This document shows, piece after piece, positions 1 through 55,272 of a DNA stretch of 55,272 nt. A program made the translations under genes and the position numbers. The stretch is from an uncultured Pleomorphomonas sp. (lineage in GTDB: Bacteria; Pseudomonadota; Alphaproteobacteria; Rhizobiales; Pleomorphomonadaceae). The notes below the pieces were generated by a model, which did not search any database, had not been told where the DNA came from, and saw only the letters and a list, made by a program, of their open reading frames with translations. The stretch is taken from assembly GCA_937868725.1 (NCBI GenBank), contig CALMMQ010000100.1, positions 1 to 55,272 on the forward strand, in the 5' to 3' direction. The first letter of the stretch is position 1; each line of letters starts with the position of its first letter.

Positions 1-236
1 TTGGCCGGCTTCATCGGTGCTTCGCCCTGCGGCGCGCCTGGCGGGTTCATTTCACCCTGCGGCGGCTTGGGCTTGCCGGGCCGCGCCTTCAGGCACGCTT
101 CGTCACCGGGCGGGCACTCGGCGGCCTGGGCGACGACCATCGGGCCGGCGCCGTCGGCGGCGAGGACCGGCAGGGACGACAGGGTCCAGAGAGGCGTCAT
201 GGCACAAGCGAGCAGGGCGGTTCTTAACCCGTTCAT
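1..236 (-). CDS. secreted proline-rich protein, N-terminal fragment
   Basis: The first 78 codons of a minus-strand gene that runs off the left edge. The ATG at 236 sits behind a good ribosome-binding site (GGAGG complement at 247-251). The first 27 or so residues form a signal peptide: a positively charged start, a hydrophobic stretch, then an Ala-x-Ala type cleavage site near VLA-AD. After the signal comes a short Cys-containing segment (CPPGDEAC) and then proline- and glycine-rich linker sequence. The protein is therefore probably exported to the periplasm or outer membrane. The visible part contains no enzymatic domain, and I cannot name the family. Some rhizobial OmpA-family proteins begin with similar proline-rich linkers, but that is only a suggestion. 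Confidence 0.7.
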   Translation of the reverse strand, partial: MNGLRTALLACAMTPLWTLSSLPVLAADGAGPMVVAQAAECPPGDEACLKARPGKPKPPQGEMNPPGAPQGEAPMKPA

Positions 237-390
237 CGGCAGCTTACCTCCAGATTGGCAGCTCTCGTGGCTGCCGCAATAACACGGACTATCATCGCCA
301 AATGCGGCCATTCTCGGATGCATTCGACAGCATCGTTCGTCTTGGTGGTGGCAGCGGCGAACCTGACTTCCAGCCGTGTCGACGTCGGCG
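237..390. other. intergenic region upstream of the secreted-protein gene
   Basis: About 150 bases between the start of the left-edge gene and the stop of the AraC-type regulator, both on the minus strand. It must carry the promoter of the left-edge gene. Apart from the ribosome-binding site at 247-251 I see no clear promoter boxes, operators or hairpins. Confidence 0.5.
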
Positions 391-1233
391 TCAGGCCCCT
401 CCCTCCTGGCGGAACAAGCTGGGGGAACGCTGGGTCAATGCCCTGAAATCACGGCTGAAATGATAGGGGTCGGGGTAGCCGACCGCTTCGGCGACCGCCG
501 CGATCGGGCGGTCGGGGCCGGTAAGCATCCGCTTGGCGGCATTGATGCGCTCGGCCCGCAGCCAGTTCATCGGCGTCAGGCCGAACTTGCGACGGAACAG
601 ACGGTGCAGCTGGGATGGCGAAAGTTCGGCCAGCCTCGCCATGTCGCCGATTCGCCACGGCCGGGCCAGCCCCTCGCGCAGGGCCAGCACCACGCGTTCG
701 ACCGGGGCGAGGCCGGGCAGGGCGGCGAACTGGGCGCTTCGCTCGGTCAGGATCAGTGCCATCAGCCGCGCCACGTCGGCGCTGTTGGCGGCCGATTGGT
801 CGGCCGGCCGGCTCTCCATGCGCCTGAGTACGGCTGCGAACAGCGCCTCTGCCGCCGCGCCGTCGCCGAGCCGCGTCACCGGTTCGCTGGCACAATCGGC
901 GACACTGGCAAACACCTCGTCGAGCCCGAAGCCGTGAATGCCGAGCCAGGCATAGCGCCAGTCACCGGCGCGGGCGTCGCAGCGGTGGAAATAGTCGTGC
1001 GTGGTGTTGAGCCAGGCAATGGTGCCCGGCTCGGCGCCGCGCAGGCGGCCGTTGACCGCCACCTCGCCACGGCCGGACAATGTCAGGATCAGGACGTGCT
1101 GATTGTAACGCCGCCGGATCGGGGCCTCGTCGGGCCGGGCCACGGTTCGTCCCGCCGCCACCACGTGATAGGGGAAGACGGCATCGAGCGCGGTCGGCGT
1201 GTGAAAGCTGATGCGGGCAAAATCCTCTGACAC
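391..1233 (-). CDS. AraC-family transcriptional regulator
   Basis: A 280-residue regulator with an N-terminal cupin-like ligand-binding domain (about residues 15-150, including HVLILTLSGRGEVAVNG) and two C-terminal helix-turn-helix units (about 180-275). The second unit carries the typical AraC signature AVAEAVGYPDPYHFSRDFR. The start chosen is GTG at 1233, because GGAGG lies five bases upstream and an earlier ATG would run into the divergent gene. It is divergent from yjjI with about 154 bases between the starts, the classic arrangement of a local activator. I infer that it controls yjjI-yjjW and perhaps itself. The ligand is unknown; members of this architecture usually sense sugars. Confidence 0.88.
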   Translation of the reverse strand: MSEDFARISFHTPTALDAVFPYHVVAAGRTVARPDEAPIRRRYNQHVLILTLSGRGEVAVNGRLRGAEPGTIAWLNTTHDYFHRCDARAGDWRYAWLGIHGFGLDEVFASVADCASEPVTRLGDGAAAEALFAAVLRRMESRPADQSAANSADVARLMALILTERSAQFAALPGLAPVERVVLALREGLARPWRIGDMARLAELSPSQLHRLFRRKFGLTPMNWLRAERINAAKRMLTGPDRPIAAVAEAVGYPDPYHFSRDFRALTQRSPSLFRQEGGA

Positions 1234-1387
1234 GGCGGCCTCCGATCTCTGGCGACAACGATAGCGTATTAAACCGGATGATGAATGCGATTTTTGTCTA
1301 TCCTCACGCCGTTCCGGCCCATGTTTCAGGCGTGAAATCGGGGCTATCATGCCAGCATGTTCGACCATTGTGCCGCGAGGATCCGCT
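1234..1387. promoter_or_regulatory. divergent promoter region, araC-type gene / yjjI
   Basis: The 154 bases between two divergent starts must hold both promoters and probably the AraC-protein binding sites. It is less GC-rich than its surroundings (around 1260-1300). The ribosome-binding site GAGGA at 1377-1381 serves yjjI. I looked for an FNR/FixK-type box (TTGAT-N4-ATCAA) as expected for an oxygen-sensitive glycyl-radical enzyme and found none. Confidence 0.45.
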
Positions 1388-2926
1388 ATGTCCGAGATTG
1401 AAAGCCAGCTTCGCAAGATCGCTCAGGACCCGACGTTGAGCTTTCGCCAGAAAGAGCACGCGCTGGCGGTCGCCGCCGAGAACCTGCTGTCCTATCCGCT
1501 GATCGATGCCGAGACGCGTCAGGCGCTCGACGACCGCATCATCTGCGACATGTTCGAGGGCCACGCCCCCTACAAGCCGCGCTACGTGCTGCCGGACTAC
1601 GCCGTGGTGCTCGAACACGGATCGGCCTACCTCGAGCTGCCCAAGCCGCAGACGCTCGACGAGGCGATCAACACGCTGCAGATCGCCTATCACCACGTGC
1701 CTTCGGTTACCGGGATGCCGGTGTTCATCGGCCATCTCGACGCGCTGTTGCTGCCGTTCTGCGACGGCGTCTCCGACGACGAGCTCTATCGCAAGATCAA
1801 GCTGTTCTGGCGCTACATCGACCGGGTGCTGCCCGACGCCTTCCTGCACGCCAACATCGGTCCGACCGACAACCGCGTTGCCCGCGCCATTCTGCGCGTC
1901 GATGCCGAGCTGAAGCAGATCGCCCCCAACCTGACCTTCCTCTACGATCCCGCCATCTCCGGCGAGGCCATGCTGCGCCTTTGCACCGATAACATCATCG
2001 CCTGTTCCAAGCCGCACATCGCCAACCACCCGATCCACGCTGCCGTGTTCGACGCGCCGGGCTACGCCATCGTCAGCTGCTATAACGCCTTGCCGCTGCG
2101 CGGCGGTGCCGCCAGCCTCGGCCGCATCAACTTGCGCAAGGTGGCCGAAGCGAGCCGCGACGAGGCTGACTTCCTCGACGTAGAGCTGCCCCGCTACGCC
2201 CGTCTGCTGGCCAGGCTGATGCGGGCCCGCATCAACCATCTTCATGAGAAGTCCGGCTTCTTCGAGGGCTCGTTCCTGGTCGAGGAGGGCTGGATCGACA
2301 AGGACCGCTTCACCGCCATGTTCGGCATCTTCGCCATGGCCGAGGCGGTCAATCACCTGCAGGATCTGGCCGGTCGCTCTGGCCGTTACGGTCTCGACCC
2401 CGAGGCCAACGCCCTCGGCTTGCGCATTTCCGCCCGTCTCACCGAACTGGTTGCCGCCGAGCCGATGGCGCACGTCTGGCGCGGCTTTGCCATGCTGCAC
2501 GCCCAGGCGGGCCTGTCCAGCGACGCCGATACGACGCCCGGCATCCGCATTCCCTATGGTAGCGAGCCGGATCCGGTGAGCCACGTCCGCGCGCTCCTGC
2601 CGCAACACGCCTATTATCTCTCCGGCGTGTCGGAGATCCTGACCCTCGATGAGACGGTACGGGCCAACCCCGAAGCGGTGTTCCAGCTGGCCAAGGGCGC
2701 CTTGGGCATGGGCTTCCGCGAGTTCACCGCCAACGTCGCCGGCAACGATCTGGTGCGCGTCACCGGCTACATGATCCGGCTGTCCGACGTGAAGCTCTAC
2801 AACGAGGGCAAGGGTTCGCGTACCAACACCACCGGCCTCGGCGCCGAGGCGGCGGCCGTGACGCCCATCCTCAAGCGGGCGCCGCGCGTCGTCGGACTGG
2901 AATCGCTGGCCGGCGCGGTCGCCTGA
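1388..2926 (+). CDS. yjjI: YjjI-family glycyl-radical enzyme (DUF3029)
   Basis: A 512-residue protein of the YjjI family, near the length of E. coli YjjI. Two hallmarks of glycyl-radical enzymes are visible. The first is a mid-protein cysteine in VSCYNAL (about Cys231), the expected thiyl-radical site. The second is the C-terminal radical loop RVTGYMIRL, with the radical glycine at about position 460. It is shorter than pyruvate formate-lyase and most diol dehydratases. The ATG at 1388 follows GAGGA by six bases. The activase gene starts one base after the stop, so the pair is an operon. As an O2-sensitive radical enzyme it implies anaerobic or micro-oxic growth. To my knowledge the substrate of YjjI is not established. 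Confidence 0.92.
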   Translation: MSEIESQLRKIAQDPTLSFRQKEHALAVAAENLLSYPLIDAETRQALDDRIICDMFEGHAPYKPRYVLPDYAVVLEHGSAYLELPKPQTLDEAINTLQIAYHHVPSVTGMPVFIGHLDALLLPFCDGVSDDELYRKIKLFWRYIDRVLPDAFLHANIGPTDNRVARAILRVDAELKQIAPNLTFLYDPAISGEAMLRLCTDNIIACSKPHIANHPIHAAVFDAPGYAIVSCYNALPLRGGAASLGRINLRKVAEASRDEADFLDVELPRYARLLARLMRARINHLHEKSGFFEGSFLVEEGWIDKDRFTAMFGIFAMAEAVNHLQDLAGRSGRYGLDPEANALGLRISARLTELVAAEPMAHVWRGFAMLHAQAGLSSDADTTPGIRIPYGSEPDPVSHVRALLPQHAYYLSGVSEILTLDETVRANPEAVFQLAKGALGMGFREFTANVAGNDLVRVTGYMIRLSDVKLYNEGKGSRTNTTGLGAEAAAVTPILKRAPRVVGLESLAGAVA

Positions 2927-2927
2927 C

Positions 2928-3824
2928 ATGACCGGGCCGGCGGCGCTGCCGCACGCTCCGCCGCCATCGGCCAGCGTCAGCAAGATTCTGACCTGGTCGG
3001 TGGTCGACGGGCCCGGCAACCGGTTCGTCCTGTTCCTGCAGGGCTGCAACTTCGCGTGCCTCACCTGCCACAATCCCCACACCATCGGGCGCTGCGATCA
3101 TTGTGGCACCTGCGTGCCCGGCTGTCCGTCCGGTGCGCTGCGGCAGGTCGACGGCAAGGTCGTCCACGATGCCGCCGTCTGCATCAACTGCGACGCTTGC
3201 CTGCGCACCTGTCCGATCAATGCCAACCCGATGGTGCGCCAGCTGTCGGTGGCGGCGGTGCTCGACCTCATCGGTCAGAACGCGGCGTTCCTCACCGGTG
3301 TCACCGTGTCGGGCGGTGAAGCAACCACCCAGCTCGGCTTCGTCGCGGCGCTGTTTGCCGCCATCAAAGCGACGCCGGCGCTCCGCCATCTCACGTGCTT
3401 CATCGACAGCAACGGCCACCTTGGCTCCAAGGGCTGGGCATCGGTGCTGCCGGTGACCGACGGCGTCATGGCCGACGTCAAGGCTTTCGATCCCGAGCGC
3501 CATCGCCGCCTGACCGGCCGCGACAACGCCCTGTCGCTCGCCTCGGCCCGGCTGCTGGCCGCCGCCGGCAAGCTCCACGAACTGCGTTTCCTGCTGATCC
3601 CGGGCGAGACCGACCAGCCGGACGAACTGGCCTCGCTTGCCGCTTTCGCCCTTGAACTCGGTGCCGACCCGGCGATCCGTCTCAATGCCTTCCAGCACCA
3701 CGGCGTGCGCGGGGTCGCGACCGCGTGGCCCAGGATGGAGCGCGATGGCGTCGAGCGCGCCGCCGCCGCCTTGCGCGCCGCCGGGCTGCGCCGGGTCAGC
3801 ATGCCCTCGGTCTGGCTGCCGTAG
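2928..3824 (+). CDS. yjjW: YjjW-type glycyl-radical enzyme activase
   Basis: A 298-residue radical-SAM protein. The motif CNFACLTC (Cys40, Cys44, Cys47) is the CxxxCxxC that binds the SAM-cleaving 4Fe-4S cluster. It is followed by two ferredoxin-like quartets (CDHCGTCVPGC and CINCDACLRTC) for auxiliary clusters, the arrangement of the larger activases that serve diol/glycerol dehydratase-like enzymes rather than the short PflA. TVSGGEA is the SAM-binding GGE region. It should install the glycyl radical in the product of the upstream gene, whose stop is one base away. The two are probably translationally coupled. Active in the cytoplasm under low oxygen. Confidence 0.93.
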   Translation: MTGPAALPHAPPPSASVSKILTWSVVDGPGNRFVLFLQGCNFACLTCHNPHTIGRCDHCGTCVPGCPSGALRQVDGKVVHDAAVCINCDACLRTCPINANPMVRQLSVAAVLDLIGQNAAFLTGVTVSGGEATTQLGFVAALFAAIKATPALRHLTCFIDSNGHLGSKGWASVLPVTDGVMADVKAFDPERHRRLTGRDNALSLASARLLAAAGKLHELRFLLIPGETDQPDELASLAAFALELGADPAIRLNAFQHHGVRGVATAWPRMERDGVERAAAALRAAGLRRVSMPSVWLP

Positions 3825-3904
3825 CCGGCGACGGCTTGCCTTGCCCTGCTGCCGACTGATACCTTTTTGCCGTCATCGGTCGGGTTGCAGCGGCGCGGTC
3901 TTCC

Positions 3905-4795
3905 ATGCGGATCATCTTCGAAAAGGTGCGTGAAAGCGACGGCTCGTCTTTCGCCTGCCGCTCCATCGCCGAGACCGGCTTCCTGTCGCCGCTGCACGTC
4001 CACCCCGAGGTGGAGATCCTGCAGATCGCCGAGGGCTCCGGCCATCTCGTGGTCGGCGACCACATCGGCCGCTTCGAGGCCGGCGATCTCATGCTGTTCG
4101 GCAGCGATCTGCCGCACATGGTCTATAGCGACGTCTCGCTCGGCGGCGACTGCCAGCCGACCCGTCTACGCTATGTGCAGCTGCGGCCGGCCGCCTTCGG
4201 CACCGACGTCTGGGCCATGCCGGAAATGCGGGCCATGGCCGACCTGTTGCGCGATAGCCGGCGCGGCCTGCGCTTCAGCCGACAAACGTCGGCGGCGGCG
4301 GTGCCGCTGTTCGACGGACTGCTCGCCACCGTTGGGCTGACCCGGCTGGCCGAACTGTTCCGCCTGTTCGACCTGCTGACCGGCGACACCAGCCGGCAGG
4401 AGATGGCCAGCATCGGCTATGCCGGTAGCGGCGGCCATCAGGGCTCGGAGCGGCTCGACCGCGCCATCCGCTTCATCAACGAGCATCTGGCCGAGGACAT
4501 CGGCGTCGAAGCGGTGGCCAGTATCGCCGGCCTGTCGCCGCAAACCTTCAGTCGCGTCTTTCACAAGACGGTGGGGGTGTCGTGTATCGGCTACATCGTG
4601 GCGCTGCGCATCGGCCTTGCCTGCCGCCACCTGCTGGAGACCGACGACACCATCACCGCCATCGCCTTCAAGGTCGGCTTCAACAACCTCTCCAACTTCA
4701 ACCGGCTGTTCCGCAAGTATCGCCACATGACGCCGGCCGACTACCGCCGGCACGCCACCCAAGGGCAGGTGGGACGGCAACCGGCGGAAGCATGA
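3905..4795 (+). CDS. AraC-family regulator with cupin sensor domain
   Basis: A 296-residue regulator. The N-terminal cupin (about residues 10-110) has the metal- or sugar-site motif PLHVHPEVEIL, followed by a G-D-L-M-L strand. A middle linker follows, then the C-terminal AraC DNA-binding domain (about 190-290) with AIAFKVGFNNLSNFNRLFRKY. It lies 80 bases after yjjW on the same strand and converges on the lyxose-isomerase operon with 11 bases between stops. Proteins of this class commonly regulate sugar catabolic genes, so the aldolase-kinase-isomerase operon is the natural target; control of yjjI-yjjW is also possible. The ATG has only a weak ribosome-binding site. Confidence 0.88.
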   Translation: MRIIFEKVRESDGSSFACRSIAETGFLSPLHVHPEVEILQIAEGSGHLVVGDHIGRFEAGDLMLFGSDLPHMVYSDVSLGGDCQPTRLRYVQLRPAAFGTDVWAMPEMRAMADLLRDSRRGLRFSRQTSAAAVPLFDGLLATVGLTRLAELFRLFDLLTGDTSRQEMASIGYAGSGGHQGSERLDRAIRFINEHLAEDIGVEAVASIAGLSPQTFSRVFHKTVGVSCIGYIVALRIGLACRHLLETDDTITAIAFKVGFNNLSNFNRLFRKYRHMTPADYRRHATQGQVGRQPAEA

Positions 4796-4806
4796 AGGCG
4801 CCGCCG

Positions 4807-5490
4807 TCAGTCGCGGGCCTGCGGATACTCGTTGCACAGCAGCCGGTAGGGCGCCTCGTCTTCTTCGATCTTGGGAAAGCGCGGGAAGCGGTCGAGAAAG
4901 CGGTTGTCGGTGTTGTCGTCGTTGCACATCGACACTTCGCCGAGCAGCGCCGTGCCCGTGCCCGGGGCGATCGTCGCCTCGTGGTAGTACTTGGGATAGA
5001 GCGTGATGCTCTCGCCGGCCCTGAGTACGATCGGCTGGCCCGCCGCCACCGTGTAGCGGCGGCCGTCGCTGTCGATCGCCACCTCGGCGTCCGACAGGCT
5101 GCCGTCGTCGGCGGCGGTATACAGGCGGAACACCAGATCGCCGCCGCCGCGATTGATGATGTCTTCCATCTTGTGCCAATGGAAGTGCATCGGCAGTCGC
5201 TGGCCTTCCTCGATCATCAGCAGCTTCTCGGCGTAGGTCTTGGTGTACCTGGCGTTTTTCGGGTTGCCGTTGCGCAGCGTGATCAACGTCAGACCGAGTT
5301 CGCCAAAACGGCCCATGCCGAAGTCGGTGACGTCCCAGCCCAGCATGTTGTCGCGGATCTCGTCGTATTCGTGTCCGGCCGCGGCCCACTCGGCCGGCGT
5401 CCAGTGCAGGAAGGGCGGCAGGGCAAAGCGGTAATCGGCGATGAGCTTTTCCATGCGCCGGATGGCGCCGTTGATGTCCGAGCGTTTCAT
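4807..5490 (-). CDS. D-lyxose/D-mannose isomerase
   Basis: A 227-residue cupin enzyme matching the D-lyxose ketol-isomerase family (EC 5.3.1.15), with the family's usual length. It interconverts D-lyxose and D-xylulose and often D-mannose and D-fructose, using a divalent metal. The metal-binding set is visible: HFHWHKMED (about His102, His104, Glu109) and a later histidine in YYHEATI (about His170). The ATG at 5490 follows GAGGAA. It is the last gene of a minus-strand operon behind the aldolase and kinase, 41 bases after the kinase. This supports a sugar-catabolic role in which it makes the ketose that the kinase phosphorylates. Confidence 0.9.
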   Translation of the reverse strand: MKRSDINGAIRRMEKLIADYRFALPPFLHWTPAEWAAAGHEYDEIRDNMLGWDVTDFGMGRFGELGLTLITLRNGNPKNARYTKTYAEKLLMIEEGQRLPMHFHWHKMEDIINRGGGDLVFRLYTAADDGSLSDAEVAIDSDGRRYTVAAGQPIVLRAGESITLYPKYYHEATIAPGTGTALLGEVSMCNDDNTDNRFLDRFPRFPKIEEDEAPYRLLCNEYPQARD

Positions 5491-5531
5491 GTTGGCGTTT
5501 CCTCGATTGGGGTTCCTGGCCGCGCGGTCGC

Positions 5532-6572
5532 TCAGCGGGCCGCTTCGGCCGCGCAGATGAAGGCCTTGAGATCGGCGAGACCCACGGCGCCATCGGTGGC
5601 CGAGGCGGCGAACAGGTTGAAGCGAGCCAGCGCCGATCCGAGCTTCAGGCAGGTGGCAAGGTCATAGTTCTCGTGCAGACCGTAGAGCACACCGGCGCAG
5701 AACGCGTCGCCCGCCCCGAGGGCGCTGACCACCTTGTCCTTGGGAACGAGATAGCTCTTCTGCCTGAGACGCTGCCCATCGCGCGTCGCCGCCACGGCGC
5801 CTTCGGGAAAGTGGATGATCACCAGCGCACTGCCGCCAAGCCCGAGCAGCCGCTCCGCCTGGGCCAGCGCGGCATCCCAATCGACCTTGCCGTCCTCGGT
5901 CGCCGACCGCGTTTCGGTGAGGTTGGCCGCCTCGACGTCGTTGATGATCAGATAGTCGACGTATTTCAGCGCCGGCAGCACGAACTGGCGGTAGCGCCCG
6001 GGGTTGCTGTCCGACACCAGATCGAGCGAGGTGCGGAAACCCTTCTGCTGCAGGATGGCCAGCGCCTCGGCGCCGTCGCTGCCATAGCGGGTGTTGAGCC
6101 GCTCAAGCCCGTGCAACAGCAACAGATAGGCGAGGTGGACGATGCGCGCCGTGCCGTCGATCTTGCGAATGAAGTCGAGATCGAGGCGGGAGTTGGCACC
6201 ATGCGAATGGAAGAACGTTCGCGTGGCGTTGCTGGCGCTGATCATCACGTGGGTGAACGACGTCGGCTGGTCCGCCACCCGGCCGACGAGACGGGCGTCG
6301 ACGTTGTGCCGGGCGAACTCGCCAGCCAGGAAGCGGGCCTCGTCGTCGTTGCCGGTCAAGCCGGCAATCGACAACGACAAACCGGGATCGACACGCGCCA
6401 GATCGAACAGCACGTTGATGGCACCGCCGCCGGGGCTGGAGGCACTTGAGCGGATGGTCTCCAGCATCGATTCGGCCGGGTATCGGTCGATGTGGTGCGT
6501 CTTGTCGACAATCAGATTGCCGATGGCCAGAATGCCGCGCCGTTCGCTGTTCTGGCGGGTGTCAGTTGTCAT
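5532..6572 (-). CDS. PfkB-family carbohydrate kinase
   Basis: A 346-residue ribokinase-like kinase. The N-terminal substrate-binding signature is SPGGGAINVLFDLA, and the C-terminal ATP and anion-hole motif is ALGAGDAFCAGVLYG, with its Asp as catalytic base. The start is ATG 6572, which overlaps the stop of the upstream aldolase by 11 bases and suggests translational coupling. In this operon a ketose kinase is expected: D-xylulose or D-fructose from the isomerase gene, phosphorylated at C1 if the product feeds the class II aldolase. PfkB kinases are hard to assign by sequence, so adenosine or tagatose-6-phosphate kinase activity cannot be excluded. Cytoplasmic. Confidence 0.87.
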   Translation of the reverse strand: MTTDTRQNSERRGILAIGNLIVDKTHHIDRYPAESMLETIRSSASSPGGGAINVLFDLARVDPGLSLSIAGLTGNDDEARFLAGEFARHNVDARLVGRVADQPTSFTHVMISASNATRTFFHSHGANSRLDLDFIRKIDGTARIVHLAYLLLLHGLERLNTRYGSDGAEALAILQQKGFRTSLDLVSDSNPGRYRQFVLPALKYVDYLIINDVEAANLTETRSATEDGKVDWDAALAQAERLLGLGGSALVIIHFPEGAVAATRDGQRLRQKSYLVPKDKVVSALGAGDAFCAGVLYGLHENYDLATCLKLGSALARFNLFAASATDGAVGLADLKAFICAAEAAR

Positions 6573-7443
6573 AGCTCGCTGCCTTGCCGACCGAACCGAA
6601 TATCTCGATCTGCTCCGCAACAGCCTTGGCGATGTCCTGTCGTGCCCGCTGCATCAGGAACAGATAGTGGTCATATTTGGCCGCAATGGTGGTGTCGGCA
6701 ATGCCGTCTTTCAGCGCAGCCAGCACGGCCTGCGACATGCCGGTGAAGAAGTTGATCTTGGCGATGCCGAGCTTGATCGTGTGGCGGAAGTCGTCCGGCG
6801 ACAGGCCCGAGCCGCCGTGCAGCACCAGCGGCACCGACACGGTGTCGCGCAGCGTGGCCAGGCGGTCGAAGTCGAGCTTGGGCACGCCCTTGTATTTGCC
6901 GTGCGAGTTGCCGATGGCCACCGCCAGCGCGTCGATGCCGGTGCGGCGCACGTAGTCGTCGGCCTGGGCCGGATCGGTGTAGAGCGCCGTCGAGGCGGCG
7001 CCTTCGAGATTGCCGCCCTCGTCGCCGCCGACGGCGCCGAGTTCGCCTTCCACCGAGATGCCGCGGGCATGGCAGAGGCCGACGACCTCGGCCGTGGTGG
7101 CGACGTTGTCCTCGTAGGAGAGGTGCGAACCATCGAACATCACCGAGGTGAAGCCGGCGGCGATCGCCCGCTTGACGGTCGGCAGCGTCACGCCGTGGTC
7201 GAGGTTCAGCGTCACCGGCAGGCCGGTCGAGGCTGCCTTGTACTTGACGTAGGCGGCGATGTCCTCAAGCTCGAAAAACTTGAGGTGCACCTCGGCGACG
7301 TTGATGATCACCGGTGCCGACAGACGTTTGGCCGCGTCGAAAATGGCGTCGATGAAGTGGCTGTCGACACCGTTGAACGCACCAACGGCGAAGTGGTTGG
7401 CCTGGGCCGTGGCGAGCATGCGGGCGAGCGGGATGAGCGGCAT
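6562..7443 (-). CDS. class II ketose-(bis)phosphate aldolase
   Basis: A 293-residue Zn-dependent aldolase of the fructose/tagatose-bisphosphate aldolase family. Visible zinc and phosphate-binding motifs are NLDHG, VEGELGAVGG, NSHGKYKG, VLHGGSGL and GIAKINFFTG. It is most like the GatY/KbaY and small FbaA-like subfamily, which splits ketose 1-phosphates or 1,6-bisphosphates into DHAP and an aldehyde. ATG 7443 is preferred over codons 12 residues upstream because GAGGA lies six bases before it. It is the first gene of the aldolase-kinase-isomerase operon. The position beside a lyxose isomerase suggests a ketose 1-phosphate substrate, but the aldehyde product is not determinable from sequence. 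Confidence 0.88.
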   Translation of the reverse strand: MPLIPLARMLATAQANHFAVGAFNGVDSHFIDAIFDAAKRLSAPVIINVAEVHLKFFELEDIAAYVKYKAASTGLPVTLNLDHGVTLPTVKRAIAAGFTSVMFDGSHLSYEDNVATTAEVVGLCHARGISVEGELGAVGGDEGGNLEGAASTALYTDPAQADDYVRRTGIDALAVAIGNSHGKYKGVPKLDFDRLATLRDTVSVPLVLHGGSGLSPDDFRHTIKLGIAKINFFTGMSQAVLAALKDGIADTTIAAKYDHYLFLMQRARQDIAKAVAEQIEIFGSVGKAASYDN

Positions 7444-7784
7444 TCTGGTCCTCGTTGGCAAGACCGTCGCCGGCGGCAAGCGCTGCGGGCGGTCGTGGCG
7501 GTTGGGCGGCTAACGGTGCAAGCACGCGGTGCAGCTGGCGCTTGTCGTTGTTTTTTCAGGTGGATAGTGGTCTTCGTGCGCGGGACGATAGTCGCATTCG
7601 GGGCTGGCCTCTATCACTTTGACCGCAAAAACCGATACTTTTTTGCGCTTGATGGCCGGTGCCGACGGCAAGGGCGTTGCGGTGGACGCATGGCGGTTCT
7701 GCCGCGATGCCGGGGCATGGCGGCGTCAAGCCTCTGCTAAGCTCGGCCATCGGCTGCTCGCGTCATCCGCAAAGGGAAACTGAC
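7444..7784. promoter_or_regulatory. divergent promoter region, aldolase operon / hydroxyacid dehydrogenase
   Basis: 341 bases between two divergent starts, with no gene I can support. It holds an A/T-rich patch around 7545-7655 that contrasts with its surroundings and includes an inverted repeat (listed separately). The region must carry promoters for both the minus-strand sugar operon and the plus-strand dehydrogenase gene, so the two are probably co-regulated. I do not see unambiguous -35/-10 pairs. Confidence 0.5.
7624..7647. repeat. inverted repeat, candidate operator
   Basis: Perfect 8-base arms CGCAAAAA (7624-7631) and TTTTTGCG (7640-7647) separated by 8 bases. The arms are spaced so that their centres lie 16 bases apart, about one and a half helical turns. 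It sits in the divergent promoter region. A dimeric repressor or activator site is possible; AraC-type proteins usually prefer direct repeats, so a LacI-type protein encoded elsewhere is an alternative. Confidence 0.45.
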
Positions 7785-8729
7785 ATGAAGATCACGGTCA
7801 TCGGCATGGGTGCGGTTGGCACCGAAGTGGTGGGGCACCTGCTCAACAGTGGCGTTGCCACCGAAATCGTCGTCGTCGATCAGGCTCACGCCAAGGCGCA
7901 GGCGGAAATCTGGGATTTCTCCCACATCACCTCGTTCATCTACGCCCAGAATCCCCGGCTGATCGCCGGCGATTACGACGACGCGGCCGGCAGCGACATC
8001 GTGGTGATTACCGCCGGTGCCCAGATCAAGACCGGCCAGTCGCGCGATGCGCTGGTGCAGATCAACAGCGCCATCATGCGCCAGATCATCGCCGAGGTGG
8101 AGCGGACCTCGCCGGGCGCCATCGTGCTGATGGTCACCAACCCGGTCGACATCCTGGTGCAGGTGGTGCTGCGCCATTCCGCCTTCCCCAAGGAGCGCGT
8201 CATCAGCCTCGGCACCATCATCGACACGGCGCGCTTCATGCGCATCGTCAGCGAGCACGTGGCCATCGATCCCAAGAACATCTTCGGCTGGGTGCTGGGC
8301 GACCACAGCGAAACCGGCTTCATTCCGTGGAGCCTGTGCAACGTCTGCGGCCTCGACATCGACAGCTACTGCGCCCTCAACGGCGTGCCGCTCATCGACC
8401 GCGCCGAGGTGCGGCGCAAGGTGCTGCAGGTCGGGCTCGACATCTTCGCCGGCAAGGGCAACACCAACCACGGCATCGCCGCCTCGGTGTTCCGCATCAT
8501 CCGCGCCATCGCCGGCAACGAGCGCTCGGTGCTGCCGGTCGGCACGCTGCTTGAGGGCGAATACGGCGTTGCCGACGTGGTGATGAGCGTGCCGTGCGTG
8601 ATCGGCGCCAAGGGTCGCGAATCCGTCGTCGCCTGCCGCTTCACGCCGGAAGAACAGGCGGCCTTCGACGCTTCGCACGCCCACGTCCTGGAACTGCTCG
8701 GACGCGCCGAACTGCCGGCCGGCCGGTGA
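7785..8729 (+). CDS. L-2-hydroxyacid dehydrogenase (LDH/MDH family)
   Basis: A 314-residue NAD-dependent enzyme of the lactate/malate dehydrogenase superfamily. The Rossmann motif GMGAVG (7-12) and Asp32 after the second strand show NAD preference. Catalytic residues are conserved: Arg87, Asn119, Asp147 and Arg150 in IIDTAR, and His174 in VLGDHSET. The residue that decides substrate, Gln in lactate and Arg in malate dehydrogenases, is Ile81 here (AGAQIKTGQSR), which resembles hydroxyisocaproate dehydrogenases and argues against both standard names. The ATG at 7785 follows AAGGGA. It is divergent from the aldolase operon and may dispose of reducing equivalents from that pathway. Confidence 0.85.
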   Translation: MKITVIGMGAVGTEVVGHLLNSGVATEIVVVDQAHAKAQAEIWDFSHITSFIYAQNPRLIAGDYDDAAGSDIVVITAGAQIKTGQSRDALVQINSAIMRQIIAEVERTSPGAIVLMVTNPVDILVQVVLRHSAFPKERVISLGTIIDTARFMRIVSEHVAIDPKNIFGWVLGDHSETGFIPWSLCNVCGLDIDSYCALNGVPLIDRAEVRRKVLQVGLDIFAGKGNTNHGIAASVFRIIRAIAGNERSVLPVGTLLEGEYGVADVVMSVPCVIGAKGRESVVACRFTPEEQAAFDASHAHVLELLGRAELPAGR

Positions 8730-8768
8730 AGGCGCCGCGGCGCTGGATCGCTATCTGCTTGATTTCTT

Positions 8769-8844
8769 TGGTGAGCGCGATGGGACTCGAACCCATGACC
8801 CCATGATTAAAAGTCACGTGCTCTACCAACTGAGCTACGCGCTC
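8769..8844 (-). tRNA. tRNA-Lys (anticodon TTT)
   Basis: A 76-base tRNA on the minus strand with the 3' CCA encoded. The acceptor stem is GAGCGCG (8838-8844) with CGCGCTC (8773-8779). The D arm has GTAGCTCAGTTGGTAGAGCA, the anticodon loop is CTTTTAA flanked by a five-pair stem with one G-T pair, and the T arm is ATGGG-TTCGAGT-CCCAT. The anticodon TTT reads lysine codons AAA and AAG. Confidence 0.97.
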
Positions 8845-8895
8845 CCAAAAGCAGCACCGGTCGGTCTCGTGGGACGAAACGGTGCGAACGGCTTT

Positions 8896-8924
8896 CACAT
8901 ACTCGACTGCCATGCCGAAGGCAA
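8896..8924 (-). promoter_or_regulatory. candidate sigma-70 promoter of tRNA-Lys
   Basis: Reading the minus strand, TTGCCT (8919-8924) and TATGTG (8896-8901) are separated by 17 bases, about 50 bases before the tRNA. Both boxes are acceptable matches to the housekeeping consensus, and the position is right. This is a pattern match only. Confidence 0.4.
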
Positions 8925-8988
8925 CCGAGGCACGGCGTCGATGATGCTAATTTCGTCCACCGTTCCGACCTTGGCAAGAGCGCGGGCG

Positions 8989-9006
8989 GTCGCAAACGTT
9001 TGCGAC
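8989..9006. promoter_or_regulatory. perfect 18-bp palindrome, LacI/PurR-type operator candidate
   Basis: The sequence GTCGCAAACGTTTGCGAC is an exact palindrome. Its core GCAAACGTTTGC is the half-site arrangement recognised by LacI/GalR-family repressors such as PurR, with the central CG that these proteins intercalate. It lies about 230 bases upstream of the MFS transporter and on the far side of the tRNA promoter. No LacI-family gene is present in the window, so the cognate regulator would be encoded elsewhere. Confidence 0.6.
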
Positions 9007-9236
9007 GGCAGGTGATGCAGGAATGTCAATGCCGGACAACAATTTGCGGCAGGGGATTGTCGACCCTGCTTGAATCGTTTTACAGTTCTTGGGTCCCGTC
9101 TTCATGTTTCGTTTCAACAGGGCGGGGCAACCTCATGATTTGTCGTGTTTTCGTGCCGGTCACGCTTGGCTCTGTTCCGCCGCTTGGCCCGGCCGCTCCG
9201 GTCTGAAAGCCCCTCTCGTCTCTCCGTGGTGCCATC

Positions 9237-10409
9237 TTGTTCATCGCCTTGCGCATCGGTCTGCTGTTCTTCATCGCTTCCTTCGCCATTTCGAGCTGGG
9301 CAACGCGCATGCCTGACGTGCTGGCGCAGCTCGGTGTCAACAAGGCAACGATGGGTCTGACGCTGTTCGCCGGTCCCGTCGGCGCACTGGTGGCGGCGCT
9401 GTTCGCGGCGCCGCTGATGGCGCGGCTGTCGGCTGGCCGGGTAGGGGCGCTCGGCGTTGCCGTCATCTCGGCCATGCTCTACGGCATTGCCCTGTCGCAC
9501 CACTGGCTGGTGATGGCCAGCGTCGTCTTCATCGCCGGCGCCGGCGGCAGCTGCCTCGACATCGGCGCCAACGCTGCCACGCAGCGCCTCGAAACGCTGC
9601 ACGGCCGCAAGTACATGGCCCAATGCCACGCCTTCTGGAGCCTGGGATTCATGGCCGGTGCCCTGGCCGCCGGCCTGTTCGGCCAACTCGGGTTCAGTCT
9701 GCCCGTCCATCTGGCGATCGTGGCCTCGGCCAGCCTCGCCGCGGTGACGGCGACCTACTTCATCCTGCCGCGTCAGTTCTACCTGCCGGTGCCCGCCGCC
9801 GCCAATGGCGAGAAGCCGCCGACCTTCGCCATGCCCAACCGCCACATCCTCGGCGTCTGCCTGATGACGCTCGGCGTGACGCTGGCCGAATGCTCGATCT
9901 ACGACTGGGCCACCGTCTACATGCACGAGGGGCAGCCGGCGAGCCCGTTCTGGGTCTCGGCCGCCTATGCCTCGTTCACCCTGACCATGGCCTTCGGCCG
10001 TCTGGTCGGCGACCGCTTCCGCGAGCGCTTCTCTGGCTCGTCGATCGTCCGCGTCTGTGCGCTGATGACCGGTGTCGGCCTCGCCGGCTTCATCCTGGCG
10101 CCGTCGACGCTGATTTCCGGCCTGTCGCTGGCCGTCATGGGGCTCGGTGTGTCGCTGGTCTATCCCATCGGCATCGCCGCCGCCGGTGAGAAAGAGGGCA
10201 ACTCGGCTCATAACGTCGCCGCCACTTCGATGCTGATGACCGCCGCCTTTCTCGCCGCTCCGCCGGGCATCGGCTTCGTGGCCGAGCACGCCGGCCTGAT
10301 GACGGCGTTCCTGATGATGGTGCCGCTGGTGATCATGTCGCTGCTGCTGGCCGGCGAAGCCGACCCGCCGTCCTGCCGCCGGCGCGAGGCTGCCATGCCG
10401 GCGGCATAG
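9237..10409 (+). CDS. MFS transporter
   Basis: A protein of about 390 residues with some 12 hydrophobic segments, so an inner-membrane major facilitator transporter. The first helix, the motif SSWATRMPDVLAQLGVNKATMG and the FDIGANAATQ-like segment near residue 105 (CLDIGANAATQRLE) resemble the FucP/YbjJ-type sugar-transporter group. Substrate unknown. No ATG is available near the expected N terminus: the frame is closed at 9204-9206, and TTG at 9237 (or TTG at 9249) is the best start, with no strong ribosome-binding site. The perfect palindrome upstream suggests LacI-type control, in keeping with a sugar substrate. Confidence 0.82.
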   Translation: MFIALRIGLLFFIASFAISSWATRMPDVLAQLGVNKATMGLTLFAGPVGALVAALFAAPLMARLSAGRVGALGVAVISAMLYGIALSHHWLVMASVVFIAGAGGSCLDIGANAATQRLETLHGRKYMAQCHAFWSLGFMAGALAAGLFGQLGFSLPVHLAIVASASLAAVTATYFILPRQFYLPVPAAANGEKPPTFAMPNRHILGVCLMTLGVTLAECSIYDWATVYMHEGQPASPFWVSAAYASFTLTMAFGRLVGDRFRERFSGSSIVRVCALMTGVGLAGFILAPSTLISGLSLAVMGLGVSLVYPIGIAAAGEKEGNSAHNVAATSMLMTAAFLAAPPGIGFVAEHAGLMTAFLMMVPLVIMSLLLAGEADPPSCRRREAAMPAA

Positions 10410-10554
10410 GGTTTTGCGGGATTGTCCGTGAGGCCGGGATCTGTAGGGTCCGCCGGCGGAATCAGCAATGGATTCCGTCCGATCGTATCCGTGGGCTGTT
10501 GGGGCGGCGCTTGGCATCGATCGCCTCCACAAGTCACACGGGAAAACCACGTTC

Positions 10555-11145
10555 ATGAGCCAGGCCAGCCATTCCGACGCCACCGCCAATCCCGCCCCGC
10601 TGGGGCTGATGGGATTCGGCATGACCACCGTGCTGCTTAACTTCCACAACGCCGGCTTCTATCCGCTCGATTCGATGATCCTCGCCATGGGCATCTTCTA
10701 CGGCGGCATCGCCCAGGTGATCGCCGGCATCATGGAATGGAAGAAGGGCAACACCTTCGCCGCCACCGCCTTCACCTCCTACGGCATGTTCTGGCTGTCG
10801 CTGGTGGCGCTCATCATGCTGCCGAAATCGGCCCTTGGCGTCGCCGCGCCCGGCCCGGACGCCGCCATGCCGGCCTATCTCGGCATGTGGGGTGTGTTCA
10901 CCGCCGTGCTGTTCATCGCCACGCTGCGCCTCAACCGCGCCCTGCAGGTGGTGTTCGGCACGCTGACGCTGCTGTTCGTGCTGCTCGCCCTTGGCGATGC
11001 GACGCAGAACGAGGCCATCACCCATGTCGCCGGCTGGGAAGGGCTGCTGTGCGGTGCCTCCGCCATCTACGCCGGTCTCGCCCAGGTGCTGAACGAGGTC
11101 TACGGCCGCACCGTCTGGCCGATCGGCCCGGTGGCCCGGGGTTGA
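10555..11145 (+). CDS. satP: acetate uptake transporter SatP (GPR1/FUN34/YaaH)
   Basis: A 196-residue membrane protein with six predicted helices. It carries the family signature [14 protein letters not shown] at its N terminus and later NAGFYPLD and the [13 protein letters not shown] segment. The family moves acetate and succinate with protons across the inner membrane. The ATG at 10555 was chosen because the family begins just before the NPxPLGL motif; an upstream extension adds unrelated sequence. It stands alone between the MFS gene and a quinone oxidoreductase on the same strand. Acetate is a plausible overflow product of the fermentation-type metabolism seen at the left end, but that link is inference. 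Confidence 0.9.
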
Positions 11146-11202
11146 CGTCGCCTGTCCGGGTTGACGCCGGACCGAGCCCGGGGGCATTGATCTCACGAGT
11201 GT

Positions 11203-11223
11203 CGCGGCGGCTTCCTCGCCGCG
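11203..11223 (+). terminator. G+C-rich hairpin after satP
   Basis: Seven-base arms CGCGGCG (11203-11209) and CGCCGCG (11217-11223) with a seven-base loop, about 60 bases after the satP stop. There is no run of T after it, so it could be a weak terminator, a stabilising hairpin, or a structure in the leader of the next gene. Confidence 0.3.
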
Positions 11224-11247
11224 ACCGCGTTCAGTGAGGAGAAGCTC

Positions 11248-12225
11248 ATGGTCAAGGCGATCGTCATCCGGCAGACTGGCGGCCCGGAAGTCCTGCGACT
11301 CGAGGACGTCGAGATCGGCGCCCCCGGTCCGGGCGAAGTGCGCATCCGCCAGACCGTCATCGGCGTCAACTTCATCGATACCTACTATCGTTCCGGCCTC
11401 TATCCGGCCCCCGGCGGCCTGCCGTTCATCGCCGGTGCCGAAGCGGCTGGTGTTGTCGAAGCGGTGGGGCCGGGCGTGGTGCTGTTCCGGCCGGGCGATC
11501 GCGTCGCCTATGCCGGCGGTGTCGGGGCCTACACGGCAGCCCGCCTGGTCAAGGCGGCCAGTCTGGTCAAGCTGCCCGACGACATCGACGGCTACACCGC
11601 CGCCGCCAGCCTGCTCAAGGGTATGACGGCGCAGTACCTGCTGCGCCAGACCTTCGCGGTCAAGCGCGAGCACACCGTGCTGTTCCATGCCGGTGCCGGC
11701 GGTGTCGGCCAGATCGCCGGCCAATGGCTGAAGTCAATTGGCGCCACTTCGATCGCCACCGTCGGTTCTGACGAAAAGGCCGAGATCGCCAAGGCAATCG
11801 GCTACACCCACGTCATCAACTATTCCCGCGAGGATTTCGTCCAGCGCGTCGCCGACATTACCGGTGGCGAGAAGTGCGACGTGGTCTACGACGCCGTCGG
11901 CAAGAACACCTTCCCCGGTTCGCTTGATTGCCTGAAGCCGCGCGGCCTGTTCGTGTCGTTCGGCAACGCTTCGGGGCCGGTGGAGGCCTTCAATCTCGGC
12001 CTGCTGTCGCAGAAGGGCTCGCTCTACGCCACGCGCCCGACGCTCGGCCACTACACCGCCACGCGGCCGGCCCTCGACGCCTGCGCCGCCGATCTGTTCG
12101 AACAGATCCGCAACGAAGTCGTGAAGATCAGCGTCGGCCAGACGTTCCCGCTGGCCGAGGCGGCCGCCTGCCATCAGGCGCTGCACGCCCGGGCGACGGT
12201 CGGCTCGACGCTGCTCAAGGTGTGA
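11248..12225 (+). CDS. NADPH:quinone oxidoreductase, MDR family
   Basis: A 325-residue protein of the zinc-free medium-chain dehydrogenase/reductase family, quinone oxidoreductase (QOR) branch. The N-terminal catalytic fold has GVNFIDTYYRSGLYP and the substrate-site stretch PFIAGAEAAGVVEAVG. The nucleotide-binding motif is AGAGGVGQIAGQWLK (about residues 151-165). The zinc-binding cysteines of alcohol dehydrogenases are absent. It likely reduces quinones or reactive carbonyls with NADPH in the cytoplasm. GAGGAG lies about seven bases before ATG 11248. It converges on zwf, a source of NADPH, which may or may not be meaningful. Confidence 0.9.
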   Translation: MVKAIVIRQTGGPEVLRLEDVEIGAPGPGEVRIRQTVIGVNFIDTYYRSGLYPAPGGLPFIAGAEAAGVVEAVGPGVVLFRPGDRVAYAGGVGAYTAARLVKAASLVKLPDDIDGYTAAASLLKGMTAQYLLRQTFAVKREHTVLFHAGAGGVGQIAGQWLKSIGATSIATVGSDEKAEIAKAIGYTHVINYSREDFVQRVADITGGEKCDVVYDAVGKNTFPGSLDCLKPRGLFVSFGNASGPVEAFNLGLLSQKGSLYATRPTLGHYTATRPALDACAADLFEQIRNEVVKISVGQTFPLAEAAACHQALHARATVGSTLLKV

Positions 12226-12235
12226 TGATCGCCGG

Positions 12236-12266
12236 GTCCGGGCGGCGGTCGCGCCGTCGCCCGGAC
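12236..12266. terminator. hairpin between convergent genes
   Basis: Nine-base perfect arms GTCCGGGCG (12236-12244) and CGCCCGGAC (12258-12266) around a 13-base loop, in the 51-base gap between the stop codons of the quinone oxidoreductase gene and zwf. It works on either strand as a stem, but lacks a T-run, so termination efficiency is uncertain. Confidence 0.5.
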
Positions 12267-12276
12267 GCGCCCGTCG

Positions 12277-13677
12277 TCAGGCCACGGGGTCGACCCAGCC
12301 GCCGTTCGGTTCGAAACCGGCCATGGCTTCGCGCGGTCCCCAGGTGCCGGGCTTGTAGAGCGTCGGCACGGCCGTGTTGTCCAGCACCGGCTCGACGATC
12401 TGCCAGGCCAGTTCCGCCATGTCCTCGCGGGTGAACAGCTGGCGACGGCCGTTCATGGCGTCGCCGATCAGCCGTTCGTAGGGCAGCATGCTGTCGACGC
12501 CATCGTCGACGGCGGTCAGTTCCACCGCCTCGCCTATCATCTGTTCGCCGGTGGCCTTGCGGCGGGCGCCGATGCCGATCGACATTTCCGGACCGAGGCG
12601 GAAGCGCAGGTAGTTGGCGTGACCGGGCCGGATGGTATCGAACACGTCGAGCGGCGGCCGCTTGAACCGGACCACCACCTCGGTGGCGCGCACCGGCAGG
12701 TTCTTGCCGGCGCGGATGTAGAACGGCACGCCCTGCCAGCGCCAGGTGTCGATGAACAGCCGCACGGCGGCGAAGGTCTCGACGCGCGAGGTCGGCGCTA
12801 CGCCCGGTTCGCTGCGGTAGCCTTCGAACTGGCCACGGATGATGTCGTCGGGACCGAGCGGCCGGATGGCTTTCAGCACCTGTACCTTTTCATCGATGAG
12901 ATCGTCCGTCAGCGCGTTGACCGGCGGTTCGGTGGCGAGCAGCAGCAGCACGTTGACGAGGTGGTTCTGCACCACGTCGCGCAGGGCGCCGACCTCGTCG
13001 TAGAAGCGGCCGCGCCCCTCGACGCCGAAGTTCTCGGCCATGGTGATCTGGACGCTGTCGATGTAGTTGCGGTTCCACAGCGGCTCAAGGAATGAGTTGG
13101 CGAAGCGGAAGTACAGGAGGTTCTGGATTGCTTCCTTGCCGAGATAGTGGTCGATGCGGAAGAGATCGTCTTCCTTGAACACCGTGTGCAGCACGCGGTT
13201 AAGGTCGCGCGCCGACTGGAGGTCGCGGCCGAACGGCTTCTCGACCATCAGCCGGGCGCCGCTCGACAGGTTGGCCTGTTTGAGACCGGCCGTCACCGAG
13301 GCGAACATCGATGGCGGAATGGCCAGATAATGCAGCACGTGCCGGTGTCCGGCCAAGGCTTCGCCGAGCCGGGCGAAGGTGGCCGCGTCCTGATAGTCGC
13401 CGGGCACGAAGCGTATCAGCTGACGCAGACGGTCAAAAATGGCCTCGTCGATGCCGCCGCAACTGGCGGCGATGCTGTCACGCGCCCGTTCGACCAGCCG
13501 CTCGACCGTCCAGTCGTCGCGGGCGACGCCGATGATCGGCTCGGACAGCCGGTCGTGCCGCACCATCTGGTACAGCGCCGGAAAGATCATCTTGCGGGCG
13601 AGGTCGCCGGTGGCCCCGAAGATGACCAGGGCGTCGGAGCGGGCCGGGCCGGCGGTTTCCCGTGCGGGTCTGGGCAT
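12277..13677 (-). CDS. zwf: glucose-6-phosphate 1-dehydrogenase
   Basis: A 466-residue enzyme that oxidises glucose 6-phosphate to 6-phosphogluconolactone, the entry to the oxidative pentose phosphate and Entner-Doudoroff routes. N-terminal NADP-binding motif [17 protein letters not shown]. The substrate and catalytic signature [15 protein letters not shown] contains the active-site His and Lys. EKPFGRD and [13 protein letters not shown] are also family blocks. The ATG at 13677 begins two bases before the gnd stop would be passed (one base between gnd stop and zwf start), so gnd-zwf is an operon. The usual third gene, pgl, does not follow. Confidence 0.95.
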
Positions 13678-13678
13678 G

Positions 13679-14674
13679 TCAGTTGGTCTCCCGGTGCTTT
13701 TCGACGTGGCCGCCAAAGGCCTGGCGCATGGCCGACAGCAGCTTGTTGGCAAAGTCGGCGTTGCCGCGCGAGGTGAAGCGATCATAGAGCGCCGACGACA
13801 GCACCGGTGCCGGCACGCCGGTGTCGATGGCCGCCTTCACCGTCCAGCGGCCTTCGCCCGAGTCGGCGACGTTGCCCTTGTAGCCGGCCAGTTCCGGATC
13901 GGCGACCAGCGCCGCGGCGGTCAGGTCGAGCAGCCAGGAGCTGACGACGGAGGCGTGCCGCCAGACTTCGGTGACGGCGGCGACGTCGATGTCGTAGCGG
14001 TAGTAGCGCGGTTCCTCGAGCGGGCTGGTCTCGGCGTCGGCCATACGCGTCGTGGCACCGGCGTTGGCCGCTTTCAGGATGTTGAGCCCTTCGGCGTAGG
14101 CGGCCATCATGCCGTACTCGATGCCGTTGTGGATCATCTTGACGAAATGGCCGGCTCCGGCCGGGCCGCAGTGGAGATAGCCGCGCTCGGCCGGCGGCCG
14201 GGCCGGATCGCCACCCGGCGCCAGCGCCGCGAAGATGGGATCGAGCCGGCTCACGGCACCGGCGTCGCCGCCGATCATCAGGCAGTAGCCGCGCTCCAGC
14301 CCCCAGACGCCGCCGGAGGTGCCGACGTCGACGAAGTCGATGCCGCGTGGCGCCAGTTCCTCGGCGAGGTCGACGGCATCGCGGTAGTTGGAGTTGCCGC
14401 CGTCGATGATCGTGTCGCCGGGCGCGAGCCGGCCGGCGAGGTCGCGCACCGCCTTGCCGGTGATGGCGGCCGGCAGCATCAGCCAAACGGCGCGCGGCGG
14501 CTTCAGTCTGGCAATCAGCTCGTCGAGCGAGGCGGCGCCGATGGCGCCCTCGCGCACCAGCGCCGCCACGTTGTCGGCATTGACGTCATGACCGACCACC
14601 TCGTGGCCGGCCGCCAGCAGCCGGCGTGCCATGTTGGCGCCCATCCGGCCCAGTCCGATCATTGCTATCTGCAT
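13679..14674 (-). CDS. gnd: 6-phosphogluconate dehydrogenase, short (Gnd-like) form
   Basis: A 331-residue decarboxylating dehydrogenase of the short class, distinct from the 470-residue enterobacterial form. The nucleotide fold starts at [13 protein letters not shown]. The family motifs [29 protein letters not shown] and the catalytic helix [16 protein letters not shown] (catalytic Lys) are all present. It converts 6-phosphogluconate to ribulose 5-phosphate and CO2; short forms are often NAD-preferring, and the Asp after the second strand (GHDVN) would fit NAD. First gene of the gnd-zwf operon, on the minus strand. Confidence 0.94.
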
Positions 14675-14773
14675 GAGTCCTCTAGCGAGACGCGCAAGTG
14701 CCTGCCAGGTCGTCGGCGTCCGCGTCCACGTCGGCAGCAGGAATTGGCGGCGGCGTCCGGAACGGACGCCCGG

Positions 14774-15103
14774 TCACACCGAGAAGCTGGTGCCGCAGCC
14801 GCAGCTTGAGGTGGCGTTGGGATTGTTGATCTTGAAGCTCTGGCCCATCAGGTCGTCGACGAAGTCGATCTCGGCGCCGTCCATGAAGGGCAGCGACAGG
14901 GCGTCGATCAGCACCTTGGCGCCATCGCGGGTGATGATGGTGTCATCCTCGTTCTCGCCGGCCACCAGACCGAACTTGTAGGAGAAACCGGCGCAGCCGC
15001 CGCCTTCCACCGAGATGCGCAGCGCCGTCTTGTCCGGCTCCTTGTCCATGATCCTGGCGATGCGTTTTGCTGCCTTTTCCGTGAGCGTGATCGTTCCGGC
15101 CAT
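14774..15103 (-). CDS. erpA: iron-sulfur cluster insertion protein ErpA
   Basis: A 109-residue A-type carrier of the HesB/IscA/ErpA family. The three cluster-binding cysteines are visible in GGGCAGFSYKF (one) and SSCGCGTSF (two). It receives 4Fe-4S or 2Fe-2S clusters and passes them to apoproteins in the cytoplasm. The ATG at 15103 is followed directly by the conserved ITLTEKAA start. It is divergent from dgt with about 100 bases between, a neighbourhood commonly seen for erpA in Hyphomicrobiales. IscA cannot be ruled out from sequence alone; context favours ErpA. The many Fe-S proteins in this window would be clients. Confidence 0.88.
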   Translation of the reverse strand: MAGTITLTEKAAKRIARIMDKEPDKTALRISVEGGGCAGFSYKFGLVAGENEDDTIITRDGAKVLIDALSLPFMDGAEIDFVDDLMGQSFKINNPNATSSCGCGTSFSV

Positions 15104-15207
15104 GATATGCCCAAGCCTGTCTTGCAATGGTGATCCTGACTCACATAGGTAGGTTTCCGCATGGCAATGTCAATCGACCGTCAGCGTTGCAGTAAAGGGA
15201 GGTCGCG

Positions 15208-16422
15208 GTGAGCATTCTGGGATACGGTTCGGAGCCGCACGCCCCCTTTGCCGTCGATCCGGCGGAAAGTCGCGGTCGGCGCTTCGTCGAGGCTTCGAGC
15301 CCGACCCGCACGCCGTTCCAGCGTGACCGCGACCGCATCATCCACTCGACCGCCTTTCGCCGCCTCAAGCACAAGACGCAGGTGTTCGTCTATCACGAGG
15401 ACGACCACTTCCGCACCCGGCTCACTCACACCATCGAGGTGGCGCAGATCGCCCGCGCGCTGGCCCGTGCCCTGCGCCTCAACGAAGACCTGGCCGAAGC
15501 GCTGGCGCTCGCCCACGACCTCGGCCACACGCCGTTCGGCCACACCGGCGAGGATGCGCTCGACGCCTGCCTCGCCGGCTTTGGCGGCTTCGACCACAAC
15601 GCCCAGTCGCTGCGCATCGTCACCGAGCTCGAACACCGCTACGCCGAGTTCGACGGTCTCAATCTCGCCTGGGAAACGCTGGAAGGCCTCGTCAAGCACA
15701 ACGGTCCGCTGACCGACGCCGCCGGCACGCCCATCGGCCGCTATGCCGGTCACGAACTGCCCTGGGGTCTGCGCGCCTATCCGCTGATCGGCGAACTGAA
15801 GCTCGACACCTACGCCAGCGCCGAGGCGCAGTGCGCCGCCGTTGCCGACGACATCGCCTATGACGCCCACGACATCGACGACGGCCTCCGGGCTGGACTG
15901 TTCACCATCGCCGACCTCCGCGACGTGCCGCTGATTGGCGGCTTCCTCGAGGTCATCGAGGCCAAGTACCCCGGCCTCGACGAGCACCGGACGATCAACG
16001 AGATCACCCGCCGGCTGATCACCGCCATGGTCGAGGACGTCATCGGCTTCGCCATCGCCAACTTCGAACGTATCGGCCCGCGCTCCTCCGACGAGGTGCG
16101 GGCTGCTGGCCAGACCATCGTCACCTTCAGCCCCGCCATGACGGCGGTCGACGCCGGCATCAAGGGCTTCCTGTTCCCGAAGATGTATCGTCATCCCCAG
16201 GTGGTGCGCGTTCGCCGCGACGCGGCGCGTGTCGTCAGCGACCTCTACGAACGCTACTTTGCCCATCCCGATATGATGCCGGCCGAGTGGCACGAAGGCC
16301 TGGCGGCCGGCGACGATTTCGCCCTGGCGCGCCGGGTGGCCGACTACATCGCCGGCATGACCGACCGGTTTGCCATCCGCGAGCACCAGCGCTGGTTTGA
16401 CGATACGCCGGAATTGCGCTAG
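15208..16422 (+). CDS. dgt: deoxyguanosinetriphosphate triphosphohydrolase-like protein
   Basis: A 404-residue HD-domain dNTP triphosphohydrolase of the type 2 group, which cleaves dNTPs to nucleoside and triphosphate. The HD metal site is visible: [10 protein letters not shown] (His74), [12 protein letters not shown] (His103, Asp104) and a later YDAHDIDD (Asp). The N-terminal block [11 protein letters not shown] is also conserved. The start is GTG 15208, preceded by GGGAGGT at good spacing. It is followed 29 bases later by argS on the same strand, a conserved gene pair in alphaproteobacteria. Confidence 0.93.
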
Positions 16423-16451
16423 TCCGCTCGACAAATCACTGGGGTTTGACA

Positions 16452-18203
16452 ATGAACGTTTTCCAGGTGTTCGGGGCCCGTATCCGGACCGCCATCGCCG
16501 GCCTTGCTCTCGGACTGACCGAAGCCGATCTCGCTCGCATCTCCATCGAGCCGCCGCGTGAGGCGAGCCATGGCGATCTCTCGACCAACGCCGCCATGGT
16601 GCTGTCCAAGGGGCTCGGCCTCAAGCCGCGCGATCTGGCCGAGCGCATTGCCGCGGCGCTGCGCGCCGACCCGGACGTCACCGCCGTGGAAGTGGCCGGA
16701 CCCGGCTTCATCAACCTGCGTCTGGCCCCGGCCTTCTGGACCGGCTTTCTCAAGGCGGCGCTCAAGGCCGGCACCGGCTATGGCGCCAGCGACTTCGGCA
16801 ACGGCCTGCCGGTCAACGTCGAATACGTCTCGGCCAACCCCACCGGGCCGATGCACGTCGGCCATTGCCGTGGCGCCGTCGTCGGCGACGCGCTGGCCCG
16901 CCTGCTGGCCAAGGCCGGTTTCAAGGTCACCAAGGAATACTACATCAACGATGCCGGTGGTCAGATCGAGGTGCTGGCCCGTTCCGCCTTCCTGCGCTAC
17001 CGCGAGGCACTGGGCGAAACCATCGCCATTCCCGACGGCCTCTATCCCGGCGATTACCTGAAGCCGGTGGGCGAGGCGCTGAAGGCGGCCTACGGCGACA
17101 AGCTGCTGCCGGCGCCGGAAGCCGAGTGGCTGCCGATCGTCAAGCGCACCGCCGTCGATATGATGATGGAGATGATCCGCAGCGATCTGGCGCTGCTGGG
17201 CGTTCGCCACGACCTGTTCTTCTCGGAAAAGACGCTGCACGAGCCGCGCGCCAACGGCACCTCGGAAATCGCCGAGATGGTCGAGGAGTTCCGCGCCCGC
17301 GACCTTGTGTACGATGGCCGTCTGCCGCCACCCAAGGGTCAGCTGCCCGAGGACTGGGAAGACCGCGAGCAGGTGCTGTTCCGCTCCTCCAACTGGGGCG
17401 ATGACGTCGATCGGCCGCTGATGAAGTCCGACGGCAGCTACACCTACTTCGCCGCCGACGTCGCCTACATGCGCTCGAAGTTCCTGCGCGGCTTCAAGCA
17501 GATGATCTTCATCCTCGGCGCCGATCATGGCGGCTACGTCAAGCGCCTCGAAGCGGTCGGCAACGCCATTTCCGGCGGCTCGATCGAGGTGATCGTCCGC
17601 CTGTGCCAGCTGGTCAAGCTCTATCGCAACGGCGAGCCGGTGCGCATGAGCAAGCGCTCGGGCGACTTCGTGACCCTGGCCGACGTGGTCGAGGAAGTCG
17701 GCTCCGACGCCGTGCGCTTCATGATGCTGATGCGCAAGAACGACGCTCCACTCGATTTCGACTTCGTCAAGGTGCGCGAGCAGTCCAAGGACAACCCGGT
17801 CTTTTATGTCCAGTATGCCAACGCCCGCTGCCACTCGATCTTCCGTCAGGCGCGCGAGCAGGTGCCCGATCTCGTCGATCTCGACGTCGCCGAGGCGCCC
17901 CTCGAAGCACTGGTCGAGCCGAGCGAACTTGTCTTGGTCAAGAAAATAGCTCAATTCCCGCGCATCGTTGACAGCGCGGCGGATGCTCACGAGCCGCACA
18001 GGATCGCTTTTTATCTGCACGAACTGGCCAGCGACTTCCATGCCCACTGGAACCTTGGCAAGGAAAATGCGAATTTGCGGTTTGTTAACCCTGAAGAACG
18101 AATCTCGACGCGAGCCCGCCTCGCGCTTGTTCGGGCGGTGATGAACACGTTGGCGTCGGGTCTCGACGTTCTGGGCGTGACGGCACCGGTCGAGATGCGG
18201 TGA
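16452..18203 (+). CDS. argS: arginyl-tRNA synthetase
   Basis: A 583-residue class I aminoacyl-tRNA synthetase. The HIGH-type motif is PMHVGHCRG (about residues 136-144) and the KMSK-type motif is [10 protein letters not shown] (about 399). The N-terminal Add1 domain (residues 1-100, ending near GPGFINLRL) and the C-terminal anticodon-binding helical domain with the final GVTAPVEMR are both complete. It charges tRNA-Arg in the cytoplasm. ATG 16452 was chosen over a TTG two codons earlier. The SPOR-domain gene follows 70 bases downstream. Confidence 0.97.
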
Positions 18204-18273
18204 TCTGGTTCCGGGCGCGCCAGTCGGCGCGCGCGGCAAGGGCAGCGGGCCAGCGGCAGAAAGAACCGGCAAC

Positions 18274-19758
18274 ATGGTGACAGGCAACGCAGCTCGAGGC
18301 TACCCAACGCAGTACGGCGCCCCGACCGATCGGCAGGGCGGGACGGCGGCTGACGCTTCCGGCCCCGATCGGCGGGCAACACGCGACGTCGAAGACTTTG
18401 CCGACGCGCTGGCCGCCGAGCTCGACATGGAAATTGCCGCCATGGACCCGGTCAACCTGACGACCGGTCGGGTTGAACATCCGCGGGGCGCCGAGGGCAA
18501 GCCGGCCAGCTACGATGCCTGGGACGACGAGGCCCTCGATCAGTTCCTTGACGAATACGACCTCGACGGCGTCGATCCGGTGGCCATCGGGGCCATCGAA
18601 CAGCAGGCAGAAGCCGAGGAAGAGGCGGCGGCCCAGGGGCGACGCTGGCGCGTTCTGGCCATGGCCGGTCTGGCGGTGCTGGTGCTGGCTGGGGCCGGCT
18701 ACGGTGCCTGGACGCATTTCGCCCCGGCGCTCGGCGTCGGCGGCATCAAGCTGGTCAAGGCGCCGGAAGGCCCGTTCAAGGTTCAGCCCGATCCCAACGA
18801 CAAGACCGTCACTGCCACCAGCGAGGGCGAGGCCGTGTTCGACTCGGTTGGTGGCGCCAAGGCGCCGACCACCGCCAAGGCCGAGGAGCGACTGGTCACG
18901 CGCAACGATCAGGTTCCCGAGCTGCCGGCGGTCAAGCCGCAGGTGTCGCGCGTCACCTTGCCCGACGGCAAGGAAGTGGAGGCCGAACTGCCCTCCGGCT
19001 TCGATCCCGCCGATGCCGGTCCGCGCCGCGTTCGCACCGTGCTGGTGCGTCCCGACGGCACGCTGATCGAAAACCCCAACTCCGCTCCGGGCGCCTCGAC
19101 CGCCCAGACGACGCCGATGCCGCAGGATGGTCCGGGCCAGTTGATCGCCCAGGCCGAGGAGGCGGACGCCGACAGCAGCGTTGGTCTGCCACCGCTCGCG
19201 GCCACCGAACAAACGACGCCCGCCGACACGACGCCGAAGTCGCCGATCACCGGCGCCAAGACGTTGACCAGCGTCCCGGCCAATAGCCTGCCGGCCATGG
19301 CCGAAGCCGCTGCTGCGCCGTCACCGTCGACCGCCCCGTTGCCACCCTCGCGTCCGGCCGCCACCACCACCCGGCCGCCGCAGGTCACCGCGCCGGCCGC
19401 CAGTGCGCCGCTCGATCTGGCTGCCGCCGCGACACAGCCGGCCAAGCCGGCGCCGAGCGCGGCGCCGGCCGCCGTCGATGCGCCCGCCGTGACTACACCG
19501 CCGGCCAGCGGCGGCAGCGGTGGCTATGTCCAGCTGTCCTCGCAGCGCACCGAGGAAGCGGCGCTGGCCGCCTACCGGGCGCTGCAGAAGAAGTTCCCGT
19601 CCATCCTCGGCTCCATGGCGCCCGACGTCCAGAAGGCCGATCTCGGAGCCAAGGGCCTCTATTACCGCGTTCGCGTTGGCCAGCCGACCCGCGACAAGGC
19701 TGCTGCCCTGTGCGAACAGCTGCGGGCTGCCGGCGGCGATTGCCTGCTGGCCAAGTGA
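18274..19758 (+). CDS. SPOR-domain membrane protein
   Basis: A 494-residue protein with an acidic cytoplasmic N terminus (about 1-120), one transmembrane helix (about 127-147, LAMAGLAVLVLAGAGYGAW), a long Pro/Ala/Thr-rich periplasmic linker, and a C-terminal SPOR domain (about 415-494, starting GGYVQLSSQRTEEAALAAYRALQKKF). SPOR domains bind denuded peptidoglycan at the division septum, so this is probably a cell-division or cell-wall protein, comparable in architecture to FtsN or DedD. Its place between argS and nagZ is conserved in Hyphomicrobiales. Start at ATG 18274 with an AGAAAG upstream; no strong alternative. Confidence 0.87.
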   Translation: MVTGNAARGYPTQYGAPTDRQGGTAADASGPDRRATRDVEDFADALAAELDMEIAAMDPVNLTTGRVEHPRGAEGKPASYDAWDDEALDQFLDEYDLDGVDPVAIGAIEQQAEAEEEAAAQGRRWRVLAMAGLAVLVLAGAGYGAWTHFAPALGVGGIKLVKAPEGPFKVQPDPNDKTVTATSEGEAVFDSVGGAKAPTTAKAEERLVTRNDQVPELPAVKPQVSRVTLPDGKEVEAELPSGFDPADAGPRRVRTVLVRPDGTLIENPNSAPGASTAQTTPMPQDGPGQLIAQAEEADADSSVGLPPLAATEQTTPADTTPKSPITGAKTLTSVPANSLPAMAEAAAAPSPSTAPLPPSRPAATTTRPPQVTAPAASAPLDLAAAATQPAKPAPSAAPAAVDAPAVTTPPASGGSGGYVQLSSQRTEEAALAAYRALQKKFPSILGSMAPDVQKADLGAKGLYYRVRVGQPTRDKAAALCEQLRAAGGDCLLAK

Positions 19759-19840
19759 CGACGGCCATCGCCGTATTGCATTGTCAGGCTCGTCGGATCG
19801 TCAGCGGTCCGGCGGTGCTGTTTCAAGAGCGGGGATCTGG

Positions 19841-20860
19841 ATGACACGTGCCTTCGTCACCGGCGTCGAGGGGACGCTGCTTTCCGCCGATGAGCGGCGG
19901 TTTCTCGCCGATTGCGCGCCCTGGGGCCTCATCCTGTTCCGGCGCAACGTCGAATCGCCCGAGCAGCTGCGCCGGCTAACCGACGATTTCCGCGCCGCCG
20001 TCGGCTGGAACGCCCCGGTACTGGTCGATCAGGAAGGTGGCCGCGTGCAGCGCCTCGGTCCGCCGCACTGGCGCAAGTACCCTTCGGGCGCGCTGCTCGC
20101 CCGCGCCGCCGACGCCGCCGACGACGAACGGCTGATCGTCGACGTCGCCCGGCTGATGGCCGCCGATCTCACCGCGGTCGGTATCAACGTCGATTGCGCC
20201 CCCTGTCTCGATCTGGCCCGGCCGGAAACGACGCTGGCCATCGGTGATCGCAGCTACGGCGGCGTGCCGCTCGACGTCGTTACCGCCGGCCGCGCCTTCG
20301 CCGCCGGTCTGATGGCCGGGGGCGTGCTGCCGGTGATCAAGCACATTCCTGGCCACGGCCGCGCCACCGTCGACAGCCATCACGACCTGCCGGTGGTGAC
20401 CGAGGACATCGAGACGCTGCGCCAGACCGATTTCGCGCCGTTCTACGCCCTGGCCGACCTGCCGGCCGCCATGACCGCCCACGTCGTCTATACCGCCATC
20501 GATCCCGATCTGCCGTCGACGCTGTCGCCCACCGTCATCGGCGACATCGTTCGCGATCACATCGGCTTCAACGGCTTGCTGTTCTCCGACGACCTGTCGA
20601 TGAAGGCGCTCAAGGGCTCGCTGGGCGATCGCGCCAGCGCCGTGCTGGCCGCCGGCTGCGACATGCCGCTCTATTGCGCCGGCAACCTTGGCGAGATGAT
20701 CGAGGTTGCCGCCGCCGTGCCCGACCTGCAGGGCGAGGGCAAGCGGCGGGCCGAGGCGGCTTTGGCCAGCATCGGAGCGCCCGAACCGTTCGACGCCGAC
20801 GATGTTGTGGCCCGCCTCGATGAAGCGCTTGCAGCGGTGACCCGTTCGGCCGAAAGCTGA
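19841..20860 (+). CDS. nagZ: beta-N-acetylhexosaminidase NagZ
   Basis: A 339-residue glycoside hydrolase family 3 enzyme that removes N-acetylglucosamine from anhydromuropeptides in the cytoplasm during cell-wall recycling. The signature KHIPGHGRATVDSHHDLP contains the His-Asp catalytic pair, and FSDDLSMKAL contains the nucleophile Asp. VDQEGGRVQRL is the N-terminal substrate block. The ATG at 19841 follows GCGGGGA. The stop is followed four bases later by scpA, so the two are probably co-transcribed. Confidence 0.95.
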   Translation: MTRAFVTGVEGTLLSADERRFLADCAPWGLILFRRNVESPEQLRRLTDDFRAAVGWNAPVLVDQEGGRVQRLGPPHWRKYPSGALLARAADAADDERLIVDVARLMAADLTAVGINVDCAPCLDLARPETTLAIGDRSYGGVPLDVVTAGRAFAAGLMAGGVLPVIKHIPGHGRATVDSHHDLPVVTEDIETLRQTDFAPFYALADLPAAMTAHVVYTAIDPDLPSTLSPTVIGDIVRDHIGFNGLLFSDDLSMKALKGSLGDRASAVLAAGCDMPLYCAGNLGEMIEVAAAVPDLQGEGKRRAEAALASIGAPEPFDADDVVARLDEALAAVTRSAES

Positions 20861-20864
20861 TGTC

Positions 20865-21698
20865 ATGACCGGCGGATCGACGATGGATGGCGACGGCGGC
20901 GATTGGGAGGCCGGCCCGACAACGGCGGCGCCCGATCAGCTGGCGTTCGTGGTCGATCTCGATGGTTTCGAAGGGCCGCTCGATCTGTTGCTGACGCTGG
21001 CCCGAGCCCAGAAGGTCGATCTGGCCAAGCTGTCGATCCTGGCGCTGGCCAACCAGTACCTCGCCTTCATCGAACATCTCCGCGACAAGCGGCTGGAGCT
21101 GGCCGCCGACTACCTCGTCATGGCTGCCTGGCTCGCCTATCTGAAGTCGCGACTGATGCTGCCGGCGCGCGAAACGGAGGAGGGCGAGCCCTCGGCCGAG
21201 GAGCTGGCTGGGCTGTTGGCCGAGCGCCTCAAGCGCCTTGAGGCCATCCGTCGCCTGTCGGCAGCCCTGGCCGACAGGCCGCGGCTCGGCCGCGAGGTGA
21301 TGGCACGCGGCGCCCCCGAGCAGACACGGATTGTCCAGCGCACCGCCTGGGAGGCCAGCCTCTACGATCTTCTCGAAGCCTACGGCAGCCAGCGCCAGCG
21401 CGACATGGTGCGCGTCCATTTCGTCCGCCGCCGGCCGGTGTGGGCATTGGCCGACGCCCGCGACATCCTCGAACGACTGATCGGCCACGTCGCCGACTGG
21501 GCGCCCATCGACGTTTTTCTCGTCCGCTACATGACCGGCCCCGAGTCGCGGGCGACGGTGCGCGCCTCGGCGCTGGCCGCGGCGTTGGAACTGGCCCGCG
21601 ACGGCCGCTTGGAACTGCGCCAGTCCGAACCCTTCGCGCCCATCTACATGCGCAAGGGGCAGGGCGCCCCCACCGACGGGGCGGAGGATGACACGTGA
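20865..21698 (+). CDS. scpA: segregation and condensation protein ScpA
   Basis: A 277-residue kleisin subunit that bridges the SMC head domains and binds ScpB dimers in chromosome condensation. The N-terminal SMC-neck-binding block is conserved (LDGFEGPLDLLLTLARAQKVDLAKLSI, residues about 31-57), as is the C-terminal winged helix (about 195-265). The start is ATG 20865; a second ATG six codons on is possible. The last bases overlap scpB by four. Partner smc is not in the window. Confidence 0.95.
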   Translation: MTGGSTMDGDGGDWEAGPTTAAPDQLAFVVDLDGFEGPLDLLLTLARAQKVDLAKLSILALANQYLAFIEHLRDKRLELAADYLVMAAWLAYLKSRLMLPARETEEGEPSAEELAGLLAERLKRLEAIRRLSAALADRPRLGREVMARGAPEQTRIVQRTAWEASLYDLLEAYGSQRQRDMVRVHFVRRRPVWALADARDILERLIGHVADWAPIDVFLVRYMTGPESRATVRASALAAALELARDGRLELRQSEPFAPIYMRKGQGAPTDGAEDDT

Positions 21699-22411
21699 GC
21701 GACAGCGATCAGGAACGCCACGGCCAGCTGCGCCTGTTTTCGGGCGATCGGTCGCCGGAGGACTACGAGAAGTGGATGCGCTCGGTGCGGGCCGTCGAGG
21801 CCATGCTGTTCGCCAGCCGTGAACCGATCGGCGCCGACGAGTTGACCGCCCGCCTCGAGCCGGGCGTCGACGTCGGCCGCATCCTCGCCGATCTTCGCAC
21901 TCTCTACGCCTCGCGCGGCGTCAACCTCGTCGAGGTCGCCGGCAAGTGGATGTTCCGCACCGCTCCCGATCTCGCCTACCTCCTGCGTCAGGAGGCGGTC
22001 GAGCCGAAGAAGCTGTCGCGCGCCGCCTTGGAAACGTTGGCCATCATCGCCTACCACCAGCCGGTGACGCGCGCCGAGATCGAGGAGATTCGCGGCGTCA
22101 CCGCCAACAAGGGCACGCTCGACGTGTTGCTGGAAACCGGCTGGATTCGCATGCGTGGCCGCCGGCGCACCCCCGGCCGGCCGCTGACCTACGGCACCAC
22201 CGAGGCCTTCCTCGTCCATTTCGGTCTCGATGCCATCTCCGATCTGCCGGGGGTCGAGGATCTCAAGGGCGCCGGCTTCCTCGAAGGCGCCATTCCCTCC
22301 GGCTTCACGATTCCCGTGCCGCGCGATGACGATGCGCTGATGGCCGACGAGGATCCATTGACCGAACTCGACTTTCAGGACTATTCCCCGCTCGGCGATG
22401 ACGGCGAGTGA
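21695..22411 (+). CDS. scpB: segregation and condensation protein ScpB
   Basis: A 238-residue protein with two winged-helix domains (about residues 25-105 and 105-185). The conserved blocks EAMLFASREPI and LETLAIIAYHQPVTRAEIEEIRGV are clear, as is GRPLTYGTTEAFLVHFGL. It dimerises and binds ScpA in the SMC condensin. The start is GTG 21695, four bases inside the scpA stop, with GCGGAGGA just before it, so translation is coupled. A C-terminal acidic tail of some 40 residues is poorly conserved in the family. Confidence 0.95.
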   Translation: MSDSDQERHGQLRLFSGDRSPEDYEKWMRSVRAVEAMLFASREPIGADELTARLEPGVDVGRILADLRTLYASRGVNLVEVAGKWMFRTAPDLAYLLRQEAVEPKKLSRAALETLAIIAYHQPVTRAEIEEIRGVTANKGTLDVLLETGWIRMRGRRRTPGRPLTYGTTEAFLVHFGLDAISDLPGVEDLKGAGFLEGAIPSGFTIPVPRDDDALMADEDPLTELDFQDYSPLGDDGE

Positions 22412-22510
22412 CGGCCCTTCCGCTGGCGGGAATACCTTCCTTGCGAGAGTGGAAGTGTTGTGCAAGAGTGCCGGCCAAATCGGCCGACGGCCATTCGAGG
22501 AGACGGTATA

Positions 22511-22741
22511 ATGGGTAGTCTGAGCATCTGGCACTGGCTGATCGTCCTGGCAGTGGTGCTGCTCCTGTTTGGCGGCAAGGGCAAGATTCCCGAGCTGATG
22601 GGCGATTTCGCCAAGGGCATCAAGAGCTTCAAGAAGGGGCTCGCCGACGAGGACACGGCCGCCGCCGACGACAAGAAGGCGATCGACGCCAAGGCTGAAA
22701 CGCCGGTGGCTTCCAAGTCCGAGGACAACGCCAAGCTCTGA
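22511..22741 (+). CDS. tatA: Sec-independent translocase protein TatA
   Basis: A 76-residue protein with one N-terminal transmembrane helix (about 6-21, [16 protein letters not shown]), a hinge, an amphipathic helix ([20 protein letters not shown]) and a short acidic tail, the standard TatA plan. It forms the pore of the twin-arginine pathway in the inner membrane. ATG 22511 is chosen because the conserved MGSLSIWHW start begins there. The twin-arginine system is needed for export of the hydrogenase small subunit, whose gene lies at the right end of the window. Confidence 0.96.
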
Positions 22742-22837
22742 GTTGGGGCTGCAGCGGGGGCGTGACGCCTGATCGAGCCTGCCGACAAGGACGTCGGCGG
22801 CCCCGGTGGCGGACGGATCGAGCCGGATTGGATTGCG

Positions 22838-23307
22838 ATGTTTGAAGTTGGCTGGTCGGAAATCCTGGTGATCGCCATCGTGGCGCTGATCGTCTTTCCA
22901 ACCGAGGATCTGCCCAAGCTGTTGCGCACGGCGGGCCAGGTCGTCGGTCGCTTGCGCCGTATGGCCGGCGACTTCCAGGCGCAGATGAACACCGTCATCC
23001 GCGAGGCTGAACGGGAGATCGAGAACTCCGACGTCAAGGAAGGGCTCAGCATCGCCAACCCCTTGACCGATCTCAAGAAGACACTCGATCCCATCCGCTC
23101 CATCGGCGACGATCTCAAGCGCTCGGTGACCATGGCCGCCACGGCGCCGACCACCGATGCCGCGCCGCCGCGGCCGGCTGATCCGGCCCACACCGAACCG
23201 ACGCCGGCGATCGAGCCTGCGCCGGTCGCGGAGCCCGTACCCGTGGTCGCCGCCGAAACGCCGGTCGAGCCGGTCGCCGCCCCGGCCGAGGTCAAGGACA
23301 AGGTGCC

Positions 23308-23311
<4 letters not shown>
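22838..23311 (+). CDS. tatB: Sec-independent translocase protein TatB
   Basis: A 157-residue protein. It begins with the TatB-type membrane helix containing the conserved Glu (MFEVGWSEILVIAIVALIVF), followed by the PTEDLPKLLRTAG hinge, a long amphipathic and coiled-coil helix, and a Pro/Ala-rich C-terminal tail. TatB receives twin-arginine substrates together with TatC. The stop overlaps the tatC start by four bases. Confidence 0.95.
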
Positions 23312-25453
<2,142 letters not shown>

Positions 25454-25472
25454 ACCCAAGGGAGCCGGAACC

Positions 25473-26222
25473 ATGCGTATCCTGATTTCCAACGACGATG
25501 GCATTCTGGCTCCCGGTCTGCAGGCGCTCGAGCAGATCGCGCGGACCTTGACCGATGACGTCTGGGTGGTGGCACCGGAAACCGATCAGTCCGGCTTCGC
25601 CCATTCGCTGACGCTGCACGACCCGCTGCGGGCCCGCAAGCTCGGCGACAAGCGCTTCGCCGTGCGCGGCACGCCGACCGACTGCGTCATCATGGGGGTG
25701 CGGGAACTGTTGCCGCAGCAGCCCGATCTGGTGCTGTCCGGCGTCAATGCCGGCACCAACATGGCCGACGACGTCACCTATTCGGGGACCGTTGCCTGCG
25801 CCATCGAGGCAACCTTGATCGGCATTCCGGCGTTGGCTCTCAGCCAGGCCTATGAGGATGGCCAGCCGGCCATCCCCTTCGAGACGGCGCTGACCCACGC
25901 CCCTGCCGTCGTTGCCAAGCTGGTGGCCGACGGCATTGCGCGCGGCACCTTCATCAACCTCAACTTCCCGAGTTGCGCTCCCGACAAGGTGGCCGGCGTC
26001 GAGGTGACCCGCCAGGGCACGTTCGATCACGGCATCGGGGTGGAAAAGCGCGTCGACTGCCGTCAGCGCAACTACTACTGGCTGACGTACGGCCGCGGCG
26101 AAGTGGTGACCGTGCCCGGCACCGACGCCCACGCCATTGCCAACAATCGCGTGTCGGTGACCCCACTTGGGCTCGACCTCACCCACCACGCCGGTATTGC
26201 CCATCTGAAAACTCTGTTCTGA
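25473..26222 (+). CDS. surE: 5'-nucleotidase SurE
   Basis: A 249-residue metal-dependent phosphatase. The N-terminal ISNDDGI carries the two metal-binding Asp residues; the Ser/Asn ligands appear in DQSGFAHS and [24 protein letters not shown]. It dephosphorylates nucleoside 5'- and 3'-monophosphates and helps stationary-phase survival. GGGAGCC lies before ATG 25473. The pair surE-pcm is widely conserved and follows here. Confidence 0.96.
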
Positions 26223-26234
26223 TCAGCGGCTCAG

Positions 26235-26264
26235 TTTACAAAGTTTAAAATTCCACGGTCTAAA
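26235..26264 (+). promoter_or_regulatory. candidate promoter upstream of pcm
   Basis: TTTACA (26235-26240) and TCTAAA (26259-26264) are 18 bases apart in an unusually A/T-rich patch just after surE. The match is fair and the location would let pcm be expressed apart from serS-surE. Pattern match only. Confidence 0.3.
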
Positions 26265-26319
26265 TTTCGACACGGTGGTCCGGAAATCAGCAGTGCGATT
26301 GTCCGGAAAGTCACCGCGT

Positions 26320-26988
26320 ATGAGTAGTATGGCGTCCATGAAACCTTTCGAGCCCGATCGCGTCGCCATGGCCGAACTGACCATGAAGCTGCGCGGTATC
26401 GGCATCACCGATACCCGCCTGCTGTCGGCCCTCGAGACGATTCCCCGACGCATGTTCATTTCGGCCTCCTACCGGGCCAGCGCCTACCTCGACCGCGCCG
26501 TTCCCATCGAGTGCGGCCAGATGATGAACGCCCCGTCGACGGTGGCGACGCAGGTCGCCATGCTTGACGTCCGGCCCGAACATCGCGTGCTGGAAGTGGG
26601 GTGCGGCTCCGGTTTTCAGGCGGCGGTCATTTCGCGCCTGGCCAGCCATGTCGTCTCCATCGACCGCTTTCACAGCCTGATCGACCTCGCGGACGATCGC
26701 CTGTCGGCCCTGAAGATCGTCAACGTCTCCACCATGCTCGGCGACGGCCTCGAAGGCTTCACCCGTCAGGCGCCTTACGATCGCATCCTGCTCGACGGCG
26801 CCGTCGAGAAGGTGCCGACGGCGCTGCTCGACCAGTTGAGCGATCGCGGCATTCTCGTCGCCCCGCTTGGCACCGGTCCGACTCAGATGCTGGTGCGCAT
26901 TTCCCGCGATGGCCGGCTGTTCCACCGCACCGAGCTGATGCCGGTGCGCGCGCTGCCGCTGCGCGAGGGCGTAGCCCGTCGGCTCTGA
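26320..26988 (+). CDS. pcm: protein-L-isoaspartate O-methyltransferase
   Basis: About 222 residues. The SAM-binding motif I is VLEVGCGSGFQAAV (about 88-101), preceded by the family block IECGQMMNAPSTVATQVAML, which holds the isoaspartyl-binding residues. It repairs L-isoaspartyl residues in aged proteins. Three in-frame ATGs lie close together (26320, 26329, 26338); I take the first, but the second or third would suit equally. It is about 100 bases after surE on the same strand, the usual stress-survival pairing. Confidence 0.9.
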   Translation: MSSMASMKPFEPDRVAMAELTMKLRGIGITDTRLLSALETIPRRMFISASYRASAYLDRAVPIECGQMMNAPSTVATQVAMLDVRPEHRVLEVGCGSGFQAAVISRLASHVVSIDRFHSLIDLADDRLSALKIVNVSTMLGDGLEGFTRQAPYDRILLDGAVEKVPTALLDQLSDRGILVAPLGTGPTQMLVRISRDGRLFHRTELMPVRALPLREGVARRL

Positions 26989-27183
26989 TCGAGTCGCTGC
27001 CGCCCATTTACCCTTGCGGCCTTTTCCAGCCCCGAAGGCGGAGTTTGGCTGTCGGCGAAAAACCGCTGAAAACCGGGATTTACCAGGCGCCCACGGCAAC
27101 CTGTTGCTGCCCTTTAAGGCTTTATCAACGTTACTGATGCCTAATCATTCCCAGATGTGTTGAGCGTGGCGAGAAATCACACC

Positions 27184-28644
27184 ATGAGTAATCTTGCGAC
27201 TTATCGGGGCACCCGCTTTCTGGGGCAGGCAGCTGCCATAGCGATTGTGGCCGGAACCGTGGCTGGCTGCAGTGCCGATGTGGCGCGTTTTGGTGGCATG
27301 TTCGACGAGACCGACAATCAGGCCGCCATCGTCAATCATCCCCGACAGAGCCCGGACATGATGGCCACCGGTTCCATCCGTCCGTTGCAGCCGAGCCGTC
27401 CCGCTTCCGTGGTCACCGGCAACACGCTGCCGCCGGCCCCCGGCGCCGTCGCCTCCGATGCGCCGTTCGTCCGGCCGGCCGGAGCGCTGCCGGCACCGCC
27501 GGCCCTGCCGTCCACCAGCACGGCCAGCAACTGGTCGCCGCAGTCCGGCACCAGCATCACCGTCCGCGATGGCGACAGCATCAAGGTTCTGGCCCGCCGT
27601 TACGGCGTCTCCGAGCAGGCGCTGATGGCTGCCAATTCGCTGTCGGCCAATGCCCAGCTGGCGCCCGGTCAGACGCTCATCATCCCCGGTGCCGCCAACG
27701 CCGCCACGACCGTCGCCAACAATGTGCGCGCCGCCGCGCCGACCCTGCCGGTTGCCCCGACCCTGCCGGCGACGCCCGCCCTCAATGCCGCCAACGCTGC
27801 TTCGACCCTGGCGCCGGGACCGGCCATTCTCGGCCAGTTGCCGCCGACCAAGCCGGCCATGCCGCGCATGACCGACATGGCCGCCGCCGCTCCGGCCGTC
27901 GCCATGCCCGGTAGCTACACCGTCAAGCCGGGCGACAGCCTCGGCAAGATCGCCGCCGCCCATGGCGTCAGGTCGACCGACCTCTTGAAGGCCAACGGCA
28001 TGCAGCCCGAGCAGTCGGTGCGCATCGGTCAGGTGCTGCGCATTCCCGCCGCGGCCGCGCCGGTCGCCACCTCGCAGGTGGCCGCTGCCTTCCCCGGCAC
28101 GGCCAGCGATGCCGCGCCCGACGCCGTCATGCCGCCGATCGCCGCGGCCAAGCCGGCAAATCCGGCCCCGGCCCAGCAGGTGGCCGCCGCCGCTCCGCCG
28201 GCCGCTGCCGTTGCTAAGCCGAGCGTGCCCGCCACCCAGGTGTCGGCGCCCGTGCAGGCCGCCGCCGATGGCTCCTTCCGCTGGCCGGTGCGCGGTCGCG
28301 TCATCTCCGGCTTCGGCGTCAAGCCGGACGGCGATCGCAACGACGGCATCAACATCGAAGTGCCCGAGGGCACGCCCATCAAGGCGGCCGAAGGCGGCGA
28401 AGTGATCTACGCCGGCAACGAGCTCAAGGGCTTCGGCAATCTGGTGCTGGTCAAGCACAGCAACGGTTTCGTCTCCGCCTATGCCCACGCCAGCGAAATC
28501 CTGGTCCGCCGAGGCGACCAGATTTCCCGTGGCCAGACCATCGCCAAGGTCGGCACCACCGGCAACGTGTCGCGGCCGCAGCTGCACTTCGAGCTGCGCG
28601 AAGGCAACCGGCCGGTCGATCCGATGCCGCTCCTGAGCGGCTGA
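27184..28644 (+). CDS. LysM/LytM lipoprotein, NlpD-like
   Basis: A 486-residue lipoprotein. The signal ends in a lipobox (TVAGC, Cys29). Two LysM peptidoglycan-binding repeats follow (about 123-168 and 245-290), separated by Pro/Ala-rich linkers, and a C-terminal M23/LytM domain (about 365-480). The first zinc ligand of active LytM enzymes is replaced (NDGINIEV instead of H-x-x-x-D), while the later SAYAH and QLHFELR remain, so the domain is probably non-catalytic, as in E. coli NlpD, which activates cell-wall amidases at the septum. It follows pcm, the same neighbourhood as nlpD in many proteobacteria. Start at ATG 27184. Confidence 0.9.
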   Translation: MSNLATYRGTRFLGQAAAIAIVAGTVAGCSADVARFGGMFDETDNQAAIVNHPRQSPDMMATGSIRPLQPSRPASVVTGNTLPPAPGAVASDAPFVRPAGALPAPPALPSTSTASNWSPQSGTSITVRDGDSIKVLARRYGVSEQALMAANSLSANAQLAPGQTLIIPGAANAATTVANNVRAAAPTLPVAPTLPATPALNAANAASTLAPGPAILGQLPPTKPAMPRMTDMAAAAPAVAMPGSYTVKPGDSLGKIAAAHGVRSTDLLKANGMQPEQSVRIGQVLRIPAAAAPVATSQVAAAFPGTASDAAPDAVMPPIAAAKPANPAPAQQVAAAAPPAAAVAKPSVPATQVSAPVQAAADGSFRWPVRGRVISGFGVKPDGDRNDGINIEVPEGTPIKAAEGGEVIYAGNELKGFGNLVLVKHSNGFVSAYAHASEILVRRGDQISRGQTIAKVGTTGNVSRPQLHFELREGNRPVDPMPLLSG

Positions 28645-28675
28645 TCGGCGCCGCCAAGTCCGACGATCATGACCG

Positions 28676-28704
28676 CCCCGGAGGCCAGGCTTCCGGGGTG
28701 TTTT
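28676..28704 (+). terminator. rho-independent terminator after the NlpD-like gene
   Basis: Perfect seven-base arms CCCCGGA (28676-28682) and TCCGGGG (28692-28698) around a nine-base loop, followed by TGTTTT. It lies about 30 bases after the stop of the plus-strand gene and before the convergent lipoprotein gene, so it fits as the end of the long plus-strand run. Confidence 0.75.
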
Positions 28705-28726
28705 CGTCTTTGGTCCAGCGGCCGGG

Positions 28727-29188
28727 TCAGGGATCCAGGCGCTCGTCGCCGGCAACGCAGACCAGCGACTGTTCCGGCACCTCGGCGTCGCGCTGCGAGG
28801 CATAGGCGCGCTTGTCGGCCTCGCTGTCGCAGACGGGTCGGGTGATCAGCGTGAAGCCGCGCTCTCTGAGGCAGTTGCCGAAATACATGTTGCGCAGGTT
28901 CTCGTTGGCGTCCACCGACCGCCGCGACGACCGTGACCACGGCCCGCGCGAACAGCCGCCGGCAATGCCGTACATTGGTCCGCGGCAGAAGCGGGGACGG
29001 TCGAAAACATCGTCGTCGTCATCGACCAGCATCAGGCTCTGGGGAAACCGCTGGTAGGCGTCGGAGCGGCAGGCCGCGACGGCCGACTGGCGATCGAGAA
29101 ACGACGAGCCCTCGCGATGGACCGTGGTCACCGGACCGGTGACGCAGCCGGCCAGCAGGCCGGCGCCGAGCACGAACAGATAGCGCAC
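28727..29188 (-). CDS. small lipoprotein of unknown function
   Basis: A 153-residue protein that begins with a short lipoprotein signal (RYLFVLGAGLLAGC, lipobox Cys at about 15). The mature part has several cysteines (in VAACRSD, RFCRGP, GGCSRG, GNCLRERGF, PVCDSE, LVCVAG), enough for disulfides and consistent with a periplasmic location, and a run of five Asp after LMLV. I do not recognise the family. The start is GTG 29188, preceded by GGGAGGA at proper spacing; an earlier ATG would add non-lipoprotein sequence. It converges on the NlpD-like gene and follows the DUF815 ATPase gene by 29 bases on the same strand. Confidence 0.75.
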   Translation of the reverse strand: MRYLFVLGAGLLAGCVTGPVTTVHREGSSFLDRQSAVAACRSDAYQRFPQSLMLVDDDDDVFDRPRFCRGPMYGIAGGCSRGPWSRSSRRSVDANENLRNMYFGNCLRERGFTLITRPVCDSEADKRAYASQRDAEVPEQSLVCVAGDERLDP

Positions 29189-29217
29189 GCTCTCCTCCCT
29201 CGTACGAATCGTGGGCG

Positions 29218-30093
29218 TCAGGCGCCGGCGGCGACCCGGCCGGCCAGATCCTGGATGAACTGCCAGGCGACGCGGCCCGACCGGGCGCCGCGCGTCGTCG
29301 CCCATTCGAGCGCTTCGGCCCGCACGCGCTCGGCGGCGACGGCCAGGCCGAGGGCGGCGACATAGCCGTTGACCATGTCGAGATAATCATCCTGCGAGCA
29401 GTTGTGGAAGCCAATCCACAGGCCGAACCGGTCGCTGAGCGACACCTTTTCCTCGACCGCCTCGCCGGGGTTGATGGCCGTAGCGCGCTCGTTCTCCATC
29501 ATGTCGCGCGGCAGCAGGTGGCGGCGGTTGGAGGTGGCGTAGAACAGCACGTTGTCCGGCCGCCCCTCGATGCCGCCTTCCAGTACCGCCTTCAGCGACT
29601 TGTAGGACGTGTCGCCATGATCGAACGACAGGTCGTCGCAGAACACCAGGAAGCGACAGTCCGAGGCGCCGAGCAGCGTCATGAGTTCGGGCAGGTCGTC
29701 GATGTCCTCGCGGTGGATTTCGATGAGCTTGAGCGGCGCCAGGGCAGTGAGGGCCAGACGGCGGTTGACCTCGGCCTGGGCCGCCTTGACCAGCGATGAC
29801 TTGCCCATGCCGCGCGCGCCCCACAGCAACACGTTGTTGGCCGGCAGGCCGCGGGCGAAACGCTCGGTGTTGTCGACGATGATGTCGCGGTTGCGGTCGA
29901 TGCCCTTGAGCAGGCCGATGTCGACGCGGTTGATGCGCTGCACCGGCTGCAGCGTGTGGCGACCACGCACCCAGACGAAGGCATCGGCCAGCGCGAAATC
30001 CGGAGCCGGCGGCCGCTGCGGCGCCAGACGCTCGAGCAGCGCCACGATTTCAGCCAGGCGGCCGTTCAGGACGTCGATCGGATTGTCGGACAA
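29218..30093 (-). CDS. DUF815 P-loop ATPase
   Basis: A 291-residue AAA-type ATPase of the DUF815 family. Walker A is GARGMGKSS (about 92-100), Walker B is FLVFCDDLSF, followed by a sensor-like ATSNRRHLLP and an arginine-rich DRFGLWIGF. Function is not established. The start is placed at TTG 30093 because GGAGGAG lies nine bases before it and the conserved family N terminus (NPIDVLNGRL) follows at once; an in-frame ATG at 30201 would add 36 residues of unrelated sequence and overlap the yajC promoter. Widely found between pcm/nlpD and yajC-secDF in Hyphomicrobiales. Confidence 0.85.
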   Translation of the reverse strand: MSDNPIDVLNGRLAEIVALLERLAPQRPPAPDFALADAFVWVRGRHTLQPVQRINRVDIGLLKGIDRNRDIIVDNTERFARGLPANNVLLWGARGMGKSSLVKAAQAEVNRRLALTALAPLKLIEIHREDIDDLPELMTLLGASDCRFLVFCDDLSFDHGDTSYKSLKAVLEGGIEGRPDNVLFYATSNRRHLLPRDMMENERATAINPGEAVEEKVSLSDRFGLWIGFHNCSQDDYLDMVNGYVAALGLAVAAERVRAEALEWATTRGARSGRVAWQFIQDLAGRVAAGA

Positions 30094-30195
30094 GCGTGCT
30101 CTCCTCCAGAGGGGCGGCCGGACCGCCAGCGCCCGGCCGGTCGTCGGCGGGACATCGGTTATTGCCCCGATTGGCGCGGATTTCAAACCTTCCGT

Positions 30196-30223
30196 TTGCA
30201 AACCGTGACTTCATGGGTATATT
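30196..30223 (+). promoter_or_regulatory. candidate sigma-70 promoter of yajC-secDF
   Basis: TTGCAA (30196-30201) and TATATT (30218-30223) with a 16-base spacer, about 100 bases upstream of the yajC start, in the divergent gap next to the DUF815 ATPase gene. It is one of the best housekeeping-type promoter matches in the window. Confidence 0.5.
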
Positions 30224-30327
30224 CCGGCGACTTTTGGTGTGGTCCCGCAGGGGCTATGCACCACGAAATCCCAAGTTCCGCGCCAGCGCGATTCGCTGGC
30301 GAGAAACAGACAGTTGGAGCTCAGTTG

Positions 30328-30675
30328 ATGTTCGTCACCCCGGCCTTCGCCCAGACCGCCGCCGCCACCGGCAGCAGCACCGAGATGCTCGTCCAGTTCG
30401 CGCCGTTCATCCTGATCTTCGTGATCATGTACTTCCTGCTCATCCGTCCGCAGCAGAAGCGCACCAAGGATCACCGCGAGATGCTGAAGAGCCTGCGTCG
30501 TGGCGACGTGGTGGTGATGAGCGGCGGCCTCATCGGCAAGATTGCCAAGGTCGTCGACGACAACGAACTGCTGCTCGACGTCGGCGACGGCACCGCCAAG
30601 GTGCAGGTCCGCGTGGCCACTGCCATGGTGCAGCAGCTCCGCGCCAAGGGCGAGCCGGTGAAGGACGCCAGCTGA
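30328..30675 (+). CDS. yajC: preprotein translocase subunit YajC
   Basis: A 115-residue single-span inner-membrane protein. One hydrophobic helix (about 24-42, FAPFILIFVIMYFLLI) is followed by the signature RPQQKRTKDHREML and a small cytoplasmic domain with VVVMSGGLIGKIAKV. It associates with SecDF-YidC at the Sec translocon. Start at ATG 30328, with GGAG upstream. It leads the yajC-secD-secF operon. Confidence 0.94.
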   Translation: MFVTPAFAQTAAATGSSTEMLVQFAPFILIFVIMYFLLIRPQQKRTKDHREMLKSLRRGDVVVMSGGLIGKIAKVVDDNELLLDVGDGTAKVQVRVATAMVQQLRAKGEPVKDAS

Positions 30676-30838
30676 CCGGCAAAGGGCAGGGCGCGGCCTC
30701 CGACCGGCGCCCGCCGAGCCGACAACCGATCCGAGGCCGCGGAGGAGGGCAAGCCCTCTGAAATGCGCCGTCGGACGACAGGATCACCGGGATGGGTGGC
30801 CACGGCGGCCCCTTTCCAACCCGGATCTGGGGATATCG

Positions 30839-32452
30839 ATGCTTTATTTCGCCCGCTGGAAAGTGACCGCGATTCTGTTGACGATCTTCGTCAGCCTCGT
30901 CGTCCTGATACCGAACTTCCTGTCGACCGACACGCTCAAGTCCAGCTGGCCATCGTGGTTGCCCGGCAAGCAGATCGTGCTCGGGCTCGACCTGCAGGGC
31001 GGCGTCTATCTGCTCTACCAGATCGATACCGAAGACTATAAGACCAAGCGGCTCACCGCGCTCGAAGGCGACATCCGCAATGCCCTGCGCGACGAGCCGC
31101 GCATCGGCTATACCGGCCTTGGCGTTCAGAACGGTGCCGTGCAGCTGCGCATCCGCGACGAGAACCGCTACGCTGAAGCCGCCACGCGCCTCGGCAAGCT
31201 GGTCAACCCGCTGACCGCCAGCGTGCTCGGCGGCGGCAGTGTCACCGAGTTCACCTTCGACCAGCAGGCCGATGGCCTGATGCGCTTCACCTTCTCCGAC
31301 GCCGGCCTCAGCCAGCGCATGTCCAAGGTGGTCGAGCAGTCGATCGAAGTCATCCGGCGCCGTGTCGACCAGATGGGCGCTGTCGAACCGTCGATCCAGC
31401 GCGAAGGCTCCGATCGCATTCTGGTGGAAGCGCCGGGCGAAAAGGATCCGACCCGTCTCAAGAACATCATCGGCCGCACGGCCCAGATGACCTTCCACCT
31501 CGTCGACCTCAACGTGTCGGCTGTCGACGCCAAGAACGGCATGCTGCCTCCGGGCGAAGTCTACCTGCCGTCGCGCGAAGACGGCGAGCAGGGCTTCGTC
31601 GTTGATGAGACGCCGCTGATGACCGGCGAGGACCTGGTCGACGCTCAGGCTGCCTTCCAGCAGCAGACCAACGAGCCGATCGTCTCGTTCCGCCTGTCGA
31701 CGTCGGGCGCCCGCAAGTTCGCTCAGGTCACCACCGAGAACGTCGGCCGGTTGTTCGCCATCGTTCTCGACGACCAGATCATCTCGGCGCCGCGCATCAA
31801 CGAGCCGATCACCCAGGGGTCCGGCCAGATCTCCGGTCACTTCACCGTCGAAGGCGCCAACGACCTCGCCGTGCTGCTGCGCGCCGGCGCCCTGCCGGCC
31901 AAGCTGGCCGTGGCGGAAGAGCGCACAGTCGGTCCGGGCCTCGGCGCCGACTCGATCACCGCCGGCGAGCACGCCGCCGCCATCGGCACCTTCCTGGTCA
32001 TCTGCTACATGCTCGCCGCCTACGGCCTGTTCGGCATCTTCGCCAACCTCGCCCTGCTGGTGAACATGGTGCTGATCTTCGGTATCATGACCGTGCTGCA
32101 GACGACGCTGACGCTGCCCGGCATCGCCGGCGTGGTGCTGACCATGGGCATGGCCGTCGACTCCAACGTGCTGATCTACGAGCGCATCCGCGAGGAGCAA
32201 CGGGCCGGACGTTCGGCGGTGACCGCCATCGACATCGGCTTCCAGCGCGCCTTCGGCACCATCGTCGACGCCAACATCACGACGCTGATTGCCGCCGTGG
32301 TGCTGTTCCAGATGGGCTCCGGTCCGGTGAAGGGCTTCGCCGTCACGCACGTGATCGGCATTCTCACCACCATGTTCACCGCCATTTCGTTCACCCGTCT
32401 GGTTGTGGCCGCTTGGGTCCGTCGCGTGCGCCCGACGCACGTCCCGCTTTGA
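30839..32452 (+). CDS. secD: protein translocase subunit SecD
   Basis: A 537-residue RND-family membrane protein: one N-terminal helix (about 7-25), a large periplasmic region with the conserved LGLDLQGGVYLLYQID and the P1 and head subdomains, then five C-terminal helices (about 370-530) with VVLTMGMAVDSNVLIYERIREE. With SecF it uses the proton gradient to pull proteins through SecYEG in the late step of export. secF follows 20 bases later. Confidence 0.97.
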   Translation: MLYFARWKVTAILLTIFVSLVVLIPNFLSTDTLKSSWPSWLPGKQIVLGLDLQGGVYLLYQIDTEDYKTKRLTALEGDIRNALRDEPRIGYTGLGVQNGAVQLRIRDENRYAEAATRLGKLVNPLTASVLGGGSVTEFTFDQQADGLMRFTFSDAGLSQRMSKVVEQSIEVIRRRVDQMGAVEPSIQREGSDRILVEAPGEKDPTRLKNIIGRTAQMTFHLVDLNVSAVDAKNGMLPPGEVYLPSREDGEQGFVVDETPLMTGEDLVDAQAAFQQQTNEPIVSFRLSTSGARKFAQVTTENVGRLFAIVLDDQIISAPRINEPITQGSGQISGHFTVEGANDLAVLLRAGALPAKLAVAEERTVGPGLGADSITAGEHAAAIGTFLVICYMLAAYGLFGIFANLALLVNMVLIFGIMTVLQTTLTLPGIAGVVLTMGMAVDSNVLIYERIREEQRAGRSAVTAIDIGFQRAFGTIVDANITTLIAAVVLFQMGSGPVKGFAVTHVIGILTTMFTAISFTRLVVAAWVRRVRPTHVPL

Positions 32453-32472
32453 TCGGGGAAAGAAGCACGAAA

Positions 32473-33438
32473 ATGAAACTGTTCCGTCTGTTCCCCGACG
32501 ACACCAAGATCCCGTTCATGAGGTGGAGGAAATATTCCTTCATGTTCTCGGGCGTGGTGTCGATTCTCTGCATCGTGTTCTTCTTCACGCACGGCATGAA
32601 CACCGGCATCGACTTCCAGGGCGGCACGCTCATGGAAATCCATACCAAGGACGGGCCGGCCGACCTGCAGCACATCCGCAACACGCTCAACGGCCTCGGC
32701 ATGGGCGACGTCGAAGTGCAGGACTTCGGCTCGGACAGCAACGTGCTGATCCGTGTCGTGCGCCAGGACGGCGGCGACGAAGCGCAGATGGCGGTGATCA
32801 ACAAGATTCAGGGCGTGTTTGGCGACACCGTCGAATACCGCCGCACCGAAATGGTTGGGCCGCGTGTCTCCGGCGAACTGGCCGAGAACGGCATCATCGG
32901 CATCCTGACGGCCCTCGGCCTGATCATGGTCTACGTCTGGTTCCGCTTCGAATGGCAGTACTCGGTCGGCGCCATCATCGCCACGCTGCACGACGTGGTG
33001 ATGACCATCGGTTTCTTCGCCATCGCCCAGCTCGAGTTCAACCTGTCGTCGATCGCCGCCATCCTGACCATCGTCGGCTATTCGCTGAACGACACCGTCG
33101 TCGTCTACGACCGTATTCGCGAGATGCGGCGCAAATACAAGCGCATGAACCTTCTGGTCATGCTCGACCTCGCCATCAACCAGACGCTGACGCGTACCGG
33201 CAACACCGCGCTCACCACCATTATCGCCCTGTCGGCGCTGGTGGTGTTCGGCGGCGAGGTCATCCGCTCGTTCACTTCGTCGATGTTGTTCGGCGTCGTG
33301 GTCGGCACCTACTCGTCGGTGTTCATCGCCGCTCCGATCCTGATCTTCCTTGATCCCAAGCTCGGCGACGGCAAGGACAAGGAAGCTGACGAGGAGGCTG
33401 GCGAGGGCGAAGACGAAGGCGTCGTCGAGCCGGCCTGA
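32473..33438 (+). CDS. secF: protein translocase subunit SecF
   Basis: A 321-residue partner of SecD with six membrane helices. GIDFQGGTLMEI is the SecF signature in the first periplasmic part; SLNDTVVVYDRIREMRR and GNTALTTIIALSAL lie in the C-terminal helices. The C terminus ends in an acidic tail of about 25 residues, common in the family. ATG 32473 follows secD by 20 bases. The Mth938-like gene starts 18 bases after the stop, so the operon may extend into it. Confidence 0.97.
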   Translation: MKLFRLFPDDTKIPFMRWRKYSFMFSGVVSILCIVFFFTHGMNTGIDFQGGTLMEIHTKDGPADLQHIRNTLNGLGMGDVEVQDFGSDSNVLIRVVRQDGGDEAQMAVINKIQGVFGDTVEYRRTEMVGPRVSGELAENGIIGILTALGLIMVYVWFRFEWQYSVGAIIATLHDVVMTIGFFAIAQLEFNLSSIAAILTIVGYSLNDTVVVYDRIREMRRKYKRMNLLVMLDLAINQTLTRTGNTALTTIIALSALVVFGGEVIRSFTSSMLFGVVVGTYSSVFIAAPILIFLDPKLGDGKDKEADEEAGEGEDEGVVEPA

Positions 33439-33456
33439 CAGTCCGGAGAACGGTCG

Positions 33457-33867
33457 ATGAAGCTATTCGAGCCGAGAGGCGGCCAGACCGGTGAGCGTCG
33501 CGAGCAGCATCTGCCCGATCGCGTGCCGGTCGACGCTTACGGCAACGGTGGCTTCCGTTTCGGTGGCATGTCGCACCGGGGATCCATCCTTTGCCTGCCC
33601 TCGGGGGTGCATGGTTGGCCGGTTGTCGACGCCGCTGGCATCACCGTTGACAGTCTGCGGCCGGTCTTTGCCGAGGCCGCCGGCTTCGATACGCTGCTGA
33701 TCGGCACCGGCAACACGCTGGTACCGCCTGGGCCTGACGTCGTTGCCGCCCTGCGTATGGCCGGCATCCGCTTCGAACCGATGTCGACCGGCGCCGCGCT
33801 GCGCATCTTCAACATCATGCAGGGCGAGAACCGCAAGGTGGCCGCGGCCTTTCTCGCTGTCGACTGA
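33457..33867 (+). CDS. Mth938-like domain protein (NDUFAF3 homologue)
   Basis: A 136-residue protein with a single Mth938/DUF498 domain (HRGSILCLPSGVHGWPV, then FDTLLIGTGNTLVPPGPDVVAALRMAGI). The human homologue NDUFAF3 is an assembly factor for respiratory complex I, acting on the Q-module. In bacteria the role is not settled. It is 18 bases after secF and 14 bases before the phytoene-synthase-like gene, so all appear co-transcribed. Together with its neighbour it forms a pair of homologues of complex I assembly factors. Confidence 0.88.
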   Translation: MKLFEPRGGQTGERREQHLPDRVPVDAYGNGGFRFGGMSHRGSILCLPSGVHGWPVVDAAGITVDSLRPVFAEAAGFDTLLIGTGNTLVPPGPDVVAALRMAGIRFEPMSTGAALRIFNIMQGENRKVAAAFLAVD

Positions 33868-33881
33868 AACGGGGAACGCCG

Positions 33882-34730
33882 ATGGACGCCGCCCGCCTCG
33901 AGGCCGCCTACGCCCATTGCGACGCCGAGCTCAAGCGCCACGATCACGACCGCTGGCTGGCCGACCTGTTCCTGCCTGAAAGCTGCCGCCGCCACGCCCA
34001 CGCCCTGCACGCTTTTTCCCATGAGGTGGCGCGGGTGCGCGAGAGCGTGCGCGACGCGCTGCCCGGCGAGGTGCGGCTGCAATGGTGGGTCGACGCCATC
34101 GAGGGCGAGACGCGCGGCGACGTCACCGCCCATCCGGTGGCGGCGGCGCTGCTCGACACCATCCGTCGCTTCTCCCTGCGCCGGTCGGGGCTGGTGGCCC
34201 TGGTCGAGGCCCGCCGCTTCGATCTCTACGACGACGCCATGCCGACGCTGACTGACCTTGAAGGCTATGCCGGCGAGACCGCCTCGGTGCTGTTCCAGCA
34301 GGTGGCGCTGCTGCTCGACGCTGATGCTGGCCGCGCCGCCGCCGACGCCTCGGGCCACGCCGGCGTCGCCTACGCGCTCACCGGTCTGATGCGCGCCCTG
34401 CCGCTGACCGCCCGCCGCAATCAGGTGTTTCTGCCGCTCGATCTCCTGGGCCAGCACGGACTGACGGCCGACGACGTGCGCGCCGGCCAGGCGGGCCCCG
34501 AGCTCGACGCCGTGCTCGCCGATGTCAGGGCCATCGCCACGCGCCATCTCGACACCGCCCGCCGCGAAGTGCAGGCATTGCCGCCGACGTTGCGGCCGGC
34601 GTTCGCCGGTCTCGGACTGGTGCGTCCGTATCTGAAGCGCCTTGCCCGCGCGGCGGCCTTTGGCCCGCCGGTCGATCTGCCGGCCTGGCGCAAGCCGATC
34701 CAGCTCTGGAGCTTCGCCCGTCGCTTCTGA
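33882..34730 (+). CDS. squalene/phytoene synthase-like protein (NDUFAF6 homologue)
   Basis: A 282-residue protein with the all-helical isoprenoid synthase fold. The aspartate-rich substrate motifs of true squalene or phytoene synthases (DxxxD) are degenerate: the first reads VRESVRDAL and the second is not obvious, so it may not be an enzyme. The family branch includes NDUFAF6, a mitochondrial complex I assembly factor. FRKPIQLW-like ending (AWRKPIQLWSFARRF) is typical. It converges on the complex-I-like hyf operon with five bases between stops. Confidence 0.82.
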   Translation: MDAARLEAAYAHCDAELKRHDHDRWLADLFLPESCRRHAHALHAFSHEVARVRESVRDALPGEVRLQWWVDAIEGETRGDVTAHPVAAALLDTIRRFSLRRSGLVALVEARRFDLYDDAMPTLTDLEGYAGETASVLFQQVALLLDADAGRAAADASGHAGVAYALTGLMRALPLTARRNQVFLPLDLLGQHGLTADDVRAGQAGPELDAVLADVRAIATRHLDTARREVQALPPTLRPAFAGLGLVRPYLKRLARAAAFGPPVDLPAWRKPIQLWSFARRF

Positions 34731-34735
34731 CAAGC

Positions 34736-35251
34736 TCAGCGGTCGCTGGCTTCGACCAACGAGATCAGGCCACGGATCAGCGCTGCCGGTTCGGGCGGAC
34801 AGCCGGGAATGGTCAGGTCGACGGGGATGATATCGGATACCGCGCCGGCCACGGCATAGCTGCCCTTGAACACACCGCAATTGGCGCCACAGTCGCCCAC
34901 CGCCACCACCCACTTGGGGGCCGGCGTGGCCGCGTAGGTGCGCTCCAGCCCCTCGCGCATGTTGGCCGTCACCGGGCCGGTGACCAGCAGCACGTCGGCA
35001 TGGCGCGGCGAGGCGACAAAGCGCAGGCCGAAGCGCTCGACGTCGTAATAGCTGTTGTTGAGGGCGTGGATCTCCAGCTCGCAGCCATTGCACGAGCCGG
35101 CGTCGACCTCGCGGATCGACAGCGATCGACCGAGATGGCGCTTGGCCTTGGCCTCGAGTTCGGCCGTCAATGCCGCGATCTCGGCGTCGATGACCGGCGG
35201 TGCCTCGGTGACCGGGCGGCGGAAGAGGCCCTGGAGCAGCAGTCTGCGCAT
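34736..35251 (-). CDS. hyfI: HyfI/NuoB-like Fe-S subunit of complex-I-like assembly
   Basis: A 171-residue homologue of NuoB and of the small subunits HyfI/HycG. The four N2-type cluster ligands are visible: Cys54 and Cys57 in SCNGCE, one in GDCGANCG (with an extra Cys), and one in IPGCPPEP. It should hold the 4Fe-4S cluster next to the quinone/proton-coupling site of the large subunit. Last gene of the hyfBCEFGI operon, 12 bases after the large-subunit gene. Unlike HupS, it has no twin-arginine signal, so the complex faces the cytoplasm. Confidence 0.92.
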   Translation of the reverse strand: MRRLLLQGLFRRPVTEAPPVIDAEIAALTAELEAKAKRHLGRSLSIREVDAGSCNGCELEIHALNNSYYDVERFGLRFVASPRHADVLLVTGPVTANMREGLERTYAATPAPKWVVAVGDCGANCGVFKGSYAVAGAVSDIIPVDLTIPGCPPEPAALIRGLISLVEASDR

Positions 35252-35263
35252 GTTCGGTCTACC

Positions 35264-36820
35264 CTAGAGATCGTGCCCGGAATAGGAGCAGTTGAACGAC
35301 TTGTTGCAGAGCGGGAAGTCGGCCACGATGTTGTTCTCGATGACCGCTTCCAGAAGCGGCCACTGGAACACCGAGGGGTCGCGCAGGTGGCAGGCGTCGA
35401 TCCGGCCTTCTTCGTCGAGACGGACCCAGGCCAGCACATCGCCGCGAAAGCCCTCGACCAGCGCGATGCCTTCGACGCAATGCTCGGCCGGTTCGTTGCG
35501 CAGACCGCCGGCCTGCGGCACCAGCCGATCGGTCGAGGAGACATTGACCGGATTGCGCAGGGTACCGGCCGGCAGATGCGCCAGGATCTGGTCGATGAGC
35601 CGCAGCGACTGGGTGATCTCGTCGATGCGGACCCAGATGCGGGCGTCGACATCGCCGTCCGTGCGGGTGACGACGTCGAACTCCAGTTCGCCATAAGGGG
35701 CGTAGCCGGGGTGGCGGCGGGCGTCGAACGCCCGGCCGGACGCCCGGCCGACCGGACCGCCGGCGCCGAAGCGCTGGGCCAGATCGGGGGCAAGCCAGCC
35801 GGTGCTGACGGTGCGGTTCTGCAGTGAGGCCGTTTCGTCGTAGAGCTCGACCAGTTGCGGGAAGCGGGCCCGGATCGAGGCCAGCACCGCCCGGATCGGC
35901 GCCGGATCGGCGAGGTCGGCGGTAACGCCGCCGGGCACGACGCGGTCCATCATCAGGCGATGGCCGAACGCGGCCTTGCTGGCCCGCAGCACCTCCTCGC
36001 GCAGCATGCCGGTGTGGGCCAGCATCAGCGAGAAGGCGGCGTCGTTGCAGATGGCGCCGAAATCGCCGAGATGATTGGCCAGCCGCTCAAGCTCGGCCAT
36101 CAGGGCTCTGAGCCAGATGGCCCGCTGCGGCACGGCGACGCCCAGCGCCGCCTCGACGGCGCGGGCGAAGGCCAGCGAGTAGGCGACCGTGCTGTCGCCG
36201 GAGACGCGAGCGGCGAGGCGGGTGGCCTGCTCAAGCTCGGCGCCGGCCAACAGCGCGTCGATGCCCTTGTGGACATAGCCAAGGCGCTCTTCCAGCCGCA
36301 CGACGATCTCGCCGTTGGCGCTGAAACGGAAATGGCCGGGCTCGATGATGCCGGCGTGCACCGGACCGACGGCGATCTGGTGCAGCGGCGGCCCTTCGGC
36401 GCGCAGGAACTCATACCTGTCGCCGCTCCGATCGTGCTTGGCCGCCTGACCAAGCGGCTCGCGCACCGGCCAGCGGCCGTGGTCGAGCCAGCGGCGTTCG
36501 TCGGGCGCGCCCTCGGCGACGAGGCCGTAGAGATCGCGGATGGTCCGTTCCGGCCGCTGCCCGGCGGCATGCGTCAGGCCAACCGACGGAAAGCGTCCTT
36601 CGGGGCAGGGTAGCGACAGCACCAGCAGCGAGCCGTCGGCTTCGGTGAGTGCCAGATGCACCGTCCGCCGCTCGGCCCAGAGCGCGGCGAGCGTCGCTTC
36701 GCCGGCGGCGATGCCGAGCACAGCCTGACGCCAGGTGTCGGCGTCGACGACGATGCGCGGCCAGGGCTGCTGCTGCTCGATCGAACGCGAGACGTTGAGG
36801 AGGGCAGATCGCAAGGACAT
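35264..36820 (-). CDS. hyfG: HyfG-like large subunit without the first Ni-binding CxxC (Ehr type)
   Basis: A 518-residue fusion of a NuoC-like N-terminal domain (about 1-140) and a NuoD/group 4 [NiFe] large-subunit-like domain (about 150-518). In hydrogenase 3/4 the second domain starts with a Cys-Gly-Ile-Cys nickel motif; here the same place reads RVSGDSTVAYS, so Ser207 and Ser210 replace both cysteines. The C terminus is LCNKSFNCSYSGHDL, with two Cys five residues apart (about 505 and 511) instead of the usual DPCxxC. The protein therefore probably does not bind NiFe and belongs to the Ehr group. Start at ATG 36820 with GAGAGG before it; it follows the hyfF stop closely. Confidence 0.9.
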   Translation of the reverse strand: MSLRSALLNVSRSIEQQQPWPRIVVDADTWRQAVLGIAAGEATLAALWAERRTVHLALTEADGSLLVLSLPCPEGRFPSVGLTHAAGQRPERTIRDLYGLVAEGAPDERRWLDHGRWPVREPLGQAAKHDRSGDRYEFLRAEGPPLHQIAVGPVHAGIIEPGHFRFSANGEIVVRLEERLGYVHKGIDALLAGAELEQATRLAARVSGDSTVAYSLAFARAVEAALGVAVPQRAIWLRALMAELERLANHLGDFGAICNDAAFSLMLAHTGMLREEVLRASKAAFGHRLMMDRVVPGGVTADLADPAPIRAVLASIRARFPQLVELYDETASLQNRTVSTGWLAPDLAQRFGAGGPVGRASGRAFDARRHPGYAPYGELEFDVVTRTDGDVDARIWVRIDEITQSLRLIDQILAHLPAGTLRNPVNVSSTDRLVPQAGGLRNEPAEHCVEGIALVEGFRGDVLAWVRLDEEGRIDACHLRDPSVFQWPLLEAVIENNIVADFPLCNKSFNCSYSGHDL

Positions 36821-36830
36821 GGTAAGCCTC

Positions 36831-38300
36831 TCAACCAAGCATGCTGGCGACGTTGCGGAACCACTCGACCAGCGGGCCGGGCAGGTAGGTGCCGGCGATC
36901 AGCACCAGCAGCAGATGCACGATCAGCGGCACCATCGACGGCTGATGGCCGGCGTTGACCACGCTGGGCGTCGGCTTGCCGAAGGCGATGTTGGTGACGT
37001 GCAGCAGCAGCGAGCCGAAGGCGATGATCAGGCCGAACACCAGCAGCACCGCCAGCAGCGGATTGCGGGCGAAGGTGGAGGAGACGATCAGGAACTCGCT
37101 CATGAACACGCCCATCGGCGGCAGGCCGGCGATGGCAGCGACGCCCACCACCAGCGACCAGCCGAGCAGCGGATGGCTTTCGGTGAGGCCGCGGATGTCC
37201 GACAGGCGCTGCGTGCCCTTGACTTGCGTCACCTGACCGACGGCGAAGAAGATCGCCGACTTGGTCAGCGAATGCATGGTCATGTGCAGGAGGCCGGCGA
37301 AGTTGGCCAGCGGACCGCCCATGCCAAAGGCAAAGGCGATGATGCCCATGTGTTCGATCGACGAATAGGCGAACAGCCGCTTGATGTCGCGCCTCAGGTA
37401 CAACATGAAGCCGGCAAAGATCAGCGACAGCAGGCCGAGCGCCACCATCAGCGGCCCGGGGGCCACGGCCAGCGGATTGGCGGCCAGCAGCATCTTGAAG
37501 CGCAGCAGCGCGTAGAGCGCCACGTTGAGCAACAGGCCCGACAGCACTGCCGAAATCGGCGTCGGACCTTCGGCGTGGGCGTCCGGCAGCCAGGCGTGCA
37601 GCGGCGCCAGACCGACCTTGGTGCCGTAGCCGAGCATCAGGAACACGAAAGCGACGTTGAGCAGTTCCGGCGAGAACTTGGCGGCGTTGGCGATCAGCGT
37701 CGTCCACACCATGGCGTCGTGGCCCTCGCCGATCACCGGCCGGGCGGCCATGTAGATGAGGATGGTGCCGAACAGCGCCAGCGCGATGCCGACGGAGCCG
37801 AGGATGAAATATTTCCACGCCGCTTCCAGCGCCGCCTGGGTGCGATAGAGACCGACCATCAGCACGGTGGTCAGGGTGGCAAGCTCGACGGCCACCCACA
37901 TCAGGCCGATGTTGTTGGCGGTGAGGCCAAGGTTCATGGCGAAGGCCAGCGCCTGATACATGCCGTGGTAGAAGCGGACGTAGTGCGGCTTCAGTTTGCC
38001 CACTTCCAGCTCGTGGCCGATGTAGCTCGACGAGAAGATCGAGGTGGTCAGGCTGACGAAGGTGCCGAGCACGATGAACACGACGTTGAGGTCATCGACG
38101 AACAGGTAGCCGGCGCTGGGATCGGGCCGGTCGATCAGCAGCGTCAGGGCGAACACGAAGGTCAGCGAGGTGGCGATGACGTTGATGTGGGCGCCGAGCT
38201 TGTAGCCCGGCAGCAGTGCCAGCAGCACCGCCGCCGTCGCCGGAATGACCAGAAGCGCGTCGACGGGCGCGAACGGCAGCATGGAAAGCAAGGCGCTCAT
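36831..38300 (-). CDS. hyfF: HyfF-like proton-pumping membrane subunit
   Basis: A 489-residue antiporter-like subunit of the NuoL/M/N and MrpA/D family with about 14 membrane helices. Conserved charged helices are recognisable: WVAVELATLTTVLMV (Glu), GYGTKVGLAPLHAWLPDAHAEGPTPISAVLSG (Lys and His) and RRDIKRLFAYSSIEHMGII (Lys). It should translocate protons or sodium ions. Its stop precedes the hyfG start by 10 bases, and its start overlaps hyfE by four. Confidence 0.93.
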   Translation of the reverse strand: MSALLSMLPFAPVDALLVIPATAAVLLALLPGYKLGAHINVIATSLTFVFALTLLIDRPDPSAGYLFVDDLNVVFIVLGTFVSLTTSIFSSSYIGHELEVGKLKPHYVRFYHGMYQALAFAMNLGLTANNIGLMWVAVELATLTTVLMVGLYRTQAALEAAWKYFILGSVGIALALFGTILIYMAARPVIGEGHDAMVWTTLIANAAKFSPELLNVAFVFLMLGYGTKVGLAPLHAWLPDAHAEGPTPISAVLSGLLLNVALYALLRFKMLLAANPLAVAPGPLMVALGLLSLIFAGFMLYLRRDIKRLFAYSSIEHMGIIAFAFGMGGPLANFAGLLHMTMHSLTKSAIFFAVGQVTQVKGTQRLSDIRGLTESHPLLGWSLVVGVAAIAGLPPMGVFMSEFLIVSSTFARNPLLAVLLVFGLIIAFGSLLLHVTNIAFGKPTPSVVNAGHQPSMVPLIVHLLLVLIAGTYLPGPLVEWFRNVASMLG

Positions 38301-38959
38301 TCGCGTCCCCCGCGGAAGTCGTCGAGAACTTGGGTGTCGATGGTGTCGAAGCGTTCGCGGATGCGGAACAGGAACACGCCGATGACGATGAACGCCACCA
38401 GCACCGAGAAGGCGACGGAAATCTCCACCACCAGCGGCATGCCCTTGGCGCCGGTAGCGGCGAGGATGAGGCCGTTTTCCAGGCTCATGAAGCCGATGAT
38501 CTGGCTGATGGCGTTCTGCCGCGTCACCATCATCAGCAGGCCGAGCAGGATGACGGACAGCGCCAGCGCCAGGTCTTCGCGGGCGATCGGGTCGGCATCG
38601 GCGGCGGCCGGCAGCATCACCACCATCGACAAGGCCACCAGCATCATGCCCATCAGCATGGTCAGGCCGATGCCGCCCACCGTTTCGATGGTGCGGTGCA
38701 CGCCGAGCCGCAGCACCATGCGGTGCAGCGCCAGCGGGATCAGCGCCGCCTTGAGGATCAGGGCCAGCGCGGCGGTGACGTAGAGGTGCGGCGCGTGCTG
38801 GATATAGGCCTGCCAGGCCACCGACAGTGCCAGCACCACGGCGTGGGCGGCGAAGACGTTGAGCAGGCCGAGAATGCGGTTCTGATAGAGCATCATGAAG
38901 CTGACCAGCACCATGCCGCCGGCCAGAAGATGCGCCGCGTCGAGGGAAAAGCGTTCCAT
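38297..38959 (-). CDS. hyfE: HyfE-like membrane subunit
   Basis: A 220-residue membrane protein with about seven hydrophobic segments. It is related to HyfE of hydrogenase 4, which is in part like NuoK/MrpC: IIGFMSLENGLILAATG carries the membrane-embedded Glu of that family. It overlaps hyfF (four bases) and shares one base with the hyfC end, so the genes are translationally coupled. Confidence 0.9.
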   Translation of the reverse strand: MERFSLDAAHLLAGGMVLVSFMMLYQNRILGLLNVFAAHAVVLALSVAWQAYIQHAPHLYVTAALALILKAALIPLALHRMVLRLGVHRTIETVGGIGLTMLMGMMLVALSMVVMLPAAADADPIAREDLALALSVILLGLLMMVTRQNAISQIIGFMSLENGLILAATGAKGMPLVVEISVAFSVLVAFIVIGVFLFRIRERFDTIDTQVLDDFRGGRE

Positions 38960-39912
38960 CAGAAACTCCGCGAGACGAACAGCAGCAGCACGCCGAGCAG
39001 GCCGAGCATCAGCGCGCCGCCGACGAACTCCGGCACGCGAAACACGCGCATCTTGGCAATGGCCGTCTCGAACATCACCATCATGAAGGCGAACACGCCG
39101 AGCTTGACGAGATAGGTGGCGCCACCGATCAGCATGGCGAGCGGATCGTCGTTCACCCCGGCCATGCCCCAGGGCACGAAAATGCAGGCGATGATCGAGA
39201 TGTAGAGCAGCAGCTTCAGCGCCGCTGCCAGCTCGATGACCGCCAGATGCCGGCCGGAATACTCGAGCACCATCGCCTCGTGCACCATGGTCAGCTCGAG
39301 GTGGGTGGCCGGGTTGTCGACGGGGATGCGGGCGTTTTCGGTGAGGGCGACGATGATGAGACCGATGAGCGCCAGCCCCAGCGACACGCGCAAGGTGGCG
39401 TGCGTCACCATGAAGGTCGCCACCGCCGACAGCTGCGTCGAACCGGCCACCAGCGACACGGTGAAGAACAGCATGATCATCGCCGGTTCGGCCAGCGTCG
39501 AGAACAGCATCTCGCGCGACGAGCCGATGCCGCCGAAGGCGGTGCCGATGTCCATGCCGGCCAGCGCCAGGAAGAAGCGGGCCGAGCCGAGCAGCGCCGT
39601 GATGGCGATGAGGTCGGCGGCCCAGGAGAAGTGCAGGCCGGAGGCGAACGTCGGCACCAGCGCCGCCGCCACCCAGGTGGTGGCGAAGATGAGGTAGGGG
39701 GCGTTGCGGAACAGCCAGGTGGCGTTATCGGCCAGCACCACTTCCTTGTGAACGAGGCGATAGAGGTCGCGATAGGGCTGGACGATCGGCGGCCCCTGGC
39801 GACGGTGCAGGCGGGCCCGCACCTTGCGCGTGAAGCCGAGGAGGCCCGGAGCCAGGACCAGCACCAGCACCATCTGGAGGCCCTGGATGAAGAGCGCGTA
39901 GATCAGGCCCAT
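38959..39912 (-). CDS. hyfC: HyfC/NuoH-like membrane subunit
   Basis: A 317-residue subunit like NuoH and HyfC/HycD, with about eight helices. It has the family block QGPPIVQPYRDLYRLVHKE near the N terminus and TENARIPVDNPATHLELTMVHEAMVLEYSG, the cytoplasmic loop that contacts the quinone- or NiFe-bearing module. It anchors the peripheral subunits to the membrane arm. ATG 39912 lies 10 bases inside the end of hyfB. Confidence 0.93.
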   Translation of the reverse strand: MGLIYALFIQGLQMVLVLVLAPGLLGFTRKVRARLHRRQGPPIVQPYRDLYRLVHKEVVLADNATWLFRNAPYLIFATTWVAAALVPTFASGLHFSWAADLIAITALLGSARFFLALAGMDIGTAFGGIGSSREMLFSTLAEPAMIMLFFTVSLVAGSTQLSAVATFMVTHATLRVSLGLALIGLIIVALTENARIPVDNPATHLELTMVHEAMVLEYSGRHLAVIELAAALKLLLYISIIACIFVPWGMAGVNDDPLAMLIGGATYLVKLGVFAFMMVMFETAIAKMRVFRVPEFVGGALMLGLLGVLLLFVSRSF

Positions 39913-41918
39913 GTTGCCACCAGGAAAAGCAGGCCGACGAGCGCGGCGAAGACGAGGCTGAGATAGCTGCGGATGGTCAGGAACTGCAGCACGTTGAGCC
40001 GCTCGGCGGCGAACATCACCCAGTGCTGCAGCGGCGCGTAGACCGTCTCCCAGACGAGATCGCGCAGCGACAGCTTGAGGCGGGCCGGCCGGCTGTCGCC
40101 GGGAGGCGGCATGAAGGTCTCGATCTGGGCCGAGAAGGCAATGGGGCCGAACACCCGGCGGATCGGCTGAGCGAAACTGTCGGCGGTGTACTGGATGACC
40201 GGGCTCGGGTCGGGATAACCGCAGTCCCAGGCCGGGCCGCGCCGATGGGCGCGCGAGGCGAGGTTGTGGATGACGCGAATGGCCGCCCAACTGGCCATCA
40301 TGATGAAGAAGAACACCAGGAAGCCGGAGTAGGACGAGCGGCTTTCGGAGATCGGAATGATCGACAGCGTCGGCAACAGCGGCTGCGGCGGCATCGACGA
40401 GCCGACCAGCACGTGCGCGGCCGGACCGAAGGCGTCGAGGAACACGCCGGGAAAGACGCCGGCCACCAGGCAGAGCAGCAGCAGCGCCATCATCGCCCGG
40501 AGGCTGACAGGCTCGGCCTCGACAGCCGTTTCAGCCACTGGCGAGCGCGGCCGCGACAGGAAGGTGATGCCGAAGGCGCGCACGAAGCAGGCGCCGGCCA
40601 GTGCCGCGGCGAAGGCCAGCATGGCCCCCGACGCCGGCACCAGGAAGCGCAGGCCCCATTGCGGCAGGTTGGGGCTGATGAGAATGGCCTGCAGCGTCAG
40701 CCATTCCGATACGAAACCGTTGAGTGGTGGCAGCGCCGAGATGGCCAGACACCCGCCAAGGAAGATGTAGGCGGTCCTCGGCATGCGATGGATGAGGCCG
40801 CCGAGCTTTTCGATGTCGCGTTCGCCGGTGCCGGTCAGCACGTTGCCGGCCCCGAAGAACAGCAGGCTCTTGAACAGCGAGTGGTTGAAGGCGTGGAACA
40901 GCGCCGCCGTGGCCGCCAGCGCCGCCGGCCCGGCCATGCCGTTGGTCTTGAAGGCCAGCGCCAGCCCGAGGCCGATGAAGATGATGCCGATGTTCTCGAC
41001 CGTGGAATAGGCGAGCAGCCGCTTGAGGTCGCGTTGCAGCACCGCCTGCAGCACGCCGAGCACCGCCGACACCGACCCCATGATCAGCACCACCACCGCC
41101 CACCACCAGCTCGGCGGCCCGGCAAGGTCGAACACGACGCGGATGAAGCCGTAGACGGCCACCTTGGTCATGATGCCGCTCATCAGCGCCGACACGTGGC
41201 TCGGCGCCGCCGGATGGGCCAACGGCAGCCAGACGTGCAACGGCACCAGACCGGCCTTGGAACCGGCGCCCAGCGTCATCAGCACCAGCACCAGACCGGC
41301 GACCCACGGCAGATGGGCGCTGAGGCGCATCATCGAGAAGGCGTAATGGCCCTCGGTGCCGGCCAGCAGGCCGAAGGCCAAGAGCAGCATCATGGTGCCG
41401 AAGCTCGCCATCAGCATGTAGATGTAGCCGGCCCGGCGGTTGTCGCCATCATGATGGCTCGACAGCACCAGCGCCCACGACGACAGCGACATGAACTCCC
41501 ACGAGACCAGGAAGCCGAAGGCGTCGGCAGCCAGCACCACCAGGTTCATCGCCGCCAGAAACGCCGGATAGAACGGCAGCACCCGTCCGGGATGGTGCTC
41601 GTGCTTGCCGTATCCGAGGGCATAGACGCTGGCGACGACGGCGCCGAGATCGACGAGAATGAGGAAGAAGGACGAGAGCGCGTCGAGGGCGAAGTGAATG
41701 CCGATCCAGGGCAGACCGAAGGGCAGCGTCAGCTCGCCGTGGCTGGCGTTGCCGCCAAGCAGACCGAACAGGCCAACGCCGAGAAGCGGCAGACACAGGG
41801 CGGCCGATGCGACATAGGCCACTTTCGTCGCCAGACCGGGACGGCTGACGAGAAACGGCATGGCTATGGCGACGCCAAACAGACCTGCGATGGACGCAAG
41901 CGCAACGACGATCGGCAT
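39903..41918 (-). CDS. hyfB: HyfB-like proton-pumping membrane subunit
   Basis: A 671-residue NuoL/MrpA-like subunit with about 16 helices. Characteristic charged blocks: FLVSWEFMSLSSWALVL (Glu), GSKAGLVPLHVWLPLAHPAAPSHVSALMSG (Lys, His), RDLKRLLAYSTVENIG (Lys). The last 110 residues are a soluble segment with CGYPDPSPVIQYTADSF, typical of HyfB and HycC. First gene of the operon, so its promoter is in the gap up to 42363. Its start has only a weak ribosome-binding site. Confidence 0.93.
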   Translation of the reverse strand: MPIVVALASIAGLFGVAIAMPFLVSRPGLATKVAYVASAALCLPLLGVGLFGLLGGNASHGELTLPFGLPWIGIHFALDALSSFFLILVDLGAVVASVYALGYGKHEHHPGRVLPFYPAFLAAMNLVVLAADAFGFLVSWEFMSLSSWALVLSSHHDGDNRRAGYIYMLMASFGTMMLLLAFGLLAGTEGHYAFSMMRLSAHLPWVAGLVLVLMTLGAGSKAGLVPLHVWLPLAHPAAPSHVSALMSGIMTKVAVYGFIRVVFDLAGPPSWWWAVVVLIMGSVSAVLGVLQAVLQRDLKRLLAYSTVENIGIIFIGLGLALAFKTNGMAGPAALAATAALFHAFNHSLFKSLLFFGAGNVLTGTGERDIEKLGGLIHRMPRTAYIFLGGCLAISALPPLNGFVSEWLTLQAILISPNLPQWGLRFLVPASGAMLAFAAALAGACFVRAFGITFLSRPRSPVAETAVEAEPVSLRAMMALLLLCLVAGVFPGVFLDAFGPAAHVLVGSSMPPQPLLPTLSIIPISESRSSYSGFLVFFFIMMASWAAIRVIHNLASRAHRRGPAWDCGYPDPSPVIQYTADSFAQPIRRVFGPIAFSAQIETFMPPPGDSRPARLKLSLRDLVWETVYAPLQHWVMFAAERLNVLQFLTIRSYLSLVFAALVGLLFLVATWA

Positions 41919-42363
41919 TGTCTATACTCGTTTCCGGACGGGTCATGGCGGCGCGTCTCAGGAGGCGCTCCGACCATCCGGTCCAAATTGCTTTTCCTTG
42001 CCGGAAGGTGCTGCCCTTCCAGCCATCCCGTCGTCTTTGCCAGCGGCAGAGACCGCATGTTCATGGCAGCGGCGCGGCGCCATCCGACGCCGATTTCCGG
42101 AGCGCTGTCCCCGCGCTGAACACCATGAGACTCATGTATGTCAACAGCATAGTCCCTTGCGGGGCGGGACGAAAGCCGTGAGAACCCGCGTAAGTCATTC
42201 AAATGGTTCAGCTCATGGCGAGAGCCACCATCCGTTGCCATCGACCGCCGAAGCCGGCCCACTGTTCATGGTGACGAACAATGACTGGCGGAAGAGGGCA
42301 AAGAACGCGCATGACGACCGGATTGGCCTTCCGTCCGGCCCTATGCCAGGCGCGACTCAGGGA
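41919..42363. other. gene-free spacer between the hyf and hup-hyp operons
   Basis: 445 bases, both neighbours on the minus strand. No coding sequence here has the codon pattern of its neighbours. It must hold the hyfB promoter. Weak stem CCGGA/TCCGG just after hypE (around 42318-42336) could help end the hup-hyp transcript, but there is no T-run. I searched for a sigma-54 -24/-12 element on the minus strand and found only near matches with the wrong spacing. Confidence 0.5.
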
Positions 42364-43416
42364 TCAGCAGATGCGCGGCAACTGCTCGCCGGCCAGCCAG
42401 TCGACGATGCGGCCGCCACCGAAGCCGGTGGTCATCTGCACGAAGTGCTGATCGTCGGCGATGGCTTCGCCAATGATTGCCGCGTCGAGGCCGAGCGGAT
42501 GGCCGCGCATCGCCGCCACCAGCGCTTCGGCCGCCTCGGCTGCCACCACGGCGATCAGCTTGCCTTCGTTGGCGACATTGAGCGGATCGAGGCCGAGCAG
42601 TTCGCAGGCTGCCGCCACCTGCGGCTTGATCGGGATGGCCCGTTCGACGATGCGGAAGCCGACGTCCGACTGGTGGGCCAGCTCGTTGAGCGTCGCCGCC
42701 AGACCGCCGCGCGTCGGATCGCGCATCAGCCGTAGCGACGGGCCGGCGCAGGCGACCATGACCTCGACGAGACCGTTGAGGGCGGCGCTGTCGGAGACGA
42801 TCGCCGTTTCGAACTCCAGGTTTTCCCGGCTCGACATGATGGCGACGCCGTGGTCGCCCATCGAGCCGGAAACGATCACCTTGTCGCCGGGGCGGGCCTT
42901 GTCGCCGGAAAGGTCGATGCCGTCGGGCACGACGCCGACGCCCGCCGTCGCAATGAAGACGCCGTCGGCCTTGCCGCGCTCGACGACCTTGGTGTCGCCG
43001 GTCACCACCTTGACGCCGGCCTTGGCCGCCGCTTCGCCCATGGAATCGGCGATGCGCTTGAGATCGCCGAGCGGGAAGCCTTCCTCGATGATGAACGAGG
43101 CGGAGAGGTAGAGCGGCCTGGCACCGGCCATGGCGATGTCGTTGACCGTGCCGTGCACGGCCAGCGAGCCGATGTCGCCGCCGGGAAAGAAGATCGGCGA
43201 TACGACGTAGCCGTCGGTGGTCATCACCATGCGACCGCCGGCCGGCGTCGGGAAGCAAGCCTGGTCGTTGCCCTGTTCGAGCAGCGGATTGGCCAGCGCT
43301 TCCTTGAAGATACCGGAGATCAGGTCGGCCATGGCACGGCCGCCGGCGCCGTGGCTCATGTCGACACGGCCGTTCTTGAGATCGAGCTTGCGGCGGAAAG
43401 TCTTGGGCGAGGTCAT
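42364..43416 (-). CDS. hypE: hydrogenase expression/formation protein HypE
   Basis: A 350-residue AIR-synthase-like protein. The ATP-binding N-terminal region has HGAGGRAMADLI, and the C terminus ends in PRIC, whose terminal Cys takes the carbamoyl group from HypF and is dehydrated to a thiocyanate, the source of the two CN ligands. ATG 43416 overlaps the hypD stop (ATGA). Last gene of the hup-hyp cluster. Confidence 0.96.
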   Translation of the reverse strand: MTSPKTFRRKLDLKNGRVDMSHGAGGRAMADLISGIFKEALANPLLEQGNDQACFPTPAGGRMVMTTDGYVVSPIFFPGGDIGSLAVHGTVNDIAMAGARPLYLSASFIIEEGFPLGDLKRIADSMGEAAAKAGVKVVTGDTKVVERGKADGVFIATAGVGVVPDGIDLSGDKARPGDKVIVSGSMGDHGVAIMSSRENLEFETAIVSDSAALNGLVEVMVACAGPSLRLMRDPTRGGLAATLNELAHQSDVGFRIVERAIPIKPQVAAACELLGLDPLNVANEGKLIAVVAAEAAEALVAAMRGHPLGLDAAIIGEAIADDQHFVQMTTGFGGGRIVDWLAGEQLPRIC

Positions 43417-44570
43417 GACGGTATCCGGGCGGCCGGGCCGCTCTTCTGGTGCTGGCGGAAGCGGCCGTAGGTCCAGTGGGCGGCACAGGCGCCCTCGGAG
43501 GAGACCATGCAGGCGCCCATGGGGGTTTCGGGGGTGCAAACGGTGCCGAACAGGCGGCAGTCGGCCGGCCGCTTCTGGCCGCGCAGGATGGCGCCGCACT
43601 CGCAGGCCGGATTGTCGTCGGCGGCCACCGTCTCGACGCTGAAGCGTCGTTCGGCATCGAAACGGGCATAAGCCTCGCGCAGCTTCAGCGCGCTCAACGG
43701 TACGGCACCAAGACCACGCCATTCGAAGCTGTCGCGCAGCTCGAACACCTCGTCGCAGAGGGCGATGGCGTCGCGGTTGCCGGTCGGCGTCACGGCGCGG
43801 ATGTACTGGTTTTCGACCTCGGCCCGCTGCTCGTTGACCTGACGCACCAGCATCAGGATGGCGTGCATGACGTCGAGCGGCTCGAAGCCGGCGATCACCA
43901 CCGGCTTGCGGTACTGTTCGGCGAAGACGCGGTAGGGCTCCATGCCGATCACCGTCGACACGTGCGCCGGCCCGACGAAGCCCTCGATGGCGATCGGCGC
44001 TTCACCCGGCTCGGGCGGCATGTCGAGGATGGCCTTCATGGCCACCGGCGTCAGCACGTGGTTGCAGAAGATGGAGAAGTTGGCGAGGTGTTTCTCTTCG
44101 GCCAGCTTGAGGGCGACGGCGGTCGGCGGCGTCGTCGTCTCAAAACCGATGGCGAAGAACACCACCTGCCGGTCGGGGTTGGCCTCGGCGATGCGGATGG
44201 CATCGAGCGAGGAATAGACCATGCGGATGTCGCAGCCCTGGGCCTTGGCTTTCATCAGGCTGAGTCCGCCGGAGGCCGGCACGCGCATCAGATCGGCGTA
44301 GGTGCAGAGCGTCACCTCCGGCCGCCGGGCCAGACGGATGGCGTCATCGATGCGGCCGATCGGCAGCACGCACACCGGACAGCCGGGACCGTGGATCATG
44401 CGCACGTTGGCCGGCAGCAGATCCTCGATGCCGTAGCGCGAGATGGCGTGGGTATGGCCACCGCAGAACTCCATGAAGGCGTAGCTGCGGTCGGGTCGGA
44501 CCTCGGCGGCGATAGCGGCGGCAAGGTCGCGCGCCACATCGCCGTCGCGGTATTCGTCGACGTATTTCAT
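43413..44570 (-). CDS. hypD: hydrogenase maturation protein HypD
   Basis: A 385-residue Fe-S scaffold on which the Fe(CN)2CO unit is assembled with HypC. Typical blocks are MEFCGGHTHAISRYG, MIHGPGCPVCVLPIGRID and IGFETTTPPTA. The 4Fe-4S ligands lie in the C-terminal part, with CECGAIL, DCRLFGTVCTPETPMGACMVSSEGACAAHW. It overlaps hypC at its start and hypE at its stop by four bases each, so the three are translated together. Confidence 0.97.
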   Translation of the reverse strand: MKYVDEYRDGDVARDLAAAIAAEVRPDRSYAFMEFCGGHTHAISRYGIEDLLPANVRMIHGPGCPVCVLPIGRIDDAIRLARRPEVTLCTYADLMRVPASGGLSLMKAKAQGCDIRMVYSSLDAIRIAEANPDRQVVFFAIGFETTTPPTAVALKLAEEKHLANFSIFCNHVLTPVAMKAILDMPPEPGEAPIAIEGFVGPAHVSTVIGMEPYRVFAEQYRKPVVIAGFEPLDVMHAILMLVRQVNEQRAEVENQYIRAVTPTGNRDAIALCDEVFELRDSFEWRGLGAVPLSALKLREAYARFDAERRFSVETVAADDNPACECGAILRGQKRPADCRLFGTVCTPETPMGACMVSSEGACAAHWTYGRFRQHQKSGPAARIPS

Positions 44571-44812
44571 CGTGCGCCACCGGCGACGGCGCGGGCCGGG
44601 CCGCGCGCTTCATCCAGAAGTTCCAGCGTGCGCCGCGCTTCGTCGGGATCGACCTTGGACAGGGCGTAGCCGACGTGGACGATGACATAGTCGCCGACGG
44701 CAACGTTCTTGACCAGCGCGACCGAGATGGTCATGGCGACGCCGTCGAGGCTGATCTTGGCCATGTTGTCGGGCAGGATCTCGGTGACGAGGGCGGGAAC
44801 GGCAAGGCACAT
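44567..44812 (-). CDS. hypC: hydrogenase maturation chaperone HypC
   Basis: An 81-residue OB-fold chaperone beginning MCLAVPALV; Cys2 is the essential ligand that carries the Fe(CN)2CO group and contacts the large-subunit precursor. The YVIVHVGYALSKVDPDEA block is also conserved. GGAG precedes ATG 44812. It follows hypF by 73 bases. A second, longer paralogue (hupF) is encoded in the same cluster. Confidence 0.96.
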   Translation of the reverse strand: MCLAVPALVTEILPDNMAKISLDGVAMTISVALVKNVAVGDYVIVHVGYALSKVDPDEARRTLELLDEARGPARAVAGGAR

Positions 44813-44885
44813 GGGTCGGCACTCCTGAGGCGTCGCATCTGAAAGTGGATATCTGCCTTCATCAAATACGGCGCAAGACTGGAAA

Positions 44886-47135
44886 CTACTGCAATTGGCG
44901 GGCTAGCGCGACCTGTCCATAGGACAGACCGCCATCATTAGGTGGCAGCCGTCTGGCCATCAGCGGCTTGAGGCCGAGCACGGCGAGGGCGGCGGTGAGA
45001 CCTTCGGCGAGAACGCGGTTCATCATGCAGCCGCCGCCCAGTACCACGGTGGCCGTGCCGGTTCGGCTGGAGCCGTCGGCGGCGAGCGCCGCCAGACCAT
45101 CGATCAGCGTGCCGTGGAACAGCGAGGCGCCGAGCCGGGCATCGGGACGGAAGCGGGCGATGTGGTTGAGGAGCGGCGCAAAGGACAGCACACCGTCCTC
45201 GAGCTTCCAGCCGCCATCGAGCACTTCCGGCCCGTCGACCAGCGCCTCAAGCTCCATGGCGGCCTGACCCTCGTAGTCCTGAACCTCGCGCACGCCCAGG
45301 AGGGCGGCGACGGCATCGAACAGCCGTCCGAGCGAGGTGGTGACCAGTGTCTCGTCGCCGCCGGCGATGCGGCGGGCGAGCGGCGTTGCCAGCGGCGCCT
45401 TGGGAAACAGCGCGGCGGCGAGATTGGCCCGGCCCACCGCCACCAGCGCGCCGACACCCATGCGCCAGGGCTCGCGGGCCGCCTTGTCGCCGCCGGGCAG
45501 CGGCAAGGGCGCGAGGTGTCCGAGGCGATCGACGCGGCCGCCGTCGAGGCGGAGCATTTCGCCGCCCCAGGCGCCGCCGTCGAGGCCGAGACCGTGGCCG
45601 TCGAGCGCCAGCCCGAGTGCCGGACCGGCGAGCCGATGTTCGGCGGCCACGGCGGCAAGGTGGGCCGCGTGATGCTGAACGCGGATGACCGGCAGGCCGA
45701 GGCTTTCGGCGAACTGCGTCGAGCGATAGTCGGGGTGGAGGTCGCAGACCACCGCTTCCGGCCGGACGTCGACGATGGTCATGAGGTGGTCGACCACCTC
45801 GCGAAAGAAGCGCACCGTTTCCGCTGTGTCGAGGTCGCCGATGTGCTGGGAGACGAAGGCCTCGCGGCCGCGCGTCAGCGTCACCGTCGACTTGAGGTGC
45901 GCCCCGACGGCCAGCAGCGGCGGCCCGTCGGCGGGCAGCTCGATCGGCTCGGGCACGAAGCCGCGCGCTCGCCGCAGATAGGACGGCGCGCCGGCGATCA
46001 CCTGGGCGACGCTGTCGTCGGCGCGAACGACGATGGCGCGGTCATGAGTGACGATCAGGTCGGCGATGCCGCCGAGCCGGCGGGCGGCGTCGGCGTCGTC
46101 GATGACGAGGGGTTCACCACCGGGGTTGGCCGAGGTGGCAACCAGAATGGTGTCGTTGGCCGCCCGCCGGTCGTGATGGGCGAAATCATCGCCCCGGAGC
46201 GCGGCGAACAGCAGGTGGTGGACGGGAGCGTAGGCCAGCAGGACGCCGACGCGGCTGAGCCCCGGTGACACCGAGGGCGCCAGCACGCCGGCCCGCGCGG
46301 CCATCAGCACGATGGGACGGGCAACGGCGGCAACGAGGTCGAGCTCGGCCGCGCTCGCTTGGGCCACGGCCGCCACCGAGGCGCGGTTGGCCACCATAAC
46401 GGCGAACGGCTTGTGTTCGCGCGCCTTGCGGCGACGCAAGGCATTGACAGCTGTTTCGTTACGGGCGTCGCAGACGAGATGGAAGCCGCCGATGCCCTTG
46501 AGCGCCACGATACCGCCGGCCCGGATGGTGGCGGCGATGTCGGCGATCGGGTGGCTGAGGCGCGGTCCGCAGACGGGACAGGCCACCGGCTCGGCGTGAA
46601 AGCGCCGGTCGGCAACATCGCCATAGGCGGCGGCACAATCCGGGCACATGGGAAATTCGGCCATCGACGTCTGCCGCCGGTCATAGGGCAGGCGACGGGT
46701 GATGGTGTAGCGCGGGCCGCAATGGGTGCAGTTGACGAAGGAGTAGGCGAAGTAGCGGCTTTCAGGGTCGAACAGCTCGTCGAGGCAGGCCTCGCAGGTG
46801 GCGGCGTCCGGCACGATGCGCGTCACCGTGCGCCCGCCCTCGCTGTCGCGAATGGCAAAGCCCGTTCCCCCCAGAGGCGGCACCTCTTCGACGGCCAGCG
46901 TATCGATGCGAGCAAGCGGCGGCGCCTCGGTCCTGAGGCGGGCGAGAAATTCGGCCGTCCGGCCGCCCTCGATTTCCACCGTGACGCCGTCGGCGCCGTT
47001 GTGGACGAACCCGGCCAGCCGGCAGTCGCTGGCCAGCCGGTGTATGAACGGCCGCATGCCCACCCCTTGCACGGCCCCGTTGAGCTTGAGGCGCAGGCGA
47101 GCCACGGCGTCGGGGGGGAAGGCGGCGTCTTTCAC
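44886..47135 (-). CDS. hypF: carbamoyltransferase HypF
   Basis: A 749-residue enzyme that turns carbamoyl phosphate into the CN precursor carried by HypE. Domains in order: acylphosphatase-like (about 10-95, GVGMRPFIHRLA), two zinc-finger-type CxxC motifs (CEACLDEL with CTHCGP, CPDCAAAYG with CPVCGP, about 105-200), YrdC-like nucleotide-binding (about 205-390, GGIVALKGIGGFHLVCDA) and Kae1/TobZ-like C-terminal domain (HHAAHLAAV and LALDGHGLGLDG). The start is GTG 47135, with GAGGG nine bases upstream overlapping the end of hypB; a GTG at 47105 is a weaker alternative. Confidence 0.95.
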   Translation of the reverse strand: MKDAAFPPDAVARLRLKLNGAVQGVGMRPFIHRLASDCRLAGFVHNGADGVTVEIEGGRTAEFLARLRTEAPPLARIDTLAVEEVPPLGGTGFAIRDSEGGRTVTRIVPDAATCEACLDELFDPESRYFAYSFVNCTHCGPRYTITRRLPYDRRQTSMAEFPMCPDCAAAYGDVADRRFHAEPVACPVCGPRLSHPIADIAATIRAGGIVALKGIGGFHLVCDARNETAVNALRRRKAREHKPFAVMVANRASVAAVAQASAAELDLVAAVARPIVLMAARAGVLAPSVSPGLSRVGVLLAYAPVHHLLFAALRGDDFAHHDRRAANDTILVATSANPGGEPLVIDDADAARRLGGIADLIVTHDRAIVVRADDSVAQVIAGAPSYLRRARGFVPEPIELPADGPPLLAVGAHLKSTVTLTRGREAFVSQHIGDLDTAETVRFFREVVDHLMTIVDVRPEAVVCDLHPDYRSTQFAESLGLPVIRVQHHAAHLAAVAAEHRLAGPALGLALDGHGLGLDGGAWGGEMLRLDGGRVDRLGHLAPLPLPGGDKAAREPWRMGVGALVAVGRANLAAALFPKAPLATPLARRIAGGDETLVTTSLGRLFDAVAALLGVREVQDYEGQAAMELEALVDGPEVLDGGWKLEDGVLSFAPLLNHIARFRPDARLGASLFHGTLIDGLAALAADGSSRTGTATVVLGGGCMMNRVLAEGLTAALAVLGLKPLMARRLPPNDGGLSYGQVALARQLQ

Positions 47136-47140
47136 CTCGT

Positions 47141-48139
47141 TCAGCCCTCGGCAGCAGCCGTGGCGCGCGCCATGGCGGCGCGGGCTTCGATCCAGGCGTA
47201 GAAGGCGGCCATGCCTTCGCCCGTCTCGGCCGACACCACCAGCGTCTGCAGGTGCGGATTGACCTTGAGCGCGGCGGCGAGGCACTTGCCGACGTCGAAC
47301 TTGAGGTGCGGCAGCAGGTCGGACTTGTTGAGCAGCAACAAGTCGGCGACGGCGAACATGTCGGGGTACTTGAGCGGCTTGTCCTCACCCTCGGTCACCG
47401 ACAGCACCACCACCTTGTGGGCTTCGCCGAGGTCGAAGCCGGCCGGGCAGACGAGATTGCCGACGTTCTCGATGAACAGCAGCCCGCCCGGCTGCAGTTC
47501 GAGGGCGGCGACCGCCTGACCGACCATGTCGGCCTCGAGGTGGCAGCCCTTGCCGGTGTTGACCTGCACCGCCCTGGCACCGGCTTCGCGGATGCGGCGG
47601 GCGTCGTTGTCGGTCTGCTGGTCGCCTTCGACCACGGCGATCGGGAAGCGGCTGCCGAGGTCGGCGATGGCGCGGCAGAGCAGGGTGGTCTTGCCCGAAC
47701 CCGGCGACGACATGACGTTCAGCGCCAGTGTGCCGGTGGCGGCGAGGCGCGACCGGTTTTGCCGGGCGAGGTCGTTGTTCTTGGCCAGGATGTCGCGCTC
47801 GACCCGGATTACCCGATCAGCGGCGACGTCGGGCTGGTGCACGGCGCCAAGCGGCGGCGCATCGTGATGATGGTCATGATCGTGGTGGTGATGGTGGTCA
47901 TGATCATGATGGTGATGTTCATGATCATGGTCGTGGCTGTGCCCGTGGGCATGGACGTGCCGGTGGCTGGTCTCACCGTGGGCATGGTCGTGTTCGTGCA
48001 CATGGTCGTGCGGGTGATCGTGATCATGGGGATGGTCGTGATCATGATCGTGGTCGTGGCCGCCGTGGAGTTCCGCCGGCGTCTTGCCGTTGATCCGGTA
48101 GCCGGTGCCACCCGAGCCGCAGCCGCAATCCTTGCACAT
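47141..48139 (-). CDS. hypB: nickel-binding GTPase HypB with long His-rich region
   Basis: A 332-residue nickel-insertion GTPase. It begins with the high-affinity nickel motif CKDCGCGSG. Next comes a His/Asp-rich stretch (about residues 25-95) with 37 His by my count. The GTPase domain follows: P-loop [18 protein letters not shown], and NKSDLL. HypB delivers nickel, with HypA, to the large-subunit precursor. The His-rich part is typical of rhizobial HypB, where it stores nickel, but this one is long. The start overlaps the hypA stop by one base (TGATG). Confidence 0.97.
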
Positions 48140-48480
48140 CACTCCACCTCCAGTTCGCGAACCTTGAGTTCGTCGCCCGCCGTCATCTGCACATGGTGCT
48201 GGCCGCAGTCGGGGCAAGCCCCGAAGCGTTCGGTAAGCGGCACGGTCTTACCACAGTCGAGACACCATCCCGAGCCGGGAATTTGGTCGATGATCAGCTT
48301 TGCACCGTCTGCAATGGTGCCGTTGCTGACGGCCTCGAAACAGAACGCCATCGCTTCCGGCGCCACGTGGCCGAGCACGCCGATCTCCAGCGTCACCGAT
48401 TTGACGCGGTGGAAGCCGTGCTGCCGCGCCTCGTCCTCGATCAGTCCGACCACCCCTTCGCAGAGCGACATCTCATGCAT
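48139..48480 (-). CDS. hypA: hydrogenase nickel incorporation protein HypA
   Basis: A 113-residue metallochaperone. His2 of MHEMSLCEG is the nickel ligand. The zinc site is CLDCGKTV and CPDCGQHH, four Cys. It works with HypB to load nickel into HupL. The start overlaps the end of hupK by a few bases, so hup and hyp genes are one transcription unit. Confidence 0.96.
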
Positions 48481-49435
48481 CGGCGCCGTCTCCCTCCTCG
48501 ACCTCGACGGTGACGCAGGGACAGAAGTCCCGCGCCCGTCGCAACACCGCCGCGCGCCGGTCGCCAGCCGGACGCCAGCCGATCAGCGAGCGGATGAACG
48601 GTCCTGCCGGGTGAAAGTTCCACTCCGTCGGGGCCAGCACGCGGGCGTCGATAAGCCGACCGTCGTCGCCGATCCGGACGACATAGTACAGCCGGCCACG
48701 CGGGCTTTCCACCGCGGCAAAGCCGCCGTCGGTTGCCCACCGGCCTGCCGCGTACCAGAGCGGACCATCGGCCGCGGCAAGGGTGTCCAGCGCCATGACG
48801 ATTTCCTGCCAGCGAGCCGCCTCGGTGGCGCCGCTGCCGGCCGCCGACCCGCCGAGCCGGGCGGCCGGGCCGACTTCCGGCTGGCGGTCGGTGATGGTCG
48901 GCAAGCGTTCGAACGCGGTGTCGGCGGCGAGCGCGGCGACCACGGTGGCGTCGTCGGCGGCCGTAAGCGCGTCGACGGCTGCGGCGGCAACGTCGATCGT
49001 CGTGGGCCGCAGCGCGGCGGTGAAGATGGCCGCCGCGCCGTCCTCCATCTGGCCGCTGCGGGCGATGGTCTGCGCCTGGGCGATCGCCGCGCGGGCGCGG
49101 TCGAGCCGGCCGGCGTCGGACTCGGTGCGGTAGAGTTCGCGCAGATGCTCGCCGATGCGCTCGGCGGCGAGGCGGATCGTCCAGGCCCGCCGCTCGTCAG
49201 CCGCTATCGTTTCGTCGCTGGCGGCGGCGGCGGCAAGGCGCAGGGCGGCGGCGTGCGATCGGCCGCAGACGGCGTGCAGCAGGCCGACGGCCTCGATGAC
49301 CGTGCACACGGGACGGCCGACAAACCGGCTGGCCATGGCCAGCGGCCGTTGCGACCGGACATCGGCGCCGACGATGACGTCGGCATCGACGCTGAGGCGT
49401 AGGGTGATGCGACCGGGATCGATGAGCCCACTCAC
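48473..49435 (-). CDS. hupK: hydrogenase expression/formation protein HupK
   Basis: A 320-residue protein, distantly related to the [NiFe] large subunit and thought to act as a scaffold for the Fe(CN)2CO unit before transfer to HupL. Relics of the large-subunit metal site are visible: LLHAVCGRSHAAAL lines up with the [12 protein letters not shown] of HupL but keeps one Cys and the His, and FCPCVTVE stands where DPCLAC would be. The start is GTG 49435, overlapping the hupJ stop by GTGA. Length and place are as in rhizobial hup clusters. Confidence 0.88.
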   Translation of the reverse strand: MSGLIDPGRITLRLSVDADVIVGADVRSQRPLAMASRFVGRPVCTVIEAVGLLHAVCGRSHAAALRLAAAAASDETIAADERRAWTIRLAAERIGEHLRELYRTESDAGRLDRARAAIAQAQTIARSGQMEDGAAAIFTAALRPTTIDVAAAAVDALTAADDATVVAALAADTAFERLPTITDRQPEVGPAARLGGSAAGSGATEAARWQEIVMALDTLAAADGPLWYAAGRWATDGGFAAVESPRGRLYYVVRIGDDGRLIDARVLAPTEWNFHPAGPFIRSLIGWRPAGDRRAAVLRRARDFCPCVTVEVEEGDGADA

Positions 49436-49917
49436 CGCCGGCTCCCACCCAGGCCGAAGCGGAACAGGCTGCGCCGGTCGACCGGCGTGGCCAGCGGTCC
49501 GCTCTCGGCCGGCTTCGGCGGCGTGCACAGTTGATCGAGACAGGCGACCGCCGTCGCCCAGGCCGTTTCGGCGTCGGTGAAATCGTCCATCGGCGAGAAC
49601 AGCGAGGCGGCACCGTAGCGGCCGATGGCCGGCAGCGTGGCGACGACGAGTTCGACCGCTCCGGCCGGCAGATCGAGACTGAGCTTGGCGCCGTCGGCCG
49701 GCAGTTCGACGGTGGCGTCGGGCACGGCGACGACGTTCATGAACCACGGCGTGACCACGACGGCGATCCGCCAGTCACCGCGGCGGCGCACATCGGTCAC
49801 CCGCACGTCGAGCGCCGGATTGTACACCGGCAGGTCGGCCATGCGGCTCGCCGCCTCGCTCCAGGCCGACAGCAGTGCTTGCCCGAGTTCGGCGTCGGCC
49901 AACGGCTCAGCGGTCAT
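49432..49917 (-). CDS. hupJ: [NiFe]-hydrogenase assembly chaperone HupJ (HybE family)
   Basis: A 161-residue protein of the HybE/HupJ family. The conserved core is MADLPVYNPALDV, with VVVTPWFMNVV and FSPMDDFTD. HybE proofreads the twin-arginine-exported small subunit and guides it to the matured large subunit. It overlaps hupI by 11 bases and hupK by four, all on the minus strand. Confidence 0.92.
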   Translation of the reverse strand: MTAEPLADAELGQALLSAWSEAASRMADLPVYNPALDVRVTDVRRRGDWRIAVVVTPWFMNVVAVPDATVELPADGAKLSLDLPAGAVELVVATLPAIGRYGAASLFSPMDDFTDAETAWATAVACLDQLCTPPKPAESGPLATPVDRRSLFRFGLGGSRR

Positions 49918-50092
49918 CGCCCAGCCTCAGATACTTGCTCTTCGGTCCGTCGCACACCGGGCAGCGCCAGTCCGCGTCGAGGGCGGGAAACGGCGTGCCG
50001 GGGGGCACCTGCGCCACTTCGTCGCCCTCGGCCGGGTCGTAGACGTGCCAGCACACGCCGCATTCATAACGCGCCGACGCCGTCTCGCTCAT
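49907..50092 (-). CDS. hupI: rubredoxin HupI
   Basis: A 61-residue rubredoxin. The iron is bound by four Cys in YECGVCWHVYD and WRCPVCDGPKS. Hydrogenase-linked rubredoxins are needed for oxidase-coupled or micro-oxic maturation of the small subunit. The ATG overlaps the hupH stop by four bases and its end overlaps hupJ. It is among the smallest genes in the cluster. Confidence 0.95.
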   Translation of the reverse strand: MSETASARYECGVCWHVYDPAEGDEVAQVPPGTPFPALDADWRCPVCDGPKSKYLRLGDDR

Positions 50093-50955
50093 TTGAAATA
50101 GGCCTCCTCGATTTCCCGGAGGCGCACGGCGGCGTCGCGGAAATCCTCTTCGGCGGCGATCACCACCGTCGGCACGTCGCCGACCTCGATGGTGTCGAGC
50201 AGGATGGCATCGGCAACGTTGAAGAACTGCACCGACCAGACATTGCGCACGGCCGTCGCCTGGACGGCGCAGGTGCCGTAGCCGCGCGAGACGAGGCGAA
50301 CCGGGCCGGTGCCCAGCGTCTCGGCCAGGAAGACGAGATCATCCGGCGACATCGGCAGCAGGCTGAGGGAGATGACGTGGTTGGCCGCGCCTTCGACGTG
50401 GCTGGCGGCGCGGCCGGCGATCTCGGTCAGCACCGGCAGCACGTTCATGGCCCCGGCCGGCGGCGTGCCGATCGCAAACGACGGCGTCGTCATGGCAGCG
50501 GCGCGGCGCACCGCCTGCGGCACGGCCGACACCTCGGCATAATCGGCGACGAGGCGGTTGTCGGCGTCGGTGAAGCGGACGCGCCAGAGGCCAGCGAACA
50601 CACTCTCCTGAACATGGGCGACGACACCGTCGGGCAGCGCCACCGTGGCCGCCACCTCGCCCTCGCCGAGGAGTTCGTCCATGAGCCGCAGTTCTTCGGC
50701 CCCGAGCGCCTGGCCCAGGTCGAACAGGATGCCGGGGGCGTTCGCCGTCTGGCGGTCGAGCGCCTCGGCGATGGCCGGCAGCAGCCGGGCGACGCCGGGG
50801 CAGCGGGCGATCAGCGTGGCGGCGTCGGAAGTGGCAAGAAAGGTGAGGGCGCCGGTGCCGGTGTGGCGACTGCCGCTCTCCTCGTCGCGGCCGATCGGCA
50901 GCAGGGAAAGCGGCGTGTCCTCGCCCTCGGGAACGGTCCAGAATCCGGCTTTCAT
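50089..50955 (-). CDS. hupH: hydrogenase expression/formation protein HupH
   Basis: A 288-residue HupH/HyaF-family accessory protein. Conserved regions are FLATSDAATLIARCPGV, ILFDLGQALGAEELRLMDELLGEGEV and WSVQFFNVADAILLDTIEVGDVP. It is needed for maturation of the small subunit or stabilisation under oxygen; the exact step is unclear. The start overlaps hupG by one base (TGATG), and the end overlaps hupI. Confidence 0.93.
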   Translation of the reverse strand: MKAGFWTVPEGEDTPLSLLPIGRDEESGSRHTGTGALTFLATSDAATLIARCPGVARLLPAIAEALDRQTANAPGILFDLGQALGAEELRLMDELLGEGEVAATVALPDGVVAHVQESVFAGLWRVRFTDADNRLVADYAEVSAVPQAVRRAAAMTTPSFAIGTPPAGAMNVLPVLTEIAGRAASHVEGAANHVISLSLLPMSPDDLVFLAETLGTGPVRLVSRGYGTCAVQATAVRNVWSVQFFNVADAILLDTIEVGDVPTVVIAAEEDFRDAAVRLREIEEAYFK

Positions 50956-51398
50956 CAGTTGGCTTCCCCGCTGGAATGGGTGAACTCGACGCGCGGTCGG
51001 TCGGCGACGTCGAGTGCCGGCGCATCGGCGGCGAGCGCGGCGGCTATGGTCTCGAGATAGTCCGACCAATCGCGGATGCGCGGCATGACGGCAACGACGT
51101 CGGCCCCGCGTGTGGCGACCAGCGTCGGCAGCACCTTGACGCCGAAGCGCGCCTTGAGATCGGCTTCCGCCTCGCGGGCCACCACGGCGGCGCGCAACCG
51201 GCCGGGGAAGGCGGCAAGCAACTCCGGCAGCACCACGGCCACGTCGCCGCTGTCGGCGCGCTCGGCCGGGTCGCCGGTGAAGAACAGCAGCGCGTGCCGG
51301 CTTTCCCCTTCGGCCGGCGTCAGGAAGGCCTCCAGCGAGGCGGCGCTGACAGTTGGCAGGCCGTACCGGTTGGACAGGGCGGCGATCAATGCGGACAT
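50955..51398 (-). CDS. hupG: hydrogenase accessory protein HupG (HyaE family)
   Basis: A 147-residue thioredoxin-fold protein of the HupG/HyaE family. The redox-active CxxC of thioredoxins is absent: the relevant loop is FTGDPAERADSGD. In relatives it binds the twin-arginine signal of the small subunit as a chaperone. FGVKVLPTLVATRG is the typical cis-Pro region. It is 44 bases after hupF and overlaps hupH. Confidence 0.9.
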   Translation of the reverse strand: MSALIAALSNRYGLPTVSAASLEAFLTPAEGESRHALLFFTGDPAERADSGDVAVVLPELLAAFPGRLRAAVVAREAEADLKARFGVKVLPTLVATRGADVVAVMPRIRDWSDYLETIAAALAADAPALDVADRPRVEFTHSSGEAN

Positions 51399-51442
51399 GG
51401 GCGTGAAACTTTCCTGTTGCGCCAGATGGGCGCGGCCGTGCC

Positions 51443-51736
51443 CTACTTGCGCAGGTGCTCCGGCAGTTCGGGTTCGCGATCGACGAGATCGGCGAACAGG
51501 TGCTCGAACGATTGGCCGGACATCGCCGCCGCCAGACCGTCAATGGCCCGGTCGATGGCCGCCGCTTCTGCCGGATCGAGCACGCGCACGGCGCTGTCGA
51601 TGTGGACGAGCACATGCGCACCCACTGCCTGCTGGCCGACCAGCAACGTCGAAACGCGCCGCTGTTCGCTTCCCCGTTGGCACAGCGCCGAAAAGGCATC
51701 GGCTTCGACGACCGTCATGGGCAGTCCGAGACACAT
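51443..51736 (-). CDS. hupF: HypC-type chaperone HupF
   Basis: A 97-residue paralogue of HypC that begins MCLGLPMTVVE, with Cys2 conserved, and carries a C-terminal extension of about 20 residues rich in acidic side chains. In rhizobia HupF is a chaperone of HupL with a role in protecting it under oxygen. The start at 51736 follows GAGG. It is nine bases after the hupD stop. Confidence 0.92.
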   Translation of the reverse strand: MCLGLPMTVVEADAFSALCQRGSEQRRVSTLLVGQQAVGAHVLVHIDSAVRVLDPAEAAAIDRAIDGLAAAMSGQSFEHLFADLVDREPELPEHLRK

Positions 51737-51744
51737 GGCAGACC

Positions 51745-52323
51745 TCAATGCACCGTGACGGCCGGCCGTTCGTAGGAGGCGCGGTCGATGTCGTTGCCGA
51801 GCAGCCCCTCATCGAGCGGTTCCTGCCGCGGCCGGACCTTGACGCCCCAACGGGCCAGCACGTCGACGGCCGCCTCGATGGCCGATGGCATGGCGGCGGC
51901 GACCGGCGCGGTCAACGGGCCGCCCCAGTCCTCAAGGTCGAGCGGCTGACAGCCGATCAGGGCCAGACGCTTGGGGTAGGACCCCATGAAGTCGGCCGCC
52001 GACAGCACTTCCTGGAAGCCGGTCTGATGCAGGCTCATCTTCTTGGCACCGGTGAATTTCGGCACCTCGTCGTTCTCGACGAGCTTGAGCGTCCCCGGTT
52101 CGAGGCCGTAGTCGATGGCATCGAACACCAAGAGGTAGTCGGCCTCGGCCACGGTGTTGACGAGATAGAGTCCCTGCGTGCCGCCGTCGAGGATGGTGAC
52201 GCCGGCGGGGACTTCGCACAGGCGGTGGAAGGCTTCCACCGCCCGCACGCCGAAGCCCTCGTCGGCCCACAGGATGTTGCCGATGCCGAGCACGAGGATA
52301 CGCAACGGTTCAACCGCCATCAT
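51745..52323 (-). CDS. hupD: hydrogenase maturation endopeptidase HupD
   Basis: A 192-residue nickel-dependent endopeptidase of the HybD/HyaD family. The three metal-binding residues are visible in GNILWADEGFG (Glu), FDAIDYG (Asp) and SLHQTGFQE (His). It cuts the C-terminal tail of the HupL precursor after nickel insertion, which locks the active site. ATG 52323 overlaps the hupC stop by one base; a second ATG directly follows. Confidence 0.95.
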   Translation of the reverse strand: MMAVEPLRILVLGIGNILWADEGFGVRAVEAFHRLCEVPAGVTILDGGTQGLYLVNTVAEADYLLVFDAIDYGLEPGTLKLVENDEVPKFTGAKKMSLHQTGFQEVLSAADFMGSYPKRLALIGCQPLDLEDWGGPLTAPVAAAMPSAIEAAVDVLARWGVKVRPRQEPLDEGLLGNDIDRASYERPAVTVH

Positions 52324-53054
52324 CAACCCTCGCGCTCGTCGCGGAACTGCCGCTCGCCGGAGATCATGGTCGAGATCATGGTCTGACGGCTCATGATGTC
52401 CTCGCGCACGGCGGCGTAGATGTGGATGAAAGCGAAGATGACGATCACCCACATGCCCAGATGATGGATGGTGTGTACGTCCATCGAGTTCGGCCAGATG
52501 GCGAAAACCCAGCCGAACGCCTTGGCCCACAGGCTGTCCCGCCCGGCGCCTTCGGAATAGAGCGCCCCGCCGGTGATGATCATGCCGAGATTGAACAGCG
52601 TGAACATCAGGAACATGGCGGTATGGGCCAGCGGGTTGTGACCGATGTACTTGTACGGTTCGTGTTCGAGGAACAGGTACCAGCGCAGTTCACGCTTGAC
52701 GCCACGCCACCACTTCGGATCCCAGACCGGCAGGTAGAAGATCTGACGCGAATACTTGTTGCCCCAGAACGACCAGAGAATGCGGGCCAGGAAGGCGACG
52801 GCCAGCACCTGGCCGGCGGCGAAATGGGCGAAGCGGATGTAGCCGAACACGAAACTGTCCGACGCCTCACCCGGCATGGAAGGTAGTGGCGAGCCGATCA
52901 GGTAGCCGGTCACCGCCAGAATGGTGATGCAGAGGGCGTTGCCCCAGTGCCAGAGGCGCACCGGTGCTTCGTAGACGTAGATGGACGGTCCGGAGATGAT
53001 GACATCGTCGGTGGCGTCCATCACGCCAGTCAGCATCTGTGAATCCTTGGACAT
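52323..53054 (-). CDS. hupC: Ni/Fe-hydrogenase b-type cytochrome HupC
   Basis: A 243-residue integral membrane protein with four main helices that bind two b-type haems. His residues for the haems lie in VRLWHWGNALCI, RFAHFAAGQVL and HTIHHLGMWVIVIFAFIHIY. It takes electrons from HupSL on the periplasmic side to the quinone pool. ATG 53054 follows AAGGAGG at ideal spacing. It is 31 bases after hupL. Confidence 0.96.
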   Translation of the reverse strand: MSKDSQMLTGVMDATDDVIISGPSIYVYEAPVRLWHWGNALCITILAVTGYLIGSPLPSMPGEASDSFVFGYIRFAHFAAGQVLAVAFLARILWSFWGNKYSRQIFYLPVWDPKWWRGVKRELRWYLFLEHEPYKYIGHNPLAHTAMFLMFTLFNLGMIITGGALYSEGAGRDSLWAKAFGWVFAIWPNSMDVHTIHHLGMWVIVIFAFIHIYAAVREDIMSRQTMISTMISGERQFRDEREG

Positions 53055-53085
53055 GGCGGGCCTCCTTGACTCCGGCGGACGCCGG

Positions 53086-54876
53086 TCAGCGGACGGTGAC
53101 GGTGGCCATGTCCTGGCCATCGGGCGACATGACGTGCGTCGAGCAGGCGAGGCACGGATCGAAGGAGTGCAGCGTCCTCAGGATCTCCAGCGGCTTTTCC
53201 GGATCGGCCATGGGCGTATCGAGGAGCGAAGCCTCGAAGGCGCCGATGTTGCCGGCGGGATCGCGCGGCGAGCCGTTCCAGGTCGTCGGCACGACGGCCT
53301 GATAGTTGTCGATCTTGCCGTCCTTGACCTTGATCCAGTGGGCCAGCGCCCCGCGCGGCGCTTCGGTGAAGCCGACGCCCTTGGCCTCCTTGGGCCAGCT
53401 CTCCGGCTTCCACTTGTCGGTGTTGGCGGTCGCGAGGTCGCCGGCCTTGAGGTTGGCGACAAGCTTGTCCTGGAAGTAGCGCAGCTGATGGGCGGCCCAC
53501 TGACACTCGAGGGCGCGGGCGGCGGTGCGGCCAAGCGTCGAGAACAGGGCGGTGAGCGGCAGGCCGAGGTCGGTCAGCAGCTTGTCGGCCGGTTCCTTGA
53601 ACTCCGGCTTGCCCTGGGCGTAGCCGATGATGTAGCGGGCGAGCGGTCCGACTTCGACGGCGTGACCCTTCCAGCGCGGCGACTTGATGAACGAGTACTT
53701 GGCCGCCTCGTCGAGCGCTTCGATGTTGGTCTTGGTGCCCTTGGCGTTGGGGCCGAGTTCGAAGTGCGGCTCGGTGATGCCGTCCCAGGGGTGCAGCCCC
53801 TTGGTCTCGTCCGGGTACTTGTACCAGGAATGGGCGACGAACTCCTGCACCTCGTCGGCGGCCGTCAGGTCGATCTCGTGGATCTCGTCGAGCTTGCCGT
53901 CGAGGATGACGCCGCGCGGCATCTTCAGCGAGGCGGCGGTGTAGTCGTTGGCGTGCTCGGGAATGTCGCCGTAGCTCATCACCGACTTGGCCGACAGGCC
54001 GCCGCCGTAGAGCCAGTCCTTGTAGAACGAACCGATGGCCTGGAGATCGGGCAGATAGACCTGCTCGACGAAGGTGATCATGCGGTCGATGATCGACGAG
54101 ACGAGGTTGAGCCGCTCCATGTTGACGGCGCCGACGGCACCGGTGCCGTCGAGGTTGATGGCGCAGGGCACACCGCCGACCAGCCAGTTGGGATGCGGGT
54201 TCTTGCCACCGTAAACGGTGTGGATCTTGACGATGTCCTTCTGGAAGTCCAGCGCCTCAAGATAGTGCGCCACGGCCATCAGGTTGGCCTCTGGCGGCAG
54301 CTTGTAGGCGGCATGGCCCCAGTAGCCGTTCTTGAACGGACCGAGCTGGCCGCTTTCGACGAACTTCTTCAGCCGGCCCTGCAGATCCTTGAAGTAGCCG
54401 GGCGAGGACATCGGCCAGTCGGAGATCGACTGGGCCAGCTGGCTGGTCGCCTTGGGATCGGCATTGAGCGCCGAGACGACGTCGACCCAGTCAAGGGCAT
54501 GCAGATGGTAGAAATGAACGAGGTGGTCGTGCACCTGCAGCGTCAGCTGCATGATGTTGCGGATGGTGTTGGCGTTCTCGGGGATGAGGATGCCGAGCGC
54601 GTTTTCGACGGCGCGCACCGAGGTGAGGGCGTGCGTGCCGGTGCAGACGCCGCAGATGCGCTCGGTGAAGGCCCAGGCGTCGCGCGGGTCGCGGCCCTTG
54701 AGGATGACCTCGATGCCGCGCCACATGGTGCCGGTGGAGACGGCGTTGCGGATGACGTTCTGGCTGTCGACGTTGACCTCGACGCGCAGATGCCCCTCGA
54801 TGCGCGTCACCGGATCGACGACGATGCGCTGGCCGGCGTTGTCGAGTTTGAAGCCGTTGGGGGTTTCGATGCCCAT
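53086..54876 (-). CDS. hupL: uptake [NiFe]-hydrogenase large subunit HupL
   Basis: A 596-residue group 1 large subunit that binds the NiFe centre. All four metal ligands are present: RICGVC (Cys75 and Cys78) and DPCLACSTH (Cys575, Cys578). The 15 residues after His581 are the tail that HupD removes. [10 protein letters not shown] is the N-terminal family signature. The enzyme oxidises H2 on the periplasmic face, exported with HupS by the twin-arginine system. It follows hupS by 69 bases. Confidence 0.98.
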
Positions 54877-54945
54877 GGCGATGCTTTCCTATGTCTGATG
54901 GGCCGGCGGGGCGCGAGCCTTCGCACCCGCGCGCCGGCGGGAGGG

Positions 54946-55272
54946 TCACTGTTCGTTGCGGCGATGATGGTCGTGCTTGGAGGTCAGGCGCTTGACCGCC
55001 GTCGCGGCCGAGTGCACCGCCACGCCAGCCACCACGGCGCCAGCCGCCACCAGACCGATCTGGTCGGCCGTCGCCTCGACGCCGAACTGACGGATGGTGG
55101 TCAGCCGGTCGTAGAACGTACCCTTGTCCCAGAAGCCCTCTTCCGAGCAGCCGATGCAGCCGTGGCCGGACTGGATCGGGAACGACACGCCGTCGTTCCA
55201 GCGCACCGTCGAGCAGGCGTTGTAGGTGGTCGGTCCCTTGCAGCCCATCTTGTAGAGGCAGTAGCCCTTGCG
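54946..55272 (-). CDS. hupS: uptake [NiFe]-hydrogenase small subunit HupS, C-terminal part
   Basis: The last 108 or so codons of the small subunit; the gene continues past the right edge, so the twin-arginine signal and proximal cluster are not seen. The visible part has the Fe-S ligands in [17 protein letters not shown] (medial and distal clusters) and [14 protein letters not shown]. The C-terminal membrane anchor follows ([21 protein letters not shown]) and a basic-His tail. This is the membrane-bound form that pairs with cytochrome HupC. Confidence 0.95.

Follow-up and report, generated by a model that had tools for sequence, protein, structure and literature searches.

Organisation of the six-gene block

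The window, i.e. the whole stretch of 55,272 nucleotides from an uncultured Pleomorphomonas sp. that was analysed, carries on its minus strand one six-gene block, hyfB-C-E-F-G-I, running from position 41918 down to 34736, with the following genes and features.

39903..41918, minus strand: hyfB-like antiporter-type membrane subunit, opening the block
38959..39912, minus strand: hyfC-like (NuoH-type) membrane subunit, E-channel residues kept
38297..38959, minus strand: hyfE-like membrane subunit, scoring under the curated threshold for the hydrogenase 4 membrane subunit model
36831..38300, minus strand: hyfF-like antiporter-type membrane subunit, pump residues kept
35264..36838, minus strand: hyfG-like (ehrL) large subunit; 524 aa if counted from the TTG start and 518 aa if from the ATG at 36820
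36341..36343, minus strand: E166; at the aligned position HycE has the glutamate that serves as proton donor in its active-site loop
36191..36202, minus strand: SGDS, residues 213-216, replacing the first CxxC nickel motif (by alignment)
35267..35320, minus strand: C-terminal DFPLCNKSFNCSYSGHDL (residues 507-524), replacing the DPCxxC region (by alignment) and followed by the stop
34736..35251, minus strand: hyfI-like (ehrS) small subunit

The hyfG-like product consists of a NuoC-like N-terminal part fused to a NuoD/HycE-like part. Stops interrupt the plus-strand reading of 35264-36820, the gene being on the minus strand; the residues Ser207/Ser210 and 505-511 cited in the original prediction fit a start at the ATG at 36820, and residue numbers are counted here from the TTG start, which adds 6 to that earlier numbering. 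Regarding curated models, the block products score over the cut-offs for hydrogenase-4 subunits B and F and, for NuoB, over one cut-off; they stay under the cut-offs of the hydrogenase-4 membrane subunit, NuoH and NuoD models. The six-gene set of energy-converting hydrogenase-related (Ehr) complexes, namely NuoL-, NuoH- and HyfE-type membrane subunits together with a large and a small subunit, is complete in the window.

Replacement of the nickel site

As originally predicted, serine occupies both nickel positions of the first motif, since RVSGDS aligns without gap to the RVCGIC of HycE-type proteins and places S213 and S216 on the two Cys. Likewise, the C terminus reads DFPLCNKSFNCSYSGHDL-stop in lieu of DPCxxC, with NCSYSGHDL aligned to DPCYSCTDR and S518 and G521 on the Cys pair. 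Cys is absent by alignment from all four nickel-ligand positions of the window large subunit.

These substitutions were followed in a first set of 81 sequences (the window and 80 homologues from GTDB genome contigs, 57-74% identity) and in a full set of 139, which adds 58 homologues from 398 sampled Pseudomonadota genomes; 13 of the 152 aligned large subunits were excluded as non-Ehr (NuoD, CooH, HycE or diverged) before counting, and three rows (L003, L004 and L085) duplicate others. In the first set, S213 is found in 80/81 sequences, and D215 and S216 in 81/81, a degree of conservation that chance could not produce. Across the full set, D215, R465, K513, S514, N516, G521 and D523 are present in all 139 Ehr large subunits, N512 and E166 in 138 each, S213 in 136, S518 in 134 and S216 in 127. 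With the substituted residues nearly invariant across 139 sequences, the change at the nickel site is, on alignment grounds, an organised replacement and not decay. In HycE, the active-site-loop glutamate is the proton donor and the canopy aspartate, Asp529, appears strictly conserved, according to the passages drawn upon (PMC9474812). This canopy position is Asn516 in 139/139 Ehr sequences, which could also point to a block in the usual route of protons.

All 81 sequences of the first set, as well as those printed of the larger alignment, terminate at residue 524, which corresponds to HycE Arg537 in the ungapped alignment from Cys531, and 5/5 FHL-type proteins extend 32 residues past this end. 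HycE is processed at the Arg537 position. As the CooH-like hydrogenase of the window's genome (L002) ends at the same place as Ehr, the missing C-terminal extension alone is not decisive.

The original prediction also pointed to two retained cysteines near the C terminus. In the alignment, an Ile stands opposite C511 and the Pro of DPCxxC opposite C517; neither is thus a left-over nickel ligand. C511 is present in 98/139 sequences and C517 in 125/139; C517 occurs without C511 in 33, C511 without C517 in 6, and both are missing in 8. The CX5C arrangement was consequently rejected as an active pair, the two residues being lost independently, and the idea of a left-over or obligate Cys pair is given up. 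A pairing of C264 with C517 (both in 124 of the 139, neither in 8, discordant in 7) was likewise rejected as co-variation, 7 of the 8 sequences with neither forming one clade (support 0.995) and the 5 with C517G, which are scattered, keeping C264. Of the proposal that a new site has arisen at the old active centre, the Cys part thus falls, and the part based on the polar SGDS segment, joined by N512, K513 and N516, is plausible.

Assignment to Ehr and the HypD test

The window large subunit is a group 4 homologue without both CxxC motifs, which is the criterion for Ehr, and it lacks the four Cys ligands in two CxxC motifs that characterise group 4 [NiFe] hydrogenases. In the tree, the 139 Ehr sequences form a single clade (support 0.905) separate from FHL, CooH and NuoD, the trees containing fetched sequences only and L143 being omitted. 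HyfH, HycH and HycI-type genes, named by NCBIfam on one locus (L137), are present in 5/5 FHL-type loci and in 0/139 fetched Ehr loci, except for the window's HupD, which falls in the HycI cluster, in stretches that are often short.

HypD is required to build the NiFe cofactor. An Ehr large subunit is encoded in 63/398 sampled Pseudomonadota genomes, 4 of which (G144, G195, G198 and G242) are without a fetched large subunit; G144 was counted on identity, its match being partial and lying at the end of a contig. HypD was found in 23/63 of these genomes versus 10/10 FHL-type genomes (5 verified by motif, 5 assigned by score alone), and of the 26 Ehr genomes with a listed completeness of 100, 15 are without it. 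This dependence on HypD, expected of a group 4 hydrogenase, thus fails in 40/63 Ehr genomes. That the complex could be a true hydrogenase with unusual metal ligation is very improbable: its fold and active-site-loop Glu are as in HycE, and HypD is somewhat more frequent among Ehr genomes than among the rest (23/63 versus 70/335, Fisher p = 0.009, kinship ignored), but no Cys stands at the four ligand positions in the window and most carrier genomes do without HypD. The view that this is an Ehr complex and not an H2 enzyme is upheld by the lost ligands, the HypD counts and the missing HyfH, HycH and HycI-type genes; as far as sequence can assign it, the complex is securely Ehr in kind.

Cluster, pump subunits and predicted fold

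By alignment, HyfI C54, C57, C121 and C151 are the ligands of the proximal [4Fe-4S] cluster; they are conserved in 124/124 sequences, with the hydrogenase-type CxxC spacing. The Lys, Glu, His and E-channel residues are kept at 95% or more in HyfB (n=92), HyfF (n=125) and HyfC (n=96), and these conserved pump residues are mostly common to FHL. The six-gene block has no gene for a ferredoxin-like relay subunit, so that a carrier would contact the HyfI cluster directly. Given that the six genes are contiguous in 79/139 loci (most of the others being truncated because the stretch is short or interrupted by gaps in gene calling) and that many flanks are short, a relay subunit may also sit elsewhere. 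One Ehr locus (L064) has a HydN/HycB-like ferredoxin-type gene in its stretch.

The closest fold of the predicted large subunit is HycE (7z0s_E, TM 0.83), followed by E. coli complex I NuoCD. In the AlphaFold single-chain model, the loop 144-171 and most of 496-518 at the C terminus have pLDDT <50, and the active-site geometry from this model was therefore abandoned.

Genomic neighbourhood and distribution

Upstream of the block, the window contains further hydrogenase-related genes.

42364..48217, minus strand: hypE, hypD, hypF and hypB, upstream neighbours of the block
51745..55248, minus strand: uptake [NiFe] hydrogenase, with HupD-type protease, cytochrome b, large subunit and the end of the small subunit

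The window hyp genes fit the maturation of the uptake hydrogenase and are not part of the Ehr complex. The juxtaposition with a genuine uptake hydrogenase, put forward from this DNA, holds in the window and is not general, hypE adjoining the block upstream in 8 of the roughly 90 Ehr loci whose upstream side is visible. Between these genes, an ORF at 48473-49747 (minus strand), overlapped by a longer plus-strand ORF, gives weak matches to NiFe large-subunit families; we take its product to be HupK-like. Besides, the window's genome encodes complex I NuoD elsewhere and another large subunit of the group 4 type that has both CxxC motifs (G000:C67:28179-29228, plus strand), presumably CooH-like.

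Clustering of the neighbours returned HTH regulators as the recurrent ones, the remainder reflecting lineage synteny. Cluster 5, from 38 loci with L020, L022 and L023 among them, is a short, conserved XRE-type regulator some 80 aa long; cluster 7, from 15 loci mostly of family f39, is an XRE-cupin regulator. Each cluster was named from one representative by Pfam. Both are nearly always located immediately upstream of hyfB, and the cluster 5 gene is likely a regulator of the Ehr operon. The window block is without it, hypE occupying that place. The Ehr neighbours are mainly regulators and revealed no substrate, carrier or partner enzyme.

The latter observation bears on the possibility that Ehr works with a formate dehydrogenase or CO dehydrogenase encoded elsewhere. 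Such a complex has been proposed for Margulisbacteria (PMC6349859), and hyfBCEFGI adjoins CODH in Ca. Nitrospira nitrosa (PMC5596200), as far as the parts of these papers drawn upon go. However, neither a formate nor a CO dehydrogenase cluster recurs among the Ehr neighbours, which makes this association distinctly unlikely.

Other neighbours are restricted to particular lineages. A SulP-family transporter gene lies on the same strand downstream of hyfI in L022, L025, L028 and L035, and upstream of hyfB in L079 and L081; these loci belong to Competibacteraceae/Contendobacter and Methylocystis, and a link to anion or bicarbonate uptake is possible. In three genomes of one genus (L121, L151 and L152), the gene for a pyridine nucleotide-disulphide oxidoreductase-family flavoprotein begins no more than about 10 bases from the hyfI end (L121:9051-10457, plus strand). 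Ehr large subunits of about 60-62% identity are also found on large rhizobial plasmids (records H1-H15), where those annotated are called NADH-quinone oxidoreductase subunit C or nickel-dependent hydrogenase, which is misleading.

A match to RuBisCO was obtained in 110 genomes, of which 95 passed the score cut for true RuBisCO; it is encoded in 37/63 Ehr genomes versus 58/335 others, kinship ignored. Outside family f39, 14/32 Ehr genomes encode it, and the window's genome has none. As kinship was not corrected for, the RuBisCO-Ehr association is a lead only.

A diverged clade in family f16

Family f16 belongs to the window's class, and 62/80 of its genomes gave a match to the large subunit of locus L140, which is diverged; ordinary Ehr is included in this count. 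We infer that f16 is Acetobacteraceae, since the best named match of two members, L055 and L082, lies in Acetobacteraceae MAGs; against this, L183 shares 90% identity with an Afipia protein, and others are nearest to unclassified MAGs. The 20 f16 loci fetched, mainly from the top of the L140 match list, comprise 5 ordinary Ehr, 5 intermediates (L169, L171, L172, L182 and L184) and 10 without the pocket residues, bringing the pocket-less total to 13 (L140-L142, L167, L168, L170, L173-L175, L178-L180 and L186). The L140 operon lies as follows.

L140:8375-15167, minus strand: diverged L140 operon

The 13 pocket-less large subunits form one clade (support 1.0), nested among 20 family-f16 sequences that group together (0.962) inside Ehr (0.953 for the whole, with one inner node at only 0.686); in a tree without the intermediates, L140-L142 are sister to Ehr. 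The diverged upstream genes hold the B, C, E and F places, but their scores against the window proteins lie around or under the detection limit, and no Pfam or NCBIfam model matched the L140 membrane subunits. Across 12 diverged operons (L175 was omitted from the membrane-subunit table, its operon being mis-called), aligned together with the intermediates, the tabulated residue cells matching the window are 2/120 for HyfB, 15/156 for HyfC and 10/156 for HyfF, at a distance where the alignment is uncertain; in ordinary f16 Ehr, the figures are 50/50, 64/65 and 63/65, respectively. The four HyfI cluster ligands are visible in 12/13 diverged operons, no HyfI having been found in the remaining one, L186. 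The dN/dS between L141 and L142, about 0.2-0.4 depending on the gene and based on few changes, suggests that selection still maintains the diverged genes. One intermediate, L182 (G470:C109), has kept SGDS, its HyfB having lost E308, H342, K350 and E405 and its HyfC E192, E212 and E217; the same genome carries an ordinary Ehr operon, L181.

This clade weighs on the reading of Ehr as a module for ion or pH homeostasis whose soluble arm would be mainly structural or regulatory, without steady redox turnover. The antiporter-like subunits and the SulP-type genes that adjoin the operon in Competibacteraceae-type and Methylocystis loci agree with it, and such a role has been suggested for Methylacidiphilum in the passages drawn upon (PMC6688271). 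Yet a module of this type would not be expected to keep an invariant pocket and cluster ligands in 124/124 sequences, and in f16 the cluster ligands outlast the pump residues, the opposite of what it predicts; it is unlikely.

Proposed mechanism

The reading preferred here is that the complex would be a redox-driven H+ pump, with electrons moving between the HyfI cluster and a substrate held in the re-modelled polar pocket (probability about 0.5). A soluble carrier would exchange electrons directly with the HyfI cluster, which would in turn reduce or oxidise a small polar substrate in the old nickel cavity, putatively lined by S213, D215, S216, N512, K513, N516, S518, R465 and E166. This reaction would be coupled to H+ movement through HyfC, HyfF and HyfB, and it might also run in the reverse direction, the proton motive force driving electrons uphill. 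Points against this reading are Asn516 at the canopy position, neighbours that reveal no substrate, carrier or partner enzyme, the low pLDDT around the presumed pocket, a possible relay subunit outside the block and the f16 clade, whose operons persist with nearly all pump residues lost.

A minimal quinone oxidoreductase, in which electrons would pass from a soluble donor through the HyfI cluster to quinone in the nickel cavity with H+ pumping as in complex I, is rather unlikely. Many Ehr hosts are aerobes, which suits it, as do the next-best folds, those of E. coli NuoCD, and the fact that complex I is likewise without the four nickel Cys and ends at the same position. The quinone-binding His and Tyr positions of NuoD are nevertheless Glu166 and Gly214, the canopy Asp is Asn516 and HyfI bears CxxC in place of the adjacent Cys pair reported for complex I in the passages drawn upon (PMC7684303).

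Beyond the redox-driven pump itself, a broader and more tentative proposal, doubtful as it stands, is that Ehr may constitute a separate enzyme class of the superfamily, with a charged pocket (D215, K513, N516 and E166) and its own cluster-driven reaction, the small-subunit cluster being defended longest. If so, the longest-defended feature would be this cluster and not H2 chemistry nor, in one family, even ion pumping, and the f16 clade would be a natural experiment parting the redox role of the complex I superfamily from the pump. Since the signature is fixed, the operon has one predicted cluster and some lineages keep the pump residues where others do not, the role of a complex I scaffold that uses neither nickel nor NADH can be tested in ordinary laboratory bacteria.

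Comparison with known systems

Ehr complexes without nickel motifs are already in print and widespread, so that the kind is known and the window is a further member. They have been described in Sulfobacillus, Nitrospira, ammonia-oxidising archaea and Margulisbacteria, and by name in Geobacter and Methylacidiphilum; the same six genes appear as hyfBCEFGI in Cupriavidus, where C. necator H16 has them as H16_A2196-A2201 (PMC2864759), and, as a non-hydrogenase, in Acidithiobacillus, all according to the portions of the literature drawn upon. In those portions, the function is called unknown (PMC4378227, PMC10284858, PMC12342949, PMC2864759, PMC7735108, PMC6688271), the nearest group is disputed between 4f and 4a (PMC10284858, PMC10432482), and one paper classes the Nitrospira version as a group 4 hydrogenase. 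The published complexes (ehrABCDLS in Methylacidiphilum, and those of Geobacter, Nitrospira and Sulfobacillus) resemble the window in their six-gene content and in a large subunit without nickel motifs, a likeness drawn from their descriptions, the SGDS / NKSFN signature being known from the 139 sequences compared here. Neither the residue signature, the HypD test nor the diverged f16 clade was met in the freely accessible literature searched, and within that scope the papers listed for a term search contained neither NKSFN nor SGDS as a string.

FHL and hydrogenase-4 (HycE, HyfG; group 4a) are the best match to Ehr in sequence and fold, and share with it the B, C, F, G and I subunit types, the active-site-loop Glu and the cluster spacing; they differ by their nickel ligands, C-terminal peptide and HyfH, HycH and HycI-type genes, all missing from Ehr. 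Complex I (NuoB, CD, H, L/M/N) resembles Ehr in its lost nickel ligands, C-terminal position and kept pump residues, whereas in Ehr the quinone His and Tyr positions of NuoD are E166 and G214, the canopy Asp is absent, there is no NADH module and HyfI has CxxC instead of the adjacent Cys pair of the complex I cluster (PMC7684303, in the passages drawn upon).

The MBS sulfane sulfur reductase of P. furiosus offers, from the same passages, the precedent of a nickel-less hydrogenase relative working through its proximal cluster (PMC7684303). Unlike Ehr, it keeps 2/4 of the large-subunit Cys; its cluster has three Cys, its chamber is hydrophobic and its arm is of the Mrp type. Neither the two Cys at nickel positions nor the three-Cys small-subunit cluster by which MBS is recognised is found in Ehr, with its putative polar pocket and four cluster ligands.
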